Shown here: piece after piece, positions 1-64,000 of the stretch
How positions within the stretch are numbered: position 1 is the first letter of the stretch
How the letters are laid out: each line of letters starts with the position of its first letter
Source: Diadema setosum
Lineage: Eukaryota > Echinodermata > Echinoidea > Diadematoida > Diadematidae
Length of the DNA: 64,000 nucleotides
Direction of reading: 5' to 3'
Assembly (NCBI RefSeq): GCF_964275005.1
Contig: NW_027307655.1
Location: 186,001 to 250,000 of the forward strand
The notes under the pieces: generated by a model
What the model saw: only the letters and a program-made list of their open reading frames with translations
Told to the model about the DNA's origin: nothing
Database searches by the model: none
Position numbers and translations under genes: made by a program

Positions 1-679
1 GAACTACTCCCTATAAATTAAACTTGTGCTTGCAATTTAATCAAGATATCACTGTTTCATATACCATGTGACATACATTCTGTTGACACTGTCGAGTCAT
101 AGGAGATATTGCAGTCCACGGTTCAATGTGAAATATGTTCGTATATTTCCTATATAATAACTGCAGATAAAGATTTCAAGTGACGCACAGCGCGATAATG
201 TTTATAATATATTAAACTTCAGTCTTATGTTTTACTTTTGTTTTTGTTTTTTCCGCGGCCATAACAATAATAGCTAAGCATACCATTTGAACAATACATA
301 GGAATGCATAGGGTGTTATCATTTCTCTATATTTGACTCCGGTTGTGGCACCGAACAAAAATGGAGAAGCTTTTGCCGGTAGCAAATCGTACCAGCGCCT
401 TTTTTTTTTTTGGGGGGGGGGAGGCAGGCTTTTATTATTTATCTAACTTTGTTTTATTTTATTTCATTTTATTTTATTTTAAGATAATGGCCGCTTCTTT
501 TCAGTTTTTTTTTTTTTCATGACTTCTTTTCAATCTACATTCCTGAACCTCTGGCTTTGTATTAAACGGCTATCATATCCCGCCCCTTTCATAGTGTCGT
601 TTTTTATGGGCGCTGAATTACAGAGTGGGCTGCGGCTCAATTATAACGGTTTGGGCAAGTATGAAAAGGGATTTAACGC

Positions 680-976
680 TTTAATGCGAAGAGTTTGCAA
701 AGAATTTTCATGAGTTGAAAGGGGGCCTCTAAGTCACACCTTATCACACAACTGTACAAAAAAAAAAATGCTGTAGAGAAATTGCTGAAAACACACTCTT
801 TGATCCATTTTATGATCTAAAACGTATCAACAATGTAGAAGATTAGAAGAAGAATAACTCATTCACAAAATATAAAAAGATTGATTTGGTTGACCCGTTT
901 CACTTTTTTTTTTTTTTAGTCCTCACGTAAAATCAAGGGTAGCGACTTCTGGTTGGTTTAGTGATGCTCGGTCACA
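680..976 (+). repeat. Family A TIR element, right-end fragment
   Basis: The right half of the ~690-bp family A element. It shares the internal block ending in a gttgacccgtttcac-type sequence, then a tcctcacg.aaaatcaaggg-type block, and ends in the terminal inverted repeat gtgatgctcggtcaca. The left half is missing. It is more diverged than the copies at 48-57 kb. Confidence 0.6.
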
Positions 977-1816
977 TACTATACGAATATACTTAATAAT
1001 AGACATGAATTATTATCATTATCATTAGTGTATATTCATTTCGAGTGACTTGATTTTCGTGCCAGACTTGATTGTCTTTCAAACCCGAACCCCTACCTCC
1101 CTCCAAGCAGTAGTGAGATTAGTCTAATTGAACCAGTTGTTGCATGTTAAGTTTCGATTAATGGTGGACCTTCTACAGTTATGAACTCCAAGCAGGTTTT
1201 GGTAAACCAGGGAAGCAAAGTCAACATACGGCAAACACACATCACATAACGCAGTTACCCTCATTCCATTGTCAGTTATTGTGGGTGTGCAAAGGTACAA
1301 GAAGGTGGCAGAAGGTTTGTTTATCTATCGTTCTTCCCTTACATTATATTATAGGCTGTATTAAACGTTTCCTGGAGGGGGAAATCATTTTTGACTAACG
1401 AGATGACTGTGAGTGCAAACTATGAAAGCAAAATCTCCTACATCCCGTATGTTAATCATGTTAATTCATGACGTAGATAAGACTTGTGTAAACGTCGTTC
1501 ATACTCAAGAACTCTAACAAACAAATAAGTAAAGCACTAAAATGCCGAGTAAATAGAAACAAACTATATAGTGATTGAAAGATTCCAAATAAATTGTTAT
1601 TACCCTAATCCTACCCCCTTTTAACTTATTAATAACACAGAAATGAACCATTGACGACAAATTTAAGGCGCTATGTAGTAAAAAAAAACAAACAAATATA
1701 ATGTTACACAAGCTTCCACATGTTTAGGGTGTTGTGTTTTGTTTTTGCTACATGCATTAATAATGTTTATTTCTTTCTGTTTTATTCCTTGAGATTTGAT
1801 AAACACAGTCAGACTA

Positions 1817-1851
<35 letters not shown>

Positions 1852-1855
<4 letters not shown>

Positions 1856-2084
1856 GAGTTTGTTGGCAAAAACTGATAAGTCCATATTTGTCAAATGGAG
1901 ATATTTGTGATTAAAGGTCAAGAAAAACAAAGATAATAATAAGAAAAATTTTGCTTCCTTTGACCATAACTTCAAAAATGTACCTTTATATGTAGCGACC
2001 AATATATCATTTAAAATGTATTATTTTGAATTTCAAGACAAAGACCGTACTTAAAAATCTTCATATATGGACTTATCGGCTTTT

Positions 2085-2122
<38 letters not shown>

Positions 2123-2125
2123 TCA
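1852..2125. repeat. Family B TIR element flanked by (TA)n
   Basis: A ~250-bp foldback element with inverted ends of the form TGAAGAGTTTGTTTGCAAAA, here gaagagtttgttggcaaaaa on the left and its complement ending cttca on the right. A long A tract has expanded inside the right arm. It lies directly next to a (TA)n run, like the other three full copies. Confidence 0.75.
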
Positions 2126-2819
2126 TATATATACAAAGATATATTAATTTTTCTACAGAGTACCTTGATATTGGTCGACACAAGAATTACATCATGGAAA
2201 CCTCTTTTATACTAGGCAACACGAATTCCATCGTTATTGTCTATGACTTTCACAAAGCATAAGGTGTTCCACTGAAACTGTGCATATGCATGAGAGCAAT
2301 GGAGTATGCATGATAGGGTAAAGTGATAAAACATTGAATAAATGAACTTTGTCTTCAATGTGAGGAGCTTAAACAAACTTGACAATTGACACGTCCGCAA
2401 ATGTATGCTCATCATAACCTTTTTTTTTTTTTCATTCTCAAAACAGAGTTTTGAGAATACTGCAAGTGTCCACGTGAAATTAAAAGGGCACTTCACACTA
2501 TTATCAAGGTGATCTATATGAAAATGATGCAAACTACATTGGGAATCAAGAAATCCTGTTATGCTGTAAAATAGAAGTTACAAAACCTGCACTTTAAAAG
2601 AATGTTTCATATTTCCATGGAACTGCAAGTCCATAGTTTAGTCTTCAAATTTTGGACATGCAAACGAACACATTAATTATGTTGGTTTATTGATCTTATT
2701 CTCTTCAGCCAAATGTCTTACGTAGAGAATAGTTTTTTTTTTTTCAATAATATCAAACATAACTTCTTCGCTACAAATGGCAATGTACATGAATCGAAAA
2801 AACTAAAATAAAAGTTACA

Positions 2820-2822
<3 letters not shown>

Positions 2823-2852
<30 letters not shown>
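2823..2852. repeat. (TA)n microsatellite
   Basis: About 15 uninterrupted TA units. Confidence 0.95.
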
Positions 2853-2855
<3 letters not shown>

Positions 2856-3794
2856 TTTGTTTTTTTTACAAGCAATGCACGGTATTAATAGCAAATACTT
2901 AATTAAGACTCTGTATTTTATGACTATAATATAGGAAAAGTAAAGCTATTGCAGATAACTCACTTTGGTTAAGGGCACTACATGACTTGCCATTCGTTTC
3001 ATAACATTATGATATATTATTTCGAATTATGTTGGAGGTAATTGAGGCAATCAGAATTTTTTTTTTTTGTCTTCATCACCAGGAGCAATTCACAAAATGT
3101 ATAAGATATGCTTCTCTTGTGAAATCCTCTTTCGCATGAGAGTTGAAAATGAGATTGCATTTGCCTACTTGTTTGTTTATAGAAATACAAAGTTGATACT
3201 ACCAAATAGTCTTCATGTTTTGCTGAAGATTATGTAATTCAAAATTACCTAGCATGTACTCATGTAAGCGGTGATCGGAATATTGCTTGTATTATTCTTC
3301 ATGTAACTGCAATCATTTGAATTGAATTGAATTGAATTCAATGTATCGGCGATATGCGGTACCCTTTGTTCTCAATAAAATTTGTTTTTCCTCTTTGCAG
3401 AAGACAGTGAGCAGTGAGGATAAAGAATTTATCTTTGTTTGTTTGTTTATTGTAGTATACGATGCTTGCCTGAAACACGATAGACCTACATACACCTGGT
3501 TTTATCCTGCCTATGAGTAGCAGTTAGGTGATAGCATGTAGGTCCTAGGCGAGTTCGCCTAGTACTTCCTTGGTGATAGCTGATACATGGTTCCATATTG
3601 TCCCCCCCCCCCCCCCCGGAAAAAAAAACACCAAAAAACAAAAAAACGTTTTTATTCCGACAAATTGAGGTCTTCACGAATCGTTTACCCTGCTGTCATA
3701 AGGAGGTAATTCATATAGGGATTATGCACAAACACACACACAATACATCTTTTCTGTGTGATTTCTAAGTGAATGTACTATTTATGTGTTGCAG

Positions 3795-4117
3795 TGTTTC
3801 ATAAGAAGGGACAGCGAAAAGTCATTACCATCATAAAGACATGTCTTCCGTTGAGAGTGACGAGTCATGATGGAATGCCACATGAATCAATCTGTGAGGC
3901 AGATACAGATTTGCACACCTACTTCAAATATTTCTCATTGACTGCAGCAAACATGGGGACCAAAGGAAATAACACTGTTGTTACTCCATCTGTTGAACCT
4001 CTTCGGTATGCCATTGAAGCAGCTGCAACACTGCCTAAACATGTTGCTAAACACACGATTTTATTCTTAAAAAAACAAAAGAAAAATCACAGCACTTTTC
4101 TTCCATCTCTCTTGTGA
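3795..4117 (+). CDS. Unrecognised open frame, possible lone exon
   Basis: An open frame with ordinary amino-acid composition follows an acceptor-like ttatgtgttgcag and runs to a stop near 4117; an in-frame ATG lies just upstream at 3773. Residues include HDGMPHESICEADTDLH and PSVEPLRYAIEAAATLPKHV. I recognise no domain and find no convincing partner exons. A possible donor, gtatgc, lies near 4005. It could be the relic of a transposon or host exon, or chance. Confidence 0.25.
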
Positions 4118-4200
4118 CATGAATATAGTATAAATATTTCGACCTATTGTTAAAAATGTTAAAAATGTTGTTAATACTGAACAATAGATTAAAGTGCGGT

Positions 4201-4410
4201 TACAATGAAGTCAACGTTCAGGGGCCCGTTTCATTAAACTTTCTGTGACAAATTTGTTCTCATCCAATCAGATGCAAGGATTTCAGTAGCTTGACACATC
4301 TATGACAACTTTTCACTGATGACAAGTTTAATGAAACGGGCCCCTGGTCTCGAAACTACTGCTCAATCATAGAGCAGTACTTTCGACACCTGAACGTTGA
4401 CTTTATTGTA
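4201..4410. repeat. Nested foldback element, three inverted repeats
   Basis: The outer arms (4201-4222 and 4389-4410) are complementary at 21 of 22 bases and begin TACAATGAAGTCAACG. An inner pair (4220-4241 and 4324-4345) is built on GGGGCCCGTTTCATTAAACT. A third hairpin (about 4353-4386) has arms around tactgctc / gagcagta. There is no coding capacity. It looks like one MITE inserted into, or fused with, another foldback element. Confidence 0.8.
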
Positions 4411-5034
4411 TGGGGAACTTCGTTATGGTATTGTCCTGTATTCGATTCATTGCTGGAATACTGACCACACGTGTGCATTTTCTGATTTTTTTTCCCCCAA
4501 ATCTCCTCCAGATATGAAAAGAAGATCTTATTTCGAGGATCAAACGCTTCTCATTCGCTCACCCCATATTTCATCAGGGATTATGGAAGTTACCCTTCGA
4601 GGTCTGAACCTGTGTCAGTAGAGAATGATTTGCCCTCATATAGGCTATACGAATACGTGCCTCATGTCTAATAATGCAAGCATGATGATGGTGACAGAGA
4701 GAGGACAGACCATAATGTTTGCTCTTACTGTGATAAAGTACGCCATTTGATTTCTTTAATACACTGTATTCTGATCTAATTTGGTATCGTAATCTGTTGT
4801 TACATAAGTATGAATAAACAGACGCACACCCATTCACACACACACACCCACACACACGCACACAAACCACAACAAACAGAAAATATAGGTTTCATTATTT
4901 GTTCATGATAAAAGTGCGATCACAGGACCCACGGGAGTCATTATCCTCTAATCAGCACGTCCACACATTTTCAATTTATAATATCTTTCAAAAAGATGAC
5001 TAGATAAAGAGTATTCATTAATGACAGCGTGGTA

Positions 5035-5066
5035 TGTGACATGTTGTGACATGTTGTGACATGTTG
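5035..5066. repeat. 10-bp tandem repeat
   Basis: Three exact units of TGTGACATGT. Confidence 0.9.
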
Positions 5067-7268
5067 ATTCATAGGATAATGATAATTTCCATAATCAAAT
5101 ATCAAAGATTAGCGGTGCATAAGCAACACCTTATAATACACTCTGGATCCAGCGCTGATCTAAATCTTTGCAAAACATTTTTGATACACTAAAATACAAA
5201 ACATGTAAATCCCACATTTTTAAAATCATAAAGTAAGAACATGAAATATATTGTAGAACATGTATCCGAATGTCATCCCATATAGATACCGTATTTCATT
5301 GTAGGGTATCCGAATAGTCACATCAAGATTTATTCGTTGAAATACTGACGGAAAATAAAATGTCATATGACAGTAAGATTTTGCCCCAAGTCCAAAATTA
5401 ATGAAGATAGTGGTGTTCGGAAATATTCATGTATGGAATACTAAATGTACAAGTATAACACGCTCTACCCGTATCGGCGCAATTCTGATTATGTTGCAAT
5501 AAGTACGTCAACAAACCTTACTCCCATATCAGTGCCATCTGTACACTGTAAGTTTAGTAAAGTACAACAACACATAAGGCAATGTGTAGAGCCTGAGCAT
5601 GCATGTGCTTCACCAAAATTACAAACAAAATACGTGTGCCCGTACTTATTCTTTACTTTGCTGCTTCGTACCTGCGTCATTACCGAAATTCATACATGAC
5701 CGGTGAACAGAGTGAAAAAAAGATATCTTGCGTAGATTTTTGTTTTATATAAAGCAAATGTCAAATACATTCCCTATTATATGTTTATGAGAAACATAAA
5801 GAAACAGACATACTTAAAACACAATATCTATTTCGGAAGTCCCCTTGAACCACTATGAACTTATAGTTCACAATCTCATAACTCAATGTTTGATAATTCT
5901 GTACCCATAACCAACATTATCTGATGAACGGCACAAAAAAGCGCTCCTGTTCAATAACATGTTACAGGAGATGTAATAATAAAAGAGATAACACACAAAT
6001 ATAAACAAACAAACATTTTGGACAAATAACCAAACAAACTAATACACATGCCACTATCATTTAAAAAATTATGACTGCCTAAGAAACTTTAGAATTCTGA
6101 TGAAAGTCTCAGCACCAGCGTGTTCTCTCCCGAAACCATCTAAGGTAGCTGGTATATAAATCAACTGTTACACGGGAATGGATTTTATTCATTTCCTCCT
6201 CCCTAAGAATTGAGTATCTGAATATACGAACGACTCAAGTCCATGGAAGGTCATTTTGGACTTAACTTTAATAAAAAAAAATCATATTTTCTTTATTTGT
6301 CCAATAATATTCTATAATTATAACTGTGATGGGAAGGCAACATTGTATATGTAAATTAATACATATATTATTATTACAATTAACATTAACATTAATTATG
6401 GAGAGGTCATTTTTGTTTGATGGACTTTGTTCCTTCTTTGAATCATATGCAGCTTTTGCTGCTATATCAATGGTATGGTAAAAGCAATAAATAAGAGAGT
6501 TTTGTTACTTATTTCCAGCTTTTAGTTCACATGGCATACAAAAATGTAGTTGTCTACTCTGGTATAATTATCCCTCATCACTAAACTAATTCATCATGTG
6601 TGTGTATCTGTGCGTGTCCACGTCTGTTTGTATACATGGAGCTATAATGTGCATATGTGTATGAGTTAAATGCATTGCAATGTCTTCCATCTGTCTCTTA
6701 TAAACAATAATATGTGGACGATATAACTAAGGAACTGCTATAGATACCCAGCTGAAACTTTGCACATGCATAAATAAGTAGATAACGCTGTCTCCGTCGG
6801 CTCATGGTCGGACATACCTAAGGTGAAGGGTCAAAGTTCATTGGTCGAGTTTAAATTGCAAAATTTCACAATAATATTTTCTACATGTCTCTGTATAATG
6901 CGGGAAAGTATCTTCATAAAGCTATAATACACACGTATTACTAGACATCAGTTCTATAAATCTTTTTGGTTATTTGTTCAAAGGTAAGGTAAAAATGATG
7001 TCATTTCACTAATTTCCCCATCTCTTAAAATGGATTGATTGCTGCATTTATAGTTATTCTTACATTCATAAAGATTTCACGCATTCATTCCACGCACTTC
7101 CGGGGGTAATTATGGTTTATCATTTATACACAAGATGAGTCCATGCATAAGCTTTAATAACTTCTCCAAGTAAAACTGAATTCCGTCAAAAATTGGACTT
7201 GGGTCGTTCTTATATTCAGGTCTTCAATTATTTCTCTCACACCTTCCATTCCCCTTTTCTTTCCTTCC

Positions 7269-7345
7269 CCCCCCCCCCCCCCATATCTCCTCTCTCTCTC
7301 TCTCTCTCTCTCTCCCTCTTTCTCTTTTTTTCTTTCTTTCTCTTT
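7269..7345. repeat. polyC and (CT)n low-complexity tract
   Basis: A run of about 15 C residues is followed by (CT)n and T-rich sequence. Open frames read through it are low-complexity artefacts. Confidence 0.9.
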
Positions 7346-8808
7346 GCACAATGCCTATATGCGAATCAAACGTAATTTGTTCACATTGTTACTTTATCTA
7401 TAGTCATGCTAGTAATTGACGCGACAGATATATATTTAAGCAATCAATGCTATGCAGTTTCAACACAACATCATTAAATTATCTTACCAATGAAGCTTAT
7501 AATTCTCATGATATCAAAACATTTTACACATAAAGAGTTTACAGGAGAAGCATTCAGCAATAAGAACAACAAACAACAGCTAACGTCATAGCAGTGCAAC
7601 TACAATAGTTCAAGAGTCATTTAGTAATGTATATTGTTGATAAATCGCTTTGCTTACAGCATGTGCAAAAACGTGTTTGTTTTTTTTTGTAGAAATTGTT
7701 TCACATAGATTTTGTTTTTCTTTTCCACACTGGTAACAACAAAGACCAATATTTAGTCAGCCATAATGAACTATATAACCCATAACGTTAGTCTATTAGT
7801 AATCAAGTGTTTCAGTGTCCTCTGGTAGAGCATTGGAAAAACTGAAGAGGCTCCTCTTGACAAAGAAGACCTTAAGTTCAATTCCAAGTTGATTTTGATT
7901 CATTTCCAACAAATTAGGGAAGCAAAGAAATGTTCCCGTATAGAAATAATGTCCCGAAATTAGTACAACAATATGATTAACATAATAATGTCTAATAAAG
8001 ACACAGGTTAATTATTAGAAACATATACAAATACATTCTATATCATTATTATAAACTCAGAAAACAAATTGTTGGAAATGGAGGGGACTGCTAAAAAGCA
8101 GAGCTTGTAGTTTGCAGTTACCTTACTATTATTATCAACGACGAAAGAACATCAAATATACAGTGGCGTTGACAACGATTTGTACAAGTGAACAAAAAAA
8201 TGAGTGAAAAGTCACAATCCTCATCTTTTTGTTGAATATGCCATGCATTTGATTGTATACATTATGGTACCGACATCAGGGTATGTTTCAAATGAAATCT
8301 GCAATAATGTTTATATGAATGAACAATTAAATGGAAAAAAAAAAATCGGTGCTGAGCCTTAACCCGTTCCATACTGAACTTTGAAATGTCCATAGACTTG
8401 ATACGCAGGTCACCGGTTCCAGTACGGAAAGGATTTTCGTTTAGTTCATAATTATGATTCAGTAAACTCCTTCATGTATAGGACAGATACAATCAAGTGG
8501 ACTACAATCAAGGAGAAGGGTGATACACGATTATTCATCTATCTGGACTGTATGATGGCGAATAACGCATACCCTCCTTTGGTCTCTGCAAATCACAGAA
8601 GTGCTCAACGTTTTAACAAAAATAAAATTCTATGAAGGTTATGTTTGTATTACCGTTGGTTTATTTGTTAGTTAGATAGTTCTTCTTCTGATTAAGTCTG
8701 CTTCCTTCAACAGGCTGCACATTATATTCTTGCAGACTGTGCTGTTTGCATTATTATACAATTTATTTACAGGCATTTACAAGCACAACGAACATTTGAC
8801 GACAATAA

Positions 8809-9215
8809 CTAGCCACTGTGATCAACCATTAGATGGTTTCGAAATGATCCTACAGATGGCGCTGAAACAATTTCTGACGACAAGGAATTCCAGTTCCTTA
8901 CAGTTCTTGGAAATAACGAATGGCGATGCGATTCAGTTCTCGAGTATCGTACCTGATAGGAGTGTGGTTGCGAGGCTCTCGTCAACTGAGTAGCCTGTAG
9001 TCCTGTGCTGAAAGAGGAGTAAGATTATTGTGTATCGTGTACATCATAATTAGCCTGTCATTTTCTCTGCTTTGTTCCAGAGTGGTCCAATCAAGTTCTT
9101 GCAGCATTTCGGTGACACTTGAAGACACCCTGTTATGGTAGCGATTTAATGTGAATCTCTCATCTCTTCTCTGGACCATTTCCATTTTGTGGATTAGTTT
9201 GTCCGTGTGCAAAAA
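8809..9215 (-). mobile_element. LINE (non-LTR retrotransposon) ORF2 C-terminal fragment
   Basis: On the minus strand, near 9215-8985, the translation contains the typical LINE ORF2 tail motif KMEMVQRRDERFTLNRYHN, followed by a SVTEMLQELDWTTLEQ-type block. After one frame change it continues with RYSRTESHRHSLFPRTV and RNWNSLSSEIV, and stops at 8809-8811. These 'QRRAARF..NRY' and 'FPRTV..WN.LP' blocks are standard at the end of CR1/Jockey-like LINE ORF2 proteins. Only the end of ORF2 is present; the catalytic reverse-transcriptase core is absent, so this is a dead 5'-truncated and frameshifted copy. Confidence 0.8.
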
Positions 9216-9929
9216 TAACTCACAAAGTTGTGCACGGATGTGAATGAAATTTGCGGAAAAGTTTAAGAATGACACAAGGAACAGATGATGAATTTTGGTA
9301 TTGATCCTGAAATTATTATGGATTTTATAAAGGATTTTCGATATTTTGGCAAGTAGGGTCAATGAAATGGGAGCTCAAGCTGCGTATTACTGAGGTTTTC
9401 ATGCGCGCACTAAAGTGCGTGATCTAGTCTCTACTAGGGCGCAGCTGAGCATTTGTGACGTAACAAAGGCTTCTATATTAGGAAATCGATCGATTTTTTC
9501 AGCATGCATACATATGGTTGGAAATCACTGATCACTGAAAGGTTTGTAGCTGCTTTGGATTCTATTCCTTACCTCTGGTAGGGAGCAACGTGTTTCGACC
9601 CTCTACATGTGCCAAGGCATTTACAAGACATTGTAATAGACGACATGCTTTATGTCAGGGGGAACTTAAATTACTGCGCTATACTTTATTCTGAATATGG
9701 ACCACGTAAATAACACAGCGTGAAAAATTTCCGGAATTCAAAGTGAAATAAACGAAAATTTAATTCCTCTGCAGGTTCTATGTTTTCTGACAAAATCTCA
9801 TCATAACGCAATGCAACATAAATGAATTATCTGCTTATACACTTAAAAAATCAGCTGAATTGATTACATTAAATCAAACTCATCAAACTCCCTGTTACAA
9901 TTATAATACGCTTATACTACCGCCTAGGC

Positions 9930-10330
9930 ATGGAGCTCCCGTTACTACCAGCTGTCAGGCGTTATAGCGCTGAGTTTGGTATCCTATGACGTTGCGACCG
10001 GAGCTGGAGGGCGCCCTCGTCCGTCTTGTGGATCGTCGGGATGCTGCGTCCGTGTCGACGTCGACCAGTCGGCCCGGTTCGTCGCCGCGTCAGTGATGAC
10101 AGCTTCTCACCGTTGACGGCCGTGACTAAGTCGCCAGGCAGCGGCTGACCCAGACTCAGCTCGTAGTATTGCGGCTATCAGTCAGCTCGTAGCACAGCGG
10201 CTGTCTCATCTCCTAGCAATTCGGCTGTCTCAGCTCATAGCAATGCGGTTGTCTCAGCTCGTAGCAATATAAGGATGCGGAATTATTTCTACCCTTCACC
10301 CGCCTTTGCCGTCTGCCCTCGGAGTTGTCG
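9930..10330. other. CpG-richer non-coding stretch
   Basis: Base composition changes abruptly to GC- and CpG-rich compared with its AT-rich surroundings. It contains the 24-bp minisatellite. It could be a promoter or the 5' end of an unrecognised mobile element. No protein is supported. Confidence 0.4.
10157..10270 (+). repeat. 24-bp minisatellite, about 4.8 units
   Basis: Tandem units resemble CAGCTCGTAGCAATGCGGCT plus GTCT. Unit lengths are 26, 24, 24 and 24 bp, followed by a partial unit. Units differ at a few positions. Confidence 0.85.
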
Positions 10331-10604
10331 TCCAGTGTCCCGCCTGCCAGTTTTGCTCAACAGCAGGAATACTTTAGCCTCGGAGTATTACGGGTTCAAT
10401 TTCTCTCTCGCTTTCTCCCTCACAGCCTTTTAGCTCGGATCTCAGCGGAGTCTCATCCTGGATTCCCTCATATTTCGACGTGGCTGGACACTTCCCAATG
10501 GGCAGATGGTCTTTCCACTCTCGGATTAGCTTGTCATCTCCTATTCCTCCTTAACCGCCCCGCTATTAAACTTCTCTCACGCTCCCTCTCTCATCCTTAA
10601 CCTT

Positions 10605-10927
10605 GCATACATTATCAATCTCCAATCAGTGCGATTCCCTTATTTTTTTTACCTTTCACTTCCATACCAGTACAATATTAATAAGCCCGTGATTTAACTA
10701 CTCACTTTCACTTACATTATCTTTATTCAAATACCGGGGTGCGGCCCTTAGTGATAGCCAAATGAATCACAATAAAATTCGCGGTAAACCCAGCCAAGCA
10801 TTTCATACATTATCAGTCTCCAATCAGTGCGATTTCCTTATTTTTGACCTTTCAATTCCATACCAAAACAGTATTAATAAGCCCGTGATTTAACTATTCA
10901 CATTCACTTACATTATTTTTATTCAGA
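10605..10927 (+). repeat. Direct duplication, ~199-bp period, 1.6 copies
   Basis: The block at about 10605-10730 (catacattatcaatctccaa onward) recurs at about 10804-10927 with roughly ten percent differences. Both contain aataagcccgtgatttaact and a run ending in ttattca(a/g)ata. Confidence 0.85.
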
Positions 10928-11429
10928 TAGAGCAGGGCGCAGCTTGCAAACACTCGATCTCGCCAGCTGTTGGCCTAAACATTCTTTCTACCTAGACAGT
11001 AGCCCACAGTAAACAAGCGGGTTGGGAGAAAAGGGAAACATTAAAAACATTTCCGTACCGTTTACATCTGACACTTCAGCACATTCAATTGTGTAGTGTG
11101 TAAAAGGGGATTCTTCTGAAAACTTTAACATGACGTCGCTTCGCTTTAGAAATAATATACATGACGTTTCAAAAAATTAATGTATAAATTCGAAATAGTA
11201 CACTTAATAAAATACTTGTCATCCTGCCTATGTCAAGGGAGTGCAACATTTATTCAAGAGAGAAAAAAAACAAAACATATTGACCCGATACCAAAAAAAG
11301 GATGCAAAAACCGATGGAGGACGACTTTCTGAAATGGACATGGTACTTTTTAATTCCTCTTCCGCTTTAATTGCATACATGCCACGACTGATACGAGTAC
11401 TCGGTTATGGAAATATTAATGATTTCAAA

Positions 11430-11580
11430 AAAGCATGAATAAGTGGTCTGGGAAATCGGCATTTTGACAAAGCTACCTTCCAAGTTTTCCTGCCGACGCA
11501 TAATCAAGTGGAGGTAAGCGAGTTTTCACCAGTTGACAATAGAAGGTATGCCCCAGCAACTTCCGCGATGTTCATTTAAC
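11430..11580 (+). repeat. Duplicated promoter-like segment, copy 1, left part
   Basis: Resembles 50.44-50.60 kb, sharing blocks such as agcaac(t/c)tccgcgatgttca. The homology stops near 11580 and resumes at about 12155 with cgaccaatca, so about 570 bp was inserted or rearranged here. Confidence 0.6.
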
Positions 11581-12171
11581 CCGTTCATTACTGGGAGCAA
11601 GTGATATACGGGAACCTGGTATACCAGTTTCTCAAGATGAAGATACGAGTGTCTGTTTCGTGGCCTAAATTCATGTTTATTTGTGTTGTAATGCCCAGAA
11701 AAAGGGGTTTGCTAGAAAGATAAGATTCAATTCTATCACCATGTTCTCTTTCTTTTGGGAAAATGTGTATATCGCAGAATTATAACCTTTTATCTGATCT
11801 AGTTTGCGCCAGCGTAGCTGTAAAACTCGTATTAACAGGCACATAGCGATCCAAGCTGAGCTCGAGTAGATTTCTGAGTTCGCTGAATCCAGTCATCACA
11901 TTCAAGTGCCCAGTTTTGTGTAGAACAAAAGAGTCTGTGAGCTCATTAGCGCACGCTCTATCCATACCTTGCACTCGATCGATATCTATATCGTTCACTT
12001 TTACACGTAGTTTACCTTGGAAAGGGATTACACGTACCGTTGACTGCTTTCGCTTTATAGGTTAATTATCAACCTGTCTGTTCTCTCAACGGCCAAATCT
12101 CGTTTAGGGCATTTAAACACTCGAAGAATCGCGGAATAGCGCCCGAGGTCTACACACGACCAATCAGTAAC

Positions 12172-12175
12172 TATA
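12172..12175. repeat. Target-site duplication of the Ty3/gypsy copy
   Basis: TATA directly precedes the 5' LTR and TATA directly follows the 3' LTR (19081-19084). A 4-bp duplication fits Ty3/gypsy integration. Confidence 0.7.
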
Positions 12176-12363
12176 TGTGATGCGCCTTGAACAAGGCTAA
12201 TACCAATAAAGAGGTCCGCAGCAAGTTATCGCTCTCAGATCAAGACATGGCTTCCCAATCGTGGTCTTTTTGCAACGTTGTTGTGATGGTTTGGGTGCGA
12301 TCTGCCAGGAATGGAGCGGAACATTTGATTGTCATGATGTGGTGATTGGGTTGAGTCGTGACA
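12176..12363 (+). repeat. 5' LTR of the Gmr1-like element
   Basis: 188 bp, starting TGTGATGCGCCTTG and ending GTCGTGACA, with an internal AATAAA. It matches the 3' LTR base for base on reading. The primer-binding site probably begins 3-4 nt after it at TGGGACC; I could not assign the tRNA. Confidence 0.92.
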
Positions 12364-12418
12364 AATTGGGACCTTGTCCGGGAAAATGAACAGACAAGCC
12401 GTTTTCTTTCGCATGTTC

Positions 12419-12915
12419 CATGCGGATTGTGGTGAGGACTCTCACGTCTGGTTGTACACGTGTGCTGTAAGTACGTAGTGTATAGCGTCGATGGTGTATA
12501 GGCTCATGTCGTATCGGGCCTATGTACCTGCTTGCATGTAGGTTCTGTTAGGCCTCATGCGTTTTGGTGAGGACTCTCACGTTTGGCTGTACACGTTTGT
12601 TTTTAGTATGTAGACAAGTGTATAGCGTCGATGACAGGCTTATGTATTGGGCCTGCATTGTTTGCATGTTGGTTTTGACAGGCCACATGCGTTTTGGTGA
12701 AGACTCTCACGTTTGGTTGTGCACGTTGTGTATAACATTTATGCTGCGTAGGCTTTGGCAGTCATTGACTGTGTTTGTAGTTTTCAGACTACATTTTGTG
12801 TGAAGGCCTAGTGCAGATTTTGGTGAGGATTCTCACGTTTTGGACGTTTGTCGTTTTTGCATGAAGGTCTTTTGTAGACCGATTTGGGTGAGGATTCTCA
12901 CGTTCAGTTGTGTGC
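12419..12915 (+). repeat. Leader repeats in the retroelement
   Basis: Five imperfect copies of a block built on GGTGAGGACTCTCACGTTTG occur near 12432, 12562, 12692, 12823 and 12888. The first four are about 130 bp apart and the last about 65 bp. Each core can fold, because GTGAG and CTCAC are complementary. Confidence 0.75.
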
Positions 12916-13421
12916 GTATATAGTGCATAGCGTGGGTATTGCGCATTGGGCTCGCACGTGTTTTGTAGTCGCAGACGGTCGGTCTAGCGCGTCGTGTGTA
13001 GGGCTAGTGCAGTTTGTGAGTGTGCGTATGCTGGATGTGTATGTGTGGGGGCTTGCGTACACATTGGCTACGGGTCACGCCGAATTTTCTGGAAGATTAG
13101 CCTCGGTTAAAGGCTTTGATATATTTTCCTTAGTTTGCACAATCGTGCTATGTGGTCGTTTGTAGTGAGTGTGTATACTCATTCTATGTCCTTAGATCAC
13201 ATGCTAATGTGATGCCGTGGTGTTCTGATTGTATGCCTGATTCGAAGGCTTAGGGATTTTGATGTTTTCTGCTTATCGTAGAAAATTTTTGCCTGTTCTG
13301 CGCGTGTGACTGGGTTCATGCATACATGTGTACTCATATGCAGTGCATTTCTTTTGTTAAGGCTTTGTAGTTTTGTGAGGATTTGTGACTTCTTGCAAGT
13401 TTTGATTTTGATATTCCCACA

Positions 13422-13709
13422 ATGGCTGATGTCGTGCAGAGCTTTGTTGATGAACCCACTCAGGAAGGTTTTAATAACCTGAGGAAGGCAGAACTGGTGG
13501 AAGTTGCTCGAATTTTAGAAATCCCGATCAAAACATCGGATCGAAAAGCAGAGATCAAGGACACAATTTCGGAGTTTTATACCAATACTGGTATCTGGCC
13601 TGCCTCTTTGTCAGAGGATGAAGCAGGGACAGATGATGGTGAAATTATCACACCTTTGGTAACCCCTGCCGAAAGTGAATGGTGCCAGGAGAGCTGCTGT
13701 CCTCCTTGA
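13422..13709 (+). CDS. Gag-like N-terminal frame of the retroelement
   Basis: An open frame of 95 codons starts MADVVQSFVDEP and contains a helical KAELVEVARILEIP stretch, as in the N-terminal part of some gypsy Gag proteins. It overlaps the start of the pol frame. The zinc knuckle normally at the Gag C-terminus lies in the next frame. It is shorter than a usual Gag. Confidence 0.6.
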   Translation: MADVVQSFVDEPTQEGFNNLRKAELVEVARILEIPIKTSDRKAEIKDTISEFYTNTGIWPASLSEDEAGTDDGEIITPLVTPAESEWCQESCCPP

Positions 13710-16700
13710 TGAGTATGTGCTTACCCACAAGGGTACTTTCAAACTTTCTTCAAGCAAGAAAGGAGGCCAGGGTGTGCCAAGAAAAGGAGCTGTTGCTCCG
13801 AGCATTCCCAAGCCCGATCTTGATCAAAAGCCGAACAAGGCTTGCTTCTATTGCAAGAAGGATGGACATGTGATGTCAGCTTGCTGGAAGTTGAAGAAGA
13901 AGCGAGAAAAAGAGGGGATTAGCAACCCCAAAGCATTGCCAGATGCTTTTGCTATCACTCGCACAGAGCATCTGCCATCGTTTGAACGGGTGGCAGAGAA
14001 TTACAAACCTTTCATATCTTCAGGGTATGTTAGTTTGACGCCTGATAGTGAGCAGGTTCAGGTTCACATTTTGAGGGATACAGGAGCATCACAGAGTCTC
14101 CTGTGTGCAAATACATTGCCATTTTCGGTTGAATCTTCTGTGGATTCAGAAGTGTTTGTGAGGGGAGTTGAAGGTGGGAGTGTCCGAGTGCCTCTTCATA
14201 ATATCGAATTGAAGAGCGATCTTGTCAGTGGCTCAGTTGTAGTAGGTATTTTGCCTACATTGCCAGTCGAAGGTGTCACCTTATTGCTCGGCAATGATAT
14301 CGCTGGAGAGAAGGTTTTGCCTCACTTTCTCCCAAGTAAGACACCCGTGGTTGACGAAGCCACAGAGAAATTGGTTCAGGATATGCCTGATGTGTTTCCC
14401 TCATGTGCTGTTACCAGGTCAATGGCTCGTGAACTGGAGAAAGAGGAGCAAGAGGATATCTTGGCTGATACTTTCTTCTCTAGACTTGAAGAGTCTAACA
14501 GCAGTGATGATGCACATATGGACCATGGTCAAATGTCAGAGATTTCTCGTCAGAGTCTGGTTGAATTGCAGGGCAAAGACCCTGAAATAGTGCGTCTTGC
14601 ACAGTCACTTGTACCTGAGGATGAGGAAGTGAATGAAACTGTGAAGTTTTACAAGAGGGATGGTATCTTGATGAGGAGGTGGCGCCCTCCTGATGCCACA
14701 AGTGATGAGGATTTTCGAGATATTCATCAAGTAGTGGTACCAAAGATGTACCGGAAGGAGATCATATCTCTTGCCCATGAAGCACCATTGGCAGGTCATT
14801 TGGGGATCAACAAAACCCAAGAGAAGGTGCTTCGATATTTCTTCTGGCCAGGTTTGCGACATGACGTCGCAGAGTTTTGTCGGTCTTGCCATGTGTGTCA
14901 GGTAGTTGGCAAGCCAAACCAGAAGATTCCCCCTGCCCCTTTAAGGCCAATTCCGGCCTTCGAAGAACCGTTTAGTCGGGTCATTGTGGATTGTGTCGGT
15001 CCTCTTCCAAGGACAAAGTCGGGTAATCAGTATTTGCTGACGATGATGTGTGCATCTACCCGCTTCCCCGAGGCAATTCCATTACGGACAATTACTGCCA
15101 AGAATGTCAGTAAAGCTCTTGTGAAGTTCTTCACAATGGTAGGACTTCCAAAGTGTGTTCAGTCAGACCAAGGGTCTAATTTCACATCCAAAATCTTCCA
15201 ACAGGTGATGAGTGAGTTAGGTGTAGAATGTAGGAACTCAAGTGCTTACCATCCACAGAGCCAGGGAGCTCTTGAACGCTTTCACCAAACCTTGAAGAAT
15301 ATGATGCGTGTGTACTGCAGTGAGCATGAGAAAGAGTGGGATGAGGGTATTCCTCTCCTCTTGTTTGCAGTTCGAGAATCGGTCCAGGAATCTCTTGGAT
15401 TCAGTCCTTTCGAGCTGGTCTTTGGGCACTCAGTTCGTGGTCCCTTGAAGATCTTGCAAGAAAAGATCTTGGTTGAGCCAGAGTCCAACCTATTGGACTA
15501 TGTGTGTCAGTTCAAGGATAGACTTTCTTGTACTCGTGAATTAGCTGCAGGTCATCTGAAGGCAGCTCAGTCTAACATGAAGAGACTGTTTGATCGGAAG
15601 GTGAAAGAAAGGCATTTTGAGCCTGGTTCTAAGGTTCTTGTGTTGCTCCCTCTTCAAGGAGATGCCTTGAAGGCTAGATATGCAGGGCCGTATGTGGTTG
15701 AGAAAAGAGTGAGTGATGTCAATTACATCATCCTGACACCTGATAGGAGGAAGAGGAGAAGACTCTGTCATGTCAACATGCTAAAGGAGTATGTTGAAAA
15801 TGTAGAAGAGGCTAATGAAAAGCCTGTTGCTACGGTTGGAATCGGTTGTGAAGTGGATGGTGAAGACAGTGAGAGTGATGATGTGGAAATTCCGCAGTTG
15901 ATGTTGAAGAATTCTGAGGTGTTAGCAAATCTATCTGACACATTATCTCATCTTCCAGGAGTAGAGAGAGCTCAGGTGATGGATGTAGTCCATGAGTATG
16001 AACACCTTTTCAGTGATGTACCAGGTCGTACTAGTGTGGTGGTGCATGATGTTGATGTGGGGGACTCCTCCCCTGTCAAGCAACACCCATATCGTGTGAA
16101 TCCATTGAAAATGGATGTTCTGAGGAAGGAAGTTCAATACATGCTTGAACATGACCTTATTGAGCCCAGTAAGAGTGGATGGAGTTCTCCCTGTGTGTTG
16201 GTTCCAAAGCAGGATGGTTCTTTGCGTTTCTGTACGGATTACAGGTTGCTCAATTCGAAAACAAAGTCAGACTCGTACCCTTTGCCCCGCATCGATGATT
16301 GTATTGATCGCGTAGGGAATGCCAAATACGTCAGTAAGTTTGACCTTTTGAAGGGGTACTGGCAGGTTCCCCTCAGTGAAAGAGCGAAAGAACTGTCTGC
16401 ATTCGTGACTCCTGACGGATTCTTCCAATACAAAGTGATGCCGTTCGGGATGAAGAACGCGCCCGCTACATTCCAGAGACTCATCAACACCGTCACGTCT
16501 GGCTTGGTGGGATGCGAGGCGTATCTTGACGACATCATAGTGTACAGCCATACATGGGAGGACCATCTTCTGAGAGTCAGAGCACTGTTTGACCGCTTGA
16601 CCAGTGCCAACCTTACGGTGAACTTGAGGAAATGTGAGTTCGCCCGAGCAAAAGTCATGTTCCTGGGTCACATTGTGGGACATGGTTCCGTCAAGCCTGT

Positions 16701-17325
16701 TGAAGCAAAGGTGGAGACGATCCTGAACTTTCCCCGCCCACAGAGTAAGCGAGAGCTGAGACGATTTCTGGGCATGACTGGCTATTATCGGAAGTTCTGC
16801 CATAATTTCGCTGATGCTGCAACACCGCTCACCAACATGTTGCGGAAAGATTCGCAGTTCGAGTGGTCAGATGACTGTCAAGTTGCTTTCAACCGGCTGA
16901 AGGCAATGCTAGCGAGTTCTCCGGTTCTTGCAGCGCCGAACTTCGACAAGCAGTTCATTCTTATGGTGGACGCGAGTGACACAGGAGGAGGAGGAGCCCT
17001 GATGCAGAAGGACGACAACGGAGTTGACCATCCCGTCGCGTACATGTCCAGAAAATTCAACAAACATCAGCGACGGTACTCCACTGTCGAGAAGGAGACG
17101 TTAGCGCTCGTCATGGCTCTTCGTCATTTTGACGTGTACCTGAACACTACAAAGTATCCAGTGCTGGTGTACACAGACCACAATCCGCTTGTGTTCCTGT
17201 CGCGAATGAGGAACAAAAATGGACGCCTAACCAGATGGGCGCTAGTGCTACAGGAGTACAACCTCGTGATACAGCACGTACGTGGAAAAGACAATGTCAT
17301 TGCAGACGCTTTGTCCCGTGGATAA
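13675..17325 (+). CDS. Pol polyprotein of the Gmr1-like element
   Basis: A 1216-codon open frame. A CCHC zinc knuckle lies at residues 57-70. The protease motif DTGAS is near 135. An integrase HHCC finger lies near 365-410, with the catalytic D, D and E in VDCVGP, QSDQGSNF and GALERFHQ (E near 531), followed by a GPY/F module near 672. The reverse transcriptase spans about 800-1010 with YLDD near 948, and RNase H about 1095-1215 with VDASDTG and YTDHNP. Domain order (protease, integrase, RT, RNase H) is the lineage marker. Expression by frameshift or read-through from gag would be usual for the family. Confidence 0.93.
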   Translation: MNGARRAAVLLDEYVLTHKGTFKLSSSKKGGQGVPRKGAVAPSIPKPDLDQKPNKACFYCKKDGHVMSACWKLKKKREKEGISNPKALPDAFAITRTEHLPSFERVAENYKPFISSGYVSLTPDSEQVQVHILRDTGASQSLLCANTLPFSVESSVDSEVFVRGVEGGSVRVPLHNIELKSDLVSGSVVVGILPTLPVEGVTLLLGNDIAGEKVLPHFLPSKTPVVDEATEKLVQDMPDVFPSCAVTRSMARELEKEEQEDILADTFFSRLEESNSSDDAHMDHGQMSEISRQSLVELQGKDPEIVRLAQSLVPEDEEVNETVKFYKRDGILMRRWRPPDATSDEDFRDIHQVVVPKMYRKEIISLAHEAPLAGHLGINKTQEKVLRYFFWPGLRHDVAEFCRSCHVCQVVGKPNQKIPPAPLRPIPAFEEPFSRVIVDCVGPLPRTKSGNQYLLTMMCASTRFPEAIPLRTITAKNVSKALVKFFTMVGLPKCVQSDQGSNFTSKIFQQVMSELGVECRNSSAYHPQSQGALERFHQTLKNMMRVYCSEHEKEWDEGIPLLLFAVRESVQESLGFSPFELVFGHSVRGPLKILQEKILVEPESNLLDYVCQFKDRLSCTRELAAGHLKAAQSNMKRLFDRKVKERHFEPGSKVLVLLPLQGDALKARYAGPYVVEKRVSDVNYIILTPDRRKRRRLCHVNMLKEYVENVEEANEKPVATVGIGCEVDGEDSESDDVEIPQLMLKNSEVLANLSDTLSHLPGVERAQVMDVVHEYEHLFSDVPGRTSVVVHDVDVGDSSPVKQHPYRVNPLKMDVLRKEVQYMLEHDLIEPSKSGWSSPCVLVPKQDGSLRFCTDYRLLNSKTKSDSYPLPRIDDCIDRVGNAKYVSKFDLLKGYWQVPLSERAKELSAFVTPDGFFQYKVMPFGMKNAPATFQRLINTVTSGLVGCEAYLDDIIVYSHTWEDHLLRVRALFDRLTSANLTVNLRKCEFARAKVMFLGHIVGHGSVKPVEAKVETILNFPRPQSKRELRRFLGMTGYYRKFCHNFADAATPLTNMLRKDSQFEWSDDCQVAFNRLKAMLASSPVLAAPNFDKQFILMVDASDTGGGGALMQKDDNGVDHPVAYMSRKFNKHQRRYSTVEKETLALVMALRHFDVYLNTTKYPVLVYTDHNPLVFLSRMRNKNGRLTRWALVLQEYNLVIQHVRGKDNVIADALSRG

Positions 17326-18881
17326 GATAGAAGTACGCATATTTCCACGGATAGGACAAAAGGACACAGATGTGCTTATTATCCATAGATAATAAGACTG
17401 GTAATGACTTGGAAACATGAACAATACGAGACAAAAGAAATGTGTTTCCATGCATTTGTAAGAAAATTATATTTCTCATGTTGAAGAAAGAGTGTTATTG
17501 ATTGCTTTGAAATGATGACACAAACATTGTGTACACTGCTTTAATTTATTCTTTTTGTTCTTGTCTGCAGGGAAAAAGACAGCATGTTTTCCAAATTGTC
17601 ATGATTTTTGCACCAAAACAGGGCAAAATCATTTCCAGTGATATAGCATGAGTTTTGCTATGTTTTATGCTTTATGTGCTGAAGAAAAGGGTTTTCAGTA
17701 ATAATACAGCATATTTTGATACAGGGTATAATGTAGACATTGTATTAATTGGAACTGCAAATTAAGTTGCATTGCTGTTTGCAAAAAGCACACACAAGCA
17801 CACAAAAGCTGTTGTTGCATTTTTTTCAAATGCTTAATCTGCAAGAGTTGGAATTTGTGGCATCACAGAATTGACCAATTATACACATTTTCCATAGCAT
17901 AGATATCGACTGAGTGAAATTATGACACTATGATATTCATAATGTTGTGAATGTGTAAGGTTCATGAGACCATACAGGTGTACAGACATAACCAGGTTAT
18001 ATTCATGTGATATCTTGTTTCAGAAACAGAGAGAGTATAACAGGTGTTCATAATTGCATTGTTTTGCTATACGCTAGTCACTGTACATGCATTTATTGTC
18101 TTGAGGAACAAAGCTTTACAGTATTTGAACAGAAGTGTCAAGAAATTAGAAATGTAGAGATGTTTGTCAGACCAAACAGTTGAGCTGAACGCGTTGTTAT
18201 GTCAGTTTTCATCAAAGGTCAGATTGCTACAAGCTCACCATGTAAAAATGGTTACTAAGTATAGTGAATGGAAGATTACTTCTGTTATTGGTGACATAAT
18301 ACAACAACAAAACCGTATAAAGTTCAGTATTCAACCTGCATGATTGTCAGTGTATGCAGGTTAATCAGTGATATGTGTAGCGGTTTTTCTCAAGCATATG
18401 CACATCAAGCTAAGAGAGAAGTTTGATATGTCCATACTTATGGTATATTGTTTCATGATACAATTACAGTGTATTTTGTTCTGAACCAGCAGCATTTCTT
18501 AGATTTCGACTAGGTGTTGAAATGTTTGGCCATTTGATACTCATAAGCATTTCAGGAAAGCTTAAGAGAATACATGTTTCATGATTTATGACCAAGCAGA
18601 AAAAAAAAAAAGAAGAAAAGAAAACAAGGAATGTTGTGGTTGTAAAGTTTTGCGCGTATACGCACATGCTTGTTCCGAGCAGGTAGTGGATCTATATTTA
18701 GACTTAGCCTACGCTCAAGAAAGGTTTTGATAAGGCTCATTAAGTCTGAGCTTGTTTATGTGAAGAATCCACTTTAGTGTATGAACACACAACTGTGCAT
18801 TTTTATGTATCGTGTTTCGGAACATGTTTGTAACGACTGTTTGCAGTTTGACTGGAAAGTTCTTCCATAACTTCCCGTCTT
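17326..18881 (+). other. Non-coding 3' part of the retroelement
   Basis: About 1.55 kb lies between the pol stop and the polypurine tract. I see no envelope or other frame of note on the plus strand, and the sequence is AT-rich. Confidence 0.7.
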
Positions 18882-18892
18882 AAGGGGGGAGA
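18882..18892 (+). other. Polypurine tract
   Basis: AAGGGGGGAGA lies immediately before the 3' LTR, where plus-strand priming is expected. Confidence 0.8.
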
Positions 18893-19080
18893 TGTGATGC
18901 GCCTTGAACAAGGCTAATACCAATAAAGAGGTCCGCAGCAAGTTATCGCTCTCAGATCAAGACATGGCTTCCCAATCGTGGTCTTTTTGCAACGTTGTTG
19001 TGATGGTTTGGGTGCGATCTGCCAGGAATGGAGCGGAACATTTGATTGTCATGATGTGGTGATTGGGTTGAGTCGTGACA
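18893..19080 (+). repeat. 3' LTR of the Gmr1-like element
   Basis: 188 bp, reading identically to the 5' LTR and followed by the TATA target duplicate. Confidence 0.92.
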
Positions 19081-19400
19081 TATAGGACGCCACTCACTCA
19101 CAGATAAGATCACTCCCTTGTTGCTAGGGGTAGAAACTATATGTTGCGCTAAATTCAAATCTTCGAACACGTTTCTGCTCCATCTAAACTCGGAAAGTCA
19201 TGGCCCAGAAAAAAAAAACAGTAATTTATTTCCTTTCCTTTGATCATTACCTTCTAATTTTCGGCAGATGACAAACAAAACATGAGACTAAAAAATGTAT
19301 GTCCCTCCAAAATCAATAGTTTTCATAGATTTCTGATTTTAAACTCGAATTTCTCGGCTCTCCCGTCAGCGATATTCGGATCCTTTTGACAGGGTGGGTA
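19081..19400 (+). repeat. Duplicated promoter-like segment, copy 1, right part
   Basis: Continues the older duplicated segment across the retroelement insertion. It matches about 50.63-50.95 kb in blocks such as ttgttgctagggg, aaatcttcg.acac, tcatgg(c/t)ccagaaaa and cgtcagc. Both copies have an ATG followed by CAG AAA at the matched place. Confidence 0.7.
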
Positions 19401-19494
19401 ACATATTCATAGTTTGGTGGTCATTATGTAGAATCATCACCATGGGATATTAAAGAGACAATAATTACCCCCTTCCCCACCACAAAAGGAGAAA

Positions 19495-20061
19495 AAAAAA
19501 AGATAATCTCGAAATAGGTGAAACGGGTCATCCTTGTTTATCTTGAACCTCTCAAATTTTCTGAAAGGACAATTCTCCCTCTACATTATTCCAAAGCTTG
19601 AGATTATAACACGAATGAAAAGTTGGACATTCAAGCATTGTTTTTAGAGTATAATACTGTAATTAGTTACGTGTCAAATGCTCCTTTCTATTTCTTAAAA
19701 ATCATTTACACACACTTCACTTTCAACTCTAATAACTTTTGAAAGGATTTTGTTGCTGCTTTGAAAGTCGAAACCAATATTGAACAGAATGTGTTAATGC
19801 AGTGCGTATAAAAAAGGTAATCCAACTTTGGAGTGCTACCATTTCTTAATTGTCAGCTAAGGAGAGAACAAAGTTAATTGCAGTGAAAGCAGAACTCTTC
19901 CTCTTTACACTGATACCTAATTAGGGTGAAACATGTCATGCATGACTGAGCAAATGAACTTTAAAGACAAAAATGACAAAAATCGCACTTTTTCCAAGTT
20001 TTAGTGTTATTGTGAAAGAACAATGCATGTCTCACTTCATGGATGAGATCGGTCATGAAAG

Positions 20062-20092
<31 letters not shown>

Positions 20093-20807
20093 GACTTCAG
20101 AGTCGTGTTTAGGGTTTCTTCTAACGTTTTGTGATTCATGACCTTCAACATTGTCAGGTTGTCGAGAATTTGGTCCTTCTTATTGAGGCAAAACATTTAT
20201 CCATTTTACTCTCTTCATATTCAAGACATGGTTTGTGACTGGGAGCTTTGTGGTGAATATGAACAGAGAAAAAATAATGGTTTGTGTAGATTGACCTCTG
20301 TGGGACCGTACTCGAACAAAAGACCATGTATAAGGTCTGTAGAGCATAGTTTCAGCCTAATCTAATAATAATATATATATATTTTTTTTTTCCATTACAG
20401 AGCCAGCATGGCTTGTTAAGGTTAAGCGCTTGAATAGACCCCTTTTTAGAGTGTGAGCCTACTTAATGATAATAATAATGATAATAATAATAATAATAAA
20501 AGAAAATGATAATAATAATTGCATTTATATGGCGCTTCATACTGACGTTTCTAAGCGCACCTTTGCTACTCATACAAATCGACTAGAAAACACAATAGCA
20601 TTAACAAAATCAGCATTAACAGTAACAAAAGAATAAGAAGGAAAAGAAAAGAAAAGACAATACTTTCCAGTATTTACGAAAGAGGGTCCAATCGAATTGA
20701 GTTATACATAATTTTTAAACCTTAAAGGCTGCTATTTCAGAATATGTCCTTTATAACGAGCCGTGTCAGGATACTTTTTGTTGGTTTTGTGATGCAAGGT
20801 CATTATA
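19495..20807 (-). repeat. Old, rearranged family A element(s)
   Basis: Reverse-orientation family A blocks (tttcaactctaataactttt near 19727, agcgcttgaatagac near 20425, and a terminal ttttgtgatgcaaggtca near 20807) are broken up by unrelated sequence. They are more diverged than other copies. An (AAT)n-like run lies at about 20468-20500. Confidence 0.5.
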
Positions 20808-20873
20808 TGCGGATCAAATCTAAATGTCACCATTTGCTGTAGGCCTACTTACTATTCAGTTTTGAAAATACCA

Positions 20874-21485
20874 GTGGGACCCTGTATCAGAAGACCAACA
20901 AAACGTCGTCAGACATGAATTTTTAGTAAAGATTCTGAAAAATGAGGTATAACCCAATTCAAATTGAGTCTCCTAACTTATCTAAACACTGGAAAGAAAG
21001 CACACACTCTGGAAAAGTGTGAACAGAGGAAAGAGGTTCTAAAGTACAGGGTACTAGCGGTGCGACGTATCAAGGGGGAAAACAAAGAATGTAGACCAAT
21101 GGAGGAACAACAATGAAGGAATTACAGATTAAGCTGAAACTGAGCATACTCGATAAACACATTCTGCCCGTGAGTAGTGCATACTTTCAAAGCAGTAGCG
21201 TTACCCTTTTAAAAGTTAATTGACTTGAAAGTGAAGAGAGTGCAGAAGATTTTAGGAAATGAAAAGGGGACTCTACAGCATACCTGATCATTGCACCCCC
21301 TAGAAAAAAAAAAAAAAACGGCTTAAAACACTCTTTCCCGTTCATGTTATAATTCCAAAACTAAAAAACAATATAATAGAAGGATATAGTTCTTTCAAAG
21401 AATATGGAAAAAAAAAATTCAAGATTGACTCGGTTGTAAAATGAAGGGGTGAAAATTTTTTGCTGTGTTTGTGATGCACGGTCAT
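20874..21485 (+). repeat. Family A TIR element, diverged
   Basis: Forward copy from gtgggaccctgtatcagaag to gtgatgcacggtca, with the shared internal blocks in order (tctaaacactggaaagaaag, aaagcagtagcg, aaagttaattgacttgaaag). Confidence 0.7.
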
Positions 21486-21667
21486 ATTTAATGGACTTTT
21501 TTTTTTACTTCCTAAGGTGCTACACAAGGGAACATATTCTATCTCTTGGTTTGGTTTTATCATAAGAAGGAACTTGCTGTCCATGAGGCAACAATTTTAA
21601 ACATTACTTGATGAATTAGCTTCGATCTGTCCCGATGACTTTATCCAAGAGGAAGATTCAGTTAAAT

Positions 21668-21673
21668 TTTATT
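21668..21673 (-). terminator. Polyadenylation signal of the AprA-like gene
   Basis: TTTATT on the plus strand is AATAAA on the gene strand, about 130 bp after the stop codon. Confidence 0.5.
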
Positions 21674-21803
21674 TGAAACACAAATATTATAGAAGGCATT
21701 ACGAGGTACTCTTTGATACGAATTAAAATGCAATAGTTTGCAAACATCATAACTACAACACCAAAGATTAAATTGGAAAATTAAATCCCATCACTTTCAG
21801 TAA

Positions 21804-21926
21804 TTATACAAGAGTCCCTTTGCATTCGACTCCATGGCAGTCCGGCACGGGAAACTTGTCCACCGGCGTAATATTAGCTTCTGTCGTAAACGTTATAGTA
21901 GTTTTCCTTGGGGTGTTGTAATACGC
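21804..21926 (-). CDS. AprA-like exon 15 (last)
   Basis: Enters in phase 0 after acceptor ttacttacccag. It encodes AYYNTPRKTTITFTTE and ends PVPDCHGVECKGTLV, then TAA. The paired cysteines and the final GTLV resemble the family C-terminus as I remember it. Confidence 0.85.
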   Translation of the reverse strand, partial: AYYNTPRKTTITFTTEANITPVDKFPVPDCHGVECKGTLV

Positions 21927-21957
21927 CTGGGTAAGTAAAAAAAAAAAAAAAATAAAA

Positions 21958-21993
<36 letters not shown>

Positions 21994-24449
21994 AAGTAAC
22001 GTTCCCGCTGAAGTTTGCTGATTATTGGGCAATAAGCAATATATACGAGGATGAATGGAAAAATAAATAAATTAGCAGAAACTTGAAATTTTATCATAGG
22101 AATTAATATGAGAAGGAAGAAAGCAAAGTTATGCAAGAAATTGTAGGACATGATATTCACCCCAACTTTGTATGCAATATGTTAATTTATCACGTCTTTA
22201 ACTTGCAATAGTATCCTTTAAGTACAATTACATACGGCTGTTAGCATACATCTCAAGAGTATAGGTTAAAAAAAAAAGAAAAACATGAAATAATGCACCG
22301 AAAGGGTTGAAAGTTTTTCTCACAAAGTTTCTTACCCGAATGAAAAAGCACTGCCAGCCAATCTCTGGGGTTAAAAACTCGGCTATATATTTCCCAGGAA
22401 CCTAGTAAATTAGAAAAGTCGTGAGATGCAAATGTCTGTTAAAGATACCCGAATTCAAATGTTATTAGCAATTCATAATTCATAAACATTTGGCCATTTT
22501 CATATAAACACATTATGGAAATAATACTCATTTTCTAATTCCATCAGACTTGTATTCTAGCTTCATTTTCAATATGATTTTTTTTTTTTCAGCAGAACCT
22601 CAAAAACAATCTTATCTTCTTGATTTCTCATCAGTTTGACAATTTGGAGTTTACAATACTTTTACATGGCAACCTGACTAAATATCATTAAGATACAATT
22701 ATATTTAATCATCACTTTGATTTTTTTTTTTGTGTGTGTGTGAATAGAGGAGCTTTTCCTGCTTATAGACCATCGGAAAAAATAGCATGTCAATCATTAC
22801 AGATTATATGTTAAGATTCCACTAGTAAGTCACCATGGTTGATCCAAATGTCTTCACAAAAGTATATTTTTCTTTACACCCAAAATGTATGTGTGTTAAA
22901 AAAAAAACCACAAAAAAGTAGGTCAAGCTCTAATTGATTGCGCAGAACTTCGATAAAGTTGATTGTCTTTGCTATTGTAAAGGGTTGATCCATTTTCCAG
23001 CAACGTATCATAAAAACAAAAAAAAAACAAACAGAAATGATTATGAGATAGAAGGAAATGTCTGTATTGGACACCATCTTGTATTTGCGGTGATTTTTAT
23101 TCTCTTCACTCTCCCTTTCTTACCCTCTGGTCTTTCTTTCCCACCTTCTCTCTCTCCCTCTGTGTATATGTGTGTGAGTGGCCTGTCGATGTGTGTGCCT
23201 GGAATCACTAGTACAACTGTACATGTATTTGTTAGTTGCCGTGTGTACTATACACACAGGGTGTGTGCTACATGTTGCGCATACAGCACAGGAGCGCATA
23301 GCTAGCCATGCATGCATTTCCCCTAGTTCAGAGTGAGATAGCTACTGTAATCAGAGGAGTGTACGCATACAGCTCATCAGATACAAACGGGGGTTATAGG
23401 ACTGGTTAGGGCTAGCACGAGGAGTTGGGGAAAGGTAGACATCAGGAGAGGTTTCATGCTGTCCCTGCTGCCATAGCCTTTACTGTACAATGACATGCGG
23501 CTCACAGAGCTGTTGTCTTCAACAAGATTATGGTACACTCGCAGATCGAACAATTAAGTTTGAACGGTAATGTACACTTGTCTTGTGTGGATTTATGTCA
23601 TGTTTCCGGAGTCAGAATGGATATGTGAGGAAAGTTGTGAGGAGATTTGCAATGCCACGACATAGGGTTCTATATTTGAATCCCAGTTCTGTATAATGTT
23701 GACACAGCGGTAAAAGTCTTACGTTATAATGTCTTACACGTGTCATCAACACAAGTCTCATTATGTGACCCTGCACCACAAAACAAACAAAAAGTCGCTA
23801 GACATGGATTTTTAGTTAGGAGCAGATTCTAAAAGAACAGACTCTAAACTTTATAATGATGTATAACTCAAATCAAATGGACTCTCCTAACCTATCTAAC
23901 TGTTGGAAAGAAAGCACTCACTCTGGAAAAGTGTGAACTGAGAAAAAAGGCTCTGAAGTAGAGCGTCTATTCAAGCGCTTAATCTTTTCCAAGCCACGCT
24001 AGCTGTGCCATGAAAGGGACAAAAATAGAGTGTTAAACACCGCAGCGATAACAATGAAGGGGATATCAGATTAAGCTTAAATTAGGCGTGCTTAATTAAC
24101 ACATTCTGTCCATGATCAATGACAACTTTCAAAGCAGTGGCATTATCTTTTCAAAAAGTTATTAGAGTTGAAAGTGAAGAGTGTGTACAGGATTTTTAAG
24201 AAATGAGAGTGGACTCTGCTAGAAACATGTAATCACACTTTTCTACAATAAAGTGTTTGAGAAAAACTACTTAAAACACAGTTTCCTGTTTGTTTTATGA
24301 TCTCAAACTTTAACGCTATGTAGAAGAAGACTTGCTCTTTCAGAAAATATGAAAAACTCAAGGTTGGCTAGGTTGACCTATTTCACCTATTTTCAGTCCT
24401 CAGACAAATTCACTGCGTGCGAATTTTTGTTCGTTTTGTGATGCGCGGT

Positions 24450-24500
<51 letters not shown>

Positions 24501-24759
24501 TATATATATATATATGAAGAGTTTGTTTGCAAAAACCGATAAGTCCATTTTTGAAGATTTTGAAGTACGATCTCTGTCATAAAGTACAAAATAATACCGT
24601 TTAAATGATACATTAGTCACTACTTATAGAGGTACACTTTTGAAGTTATGGTCAAAAGAAGCAAAGATTTTCTTATTATTCTCTTTATTTTTCTTGACCT
24701 TTAATCGCAAATATCTCCGTTTGGCAAATATGGACTTATCGGTTTTTGCAAACAAACTC

Positions 24760-24807
<48 letters not shown>

Positions 24808-27800
24808 ACAGTATGTATGTGACACTGCACCTCAAAACAAACAAAAAGTCGCAAGACATGAATTTTCAGTTAAACCGCGCTGGCTGTGCAATGAATGGGA
24901 CAAAAACAGGAAGTAAACCACCAGAGTAACAACAATGAAGGGATTATCAGATTAAACTGAAATTAAGCGTGCCTCATTAACACATTATGTCCATAATTAC
25001 TGCCAACTTTCAGAGCAGTAGCATTATCTTTTCAAAAGTTATTAGAGTTGAAAGTGAAGAGTGTGGACAAAGTTTTTTTTTTCAGAAATGAAAAAGGGAT
25101 TCTAAAGACACACCTAATCACACTATTCTACCAAAAGAGTTCGAGATAAACTGCTAAAAAACACACTTTCCTGCTCGTTTTATGATACCAAATTTTAGCA
25201 TAATGTAAAAGAAGACCCTCTCTTTCAGAAAATATGAAAAAGTCAAGTTCGGCTAGGTTGACCCATTTCACTTATTTTCAGTCCTCACGCAAAATCAGTG
25301 TGTGCGACTTTATGTTCGTTTTGAGGTGCACGGTCACATATATACATTTTTTTTTTTTTAGCTTATTATACTGCAGCATTACACACTAATGTCACTGATA
25401 TTACAGTCAATGTTTAAACGAAAAGTAATCGTTTCAAAAGAGTAAAAAAAAACCCAATAAATAACCATTGCTGCAATTCAACACAAGGTTAAACATTTTT
25501 TTTTTCCGCATTGAAGAGACAATCACTAAAGCTTACGGTCCATATATTGCAAGGTCTTTATTTCTACAACGAAATATGCCAATGTAACAAATGCCAATGA
25601 ATAAATATAATTATGTCAATGTTAATGGCACCCTACCGGATTTCTGACAGGAAATCTTTTGTACAGAATGACTTGTAATTTGGGATCTGTAGTTCCAGGT
25701 ACTTTAGCGGCAGCCCATCGAAAATCACGTCTGGAGGAAAAGAAAAGAAAAGGAAAGAACGGATATGCCGGTCTGTTCAATTCCTATCGATTTTTTGTTA
25801 CCGTAATTATTGTTGTGAGGGATCATGGGGTTAGTGGTAACAGCGTTTTCAATCTGAATACGTCTCATTTTTTAAAGACCATTGAAATGTTCAACATCTC
25901 TGAACCATAACATCGTAACATTGGTAAAACATACCTATAGAAGAAAACATAATATCAACCAAATATACAATGTACCTTAAGTAAGGACTGAAGTTTAACA
26001 TTACAATATCTTCAATAAAACACTCCTTTAACTGTTTTTCTCATTATTACTACTACTAATTTGGGTGATTTTCCCCTCTCATTTAAGCTCCACGGGGCTG
26101 TCGTCAAATCTCTTTTCTCTCTGATAGTCTCATTTGGACATTTTCAAACTATTTTATTAAGTGGAAAGGACAAGATGACGTCTACTTGTCCCAATGACAA
26201 TGGCAATTGTTTCAAACACTTTGTATTCACTGTATGATTTAAATAAATAACATACGTATAGGGCTGTATCTTTCTATATTCAGTTTATGTCGATATAACA
26301 CATAGACAGGGAATATAAAATTTCTCAAGTGAAATAAACATTTACTAGGTCCTTTGTTATTTACCTAGGTCCTCTGTTAGTTAGGGTTCGGAAGACTTCT
26401 ACCTTTGCAGGTAAAGGGTCCGAATTCATTTCTATGATACCATGGGTACTGTTCTGTGAATGAAAGAAAAATAGATCATCAAGACGGAGACAATAAAAAA
26501 TGAAGTAGGACATAGTACGGTGCATATCTAACCATCGGTTGGCATTTGGAATGCTCACATGTAAATATTTCAAGTTTTTGCTTTAAAAACAAAACAAAAC
26601 AAAACAATGTATTTGGCTTCTGATTGCCAATTCTTCTTGAGTATAATTATAATATCATTACTAACATTATTGTTATTGTTATTGTTAATAGTAGTAGTAG
26701 TATTGATATAATTATTATAGAATTAGATGCGTATGTATTTACACGTGTTACATATTCATCAAAATAATATGTATTCATTGAATGTTTTTATTCAATGTAC
26801 TTGTCATTCCCACCATTGAAAAAACAAAAATAAACAAGTGAATTCCCTTTTTTGACAATGCACAAGAAATGTATAGTTCACCTATAAAACAATTATTTCT
26901 GCATGAAACTTCTTTTGTAATAAAGGAAAAATATTCCGGCGTATATAGTGTATCACGGGAGAAAACGGAAGATATGAATTTCTCATGAATTTCATTTTAA
27001 GAATCGATAATTCCGTCATTTGGATTGGTGTTTGTGGATACACCTCATCATTTTGTCTTTTGTGGCAATGTTGTATCGCTAATATAGTGTTATTCGGCCC
27101 AGTGTACTTGCTAATTTCACTGTGCATTACAAAACACAAACACACACACTCACACACACACACACACAATAAACAACAAAAAAAAAGTTGCACTTCTTTA
27201 AAATAGTGAAACCGGTCAACCGAGGTATTATTCAGTTTTGAGTTCTGGGAAAACTATTCTTCTTCTATAATATTCCTAAGGTTTGGATCATAAAATGTAC
27301 GGGAAGGTGTTTTTTTTTTTTCTCTCTCTCTCTCTGTCTCTTTCTTTGAAGAGTAGAAGGACCAGGTGAACTTTGAGGGGTCCCTTTTCATTTCTTGAAA
27401 ATCCTTTGCACACTCTTCACTTTCAAGTCTCTTAACTTTTGAAAGTATAATGCTACTGCTTTGAAGGTTGGAGTTAATCATGGACAGAATGTGCTCATAG
27501 GGCATGCTTAGTTCAATTTTATTTGATAATCCCTTCAGTGTTGCTGCTCAGGTGGTTTCAATCCATTTTTTTTTTTTGTATTAATCGCTCAGCTAGCAAG
27601 GCTTGATAAAGATGCTAAGGCTTGAATAGACACTGTACTCCAGAGCTTCTTTTCTAATTTTAAACTTTTACAGAGTGCATGCTGTCTTTCAAATAATTAG
27701 ATTAGATTTGAATTGAGTTGTACATTACTTTTAAAGCTCAGAGTCTGTTCTTGTTGAATTTACCCTCAAGTAAAAAAAGAAATTAAATAAAATATCTGGC

Positions 27801-30800
27801 GATTTTTTGTAGGATCTGTGATGCAGGGTCACATAAAGTCTTGCAATGATAAACCTTGATCGGATGTGGCTAAAAACGTATGTTTCATTTAAACGAATCC
27901 CTGTATCATAATCGTGACCCTCCACCACAAAACCAACAAAAAATCGACAGACATGGATTTCAGTTAAGGGCTGATTATTCAAGAGCAGACTCTAAGCTTT
28001 AAATTGATGTAAAACTCAATTCATATGAACTACCCTCACCTATCTAAATACTGGTAAGAAAGCATACACTCTGGAAAAGTCTGTATATATGATAAAAGAG
28101 TACAGGGTCTATTCAAGCGCTTCATCTTTGCCAAGCCGTGCTAGCTGTGTGATGAAAGGGACCAAACACACAATGTAAACCACCAGAGTAAAAACAATGA
28201 AGGGATTATCAAATTAAGCTGTTATTGAGCATTTTCTATTAGGCCTACCACATTCTGTCCATGATTAATGCTAACTTTCAAAGCAGTAGCGTCATCTTTT
28301 CAAAAGTTATTAGACTTTAAAGTGAAGAGTGTGCAAAATGATTTTTACTCTTCCTCAAAAAGGGTTGTAGAAAAGCTGTTCAAACACACTTTCTAATTAA
28401 TGTTATGACATCAAACTGAAGAATATTGTAAAAGAAGGATGTTTCTTTTTTTAGAAAATATGAAAATGTCAAGATTGACTGGGTTGAACAATTTCACCTT
28501 TTTTGAGTCGTCACTTAAAACCAAGGGGTGCGACCTTTTTTTTTTTTTTTTTTTTGTAGTGCACGGTCACATATCATCGATGTTTAGTGATGAAAATTTC
28601 ATCACCAAACATATTCAACTTATTTAATGATAATGAAAATTTCATTTAAGAACATTTCAATAAAACCATTTGACTGATAACGAATTACAATTGGTAATTT
28701 TGAAATTTCTTCCGTCATCTGCACGTCTATACCTTTACAAGTACGTTCCCCTGTTTAGGTGAAATCCATGTCATTTTTTTTCAAACTTCCCATACCGTAA
28801 CTTTGACCCATCCGAAGCCGAGATATGCAAAAAACAAAAAACAAAACAAAACAAAACAACAAACAAACATATGTTATTGTGCTTCTTTTTCTTCTACGGG
28901 AATTTGAAGAATATGACATACTGTCGTATAGAAATGATAGCGATACAGGATCAAGGCCATGACAGGCAACAAAATGTGCAATGACAGATTTAAATCACCA
29001 TGTTTTTTTTTTTTTTCCCAAAGTGCACTTTGCTTTCTCCAAATTTGCAAGCATTGCAGAGAAAGTTTTAAACGTAGAGTTTACATTCTCGTTCTTGAGC
29101 AAGCAGCGCCCTTACGCGGCAGTCACCACCGAAATCTTCCTAATCCATGTCAGGAACATTTTCTGTTCGGGTTGAGCTATTTAAAAGGAGAAGGTTAAAA
29201 AAAAAGGTGCTGTACTTTCAAAACCAATGTCATTTTCATGAAACTTTACCAAATTGTAGAAGAAGGGGTACTTAATGCAGAAAGAAAATATATAAAACAA
29301 GCAAAAAATGTTTTGTTTGTTTAACCCATGCACTTGCTGCAACTGTGTAGAAAGGGATACTGGAGGAAGAAGACGAAATATAAGGAAGTGGGAGTTTTGA
29401 CATTAGTCTGTAAACCAAAGACAAAACAAATTTTAATATAATAGCGTTGATTGTAGATTGCATTCGTTAGACATGTAATACCTTAGTGACCTTGCATTTT
29501 GTAACGAAAAGTAACAAACACTATTTTTTTTTGTATTAGTAATGACAATTTCTAGATCTAACTTGGAATGTGTACCTATTTTTGTTTATTTTTTTAAACA
29601 CCTAGTCTAATAGGTTAATAGTTCCCGACTAGAGACCTTAGTACTCGACTTAATCATGTTGATGAACAGATATTATATTGTCACGAAACAGACCTACGGA
29701 ATGAAAATGGAAACAGCTCAGTTCCACTTCCGAACTTCCCGATTCCGTCGATCAGTGCTGTGCTCCTATGACCATGAACATAATATGCGGCTCGGACATC
29801 TGAACTGTCACTGTGCGTAGTACGTAACGCATACAGTCGGCACGCGGACAGGCCGCCCAGCGCGGCCGCGTTGGGGAGCTGTTGGGTATCCGTAGCTCAG
29901 ATCAGCTATAGCTCAGCTCATCACTCTTGCGTGAGCTTCTACGCTCTTTGTCACTGACCAGCCTGCGCAGCTAGGATGCGCACAAACATAACCGAGGAAC
30001 GTCCTTATTGGTTTAAGTTGAACATTAGAATTACTTGCGTCATTAACAATATAAAAGTATGGGTTACAGTACCTCATATCTTTTCCAAGTGATATTCGGT
30101 GGAATCCAGCCAGTCGGCTACATTGACAATAACAAAAACAACAAATGAACGTGACAAAATTAAACAAATGGATTTGCATATGCATAGCACCAAATTCAGT
30201 ACTTCTCATTCTCAACATACGATGATGTTGTCATATTATGACCACATTAGATTATACTTATGCATTTATAAAATGTAATTCTTTTTATCAAACATTGTCA
30301 CCTAACTTTAAACTGATGACCCTATCATTCACTTTGTTACATTGCTCGCTTATATCATTCACAAGCCGGATATCAGTAGAAAAGGGATATCTTGTGAAGT
30401 TGAAGTTGGGTAGATCATGTGCCATTCAAAATGGTGGGCCAGCGAAGTGAACAATTAACTTTTAAAACACTATTCTTTTGAAAGATAAATAAAAAAAAAA
30501 AACAAGCGCATTGATTACTCAGATGTTGCAGCTTTCCTCTTGCTATTCAACAAATCATACCTCAACGACACTCAAAATAAAACTCGTGAGTTGATTGGTG
30601 AGCTCCACGTCGTGAAATCGTAACTCATGCTCGTCGTTTGGCGTGATGCTTGTTTTGGCGTCATGTTTAGTTTCGTCGGAATAAAGATATGATAAAAGGT
30701 TATTTGATTATAAATACAATGGTTCAGTGAAAGAGGGAGGAAGTTTAATAATGTTGACAATAACGTTTAGAGAAACATATGACATGTGTATTAACCTTTT

Positions 30801-33800
30801 TTTTTTAATGAAAACTAATATCTGGAACTATTCAAAGACATACGTATGATAACAGTTTGATTAATAATTTGATGTTTTATTATATCGAGCTTTATCATTT
30901 CTGAGAAAATTGCTCAATCAGTGAATTTACAAAGCAACAATTTTAATGTTTAAATACAACATATTTACTGCCACGACCTAATCCACTAGTGAACAAGAGT
31001 TTTCTAACATGTAATGAGGCAAATCCACAGTTAGGTGGACATGACATATGGATGAAATAAATGTGCCTCTTTATCTTACTCTTTGATTTAGGTATCAAAT
31101 AATACCATGGATGTTCACCAATCACTAAGGTCTTTAAAATTCAATAGATTTTATTTCTCGTTTTGATTGGTTTTGCGAGATCTAAAACCATCATTTAAAA
31201 TGCACATGGGGGACTGGGGACATTGAAATTCACAAAAAATGTGAAATTACAGTGGGTTCCTTTGAAAATTTTTCCTCAAAGTTTTGCTAAGGGGTAAAAG
31301 ATGAATATAATTAAATACTCCAAAATGCATGTGACATTTTGTCAATTACAAAAGGGTGAAATGACCTGCGAAATTACTCCTGAGGCCTCGATCCATTTCA
31401 AGCTTAATCGCTTATGATGATGGTCTCCTGCATTCATTGATCTCTGTCGTTTACTGAAAAAAAATACTGTATATCTTATTTTATGTTTCTGTGTATCTAC
31501 ATTGCTCAATGCAATCACCTATGTGTATCTATTTACTGTTATCGATTTATTTCACAGCACCCGTTATTCTTTGTTCTTTGTACTTTTTGAAGTTTGTATT
31601 CAAATTGCATCTGATTGAATGCAGATAAAAACAAACAAACAAAGGTAACGTCGCTAACCGTAACGTTGCTAACCATGCTTTTTGGGGTCTAGCTAATAAA
31701 TTACCAGTTGAACTGCCAAAAAAAAAAAAATGCATGAACATTTGTCATGATTCAATTATTGAAATTAATGCAAACACTTTGTTCAAAGTAACTTGAATTT
31801 TTGCAAACTTTTTGTCACAAGATACTGATTTTTTTTTTGTTCCTGTTCTTTTTTCGTAACGTTACTAACGAGCCCTTTTAGTTGCCACAGCAATTCTAAT
31901 ATTTATTGGATTGTATTCATTCTTTTCTATATCATAAACCTGGGAACGATTAACGTGTTTTTTAACATGATTTTGACTTGAAATGATTAAATGGTGATTT
32001 AGTAGTAAAAAATAAATATCTAAATTTGTTTAAATGTAACGTTACTAACTACGGAATTTCTCAATGGTGTTTTGAGATGCACAGTCACAAAAATGCAACA
32101 GCTTTCATTGACTGCATGTAAACAAACTGCATGAAGGATCCTAGAGTTCGAATACTCACCTGAGGTACTTTGGACCGGGTAAGTCATTGAAATAATAATA
32201 GGAGTCATCTGGGAGAAAGAACTCGTCAGACCCAGCCGTTATGATAAGCTTTGGCATCGTCAAACGATCCCTGTAAGCTGAGGTGTGGACGAACGAAAGA
32301 GAATAGATAATAACGTCATATTCTATCGGTAACAACATTTCGCTGATCACAACCTACACCGTGCAAGGGACATAATGATCATTACAACGAAGTAAAAGAA
32401 ACAAAAAACAGTCCTTAATGATATCATCTATTTGTCTTGATATCGTTTATTGTTCGAATTTGATAAATTTTCGATGTAACAAAAAAAAAAGATTGTGCTA
32501 ACATTTGGTTCATTGTATGAACACATTCTAACTATGATAACTTTTAACTTTCAAACAAGCAGCAGCACCTCATGAAAACATATTAGAGATGAAGGTGAAA
32601 AATATTTAGATTGTGCTTTTTTCTTTGTATGTGTTTTTTTTTTTTTTTTTGAAAAGAACGGCCCAAGTAGCAAGTAGTGTGCAATGATGTAAAACCAGAA
32701 TACAATCACGATTTTCCAGTCACTCCCTGATCCTGAACTTAATAGAAGACGGAGTTTCGTAGAAGAGTGGTCTTCCAAAAAAAAAAAAAAAAAAAAAAAC
32801 GCAAAAAACAAGACAAACACCAACATCCACTACAGATCAACCATATTACCCCATTACACGTACCTCGAGGGTGTGCGAATTTTGTTTGTTTTGTGTTGTA
32901 CGGCCAAATAATGAAGAATAGAATTATTATTCTTTTTTAGATGCCTACATGTAAAACAGAATACAACTAAGTACCAAGCTTTTAACTCTTTATGTGCCAT
33001 GTTCGCACGTCCTACTCACGCGACGGCGTGCCAACTTCGCATATTCTGTTCAAACCCACTAATCCGCTTAAACCGATCCATAAATCGCCTAATCCCACGG
33101 TACAATGAAAGCTGTTCTCGCGCCTTTGTTCCTTTTACATACAGCTTGCATTTTATATGGTGATTGACTATCAAACGGTGTTCCCTCCTAAATTTGCGTG
33201 TAAATTCTAAGTTTCTCTCACGGTTTCATGTGCAACAGTCATGCCTTTACAGTAATGTAGCAACTGGTCATTAAAAGAATAAATAGAAATAGATTTGTCA
33301 TACACTTTATATCAATGCAAAGCTTGGCATTCCTCTTCAACTTTGATCACTATTATGTCCAGCTTAACAGAAATTTGTAGAAGTTATATAGATTGGAAAT
33401 ACAGAATTCTTTTTCAAAGCCTGACTACCTTCGTGTCCCAAAATAACGTGGCACAAGGGGGTTTCCACCATGGCAAATAAAGAGTTAAATAACAGTTTTG
33501 AAATTTATCAATCTTTATTCCACAATTAAATGAACTTTTTAAGAAAAAGTTCTAAATATGGACCTAATGCATGATAAAGTTCCCGACAGATTTTGCAGCA
33601 TTTGTATATGGTACGAAGCAAAATTAATATTTTGCAATACCGTATGGATCTATTATGCTGGCCATTTCAAAGATCTGCGGCACGTCCATGTAAATCGTGA
33701 TGTTTTCCTCGTAGTAGTCGTTAAACTCGAATGTCCAGCCTCCGAGTGAACGATAATGGTGATGCATGTTCTGAAGAATGTTATGAAAATATTGCATGAG

Positions 33801-36800
33801 ATATCAGCTGCATTCAAATACTTCTCATCTATACTTTCCATTTATATGGATGTTTCCGATTTCTTTCTCATTAGGTCATGAAATAACATCGATTTGTCTA
33901 ACTACGTGATATGGTACAAGCAGTATTTTGCTAACAGTTGTATTATGTCGAGATAAAAAGTCTTGTGCAAACAGCGGTTCATCAACGTCAGTGTTAACCG
34001 TGGGGAGCATTTTATAACAGAATTGGTCACCCTATTCAACGAGTAAATAATAAAAAAAGACGTTCTACCTTCATGGAGTCATCTAATACGATGTTAATTT
34101 TTACTCTCCAAAGAAAAGAAAACGGTTATATTCATAATTTTCGTTTTAATGGGACACGGTATTTTTTTTTTTTTTTGGTTCGTGTAGATAATCATGTTTC
34201 CCCCACACATACTATCATTTTTTGTTTTCTTCATAAGAATTTCTTTTATCAGACACGCTATCAAATAGTACCTTAACCATGTTGAGAAGGTCAAGGACTA
34301 TAGGCGCTATGGCTACGACCCTCTTGTCCACGACACCCGTTGTCCACGTGGTCCAGCCCCTCTGCCAGGGTCAAGAAGGAGAAGCAATCAGCTCTTAAAT
34401 GTTCCTTGTCTATACAAGGTCACAATTAAAACAAATATATGAAAAAAAATAGTTACCATTGCTTGTCCAAAACATCCCTGTCCCTTCAAAGACCCTAATG
34501 CACATACAAATGCACGTGCACCTTTTGTAAAAGGGTTATGTTATAAGTTCTTGAAAACAATCGAATTAGCCCAAGATCTGACACTGATAAGATAAGAGTA
34601 AGGAACGTGATTTCCATACTTAGGCTGTATGAACAGCACAGATGAATGAATAATCTACTCAGGATAAATTTACAAGTCTCGAGTTGCTTGTAACAGATGC
34701 TCTGCTGCTATATAAGGGTAACCCGTCATTGAAGGTGAAAAATCACTCCATGTCCACCAGCTATATTGTGCAACCAAGCACAATCATAAACTTCAATAAC
34801 AAAAGTAGGAAGAAAGCGGATGTTAGAATAGTTCGTTTTGTTTTTTATTGAGAGAAGGAGAGAGAGAGAGAGAGAGAGAGATGCGTACTTTACGTCTCTA
34901 TAAGGATGTACACTAGTTGATTCACTTAAAGCAAATATCTAAAGTAAAGCCATCAACATTACATCCCCGTAAAAGTATTTTATACACGGTCATTTTAACA
35001 TGTTCATATTATTAAAGCCTTCTGTCGCCTGATTTTTTTTTAAGTAAAATAATGACAATAATTAGTCGAATGTAAAGGAAAGGTACCTTTGATTCCCCAG
35101 CAACGATGAATTTGGACACATTCTGTCCGGCGTACTGTTGTGCTACAAACGTCGTGATAGTGTCCATCGCGCGAACAGCTGCCTGCAAACGAACGACAAC
35201 AACATTTTTAACGTTGATATCTGGTTATTCATATACAAATACAAGTATACAAACGTATTTCGATGTACGTATATATAGATTATGCATTGTGTATACATAT
35301 TTTTTTTAAATGCCGTTTATGATATATCATTCCACGTTTTCTTCACTGTAAGACAATGCTTCACCAAAAAACAGCTGTGTGTTTGTCTCGATATCATCTC
35401 CTATTCCTTGTACTTCCATTATACCTTATGTTATGTTCTTCGCACTTAACTCCGACTTTAGTTGTGAAGCAATTGTATTCTCATATTTTTTTTTTCGGTT
35501 TTGTACCTTAGAAAAAATTGCTGTCAGAAATTAAATACCAAGATCGTAAATAAGGGAGATACTTCATGTGACCTTTCAGCAGACTACCATTTCCTGTTTT
35601 CAGAGTAGAATATACACCTGTATGTATATATGTTTGTTTATACATGTATGTAATATATACTTATACGTGGTATATAGGCCTATTGACGAAATATTTAACG
35701 CGATAGATCGTGAGGTAATAGTTAAAATAAGAAGCAAAAAATCTCCTCAAAAGTGACAAATTGAGGTCCGTCAGTGTCTACCTTCGTCATGGGTAACCTA
35801 AGCAGCCAGTTTGGTTGGTCCGTCCCATTCTCTATAAAATGGCGCCAGGTGAAAGCAATGATCGCGTCTTCTGTTCTTTTCATCTGCTTGGGATCGGTCT
35901 TGCATAAAATATAAAGTAAAAATATACATGTTTTCAGATATTTCTAGGGAGAATTTTGTAGTACTCACCTACAGGGAACTAAAAGGGTACACCTCCTATA
36001 ATGAGATCTGCATCTCAGTAGCAGTTGCTTACAGTTGACTGATGACTTGCTTTAAGCCTGGATGTTTGTATTATGAGCTCCCTCGAGGAGAGTTCATGAG
36101 CTCCTTTGCGGAGACTTCCAATATGAGCTCATCTGTGGAGACGTTATTAACTCCTTCGCGGAGACATCATTATGATATATCTAACATTTTTGTTTGATAC
36201 TTGTAAGATTTATTATGTTTCATTATTTTGTGTCATTATTGTCTGGGGCAAAATTATTTTGTTGTATAAACCCTCATTCTTTTTTTCTCTCTCGCTTCTA
36301 ACGAAACAACCTGTTCCTGTATACCTCGTCTGCACCATGCTCTGCAAAGGATTTTTCCCGCTCATGTACAAATAGGAATTCCGTATCAGTTCATCAAAAA
36401 GTATCGTGAAATTTCCAGCAATCAATAATATCACACGCTTGAACGCACGCAGGCACACACACAAGACAATTTTTAACATCTGTGGTCGTGATTGTACTAA
36501 TGCCTGTATATTCGTACGCCTTGAGAAGCGTATTATATCAATAATTCTATGAATGACAAACCTATAGAAGCTAGACAAGGTCACAAATACATTGCTGAAC
36601 AAAGAATGTAAGAACTGTCTTTTTTTTCATAGATGATATAGTGGGCAAGTCCAAGATATCGCGCACCTTACGTATGGGACATTCAGAGATTTCAAACCTC
36701 TGAAATGTAATGAAGGAGCACTTGGATTTTACTGTTTATCATCAGTAAGACTGGTATCCCTGAGAAGAATATTGTGTTTAAGTTTGATGTCATTTGACCT

Positions 36801-38952
36801 TGGGTTAAGTATTTTAATAAGAAAAATATGGCAACTTACGTGTGGGACCAGAGAAAAACTGGATTTTTCAAAATAAAGTTTGAATTGAAAATTCTCTAAA
36901 AGTACCTTACTGATCAAGTTCTAATTAAAAGTGAAGAAAGGTACAGTACTAAAGTATCTTTCAGCAAAGTTTCACTGCAAAAAAAAAGAGCATATTTTCA
37001 TGAAGTTGACTTAATTAACGAAAGTACACCTTACGTATGGGACATGGCTCAACTTACGTATGAGACATTTGTCTTTAGTGCACAGGTGTATTCATGGAAA
37101 TGATTTTAAATGCCTCCATAGTGTCATATTCAGTTCCACAGATCATACTACAGCATGTAACAAATGATAGACTTGTAAGTGGGTACTTTCCTGATTCAGG
37201 TACTTAACAATTAAGCTAAAATTAAAACAAATAAAAGTAATCACCAATTTACAATTAAATGTCTTAGTTTTGATTCCTTCATGCATTAACACTGTCCTCA
37301 TGGTGTCTACATACGTACATGTATGTACAGATATTGTGTATTGACATTCTATTTCTATCCCATTTTTAATACTCTGTGGTCAATATATTCTATCAACTGA
37401 AAAAAAAAAATGCGAATTCTAGCTTGCGACCTTGATATAACCTACCATGACTAATTTGTAGTCTTGATAGTTTCAACTTAAAATCTAATGTCATGTATTT
37501 GCAAATACAGTCTGAAGTACATACTTTCAATAGCTCAAGGCTTACCGTACCTTCCAAGTTGTCTAAGTTTTTAAAGAGCTTTATAATTGTTTGAAATGCA
37601 GCATAAAAACACAACAACAACAACAACTGTCCTTCGTTTTGCTCTGTAATCATGTTTTGCCATGTAAATTATAGCTTCTGCAAAATCCATCAAATTTTCC
37701 TGAAACTTTGAGATTTTAAAAGCCATGGTAGACCACAGAGATAGAAGGATGCAGATGTACCTTGGGTGCTATTTTTTTTTTAATTGCTTGGCTTCAGGTC
37801 TATGAAACTAAAGATAACAAAATTTGCTTTACCTTGTACATAAATATGTACAGCATGCTCGTGTACTGATACAGGAAAGATTATCATTTCTACATTCAAA
37901 TCTTGAGAGAAAATGTAATTCTAGATTTGAAACACTTAAGTAACTCACTGATCTGAAACTTACAATTTTGATAAATGCAATAACCTCATTTGATCATACA
38001 GCACCAGATTACAATACATTTTGATAATGTGTAGATGTGGGGTACAAAGTAAGTATGAGTAATGGCCTAGCTGACTTAATACATGACGGTTTCTCAAAGC
38101 AAATCTGTCTCTTCAAACACAAAATGGAAAAGAAAAATGAATTTCCCATTTGTTTGTGTATGTTTTTAGCACTTAAACCACAGAACCAGTATTGATATCG
38201 TGGTTCATGGCAAAAGTGAAATAGTCTTCATTTTACAGGATTTTCAAAAATCATGTTCATGACCTTGATAAGTCATGACATATTCTGGGGGTGTGCAGTT
38301 GAAATATTAAACATCATATATGAAAATAAAGTATTCTAGTATGATTTTTCCTTTGCTATCAACTCTAGTTATGACTAAGTTACCTGCTGTCTATGTTTTC
38401 CGTTATATATCGTGTGCTGTAAACGTTAAAATCATATCCATAGACTCACCTTGAAAACAATTGGTTGGTTTGGAACTTGCCGTAATGTAGCACCAACGCT
38501 GAAATGACAAATGCTTCCTTTTAAGAAAAGAACACACTGCTGCAACAGGAGATATTTCAGTAAGTCTGAAATTATTTAAATATCAGGACTCACAGCAAAT
38601 ATACTGCATATTTGCATGGAACTGTTTAGGTTGGCTAAATCGGCGTCCTATGTTGTAATTGGAAAATATATTTACCCAGAGAAACATCTGACAAAAAAAA
38701 GAAAAAAAAACAAAAAACAAAATACCTTGTATCATTAGTATGAAAATGTACGGACTTACAAAATTACTGCGGTTACACTTTTCTTTGGACGAAAACAATT
38801 TCAATATTGGATAGAGGTGACTCTAATTTCACATTGACGCATACAGAGCGATTACTTAGAATCAATTTGATTAACGCAGTTTCCTATTAAATACCTGCAA
38901 GAAATATTACATAAAGCACCTCGCTACTTTGCGCCCTTCATTATCTCCATTC

Positions 38953-39003
<51 letters not shown>

Positions 39004-39247
39004 GAAGGGTTTGTTTGCAAAAACCGATAAGTCCATTTTTGAAGATTTTGAAGTACGATCTCTGTCATAAAGTACAAAATAATACCTTTTAAATGATATA
39101 TTGGGCACTACATATAAAGGTATATTTTTGAAGTTATGGTCAAAAGAAGCAAAAATTTTCTTATTATTCTCTTTATTTTTCTTGACCTTTAATCGCAAAT
39201 ATCTCCATTTGGCAAATATGGACTTATCGGTTTTTGCAAACAAACTC

Positions 39248-39286
<39 letters not shown>

Positions 39287-40100
39287 CTGATATAAGCACA
39301 TACCGTTACAAGTAAATTATCAACGAACTAGTAAAAAGCAAGCTCAGTGCAAACACTTACATCCCAGCACCAAGAGCGATATTTGACGTTCGGCGTACTT
39401 CGTTGTCCGATCTTGGGTCAGGTGGGCTGCGAAAATTATGGTCAGTGTAGATATCCGTTGCAAAAGAGAAGCACAGAAGCAATATGCTTTTTTTTTTTCT
39501 CCTGTGCCAGTGACATTGGACACTGTTTACAAAGGTTTGGGATTTTGCGAGATTAACTGCCCTCATACCAAGTTATTGGTAATATGTGACCCTGCACCTC
39601 AAAAAAAAAAAATACATAAAAAACATATTTTTTTTTTTTTATAGTTAATACCATATTCTAAAAGAGCAGATTTTAAGCTTTAAAATTATGTACAACTCAA
39701 ATCAAATGGACTCTCTTAACCTATCTAAATATTGGAAAGAAAGCAAAAACTCGGGAAAAAGTGAACTTAGAAAAGAGGATCTGAAGTACGGTGTCTATTC
39801 AAGCGCTTAATCTTTACCAAACCGTGCTGGCTGTGCGATGAATGCGACAAAAAACAGGAAGTAAACTACCAGAGTAACAACAATGAAGAAATTATCAGAT
39901 TAAACTGAAATTACACATGCCTCATTAACACATTCTGTCCATAATTAATGCTAACTTTCAAAGCAGTAGCATTATGCTTTCAAAAGTTATTAGAGTTGAA
40001 AGTGAAGATTGTGGACAAGGTTTTTCAGAAATGAAAAAGGGATTCTAAAGACACACCTAATCACACTATTCTACCAAAAATGTTCGAGATAAACTGCTCA

Positions 40101-40131
<31 letters not shown>

Positions 40132-42021
40132 CTTTCCTGCCCGTTTTATGATACCAAATCTTAGCATAATGTAAAAGAAAAGCTCTTTCAGAAAATATGA
40201 AAAAGTCAAATTCGGCTAGGTTGACCCATTTCAGCTATTTTCAGTCCCCACGCAAAATCAGTGTGTGCGACTTTATGTTCGTTTTGAGGTGCACGGTCAC
40301 ATATAGTCAATTGCACAAACACACTTAACACTTACCTACACTTGTTTCGCTTTGTTTTGTTTTGTTTTGTTTTCTCTTCTCGAGAAGAAATACTACAGAA
40401 ATAAAAGCTCAAACTTTAATAAAGTACAAACTTCAATAATGAATTCTGGACTTGAATTTACACTTTTGACCTATAAACATGGAATAGTAGTTTGCCTGTT
40501 TGTTTGATTGTACATTATTCCAAGACTGAGCAAATCAAGAAACCCAAAGAATATTCCATTTTGTTTGTGTGTATGTGCATTTGACCATGGTATATTAGTG
40601 CCGTTGAATATCATGGCTTAATATTTTCAGATATTAGCTGGTCAGCAAACAATAAAACAAACAAAAGCAACTAACACACCAAAACAGATTCATCACTTCC
40701 AGACATTAGCTAGTCAGCAAAACAATCAATGAGAATGAAATAACAAACAAAGCAAACAAACATGTTAAATTAGTGCTATCACTTGGCGTCTTAGAATGTT
40801 GAACGCGATCTGTCAGAAATCAAATGGGAATGGATGCAGTCCATAATATATTAATATATTATGCTTTAATTCTGTTTATATTTTTTGTGTGTTTTTGAGT
40901 ATGACAATGTGTGAGTGTGTTGTCACTTTAAGCACGCAAACACACACACACACACACATACACACACACACTGGCACGTATATAAAGATATACACAAGCT
41001 CCAAAATAAAATATATATATATATATATTATATATATATATATATACATATATTTATATAAATTCATATTTATAACATTAATTTTAGGATATTTCATCGC
41101 TTGAGAATAATGTGTTGTCTATCACATTAGCTTCGAGGTATGAATTGCACGCATTTTCGTGTTTATGTCAGTTGACATGCGCATCACCTGTGTTAGGCTG
41201 AGCAGAAACTGACCATTTATAAACTGGATAAAGTATTTATTCATTTGTTTCTGGAGAGTAAAAAAAAAAAAAAAAGAGATGCCATAAATCGATATATCTT
41301 TTAAAACAAAATTAGTTAAATGCGAAACTAAAAAGACCTACAACTCTTCAAAAGAATAATCGTTTTGATGCACCTGCTATGTTGAGATCCACCGGTGATG
41401 AATAAAAACGCATGCTCAGTACTGATCAACCGATGAGGAATCGTGATCGTCAGGTAATGCCACCAAATGGCACTGTCGGAGTCATTATCTGCATATAAAA
41501 GATACGTTTTCATCTGCCTAATTATATTTTAGTATGGAGATTACATTACCATGAATATGTCAGCAGATTAGACTCTGATTTTAATACTTCAGTAGCTACT
41601 GCAAAACAATAAATGTTCGCGTGCATTCTAATTTCAAATGCACGCAAAAGTCCTTGTCTACACCCTAATCTAAGGAAATTCACAAAAAATTCATGCTGAG
41701 AAGATATCGTGTTTTACAGATATCGCCAGAAAAGCATCGCGACATTGAATCAAATATGGCACAAAGCAACCACAAACACACTAAACGGTATTTAAACATA
41801 ATGTTATGAAATCTTACAAGAAAAATCGACTCACACGTAAGCCACTTCTGTGACGTCATGTTGATAACATAGGCCGTATATTCTTCTGGAATGACATATT
41901 TGTTGAGGAGTGTAAAGCTGTAATGATCGTCGGGCGCATTAACGTAATCGTCAAGTGGAGTTGCGGTTGCTACTGCTGCCATGAAGGCAATAAGCAGGGT
42001 AACGTAGTTTGAAGAAACCAT
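21804..42021 (-). CDS. Secreted AprA / PhoPQ-activated pathogenicity-related family protein
   Basis: Fifteen exons on the minus strand (listed separately) join in matching phases into one open frame of about 486 residues. A signal peptide (MVSSNYVTLLIAFMAAVATA) precedes TPLDDYVNAPDDHYSF, a hallmark of the family (PF10142). Later landmarks are IWWHYLTI, LRQVPNQPI, TEDAIIAFTW, WLLRLPMTK, GESKRGWTTWTT, YRDRLTMPK and GSDEFFLPD. The fold is an alpha/beta hydrolase; the likely nucleophile is Ser209 in GESKRG, with Asp301 and His330 as partners by analogy. There are several N-glycosylation sequons (NMT, NGT, NVS, NIT, NST). In Dictyostelium, AprA is a secreted chemorepellent and growth repressor; the role in animals is not known to me. 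All splice sites were read by eye; the 33-nt exon 11 is the least certain. Confidence 0.9.
21950..21989. repeat. (AAT)n microsatellite
   Basis: AAT units follow an A tract just inside intron 14. Confidence 0.9.
22336..22401 (-). CDS. AprA-like exon 14
   Basis: 66 nt, phase 0 in and out, donor gtaaga. Encodes VPGKYIAEF then TPEIGWQCFFIR. The GW..FFI block matches the C-terminal beta domain of the family. Confidence 0.75.
23764..24453 (+). repeat. Family A TIR element
   Basis: Full-length ~690-bp copy, from tgtgaccctgcaccacaaaa to gttttgtgatgcgcggtcaca. It lies in AprA-like intron 13. The right end runs into (CA)n and (TA)n. Confidence 0.85.
24464..24514. repeat. (TA)n flanking a family B copy
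   Basis: TA units, briefly interrupted by a single c-t step, directly abut the left end of the family B element. Confidence 0.9.
24515..24763. repeat. Family B TIR element in (TA)n
   Basis: 249 bp. Inverted ends begin tgaagagtttgtttgcaaaa and mirror it at the right. (TA)n flanks both sides. Confidence 0.9.
24818..25338 (+). repeat. Family A TIR element, internally deleted
   Basis: Both termini are intact (tgtgacactgcacctcaaaa and gaggtgcacggtcaca). About 170 bp of the left half is missing after the ttcagttaa block. Confidence 0.85.
25637..25730 (-). CDS. AprA-like exon 13
   Basis: 94 nt. Enters in phase 2 (AG then A makes Arg). Encodes RDFRWAAAKVPGTTDPKLQV and then ILYKRFPVRNP; donor gtaggg. 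RDFR after a short basic link is typical of the family. Confidence 0.85.
26365..26453 (-). CDS. AprA-like exon 12
   Basis: 89 nt, phase 0 in and 2 out, acceptor cattcacag and donor gtaaat. Encodes GIIEMNSDPLPAKVEVFRT and TNRGP. Confidence 0.85.
27200..27833 (-). repeat. Family A TIR element, reverse, right terminus missing
   Basis: Reverse copy beginning at the gtgaaaccggtcaacc block and ending in tctgtgatgcagggtcaca. A (CT)n tract lies inside it near 27323-27345. Confidence 0.75.
27913..28571 (+). repeat. Family A TIR element
   Basis: Forward copy from cgtgaccctccaccacaaaa to gtagtgcacggtcaca, with a long T tract in the right terminus. Confidence 0.8.
29130..29162 (-). CDS. AprA-like exon 11 (33 nt, tentative)
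   Basis: Acceptor ccgaacag and donor gtggtg, phase 0 on both sides. Encodes KMFLTWIRKIS, which fits the short W-containing link expected between exons 10 and 12. Skipping it would also keep the frame, so it rests on fit alone. Confidence 0.4.
30561..30648 (-). CDS. AprA-like exon 10
   Basis: 88 nt, phase 2 in and 0 out. Encodes ITPNDEHELRFHDVELTNQL and then TSFILSVVE. His in NDEH lies where the family has PNAEHS and is the likely catalytic histidine. Confidence 0.85.
31645..32050. repeat. Recurring GTAACGTTACTAAC motifs
   Basis: Four close copies of the motif lie at about 31645, 31660, 31856 and 32036, in an otherwise AT-rich intron. Confidence 0.7.
32060..32092 (+). repeat. Family A right-terminus fragment
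   Basis: A short piece ends gttttgagatgcacagtcaca, matching the right terminal repeat only. Confidence 0.4.
32160..32277 (-). CDS. AprA-like exon 9
   Basis: 118 nt, phase 1 in and 2 out. Encodes YRDRLTMPKLIITAGSDEFF and then LPDDSYYYFNDLPGPKYL. Asp in GSDE is the likely acid of the catalytic triad. Confidence 0.92.
33641..33770 (-). CDS. AprA-like exon 8
   Basis: 130 nt, phase 0 in and 1 out. Encodes NMHHHYRSLGGWTFEFNDYY and continues to IIDPY; joined to exon 9 it reads DPYAYRDRL. Confidence 0.92.
34272..34361 (-). CDS. AprA-like exon 7
   Basis: 90 nt, phase 0 on both sides. Encodes RGWTTWTTGVVDKRVVAIAP and then IVLDLLNMVK. Confidence 0.93.
34856..34881. repeat. (GA)n microsatellite
   Basis: About 12 GA units in intron 6. 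Confidence 0.9.
35087..35182 (-). CDS. AprA-like exon 6
   Basis: 96 nt, phase 0 on both sides. Encodes AAVRAMDTITTFVAQQYAGQ and then NVSKFIVAGESK. Ser in GESK is the likely nucleophile. Confidence 0.93.
35782..35898 (-). CDS. AprA-like exon 5
   Basis: 117 nt, phase 0 on both sides. Encodes TDPKQMKRTEDAIIAFTWRH and ends WLLRLPMTK. Confidence 0.92.
36072..36172. repeat. ~25-bp palindromic minisatellite, four units
   Basis: Units are built on ATGAGCTCCTTTGCGGAGAC. In each, CTCC and GGAG (or close variants) can pair. Units differ at several positions. Confidence 0.75.
36665..37069. repeat. Recurring CTTACGTATGGGACA motifs
   Basis: Four near-identical 15-mers lie at about 36667, 36834, 37030 and 37053 in AprA-like intron 4. 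Confidence 0.75.
38450..38498 (-). CDS. AprA-like exon 4
   Basis: 49 nt, phase 2 in and 0 out, donor gtgagt. Encodes VGATLRQVPNQPIVFK. Confidence 0.9.
38957..39002. repeat. (TA)n flanking a family B copy
   Basis: TA units with one TG step. Confidence 0.9.
39003..39251. repeat. Family B TIR element in (TA)n
   Basis: 249 bp, very close to the copies at 24.5 and 59.9 kb, with (TA)n on both sides. Confidence 0.9.
39361..39426 (-). CDS. AprA-like exon 3
   Basis: 66 nt, phase 2 on both sides, donor gtaagt. Encodes PPDPRSDNEVRRTSNIALGA and G. Confidence 0.88.
39585..40299 (+). repeat. Family A TIR element
   Basis: Full copy from tgtgaccctgcacctcaaaa to gttttgaggtgcacggtcaca. The inner half is A-tract expanded. 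It lies in AprA-like intron 2, with TA next to both ends. Confidence 0.88.
40938..41052. repeat. (CA)n followed by (TA)n
   Basis: Two adjacent dinucleotide tracts with short interruptions, in AprA-like intron 2. Confidence 0.85.
41374..41488 (-). CDS. AprA-like exon 2
   Basis: 115 nt, phase 1 in and 2 out. Encodes NDSDSAIWWHYLTITIPHRL and then ISTEHAFLFITGGSQHS. IWWHYLT is diagnostic of the family. Confidence 0.92.
41835..42021 (-). CDS. AprA-like exon 1 with signal peptide
   Basis: 187 nt from the ATG; donor gtgagt leaves phase 1. Encodes MVSSNYVTLLIAFMAAVATA, then TPLDDYVNAPDDHYSF and YTAYVINMTSQKWLT. A hydrophobic core followed by ATA before TPLDDY fits secretion. Confidence 0.92.
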
Positions 42022-43440
42022 TATTCTTTCAAGTCCTCTCTACCCGACACAGTGTAAGACCTGCTAGTACTAGTGTCGAAACTGTATCTTTGGAGGCAAG
42101 GAAAAATTGTCCTTTCTGATCAGTGCAAAGTACAGCCGACTAGTATATCCATTTTTTTGTTCGAATACTTATACACAGTATCTGTGGCTATTAATAGTTG
42201 GTTGATAAAAATAATGATATCAGCGCTGTTATGTTTGGTTAGAACAACTTGAGTGGTGGCTTGTCAGTGGTTTGCACAAAAGTCAAGTGGTAAAAATCTT
42301 CAGTTTTAATACACGCACACACACAGGCACTTTGGTTTAATTGTAGTTTCTGTTTCCCATTGCGACGAATCTTCAACTTAATACAAAAACTTCTCGAATG
42401 GAAGCATGAAAATCTGTAAAATAAGAAATAAAAAAGAAACCTTTAAATTGTTAATTTGTTTATTTACCAGGACTTGGCTGATTGTGAGGAGTCCCTTTTT
42501 TAAACATTATAAGTAAAAAAAAAAAAAAAAAAAAAAAATATACAAAATAAAAAAACCGCTCTACAACATCTTTTACGACAATTAAATCGTAACCAAGATT
42601 ATCACCAAAAAAAAAAAGACAAGAAAAAGGATGTAAAGTGATAATTGATGAAACTGGAGCATAAACAAGATAGCAATTATTTCTAGTCTTAGAGAAATTC
42701 GCAATGGCATGGCTGATATGAAAAAATATACTATACAAGTTCAGATTTCATTCAACAGTGCTTGGGTTAGTGCTTGAATTTCAGACTACAAGGTCATACA
42801 TTTTCCAAAATCTTCAACGTAAAATTTATTTTCCAGGTCCAAACATACTTAGTTGGGATCAAATGATGTTGTTTTCGCTTTTTATTTTTTGTTTTGTTTG
42901 TTTGGTTTTTCCACATGGTATGTCGATACAGTTTATTTACATAGTTACTCCATCTGCTTCAAGAGGGAGTACTTTTCGATTTCAGTCCTGTATTCATGCC
43001 ATGACCATCGAGGATGTTACCGAATCCTTGATTTTGCTCTGGGATGTCTATAAACACCACCCCTCCCCCTCAGGCATCCTATGTATTTTCCGTTGGCTAC
43101 TGAGCCGGTACATGAGATGACATCATACATTGTATCTTGAAGAAGTGCGCGTGCGCATGGATTAGCTTTCCTTACCTACTCATTCTGCTGTAGTAGCGAC
43201 TTACGCCAGGTGAGCGATGCCATGTGCTCGGCATGCAAATAAAATGACATTTGTAGTACTATTCAAAAAAAAGAAGAGTTTGCAATGCTTCAGTGAAGTC
43301 CTTTGATCGTTAGATTCTCTTCATTGCTCTTGGGGCAGGACAAAATTTCTTCAATAAGTAAGGAAATTGAAACTGTAGTTACAGTGTATATCTCATAAAA
43401 ATCCACCTTTCTAGCTCCTCACACAGGCAGTGTTATGGTG

Positions 43441-43617
<177 letters not shown>

Positions 43618-43937
43618 ATGTATATGTATAACAAAAGGGGTGTATCAGTGTTTACAAGGCAACCGTCGCAAATTGAGAACAACGACAAAACAGGGGTAAA
43701 CTTATATTAGAATTGTGGTCCGAGCCTTGGACTACTGGATCCGCATGCGAACTTCTTCAAAATACAATGTACTGCGTAATACAGCTATTGCGAATACCTT
43801 TTTATACGACACATAAATCTGAATTCTGTTTGAATTCTCTCATGTATACACAGAAAGAAAGTGGGCGGGACATTTTGGTGACCTAAAATATACCAAAAAG
43901 ATCAAACGCCCTCTGAGACCGCAGTGCGCCATTCCGC

Positions 43938-43984
<47 letters not shown>

Positions 43985-45590
43985 ATACGTGAAGACTCAA
44001 AATGGGCAAGACATGTCAACATAGTTACTCTTTACCTTTTTTCATATTTTGTGAGAGAGCAATTAAGACTGATCTAAAATTTGGGATGAGGAACAAATGG
44101 GGAATCGTGCTTCTTCATTTTTTTTTTTATGTTTAAAGCATATTAATTTTAGATTAGGTATGCCTTCGAGTCTGGGCTATTCATTGCTTCAAAACCCTTT
44201 CTTCAGATATGGAACTGTTGTAGCAGAATCAAATGATCATGCAAGTATTATTCTCGTTCTCAAAAAGGGCATTTTGTTACTTGCTATGACATATGTTATA
44301 TAGCATTACATCTCATAACATTCACACTATGTGTTCCCTCTTTTTGAAGGATTATTCAACCATGAATATCTGTTGTACATTCAATGCTTGTGCGTGATTG
44401 GGCTAGTCTGTCACGTTCCAAGGAAGTGGAACAGACTCCAAAGTCTGAGAAGGGAAACGCTGTTGACAAATTCAAGCAACTGAAAAACTGTGGTTATCTA
44501 CAATGTTCATACATTGCAGATAACATTGCAGACAAATTCAAAGATAATTTGTTCTATTCCACATTGTTCGCCGTGAAGGACCATAGGTCAATCTCTACTC
44601 CCCCCCCCCCCCGCAAGCGAACATTTAAACAAAGATGAGAAAGAGAGGGAGAAAAAAGTGTCCTTTAGATTACGTTTATGTGTTCAAAGGGCGTGTAGAA
44701 ATGACTTGCTGCAGAGCAATAGTTACTTGTAAAGATACTCTATATGGCACAATAAGTATAAGCTCATGCAACATTGATATCACTGTGAGACTTACGCGAT
44801 TATGACATTTGACTTTCCAAGCCCCATGGAATCTGTAGATAACGTCCTCGTTAAGGTAAGATGGCTCTAACAGTGTCTTTTGCACTTATATAGTTGGCGC
44901 GTTTGCTTTGTAACGCTACATGTTACTTAACAACATTAAGTTTGACTAACATATGATATTGTGTATTGGAAATGTGGAATAAAAGTGAAATGGGTACTTT
45001 GGCCAATTGGTGAACTTAACACTATATAGATGAATCATGGGGAGCATAGCATCATGAATTCTTTGAAAGTGAGTGAATCAAAGTAACAGTATGTTATTAA
45101 TAATAACAATCATTTTGAGGCAAATAATATTTGACTTTCTGTCCTTACATTTGCTTGGTCATACCTAGGTAAGGATATGGAGGAACATTAAACACACACA
45201 CACACATACATACACTCGCGACCCTTGTTAATTAGCTTTTCTTGTAACATGTGCCTCTATATTCTTCAAGTTCTGCAGAGTACGAAATGAGCCTTTTACT
45301 TCGAATAGCACCGAGTTCTTTGAAATTCCGCTCTCGGTAAAGAGATAGCTTAATGAAATTATTATATCATTGTTATCTGACACACTTAGTTTGAAAACCC
45401 TTTTCTCGATTACTGAAAGTGCCAGGCCATTGACTACAATTTGTGTTATTAAAGTGAGAGTGATTCGTTCGGTGATGCTTTAGTAAGCACAAATTAACCG
45501 TCAGCGTGCCACATTATCCAGTTGTACAACGATTTATGTGTGGAATGTGGGCACATCTATTCATTAGTAGAGATAGAGTAACAGACAAAA

Positions 45591-46281
45591 TGTGACCGTG
45601 CACCTCAAAACGAACATAAAGTCGCACACACTGATTTTGTGTGAGGACTGAAAATAAGTGAAATGGGTCAACCTAGCCAAACTTGACTTTTTCATATTTT
45701 CTGAAAGAGCGGGTCTTCTTTTACATTATGCTACAATTTGGTATCATAAAAAGGGCAGGAAAGTGTGTTTTTTTAGCAGTTTATCTCGAACATTTTTGGT
45801 AGAATAGTGTGATTAGGTGTGTCTTTAGCATCCCTTTTTCATTTCTGAAAAACCTTGTCCACACTCTTCACTTTCAACTCTAATAACTTTTGAAAGGATA
45901 GTGCTACTGCTTTGAAAATTGGCATTAATTATGGACAGAATGTGTCAATGAGGCATGCTCAATTTCAGTTTAATTTAATAATCCCTTCATTGTTGTTACT
46001 CTGGTGGCTTACTTCCTGTTTTTTGTCCCATTCATCGCACAGCCAGCACGGTTTGGTAAAGATTAAGCGCTTGAATAGACACTGTACTTCAGAGCCTCTT
46101 TTCTCAGTTCGCACTTTTCCTGAGTTTGTGCTTTCTTTCCAATATTTAGATACGTTAGAAGAGTCCATTTGATTTGAGTTATACATCATTTTAAAGCTTA
46201 AAGTCTGCTCTTTCAGAATATGGTCTTAACTAAAAATTCATGTCTGGCGACTTTTTGTTTGTTTTGAGGTGCAGGTTCACA
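45591..46281 (-). repeat. Family A TIR element, reverse
   Basis: Full reverse copy, from tgtgaccgtgcacctcaaaa to gttttgaggtgcaggttcaca. Confidence 0.9.
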
Positions 46282-46864
46282 AATGTTTCCTTTCGAGAAA
46301 AAAAAAAACATATAGGAAGATTATTTTGAAGTGCTTGAAACATTGTCTCTCTGTTGTATGAGTGAGTGCTGTTATTCTTAGATCATTCGTCGTCTGACGC
46401 CCTGGAACCTATATTGAGACTTGTTGTCTATGTGTGTATCATTAAGTATTGGCATTATCATTATTGTTATTATTATGATTATTATTGTGATTATTATTAT
46501 GATTATCAACATTATAAATACTACTACTACTACTACTAATACTAGCATATATATATTACTAGTACTGTTATATTTCTTTTTGTGTGTGTGCGTGAGAGCA
46601 AATTTGACGAAGCAAGAAATTCTAAATTCTATGGTGTTCATAATGGTAAAAGGGCTCAAACAAGTCCCTGAAGAAAAAAACAGCCATCATAATTCTTCAA
46701 AGACTCCCTCAATGTCCCATTTTTTTTTTGAGAAATGCTCATTTTTGTGTCTTACGTGTGCAAATTTAATTAGCTTGACCCAGCATTATTTTCAAAAACA
46801 AAGTTTGTCATAAATGTATCTAGACACATGTATTATGTTAATTACACGCCTTGTAAATTTGGCA

Positions 46865-46873
46865 TATAAAAAG
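46865..46873 (+). promoter_or_regulatory. TATA-like element for the Ig-HD gene
   Basis: TATAAAAAG lies about 320 bp upstream of the proposed start codon, in a suitable place for a promoter of the plus-strand gene. No initiator was identified. Confidence 0.35.
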
Positions 46874-47188
46874 GCGTTCCTTGTCAATATTCGGAATATG
46901 GTAAATTGTGCAGGATTAAAAGTACAACTTGTAAAGTACAATTAACATTTAAAAGAGTTAAAGTGTCATCTTCATATTTAAAACTTTTTTTTTCCACACG
47001 GTATTTTTTGATTTGATGGACACATCCGTCACCCCTTCAATATTGATTTGTTGCTTTATTTTTTGAGTGCATACTTTTTTATTACTTTGTTTGGCTGTTT
47101 GTTTATTTCTCTCCTTGTTTGTCAATTTGCATGTTTCTTTCATTTTGTTAAGCAGACATGAGGATCTATCCAGTTCCCTTGTGTGAAA

Positions 47189-47240
47189 ATGGCATGGTGT
47201 ATACTTCGGATTGTGTTCATCACACTCGCGGTTTATAAAG
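47189..47240 (+). CDS. Ig-HD gene exon 1, signal peptide
   Basis: 52 nt; ATG then [16 protein letters not shown], donor gtatga, leaving phase 1. The hydrophobic core and phase fit a leader exon for an Ig domain. A 5' untranslated part is expected upstream. Confidence 0.7.
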
Positions 47241-48426
47241 GTATGACCAAAAAAAAAAAAAAAAAAAATCTTCAGACTTTTCGATATAAACTTTAAAATA
47301 TGTTCAGACAATGCAACCAGTCTTATATTTGGGTAAGAATTAATGTTGGGTTGGCTTATGTATTATACCAGCGCATCCAGACAATATCAGAAGTTGGTTT
47401 CCCATGCATTTTCTAGGCAATAATAACATTAAAATAGCATTTGCATACTATAAAACAACAAGGACACTGGATTTGCAATCGAAATGAATCCGTATAAACT
47501 GTAAGACAGAATCAACTTTTTTCCCCTGTTTTATTAAATGTCAGAAAATGAACTGTAAAAAATCTACATGTGTGAAGCGTTCGACGAAAAAAAAAAATTA
47601 ATATACAGTTCTACATGTTTATTTCTAGGATGTTTATTAGGTAAGTGACGTTTATTTTTATTCAGACAATCTAGCATGTTGCAACGCTTTGTTCCAATCA
47701 CAATCTTACATTCTTTATTACTTGTTGTTTTTAATTACTTGTCAGTGTATGACAGTGGAATTCATAGTATATTTCGACTTGTTCTGGTGGATTTGTTGTA
47801 TTATTGGGCTCTGTTATCGTTTTGCTAATGATTTTTTTTTCTTCGATTCTCCCATTATTTCTCGGTAATGGTGTGCCATTTTCATGCAGCATTTGCGGAT
47901 CCCAACGTGCACTTACATTCCAACTCGGGTCAAGACGTCATGCTTCAGTGCTCCCTGCAGAAAGCTGACGTCTTTGTGCTGTACTGGCAGTATTCCCTTT
48001 CAAAAGAGCCATTTTCAACATGCCGAAACCAAAGCTTCGTAGAACTTGTAACAGAAAATCGACTCGACGGTACCATTCAATACGGGGCTAACTTGACGAG
48101 TGATTTCAAATCCAAACTGATCTTAAAGGCCGATTTCGATGTGATTCTTGTAAATGTATCTCAACATGATGCGGGGTGCTACCGGTGTGGCGTAATCTTG
48201 TATGACGCTCAGGAGTACTTGGCCACTACGACCATTCTGAGAATTACGGGCAGCTATGATACTGGTGACTAGAACTGCACATACTTCTAACTAATGTAGT
48301 GCTTATAAGCGTGTGCATGCAAAAGTCACAAAGTTTTTTATAATTATATTTTGGGCTAGTCCTTTATCTTCGTCAGATCACTTTTTTCAAAACTGTAGGT
48401 ACTTTCTGACCCCCCCCCCCCCAAAA

Positions 48427-48507
<81 letters not shown>

Positions 48508-51500
48508 ACCCTGCACCTAAAAACAAACAAAAAGTCGCCAAACATGAACTTTTAGTTAAGACCATATTCTGAAAGAACAGACTTTAAGCTTTAAAATGAT
48601 GTATAACTGAAATCAAATGGACTCTCCTAACATATCTAAATATTGGAAAGAAAGCACAAACTCAGGAAAAGTGTGGACTGAGAAAAGAGGCTGTGAAGTA
48701 CAGTGTCTCTTCAAGCGCTTAATCTTTACCAAACCGTGCTGGCTGTGCGATGAATGGGACAAAAAAAACAAGAAGTAAACCACCAGATTAACAACAATGA
48801 AGGGATTATTAGATTAAACTGAAATTAAGCATGCCTCATTACCACATTCTGTCCATAATTAATGCCAACTTTCAAAGCAGTAGCACTATTCTTTCAAACG
48901 TTATTAGAGTTGAAAGTGAAGAGTGTTGACAAGGTTTTTCAGAACTGAAAAAAAAAAGGATTCTAAAGACACACCTAATCACACGATTCTACCAAAAATG
49001 TTCGAGATAAACTGCTAAAAAACACACTTTCTATGATACCAAATTTTAGCATAATGTAAAAGAAGACCCGCTCTTTTAGAAAATATGAAAAAGTCAAGTT
49101 CGGCTAGGTTGACCAATTTCACTTATTTTCAGTCCTCAAGCAAAATCAGTGTGTGCGACTTTATGTTCGTTTTGAGGTGCACGGTCACATATGATAAAGA
49201 ATTTATATAGAGGGATGGCACAATGCGCACCCCCCCCCCCCCCCGGCCTAGAAGAGGTAAAAGTAGTTTGGGCTTTGTAGGGTTAAACAATACAGTGTTA
49301 AATGTATTCTTGCAATTCCTGGTCGGCGCATGTTAGGGAAACGGCACTGATTGGGAACCAAACTCTGGGGGCTAATTTTTAAATGTAGGCCTCCTGATTT
49401 TTCTTCTCTTGAAAAGCTGAAAACCCACTTTCCCATTCAATTTAAGATTCCAAACTAAAGACTAATATAGAAGGAGAAATGTTCTTTCAGAAAATATGGA
49501 AAACTAACAATTGGCCCGGTTGACCCGTTTCACCTTTCGTGAGTCATCACAATAAAAAAAAAATCAAGGGCAGCGAATTTTTGTTGCTATACATATCGAA
49601 AAATACAAAACACTGTTTATACAAGAAAAATACAACCCAGTGGTTAAAGTGATATGGACACCATAACTCTTTAAAGACCTATAAAGTCTCCACCAACTTC
49701 ACTGAATGGCAATGTTCTACGGCAATTATTAGCCTAGAACGCTGCAAGTAGTCGTAAGAACGCTTAGAAGGTAAAACTGAGATAATCAGAATAGCCAGAG
49801 ATAATTTTGATAGCAAACGCTTAAACAAATGCCATGCTACATTAATGAGAAAAGTAAAATTAAAGTGAAGGGTATATTTGAAGAGCTTGCTTCCAAAAGG
49901 CGCTAAATCCATCATTTTTCAATGGATTTAGCGCCTTTATGTTGCAAGCTCTTCATTTGGAGTCAGTGGTTTAGGTTTTTGTACACGGATCAACAAGGAA
50001 GACGTGTAATTAGCTGGCAATGTGAAAGTTAAAAAAAAAAAAATCTATAGAAAATGAAAATGGAGCTGGTTGCTAGAAAAGAAAAGTATAGGCGAGGGTT
50101 TCCAATACCGATTGTATACATATTATATTGCATGAGAAAACAATATAGAGATTAACAATCAAACAAACCAACAACCGAAAAATTTAAGCTCTCAGCGAAC
50201 CTGTAGGAAATTATGACCGTCTTTATTACATAGTACCACATTTCTGATATTTCAGACAGTGTTTACGAGAAACGTGGACCTCAACCAAAAAACAAGAATG
50301 AAATAAAATGTGACCCGCTGCAAGAAAAGGATCCGAAAGTCGAAGGAAAAAAAAAATTATGAAAATGACATGACATTATTTCCTTACTCCTCCACTTAAA
50401 TGTCATATGTAACATGACTCATAAAATCATTCGGTGATTTTATTAGCGCATGTCGAGTGGTTTAGGACATCAGCGTTTCGAGAAAACCGCCTTCAAAGTT
50501 GTCCTTCTGACACTATCATGATCAAGGGAAAGCAAGACATTTTTCATCGTTTGACAAAAGAAGGGACGCTCCTAGCAACCTCCGCGATGTTCATTCAAGC
50601 TTAGCGACCAATCATTAACCAGGATGCCACGCACTGACCAGTGAGATCACTCCTTCGTTGCTAGGGGCGGAGTCTAGCTGCGGCGCTAAATCCAAATCTT
50701 CGGACACATTGCTGTTCCGTTAAAAGTCAGATAATCATGGTCCAGAAAAATGCTTTTCTCTTGCCTTTCAGTTGATTATTTAGCTTCGAAGTTTCAGGAG
50801 ATGATAGAAGAAACATTATACTACAAAATTAATGTCAAAAATAGATTTCTGAACGTTTTGACGGATTTCGATGATCTGACATTAAACTCGATTTTCTCGG
50901 CTCACCCGTCAGCAACTTTAGGATCCTTTTGTTGTAGCGGGCCACCAATACGCAATCTTCAATGGACCTATTTCGTTTTCACTACACATCATTACTTTGT
51001 ATTTTAACTACACAATGCTTTACCCCGCTGTAGCTTAATTGGTAATAAAAAAATACTAACAAAACTAATGGTAAGTTATATGTTGTTTAAAGCTTTGCAT
51101 GATGAAGTAAGTGGGGGGAGAAATATTTTCGGTGACACAATGTGTAAGGCAAGTTATACACATTTTGATTTTGATTACTGCAGGAAAAAATATCGTCGAA
51201 GAACCAACCTCAAAACCGGATTTTACTGCCTTGTTCATCTTTCTTGGAATAGTCGTCTGGGTCGTGTCGCTTGTGTCCGTGGTTGTCATTAGAAAGAAAG
51301 GCAGGTGGCATTATTTGCAAATAGCTATCATGTAAAAAAAAAAAAAAAAACGAATTGACATGAAATATCGAAAAGATTTAATGCGACGAGAGCTTTATAT
51401 TCGCGAAAATTTCTCGTCAACCTGTTTTTAATGAAAAGAATCTGTGAGGGCAAGTCATAAAGTTATGGGTTAGATTTGTTTGCAACTTTTTGCGTTCCTA

Positions 51501-54500
51501 TCTATGTTTAATGTACAACACACATGAGCCTTGTCTTCTGTTTTGTGACATCTTTATTAACATGCCATTATAAAAAAAGCGCGACAAAACAAATTTTAAT
51601 TAATCATGTTCTCTTATAGCTATATTTACCATGTTTGTCAACTTCAAATGTAAGACTAATAATAACGGAATTTAAGTAGATCAAGATCTACCGAAGTAAA
51701 TCTCTTTTAATGTCATTTATTTCGCACCTGTCTTTATGATTGGGGAAAAAGAGAGAGAGAGAGAAAAAAAAAAAAAAACCCAGTAAATTGTCCTTGTCTA
51801 TGGTTACTTCCTTTTGGAATAAGTTGCAGACATACATGCTATATTCTTTGATAACCATTTTCCTTCTTATACAAAACACAAACAAACAGTAATTCAAGCA
51901 CACTGCAGACAACGTTTCATCAGCCTAATCCAAGAAATCCTATTTGTGTCCGTACATCGTTAAACTATCATACTGTACCAAAGCGTTCTTTAGATAATTT
52001 TCATTGGTATAATTGAATGCAAATATCTCCCAATTTATTGTTATTGTTTCAAACAGGGATTACATTGAAGATTTTCGGAGACCAAGAGGAAGAAGATGTA
52101 TCGTCTCCGATTCTTCCAGACTTCAGAAATGGTATATTTTGTACTCGGTTTTCATTATTACTCTTCAAAAAGTCCGAAGAATAACGGTGTGAGTTTACAT
52201 AAAAATTTGAAATAAAAATTGGGAAATTGTACCATCAATGCAGAATAATCGATGAAAGCACTATATTAACGTCAGAGTGAAGTAAAACAATTACGAGATG
52301 AAAAGCAAAGAGGACTCCTTTGTTATCATTACATTGTATCTATATTTGAAACATTTACACTACATAAAAAATGCAACTCTGCCGAAGTTAATAATATCAG
52401 AGTTATTGGCATCTTAACATATGTGACCCTGCACCTCAAAACAAACAAAAAGTCGCCAGACATGAATTTTTAGTTAAGACCATATTCTGAAAGAGCAGAT
52501 TTTAAGCTTTAAAATGATGTATAACTCAAATCAAATGGACTCTTCTAACCTATCTAAATATTGGAAAGAAAGCACAAACTCAGGAAAAGTGTGAACTGAG
52601 AAAAGAGGCTTTGAAGTACAGTGTCTCTTCAAGCGCTTAATCTTTACCAAACCGTGCTGGCTGTGCGATGAATGGGACAAAAACAGGAAGTAAACCACCA
52701 GAGAAACAACAATGAAGAGATTATCAAATTAAACTGAAATTAAGCATGCCTCACTAACACATTCTGTCCATAATTAATGCCAACTTTCAAAGCAGTAGCA
52801 TTATCCTTTCAAAAGTTATTAGAGTTGAAAGTGAAGAGTGTGGACGAGGTTTTCAGAAATGAAAAAGGGATTCTAAAGACACACCTAATCACACTATTCT
52901 ACCAAAAATGTTCGAGATAAACTGCTAAAAAAACACACTTTCCTGCCCGCTTTATGATACCAAATTTTAGCATAATGTAAAAGAAGACCCGCTCTTTCAG
53001 AAAATATGAAAAAATCAAGTTCGGCTAGGTTGACCCATTTCACTTTAATTTTCAGTCCTCACGCAAAATCAGTGTGGGCGACTTTATGTTCGTTTTGAGG
53101 TGCACGGTCACATATGTAGACCAAAACAAAAATAAAAAAGTTAGACCCTCTGTTTTATTGATTATATTTAACTGACTGTTTATGTCATTGTGCAACTACA
53201 GGAAAACCCCGAGGTCGAATAAACAAGACAAAGGTAACAATGACATGACATCAAGCACATCATACATCAGAGAGCAATAAAAAAAAAAAAAATCATCTCT
53301 ATATTATCCATCTATCTTCCATATAAAAGAGTCAGGCTGAATGAACAATTTGTTATTTATGTATAGACATATTATGTTATGTTGAATGAATATTTAATCT
53401 TTAAAGGTACTGTTAACCACTGGGAGCGGTGATGAAAAAAAAATGCTCGAGATATTGCATTTGATGCGCATGTGTGGGTCCGTTTTATCGCGAAATATCT
53501 TCCATGTAAAAGTTTTTGCAATTAAGCCTAGAATGTACGGAGATGTCACTACTTTTTGTCTTTAAAAAATGAATAAGCGTAGACTGTTTAGTCTATAAAC
53601 ATTCATATTATTTGTATGTAACAAAATCAAATTTCACAGTCGTTGTTTCTATCCATGGCTCACATTTTAGAACTATTTCGAAGCTATAAAGCTGGGTTTT
53701 TGTTTCATCTGCAAATGGTAAATAGTGGCTTTAATGACATATATCTACAATTTTATGGGCGCAGAATGGCATAGCTGTCGTCTTTGTTTCATTGAGGGCT
53801 TTTTTCGGTCCTCATTCCACGCATGACTTCAAGAAGAACCAGATTGCTTTAACAGTTGACTTGTTTCGTCTCAAGTTGGTTTCTCCGTTTTCTCCCACTA
53901 TTTATGTGTAATGAAGATGTGGATCTGAACTGTTATGTTTAAAAGAAATATCAAAATGTATGAAACATCTTATGATTAATAACAACAATGAGTAGCTGTT
54001 ATAGAAATAACGTAGTAAGCAACCTTCTGCTTCCAAACTTAAATCTTTACATTGATCACATCGTATTTAATACTTGAAAACTTTAATTTTCTCACTAATT
54101 GGTATTACCTCATATATTTTCGTTGATTGAAAAACAACATGTGTATGATGATATATGGTATTTTGCATGTCATTCTAATGCTTATCATGTATCTCATAAA
54201 AAATGAGAATTAATTCAATATCATTGAGCGAAAAGGTTTATGTGCATAAACATTACATTCTCATCACGTTGAATACATGTACAATTACCCTGAGCTTTTA
54301 AATTATCTTGTCACCCGTACCAGACAATCAACGACGTCATTCATGGCATGATCGAATTACCGTATTTCTGTCACCTTATAATCGACACACCGGAGTTTCA
54401 GCGCCTTCGTTTCATTAAACAGCTGGGACCAGTGTGTTATGTTTACCCTTGTGCAGTACACACTCGATTTGACCACTCCATCGGGTAGGCTATTTATTAA

Positions 54501-57500
54501 TTTTTCATCCTCTCTTTCTATCCCTCTAATTTCCTTTTCTTTTTTGTTTCATGTGTTAAATAACGGAAACAAATAAATTTACAGTAGAACTGATATTATA
54601 CTCTGCCCTTTGCCATAGGCATGCCATGGAATGTTTTCTCTACTTTCATGTATTTAAGTAACTGATCCATACCTTGATTCACCCAGCCGTTATCTGGCAA
54701 CAGCATAAATGCACCTTCAATAGTGTTTTTTTTTTTCATACAGTATTTTATTGGACAATATACGAGGAGTCTATTTCTTTCTCTCCTGTTCCTTCTCTCA
54801 TCTTCCATCACCGCTATCCCTTTCTTCTTTGTTTTTTTTTTTTAATTTCTGCGCATCACTTGACTACATAACCATGAATGTTCTGTTGTGTGAAATGTTA
54901 TTAATTTCGGCTTATTGGGGATTCTCTTGTATTGATTTTTTTTTTAATCATTATATCTCCGTTCTCTGTCACAATGAGTTGCTTACCTTTCTTGTGCAAA
55001 ATCAGCTATGAATATTGATGAACTATGTGCATAATATATTTCCGAAACTGATCATAGTTGAATACTTGTACCATGCAGAAACAGTTGGTGAAATGAAATG
55101 AAAATGAAATTTTGCTCAAGAAAATTAAGTCTTCAACAAAAGACGAGAAAATGAACATCTTCTGTTGTTTTTTTTTTCTTTTAATGGCATTACTCATTTT
55201 CCCAGAAACCCTAATATTCCAATGCTCGAATGATCAAGTATGTACGTGTGTGTCACACACAAACACAGTAATATAGCTTCTGACCATTCGAGCACTGAGA
55301 ATCTAGGGTTTCTGGGACGAACAGTGAACTAGGGCTTTCTGTAGCTCAGTCGGTAGAGCACCGGACTAGCATCCGGAGGTCTCTGGTTCGAATCCCAATG
55401 GAATCCCATTTTCTTTGCTCAATTTACCACGAATATATATTTTCATAACTTGAATGTTGACTTTTCAATATCGGTCATAAAACCTTTGTTTAGATAAATA
55501 TGAAAAAACACGCAATTTTCAGGTACGGTGCATAAATCCAAGACCTGGTGTTTACGACGTATTGCTACCTTCAAATCCCATTGACTTTAATATGTCTCGC
55601 CTATATATGTATTTTGGTTGATCTTGATGGATTTTTATAGACTAAGACTCCTGGTTTCAATGTGTTCAACAGTCTCAGTAATAGCCTACAGGAGTTATTT
55701 GATGTTATTCATTATATACAGCACCTTTACATCAACAACAAAGACAATTATGTTAATAATGCTCGTCTTTGCATTCCTTCTTTTTGTATAACTCAGAGTC
55801 TGTTATATGGCTGGAGAGCTTGCAAAAAAGCTTCAATCTGAGGAAAACAGCAACATCACCGCTGTTGATGTACGATGCATGGAAATTGCCGGTTTGTGCC
55901 ATGACCTCGGTCAAGGTCCCCTCTCTCATGTTTTCAAAGACTTTATGGCTGAACAAGGAAAGGACTGGAAGGTACTAAGAGAATAATGCTATAGGTCCTA
56001 TTTTCACCAGTGTTGATACAATGGGGGAATTGTTCGTCTCATTTAAGACAGCTCATGAAGTCACCATGCATAGATGTTAAAAACAGAACCAACCAAAAGA
56101 AAAAAAAAAAAACACACACACAAAACGCACGTTTACTTTTGACCTTTGACTCACATTTATTGTTTGAAATTTGAAATTAAAATTAATGTAAAAGAAGACC
56201 GCTAGTTTATATTCAGATATGTTGTTCTTCTTATTCCAAAAGACCAATCTGTGCAAAATGTTATTTATGCTGATGAGCTGAGGAGCCTAAATGTCGAGAC
56301 GTACGAGGTGCACAACTAACATACTGATTACAAGCGCTCGCATACGCGAGCGTTAATTCGTACCGAGTAGCATACGACGTCGTAGGCTAGTATGGGCGTT
56401 TGTGTACTGTTCATCCATGTAGACATCTCAGATTCCACTGAATCAAATTATACCAAAATTACAGGATATACTTTATAGGTTATATCCAGGTACTCACTTA
56501 GATTTGAACGAAATCGGTTATCGAGAAGTATCAATATCGATGCTGACTTTCAAGTCGTCACTCAAAACAAACTTGCTCTTTGCGAGAGATCGCGGCGAGC
56601 ACTGCCTCCACAATCGAGAACTGAAGGTTAGCCATCTAATATTGTGCGAACAGGGAATCTACGCGAGAGATACAACTCAATGTACAATGATTGTGGCAAG
56701 CTGTGTGATTTAGGAACTATATTTCTCATTCAACTTGTCACAAATTATTTGTGTATTGATTTTTTTTCTCCTGATTACTTGAAAGAGTTGTCTCATACTA
56801 TTAGATGGCTAACTCCTGTCTGTGCGCTCGCAGGAAGAGTACGCCGCGGTCGAAGTAACAGAGTAAATTTTGAGCGACGACATGAAAGTCAATATCAACA
56901 CTTACGCGTCCCGATATGTGAATTGGTTCAAATTTACATGAGCAATTGGAAATGAGTCATAAAGTATTTCTTGTGATTGTGGTGCAATTTGGTATGGTGA
57001 ATTTTGAGAATATCCACATGAATACGGAAGTATGCTAGCATTGGTTGTCTACACTACAGCGCCAACGCTGCGGGAGCTGCCTGGTCAGGCCACACTCCGG
57101 GATAACTCCTTCTAAAACTAGATCCAGCCCTTGGTGTGAATAAGACCACCAAGAGGTTTATCTTAGCTAAACATCGAAAATACTAAAAACCCTATACCTT
57201 ACCTACAAAATTTCAGCACAGGAACAACACAGTTTTCTACGGTCAGCATGTACGGGTAACTATGCCAATTTAATTTTTCATAGAGATTTGAAAATTTCTC
57301 CACATATTTGTGACCGTGCACCTCAAAACGAACAAAAAGTCGCACACACTGATTTTGCGTGAGGACTGAAAATAAGTGAAATTGGTCAACCTAGTCGAAC
57401 TTGACTTTTTCATATTTTCTGAAAGAGCCGGTCTTCTTTTACTTTATGCTAAAATTTGGTATCAACAGGCAGGAAAGTGTGTTTTTGAGCAGTTTATCTT

Positions 57501-59826
57501 GAACATTTTGGGTAGAATAGTGTGATTAGGTGTGTCTTTAGAATCCCTTTTTCATTTCTGAAAAACCTTGTCCACACTCTTCACTTTCAACTCTAATAAC
57601 TTTTGAAAGGATAGTGCTACTAATTTTAAAGTTGGCATTTATTATGGACAGAATGTGTTAATGAGGCATGCCTAATTGCAATTTAATCTGATAATCCCTT
57701 CATTGTTGTTACTCTGGTGGTTTACTTCCTGTTTTTTGTCCCATTCATCGCACAGCCAGCACGGTTTGATAAAGATTAAGCGCTTGAATAGACACTGTAC
57801 TTCACAGCCTCTTTTCTCAGTTCACACTTTTCCTGAGTTTGTGCATTCTTTCCAATATTTAGATAGGTTAGGAGAGTCCATTTGATTTGAGTTATACATC
57901 ATTTTAAAGCTTAAAGTCTGCTCTTTCAGAATTTGGTCTTAACTAAAAATTCATGTCTGGCTACTTTTTGTTTGTTTTGAGGTGCAGGGTCATATTTTAT
58001 CTAGGTAAAAAGATTTTAGAGAGATTTTTAACATATTTATTCCAGATTCATTTTGCAATTTGAATATTAAGATAACAGCTGTTTCAGTACTTCGTGCAAC
58101 ATTTCTAGTACTTTGGCATGTGTACTTTGTCTTGCCAAATAGGAGTTGTGCACCTGTGACGTACACCAATTTGTATGGATCGTTCCATGGCTTGCTTGTT
58201 TTCAATTTGTTTTCAAAGAAATCATAACAGGCTTACCCTGGGTTATTTTTTGTTTTTTGTTTTTGCTGTTGTTCTTGGGATTTTTTTCAGTTGTAGGCAT
58301 CAAAAATTTTATATAAGACTCATATCACAATTAGAAAGTGTCGCACACTGTCTTCTTTTCACTTTCTTTTCTCCCCGCATTTCACTCTATCTGAATAGTC
58401 ACCATCGCTGCTGCAGCAAAAGTTTGTATACACGTCATTACAGATCTATCATAACCGACTGTTGTTTTTCTTCTCAACTTTAAACCATTGTTTTAGCCCG
58501 AAGAAGAAAGTACTCGCATTCTGAGACATTTAATCACGAAAAACAACCTCATGGGGAAGCTTGAGGAGTTTGGTATCACTGAGGAGAAATTAGATATCAT
58601 CTGTCAACTAATATGCAGCCAAACAACCGAGCGGAAAGGTGACAAGGTAGAAAGTCACTTTCTTTCTTTTTTAAGTAGCTCATTACTTAGATGACGTCAC
58701 TTAATGTATTCCTTCTTCAGAAATATTTCATTTACACACATTCAACTGGACGAAAAGGCATGAATGATAACAAATATAGCAACGACACATGAAATAACAA
58801 AGATAGCTTCATATATTTCCTATAATGTCTGTGTACTATAATTTTTCACGTGATCACGTTTTCTCTGGATCATTTGCAGTAGACAACTAACTACTGATAA
58901 TGTTACCTCAGCCGGTTGATAGTATGAAATATGTCGACTTTTATCCGGTCAATAACACATCACAGAAAAATGTTTGCCACCTTTTTCAGTATTAAATGAG
59001 TTCCTCTTTTTTATCCTTTCTTTCGGTTAGCTTCACACCTAGCGCATTACAGATTCCAATATCAGAAGCAGCAATCAGTATTGTTGTTGTTTTTTTAACA
59101 TTAGTTATACAATAAACTTCGGTAGTCTTTACGAAAAAATGATAAAGTGAGTTTTACTTTTTTTTTGTAATATTTATCTCGAATACCGTATGCACTTTTT
59201 GAATGGAATGTCATATTTCAACAACAATGACTGTATAGGTCTTCATAAACAATACACTTATCCATATCTGATATAAGAATAACTATATTAAGTCACGGAT
59301 TGCACTGAATATAATTTTCAGTTAATTCCTGCAGAGAAGTTCTACCTCAGACAGATAGTTAAGAACATCGTCAATGGAATAGATGTCGACACCTGGGACT
59401 GTGTTGCAAGAGACGCACATTTTCTTGGCATAGCATCAGCATTCGAAATCGAACGAATTCTCTCACATGTCAAAATTTGCGAGGTCAAGCGTGCCGGGGA
59501 GGACAAGGCACGGAAGGAACTGTGTTTCCGAGAAAAGGTAATGTTTCGTACTTCATGTTCGTACTTCAAATACGTTAAAATACAATCGTTATAAACGTTG
59601 ACTTGTCACAAATACTTTCAGAAATGCTTTCAGATCATTTCACATGTAATATTCAAACACAATAGTTTATAGGAATGAAAATTAGATTCTAATGTTTCCT
59701 AACCATTTCCGGAAGTGACAAGAAACTGTACGGTTTGAAATTAGTTCACATATGGAGACGCAATAAAGAAATATTTTTTTTTGTTAAATATATTATCAGC
59801 TCTCCGTTAAATATCATGAACATTTA

Positions 59827-59860
<34 letters not shown>

Positions 59861-60340
59861 ATGAAGAGTTTGTTTGCAAAAACCGATAAGTCCATATTTG
59901 CTAAATGGAGATATTTGCGGTTAAAGGTCAAGAAAAATAAAGAGAATAATAAGAAAATGTTTGCTTCTTTTGACCATAACTTCAAAAATATACCTTCATA
60001 TGTAGTGACCAATATATCATTTAAAGGGTATTATTTTTTACTTTATGACAGAGATCGTACGTCAAAATCTTCAAAAATGGACTTATCGGTTTTTGCAAAC
60101 AAACCCTTCATATATATCTATATATATATATATATATAATGGTATTATTATCCGCGTGTCGGAATAAGAGCATGAAGACGATGAAGACAAACAAGTTGAC
60201 ATAATGCATTAGAATCTAACTTCATTTATTTGTAAACAAAATTCTCGACCCTTTTGATCCGTGCAAGGGTCGAAAATTTGGTTTACAAATAAATGAAGTT
60301 GGATTCTAATGCATTATGTCAACTTGTTTGTCTTCATCGT

Positions 60341-60384
<44 letters not shown>

Positions 60385-60467
60385 TATGTAAGGTCAAAAT
60401 AAAGTATGTTTTATATAATTTAACAAAATGTTGAATTTTAAGACTTTAATGACACGAACAATACACC

Positions 60468-60507
<40 letters not shown>

Positions 60508-62246
60508 ATGTGTCAAGCCCTGCCTCCTACAACTGCATAGTCAAAACTGGTTCCTTGGAGGAACAGGAGTGTTGCGACACGGATTGTCGCCCCTTCACGG
60601 ATTGTCGCCCCCGAGGCGACAATCCGTGACGCTTGTGCAGTTCCCAGTTTTTGACCTCGAAGGCGACAATCCGTGATGACAAAGAATATGTTGCGGCACG
60701 GATTGTCGCCCCGTCACGGATTGTCGCCCCGGGCTCGGGGTGATTCCTCCGGTGTTAAGCTTTGGTGGGATGGGTATGACTGGTAAGTTATGCGTATGTG
60801 TGTGTGTGCGTGTGTGTATTGTGAGCTGCATGAGATGTGATGTGTATGATTTGTAGGTGCGTACAATAAGTGACTTGTGTATGGGTTTCCGTATTGTTGT
60901 GTGTGTGTGTGTGTGTGTGTGTGTTTGGAGTATAATAATACAATATGTAGAAACTGTGCATGTTTGGTGGTTGTATAGTGCTAGTGGTTTGTTTGTTTGT
61001 GTGTATGCGTGTGCCTGTATGCTTACGTGTGTATGCGGTATATAGTGGCTTATGTGTATATCAAAGGGTATGTGATGGTGCGTGTTTGTGGGCACAATTT
61101 TGTGCCTGCATGAGTATCTGAGGGGTTTGGTGTTCGTGGGCTACGTAGGCCCTACGTATGTGTGTTGTGTGTGAGCGTTCGTGTGTCTACTTAAGGCATC
61201 AGTCACATAATGCTCTGCGTCCGGCGTTACGCCCAAATAAGTCTTTTTTTCTTTTTTTTTCTGCGGACACCCGGGGATCTCTTGCTGTCATTAGAGCATT
61301 TTTACAAAACATACGGGAAAAAATATGCGGGGCGATACGGAGAGATAGATAACTCGATTATAGACCAACCCTACTAATAATTTCTTCACGAGAAAGTTTT
61401 CACATGCAGGGCCCTACCAAACCTACATTCGTTGAATATATTGGTTTGGATCATGTAGCACCTTCTTACTTACAAGGGCATATACATAAAAAAGCACAAA
61501 TACATTACACAAATCTAGAATGAAATCAGTCATAAAAAACCCGACCACCACCCCCTCCCCAACCGAAACAAACCTAGGGCCTACATCTATCCTAAATATT
61601 AAATCCTACCAACATCTGTCATGCCATTTATAACTATCCTTCTTCAAATCCAATCCCCAACCCACCAACCCCTGATTAAACAAAACCTAAATCATCCTAC
61701 ACCCACATTCACCAACCCAAATACATACATACACACACACACACACACAGACACACACACACACGAAGGTTCGCTATTCGGAAGTTTCGTTTTTTTTTTT
61801 TCCATTTATCCGAAACACACAATTCCCTATACCTAGAGGTTCGTTGATCCAAAAATGAAATTCGGAATAACGAACCTTCGGAATAAAGAGCCTTCGGACG
61901 AATGAGCCTTCAGAATAACAAACGTTTGAAATAACGAAATGTAACCCCCTTCCCACATACACAAGCACACCCGAACCGATACCACATTCCTTCCTGATGA
62001 AACGACTTCCCAATGTTGATAAATAAGACATAATGGACCGTATGCAGAAAAGCAGCATCCGCCCGCACGCAAGCTCCACTCCGAATTCATTTACAAATCC
62101 GTCAAACAAACTCATCAAATTCAAAGCTGCTGATAAAATCAATATCAACGTTCATGCCAGCAACAGCTTACTAGGTGTCCCTCCCCACGCGAAGCTAAAA
62201 AAAAACACATACGCAAAAAACTGACATAATAAACACATTCTTCCAT

Positions 62247-62308
<62 letters not shown>

Positions 62309-63296
62309 AACGGACACTAAATTATCATGTGCACGCGCACATTCACACTTCCTTGAAACCTTTCCATTACTTTCTACATGGCATGTTTGCATGGATGTAG
62401 CCATGTAAGTTATGTGTTAGTATTCCAATTATTATGTCCAGTACGATATTACCCAGCAAAATGTGATTCCGCGCGACAATCCGTGCCGCCAACGCCCGTC
62501 ACGGATTGTCGCCCCGAGCAGGAGGCGACAATCGGTGTAGGGGCGACAATCCGTGTCCCAACAAGGGGTGTGCTTTAGACACAGTCTGTTGGTGACTAGT
62601 CTTCCAAGCTAGTTTTTTTTTTTTTTCTTTAAAGGTGCATAGTCCCGGTAGTGTAGAGGGCGCTGTTGATTATACTGCCAATCACCGTTAGCATTGATAC
62701 GAAGATTACCGAAGTTGAGCTGTCATCAAGAGTAAAGTGCGTAGGTGTTGCTAAGTAACGTTGCCTTCGTTGTCTTCTCTGCGCATCGCGCAGTCTGTAG
62801 TAATGCAGGGTGCGTGCATAATGTGCCTGTTATTATGATATCACAAAAGAAGTTTGCTAAAGCCGTCAACCCCCTCAGCCGAATCATGAGCCGAACTGTG
62901 AGTCGACCACTGACTACAGCGTAAGCGCTAAAGAGGAGTCGATAGCGTAGTTCTCTATAGGAAATTTGCGCCGTGCGCCCGCGTACGCATTTGACTAAAA
63001 CACCGGGACCATGCACCTTTAAGAAATCATACAAGGAAACATAATTTAATTTTTGTATATACAACGAAACTTTTACTCTGTAATCATGGAAAATGTAATC
63101 ATGATGTAAATTGTCTTTCAAAATGTGTTTTCATGCTGTCATTAAATCAAATTACCCTTTTCTCTCAATTGAACTAGTAAGATAAATGAATCATGTGCTT
63201 TCTTTTTTCTTTTATGTTTTTTTGTAGGTTGCAAATGACATAAACCACATGTTTGTAACACGGCGTCATATTTTTGATGCAGCCTATCATCACAGG
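47189..63296 (+). CDS. Ig V-set transmembrane receptor with SAMHD1-like HD domain (partial, runs off the right edge)
   Basis: Ten exons, or eleven with an optional microexon, join in matching phases into 474 codons with no stop. Order: signal peptide (1-20), Ig V-set domain (about 21-138), transmembrane helix (about 158-178) followed by RKK, linker (182-216), then a SAMHD1-like HD domain from Lys217 to the window edge. Family landmarks are [65 protein letters not shown] and [15 protein letters not shown]. The HD metal ligands map to His268, His306, Asp307 and Asp402. SAMHD1 is a cytosolic or nuclear dNTPase with a SAM domain; here an Ig ectodomain and membrane anchor replace the SAM domain. 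The join needs a GC-AG intron after the transmembrane exon. Two overlapping genes or an exon-skipped isoform are the alternatives. The C-terminal lobe lies outside the window. Confidence 0.72.
47629..47640 (+). CDS. Possible 12-nt microexon
   Basis: gatgtttattag lies between acceptor tttatttctag and a perfect donor gtaagt, phase 1 on both sides. It would add GCLL to the leader. Inclusion is optional for the frame. Confidence 0.35.
   Translation, partial: DVY
47890..48264 (+). CDS. Ig-HD gene exon 2, Ig V-set domain
   Basis: 375 nt, phase 1 on both sides, the usual phase for Ig exons. Acceptor tttcatgcag, donor gtgact. Canonical Cys38 and Cys117, Trp50 in LYWQY, and the DAGCYRC form of DxGxYxC. 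Extra cysteines at 62 and 114 recall pIgR/CD300/TREM-type V domains. Sequons are NQS, NLT and NVS. Confidence 0.88.
48432..48502. repeat. (TA)n microsatellite
   Basis: TA units with one CA step, between a polyC-polyA tract and a family A copy. Confidence 0.95.
48504..49189 (+). repeat. Family A TIR element
   Basis: Full copy in the Ig-to-TM intron, from tgtgaccctgcacctaaaaa to gaggtgcacggtcaca. Confidence 0.9.
49400..49590 (+). repeat. Family A right-half fragment
   Basis: Diverged right half: cccactttcccattc, then gttctttcagaaaatatgg and ggttgacccgtttcacct. The terminal repeat is incomplete. Confidence 0.55.
49879..49955. repeat. 77-bp miniature foldback related to family B
   Basis: A near-perfect hairpin. 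The left arm begins tgaagagcttgcttccaaaa and continues through a cgctaaatccat block. It matches the family B terminal repeat at most positions but has only a 9-nt loop instead of ~180 bp. Confidence 0.7.
50440..50960 (+). repeat. Duplicated promoter-like segment, copy 2
   Basis: Uninterrupted counterpart of the segment hit by the retroelement. It contains a ccaatca box, ctcctagcaacctc and gttgctagggg (both RFX X-box-like half sites), and an ATG ([12 protein letters not shown], then stop). It lies in the intron between the Ig and transmembrane exons. Confidence 0.65.
51184..51300 (+). CDS. Ig-HD gene exon 3, transmembrane segment
   Basis: 117 nt, phase 1 on both sides. Acceptor gattactgcag. 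Encodes [13 protein letters not shown], then a 21-residue hydrophobic helix (ALFIFLG to VVVI) and the stop-transfer RKK. The donor used here is GC (aaag, then gcaggt); a GT donor 4 nt further would change the frame. Confidence 0.75.
52057..52131 (+). CDS. Ig-HD gene exon 4, juxtamembrane linker
   Basis: 75 nt. Acceptor gtttcaaacag, donor gtatat. In phase 1 it encodes [20 protein letters not shown] and DFRN; in the alternative frame it encodes a basic [13 protein letters not shown]. Phase 0 is closed by a stop. Confidence 0.65.
52422..53112 (+). repeat. Family A TIR element
   Basis: Full copy from tgtgaccctgcacctcaaaa to gaggtgcacggtcaca, next to TA on both sides, in the intron after exon 4. 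Confidence 0.92.
53202..53233 (+). CDS. Ig-HD gene exon 5, link into the HD domain
   Basis: 32 nt, acceptor tgcaactacag, donor gtaaca. Phase 1 in and 0 out. Encodes [10 protein letters not shown]. The final Lys falls at the position of human SAMHD1 Lys116, just before INDxIHG, so the exon fits the HD domain as well as the linker. Confidence 0.68.
54324..54484 (+). CDS. Ig-HD gene exon 6, HD domain start
   Basis: 161 nt, phase 0 in and 2 out. Encodes [29 protein letters not shown] and RFDHSI. Asp238, Gln243 and Arg246 match human allosteric residues Asp137, Gln142 and Arg145; His268 matches metal ligand His167. Confidence 0.93.
55201..55316. repeat. Foldback with ~36-nt arms
   Basis: The left arm begins cccagaaaccctaatattcc; the right arm ends in its complement, tagggtttctggg. 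The arms also share atgctcgaatg / cattcgagca. The loop is about 45 nt. Confidence 0.75.
55335..55410 (+). tRNA. tRNA-like sequence or SINE head
   Basis: An A box (tagctcagtcggtagagca) and a B box (ggttcgaatcc) are correctly spaced. The D arm is good. The anticodon stem ccgga / tccgg leaves a 6-nt loop, and the acceptor and T stems pair poorly. It is more likely a tRNA pseudogene or SINE head than a working tRNA. Confidence 0.5.
55797..55971 (+). CDS. Ig-HD gene exon 7, HD motif
   Basis: 175 nt, phase 2 in and 0 out. Encodes [12 protein letters not shown], then [17 protein letters not shown] and GKDWK. His306 and Asp307 are the HD pair. Gln310 replaces the human His210. Confidence 0.93.
57309..57993 (-). 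repeat. Family A TIR element, reverse
   Basis: Reverse copy in the intron after exon 7, from tgtgaccgtgcacctcaaaa to gaggtgcagggtca. Confidence 0.9.
58497..58646 (+). CDS. Ig-HD gene exon 8
   Basis: 150 nt, phase 0 on both sides. Encodes [13 protein letters not shown], aligned to the human THEQ..MMFEHLI stretch. Pro330 stands where the human enzyme has His233. Confidence 0.85.
59322..59537 (+). CDS. Ig-HD gene exon 9, second half of the active site
   Basis: 216 nt, phase 0 on both sides. Encodes [30 protein letters not shown] and VKICEV. Asp402 is the fourth metal ligand. Thr and Cys replace human Lys312 and Tyr315; Asp319 is kept. Confidence 0.94.
59862..60110. repeat. Family B TIR element in (TA)n
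   Basis: 249 bp with (TA)n on both sides, in the intron after exon 9. Confidence 0.9.
60175..60344. repeat. 170-bp near-perfect foldback
   Basis: The left arm starts aagacgatgaagacaaacaa and the right arm mirrors it through about 75 nt; the central loop carries gggtcgaaaat-type complementary halves. It abuts (TA)n on the right. Confidence 0.85.
61731..61764. repeat. (CA)n microsatellite
   Basis: CA units with one GA step. Confidence 0.9.
61859..61938. repeat. 16-bp tandem repeat, five units
   Basis: Units resemble CCTTCGGAATAACGAA. A reversed unit lies at about 61764-61789, so the array and its mirror could pair. Confidence 0.75.
62249..62308. repeat. (CA)n microsatellite
   Basis: CA units with short TA and CG interruptions. 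Confidence 0.9.
63228..63296 (+). CDS. Ig-HD gene exon 10
   Basis: 69 nt, phase 0 on both sides. Encodes [20 protein letters not shown] and HHR, aligned to the human MFHTRNSLHRRAYQHK stretch. Later exons lie beyond the window. Confidence 0.9.
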
Positions 63297-63648
63297 GTGA
63301 CTATCGCGATATCAATTATGTAAGCACCACGCTAGAGGGGTCCATACTATCAATAATCACCAAAAAATAGAAAATAATAATGCAGACTGGTGCAAAATCT
63401 TCTTTTTTTTTTTTTGTTGCATACATAGAGATACCTAGATATGAAAAACCCAAGTCCAAATTTGGCTCGCCTCTCTGGAGACCCTTTACGAAGTCATACA
63501 AGGAAAGATAATCAGTATAATGTTTTACACTTAAATTTATATGAATACCATTCCACTCTTCCAATCATGTCATGATTTCTATTTTCTATATTTTTTCTCT
63601 AATGAATTTGGGTCCCTTAGAAATTCAGGTACATATATTCTTGATAAT

Positions 63649-64000
63649 TTGACCCTGCATCACAAAACCAGCAAAAAGTCGCCAACAGGGATTAGTTAAG
63701 GGCAGACTCTGAAAGAGCAGACTTTAGATAACTCAAATCAAATGAACTGCCTAAATACTGGAAAGAAAGCACACACTCTGGGAAGGTGTGAACTGAGAAA
63801 AGAAGCTTTGAAATACTGAGTGAATTCAAGTGCTTAATCTTCACCAAGCCGTGCTAGCTGTTCGATGAAATGGACAAAACACACGATGTCAACCACTGGA
63901 GCAACAACACTGAATAGATTACCACATTAAGCTGAAATTGAATATGTTGTATTAACTCATTACGTCCATGATTAATGCCAATTTTCAAAGCAGTTACGTA
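63649..64000 (+). repeat. Family A TIR element, cut by the window edge
   Basis: Left half of a forward copy, starting ttgaccctgcatcacaaaac, with the usual internal blocks. Confidence 0.85.

Follow-up and report, generated by a model that had tools for sequence, protein, structure and literature searches.

The window analysed here, a stretch of 64,000 nucleotides from the sea urchin Diadema setosum, raises the question of whether an immunoglobulin (Ig) ectodomain, a transmembrane (TM) helix and a SAMHD1-like HD domain are encoded by a single gene and, further, whether a ligand bound outside the cell could control nucleotide hydrolysis inside it.

All ten exons on which the original prediction was built are present with the phases given for them (Table 1), and they join without a stop. 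The open chain of the gene runs to 599 codons and shows no frameshift. The splice sites across the window copy are usable. The end of HD exon 5, previously put at 63296, most likely lies at 63319 (AT/gtaagc), since this site allows an in-frame join to the next exon and is also present in the paralog on C29. The gene extends past the window by at least three further exons, at the window-equivalent positions 64675-64731, 65316-65505 and 65957-66061. The TM exon ends at a rare type of donor (AAG/GCAGGT); a GT donor at 51304, 4 nt past it, was rejected because it breaks the frame, so that the GC donor must be used. At the corresponding place, the TM exon of the C29 paralog, which measures 120 nt, ends with a GT donor. 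Separately, an optional 12-nt candidate microexon is found between the leader exon and the Ig V exon.

Table 1. Exons and related features of the locus (positions are those of the window, except for the C29 leader).
Feature	Position	Strand	Properties
Leader exon	47189..47240	+	ATG; phase 1 out; signal-peptide-like by eye; related C29 leader
Candidate microexon, optional	47629..47640	+	12 nt; phase 1-1; TTTCTAG/12 nt/GTAAGT; frame stays open
Ig V-set exon	47890..48264	+	375 nt; phase 1-1; Pfam V-set and paralogous Ig exons
Transmembrane exon	51184..51300	+	117 nt; phase 1-1; GC donor
Linker exon 1	52057..52131	+	75 nt; phase 1-1; place and phase as in C19A, C19B, C19C
Linker exon 2	53202..53233	+	32 nt; phase 1-0; 23-nt counterpart in C19A, C19B, C19C
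HD exon 1	54324..54484	+	phase 0-2; SAMHD1 match and paralogs
HD exon 2	55797..55971	+	phase 2-0; H206, D207, H215 kept; H210 to Q, D218 to K
HD exon 3	58497..58646	+	phase 0-0; first codon Pro at expected H233
HD exon 4	59322..59537	+	phase 0-0; D311 kept; K312 to T, Y315 to C
HD exon 5	63228..63319	+	phase 0-2; end corrected from 63296
C29 paralog leader	C29:306549-306501	minus	related to window leader

The Ig exon passes the Pfam V-set profile (30 bits, cut-off 26) and the composite protein passes the HD profile (36 bits, cut-off 22). The HD part matches SAMHD1 chains over residues 210-474 (best E 6.4e-58), and the C-terminal part aligns partly to them (E 1.2e-05). Against PDB sequences the Ig part gave weak matches, the best of them to a short stretch of the polymeric Ig receptor (E 0.0046); modelling the structure of the Ig exon from its sequence alone gave a mean pLDDT of 36.6, and the model was discarded. 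A hydropathy scan of 48265-54324 returned one candidate membrane helix in the same frame, followed by basic residues. The one SAM profile tried detected no SAM domain in the composite protein, and HD exon 1 had no match when searched against phages.

It had been argued that the two linker exons tie the Ig-TM part to the HD part. Their stop pattern is as described, with phase 0 closed in both linkers and phases 1 and 2 open, and only the phase-1 path reaches the open HD frame. Likewise, the Lys aligned to SAMHD1 K116 is encoded by a linker exon, namely the shorter one. As proof of a fusion, we rejected this agreement of frames: in dinucleotide shuffling of 51301-54323, 173 of 200 sequences also contained an in-order linker-like exon pair, which makes the in-window argument weak. 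Under neutral simulation, 0.8-2.3% of copies still had both linkers with an open frame and usable splice sites, a result in favour of the fusion. Also in its favour, the length of linker 1 is divisible by three and that of linker 2 leaves a remainder of two at all four loci read. Against it, the window linkers show hardly any sequence similarity to the C19 linkers, whose dN/dS is 0.6-1.0.

Judged from sequence, the strong evidence for the fusion is provided by paralogous loci in the same genome rather than by the window linkers. Ig exons precede HD exons on the same strand at three further loci (the minus-strand C29 copy and two C19 loci) and thus in four of the eight SAMHD1-like copies known here. 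At C19A and C19B the exons follow one another as in the window, with matching phases: Ig (1-1), TM (1-1), linker 1 (1-1), linker 2 (1-0) and HD (0). The first Ig exon of C19B looks frameshifted. The C29 copy repeats the leader, Ig and TM exons, with a run of N covering its linkers; its V-set score of 23.2 falls under the Pfam cut-off of 26, and 33-50% of the aligned residues differ between its HD exons and those of the window. At C19C the linkers and the HD exons are present, the TM frame is broken and no Ig is visible in the upstream stretch examined. For the C3 copy, the 9 kb starting at its HD exon 1 contained neither Ig nor TM that could be found; for the C38 copy, a search of about 9.5 kb yielded no HD exon 1 and no Ig. 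The C9 copy has no Ig within about 25 kb upstream, up to an N run, and no convincing exon upstream of its HD exon 1; an approximate query found no SAM domain there. The 25 SAM_2 matches listed for the genome include none near the C9 copy and none on C29.

Could a neighbouring Ig-TM receptor gene and a SAMHD1-like gene simply have been duplicated together? In that case the linkers would be part of the HD gene, and its real beginning, be it a first exon or a start, would have been overlooked. The weak linker statistics within the window would fit such a history, as would the ATG that lies in frame within linker 1 at C19A and C19C and the retention at C19C of linkers and HD exons without a visible Ig. 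However, an in-frame ATG is missing from linker 1 both in the window and in C19B. Between the TM exon and linker 2, no ATG exon of fitting phase occurs in the window, and none is common to C19A (four candidates) and C19B (three candidates). Nor does the window hold a phase-0 ATG exon as far as HD exon 1, and the search within it turned up no other exon with which the HD part could begin. Since the phases from the TM exon to the HD exons recur at C19A and C19B as well, we regard two co-duplicated genes as improbable. The exon order and phases of the paralogs support the part of the original prediction that combined the Ig ectodomain, a single membrane helix and the SAMHD1-like HD domain in one protein.

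The part that proposed ligand-controlled nucleotide hydrolysis did not stand for the window gene. Relative to SAMHD1, the window HD domain carries H210Q, H233P, D218K, K312T and Y315C, the last two at active-site positions. H210 is kept in 7/7 of the other copies read and H233 in 6/6. The SAMHD1 metal ligands H167, H206, D207 and D311 are kept in the window copy, as are H215, the AL1 (GTP-site) residues D137, Q142 and R145, and the Arg aligned to R451. A His-to-Ala change at either H210 or H233 disrupts SAMHD1 catalysis (PMC7045340). SAMHD1 H233A is reported still to form tetramers. With H210 and H233 replaced by Q and P, and with K312T and Y315C in addition, hydrolysis under ligand control is unsupported for this gene, and its HD domain is probably a pseudoenzyme that has lost key catalytic residues. 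Its C29 neighbour retains all visible catalytic residues except position 218 and looks active as an enzyme, making nucleotide hydrolysis by the C29 copy possible.

These replacements might mean little if the window copy were a decaying pseudogene, in which case the active-site losses would say nothing about function. Several active-site changes have accumulated in it, and the frames of C19B and C19C are damaged; therefore the family does yield decaying copies. Yet the 599 codons of the window copy are free of stops and frameshifts despite the 33-50% residue difference from the C29 paralog, and usable splice sites are preserved together with the metal and AL1 residues, so that we consider decay an unlikely explanation. 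We are similarly doubtful that the HD domain has kept phosphohydrolase activity, controlled by a ligand and with altered chemistry or on another substrate. The conservation of H167, H206, D207, D311 and H215 would be compatible with residual activity, and the chemistries of the HD superfamily are diverse, according to PMC8177086. Against it stand the loss of both His residues that SAMHD1 requires, with Q in place of the one at 210 and P in place of the one at 233, and the changes D218K, K312T and Y315C. We favour as likely a single gene for a type I single-pass receptor, belonging to a small family, in which the HD domain would be catalytically dead and serve as an oligomerisation or scaffold module.

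SAMHD1, a dNTP triphosphohydrolase known as a soluble antiviral restriction factor under nucleotide control, usually carries an N-terminal SAM domain in vertebrates. The window protein resembles SAMHD1 in its HD domain and part of its C-terminal region, with K116, metal-site and AL1 residues kept; unlike SAMHD1, it has an Ig V domain and a membrane helix ahead of the HD domain, and no SAM domain that we could see. With V-set single-pass receptors such as PD-L1, CD83 and the polymeric Ig receptor, it shares the Pfam V-set, the phase 1-1 Ig and TM exons and the basic residues after the helix; in contrast, the PDB matches are weak and its cytoplasmic part is an HD domain instead of a motif tail. 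The layout of an outer recognition domain, a single helix and an inner catalytic or dead catalytic domain is that of receptor enzymes and pseudoenzymes (receptor tyrosine phosphatases, receptor kinases and receptor guanylyl cyclases), except that here a SAMHD1-family domain forms the inner part. We know of no other case of a SAMHD1-family domain in a receptor. Among the matches listed in a literature search, titles and abstract openings contained no description of an Ig-SAMHD1 protein.

If the exons are joined in vivo as we infer, the protein would start with a signal peptide, followed by a single Ig V domain and a single helix; in the cytoplasm, a short linker would lead to the SAMHD1-like HD domain and its C-terminal part. 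Its relatives would be the three other loci with Ig upstream of HD, two of them with the whole Ig-TM-linker-linker-HD order. The window HD domain would retain the fold, the metal site and the AL1 residues, having lost those for dNTP hydrolysis. Ligand binding by the Ig domain may then cluster the receptor, and the HD part could act as a nucleotide-gated module for oligomerisation or scaffolding. Speculatively, GTP might be the gating nucleotide, and co-assembly with the C29 paralog, which looks catalytically intact, would perhaps tune a membrane-bound dNTPase. We put forward only tentatively the broader idea that an animal lineage made the SAMHD1 module the intracellular half of Ig receptors, that active and dead members lie paired in one genomic neighbourhood, and that surface ligands control either the local breakdown of dNTPs or a receptor assembly gated by GTP.

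A receptor form of SAMHD1 would connect cell-surface recognition with nucleotide metabolism or GTP-driven assembly, a link of which, to our knowledge, animals offer no example. If true, recognition outside the cell would be wired directly to the nucleotide pool that viruses need. Moreover, the family would set HD domains that look active beside others that look dead on a common scaffold, a series supplied by nature in which experiments could separate what catalysis does from what nucleotide-driven assembly does.

We found that the ten exons of the original prediction, which joined an Ig V exon and a transmembrane (TM) exon through two linkers to SAMHD1-like HD exons, are all present, with AG/GT borders (one GC, the TM donor), and open in the phases claimed; the end of the last HD exon, formerly placed at 63296, was corrected to 63319. 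With three downstream exons beyond the window, the gene reads 599 codons with no stop, the end of the chain being not yet reached. In its composite protein, Pfam V-set and HD both lie above their cut-offs, SAMHD1 chains match at residues 210-474, and the three added exons match the SAMHD1 C-terminal region (best E 1.2e-05). The V domain carries three N-glycosylation sequons, at residues 68, 89 and 110 in the microexon form.

Taken alone, the window proves little for the join between TM and HD. The earlier argument from the linker frames was correct but of limited force: when 51301-54323 was dinucleotide-shuffled 200 times, 173 of the shuffled sequences contained an in-order pair of linker-like exons with the same phases. 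We did not observe an ATG-starting open exon with a fair-quality phase-1 donor in 51301-53201, nor one in phase 0 up to 54320.

The window is part of the 442-kb contig C29, in an assembly of 912.7 Mb. An HD profile search of the genome listed seven places, among them neither the window gene nor a paralog on the minus strand of C29 (C29 minus); tblastn with the window gene gave matches at six of the seven and none at the locus L003. At least eight SAMHD1-like copies are present: the window gene, C29 minus, three on contig C19 (C19A, C19B and C19C), and those on contigs C9, C3 and C38. Same-strand upstream Ig exons related to the window Ig were found for four of the eight (window, C29 minus, C19A and C19B), with 38-48% identity to it across matched stretches. 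No Ig was seen in the upstream stretch examined for C19C or within ~25 kb upstream of C9, and upstream reading covers only ~9 kb for C3 and C38.

At all four readable loci, dividing the length by three leaves no remainder for linker 1 and a remainder of two for linker 2; the window and C19 linkers are alike in place and phase, but hardly in sequence. Pfam recognizes two V-set stretches and HD in the C19A composite. The first Ig exon of C19B has an apparent frameshift, and HD exon 4 was unmatched in the stretch examined there. In C29 minus, the linkers and HD exon 1 are unseen because a run of N covers their place. Candidate ATG-starting exons number four in C19A and three in C19B, none being common to both. 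An in-frame ATG is absent from linker 1 of the window and of C19B; since C19A and C19C do have one, the HD part of these two copies might start within linker 1.

Features of the window (window-relative positions) and of related loci (contig positions where given)
Feature	Position	Strand	Details
Candidate microexon	47629-47640		12 nt
C29 minus, leader	306549-306501	-	
C29 minus, Ig	from 305869	-	
C29 minus, TM	304170-304051	-	120 nt, 1-1, GT donor
C29 minus, N run	302500 to 297501		after TM; then HD exons 2 to 5
C19A			all open: two Ig (393 nt each, 1-1), TM (99 nt, 1-1), linker 1 (102 nt, 1-1), linker 2 (23 nt, 1-0), HD 1 to 4
C19B			second Ig 390 nt, TM 111 nt, linker 1 111 nt, linker 2 23 nt, HD 1 to 3
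C19C			TM 94 nt, frame broken; linkers 111 and 23 nt, open; HD 1 to 3
Distant Ig-like stretch (L012-L013)	C29:173432-173725	-	upstream of window; E 6e-5 to 0.001
tRNA-like match	55337-55403	+	intron between HD exons 1 and 2; 32.8 bits vs gathering score 29
Short motif CACGGATTGTCGCC and its reverse complement	60577-60737; 62474-62564		several repeats; intron preceding HD exon 5
~700-base repeat	48501-49196; 52419-53116; 57306-57999 (inverted); 63640-64287	both	up to 97% alike
Ty3/gypsy-like open frame	13675-17325	+	1216 codons; integrase, reverse transcriptase, RNase H
PhoPQ_related exon (Pfam)	41680-42021	-	23.1 bits vs cut-off 20.3
Array of ~267-base units (L008-L009)	67999-70795 (window-equivalent)		>99% alike, inverted copies included

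Among the C19 copies, nearby introns show 20-26% difference over aligned sites; of their 58 indels, 42 have lengths not divisible by three. In a neutral simulation at these intron rates, both linkers were open and the four splice dinucleotides intact in 0.8-2.3% of copies, a figure to be read as indicative rather than as a rigorous test because the linkers were chosen by between-copy similarity and C19B and C19C, the two further copies with both linkers open and all four dinucleotides, are not fully independent. For the pairs A-B, A-C and B-C, dN/dS was 0.61, 0.79 and 0.97 in the joined linkers, 0.11, 0.10 and 0.24 in HD exon 1, 0.17, 0.15 and 0.08 in HD exon 2, and 0.62, 0.49 and 0.36 in HD exon 3; for A-B, it was 0.47 in the second Ig exon and 0.37, from six changes, in TM. 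Sequence constraint on the linker is loose, yet its frame is maintained.

In a tree built on HD exons 1-3 from seven of the eight copies (C38 left out) and one SAMHD1 chain, the window grouped with C29 minus (96/95) and the three C19 copies with one another (99/98), and a further split (99/98) set all of these and C3 against C9 and the SAMHD1 chain. An upstream Ig, scored as found or not, requires two changes on this tree, since C19C and C3 are scored without one; shuffled labels often matched that number (139 of 500). A single origin might still hold if C19C had lost its Ig and if that of C3 lay outside the upstream sequence read.

Residues were numbered on 7ujn_A, a 626-residue SAMHD1 chain that we take to be human, with query residue 217 aligned to its residue 116; H167, D311, K312 and Y315 presumably have active-site roles. 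In this alignment the window HD retains K116, D137, Q142, R145, R164, H167, H206, D207, H215 and D311, and carries Q for H210, K for D218, P for H233, T for K312 and C for Y315. H210 is present in all seven other copies, H233 in six of six (C38 was not seen there), and K and Y at 312 and 315 in the three others read (C29 minus, C19A and C9); at 218, the other copies read likewise lack Asp. According to one study, H210A and H233A disrupt SAMHD1 catalysis, and D137, Q142, R145 and R451 are key residues of the GTP site AL1 (PMC7045340); another describes H233A as still forming tetramers, H215A as dead and D218A as strongly reduced (PMC7311409). The window HD has probably lost hydrolysis and kept AL1. 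Apart from Q at 218, the active site of C29 minus looks intact in the exons seen, which do not include HD exon 1. The C3 copy (L006, C3:25651161 region), in which N replaces the catalytic H215, may be another dead member, and C19A has H at 311. Because these two and the window lost different residues, catalysis seems to have been lost more than once in the family.

By established rules, the predicted topology would comprise a signal-like leader, the V domain, a helix followed by basic residues, and HD inside. Since hydrolysis is probably lost while AL1 is kept, we favor, speculatively, GTP-gated assembly or a scaffold role for the HD part. Its partner might perhaps be the active-looking neighbor on the opposite strand of C29, which is equally speculative.

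Other elements were also noted. The ~700-base repeat has many more copies on C29 and C19, and one copy sits between linkers 1 and 2, ending ~85 bases before linker 2. Another gene likely begins with the PhoPQ_related exon, and the ~267-base array is located downstream of the final HD exons identified. In the Ty3/gypsy-like frame, the integrase part unusually precedes that of the reverse transcriptase.
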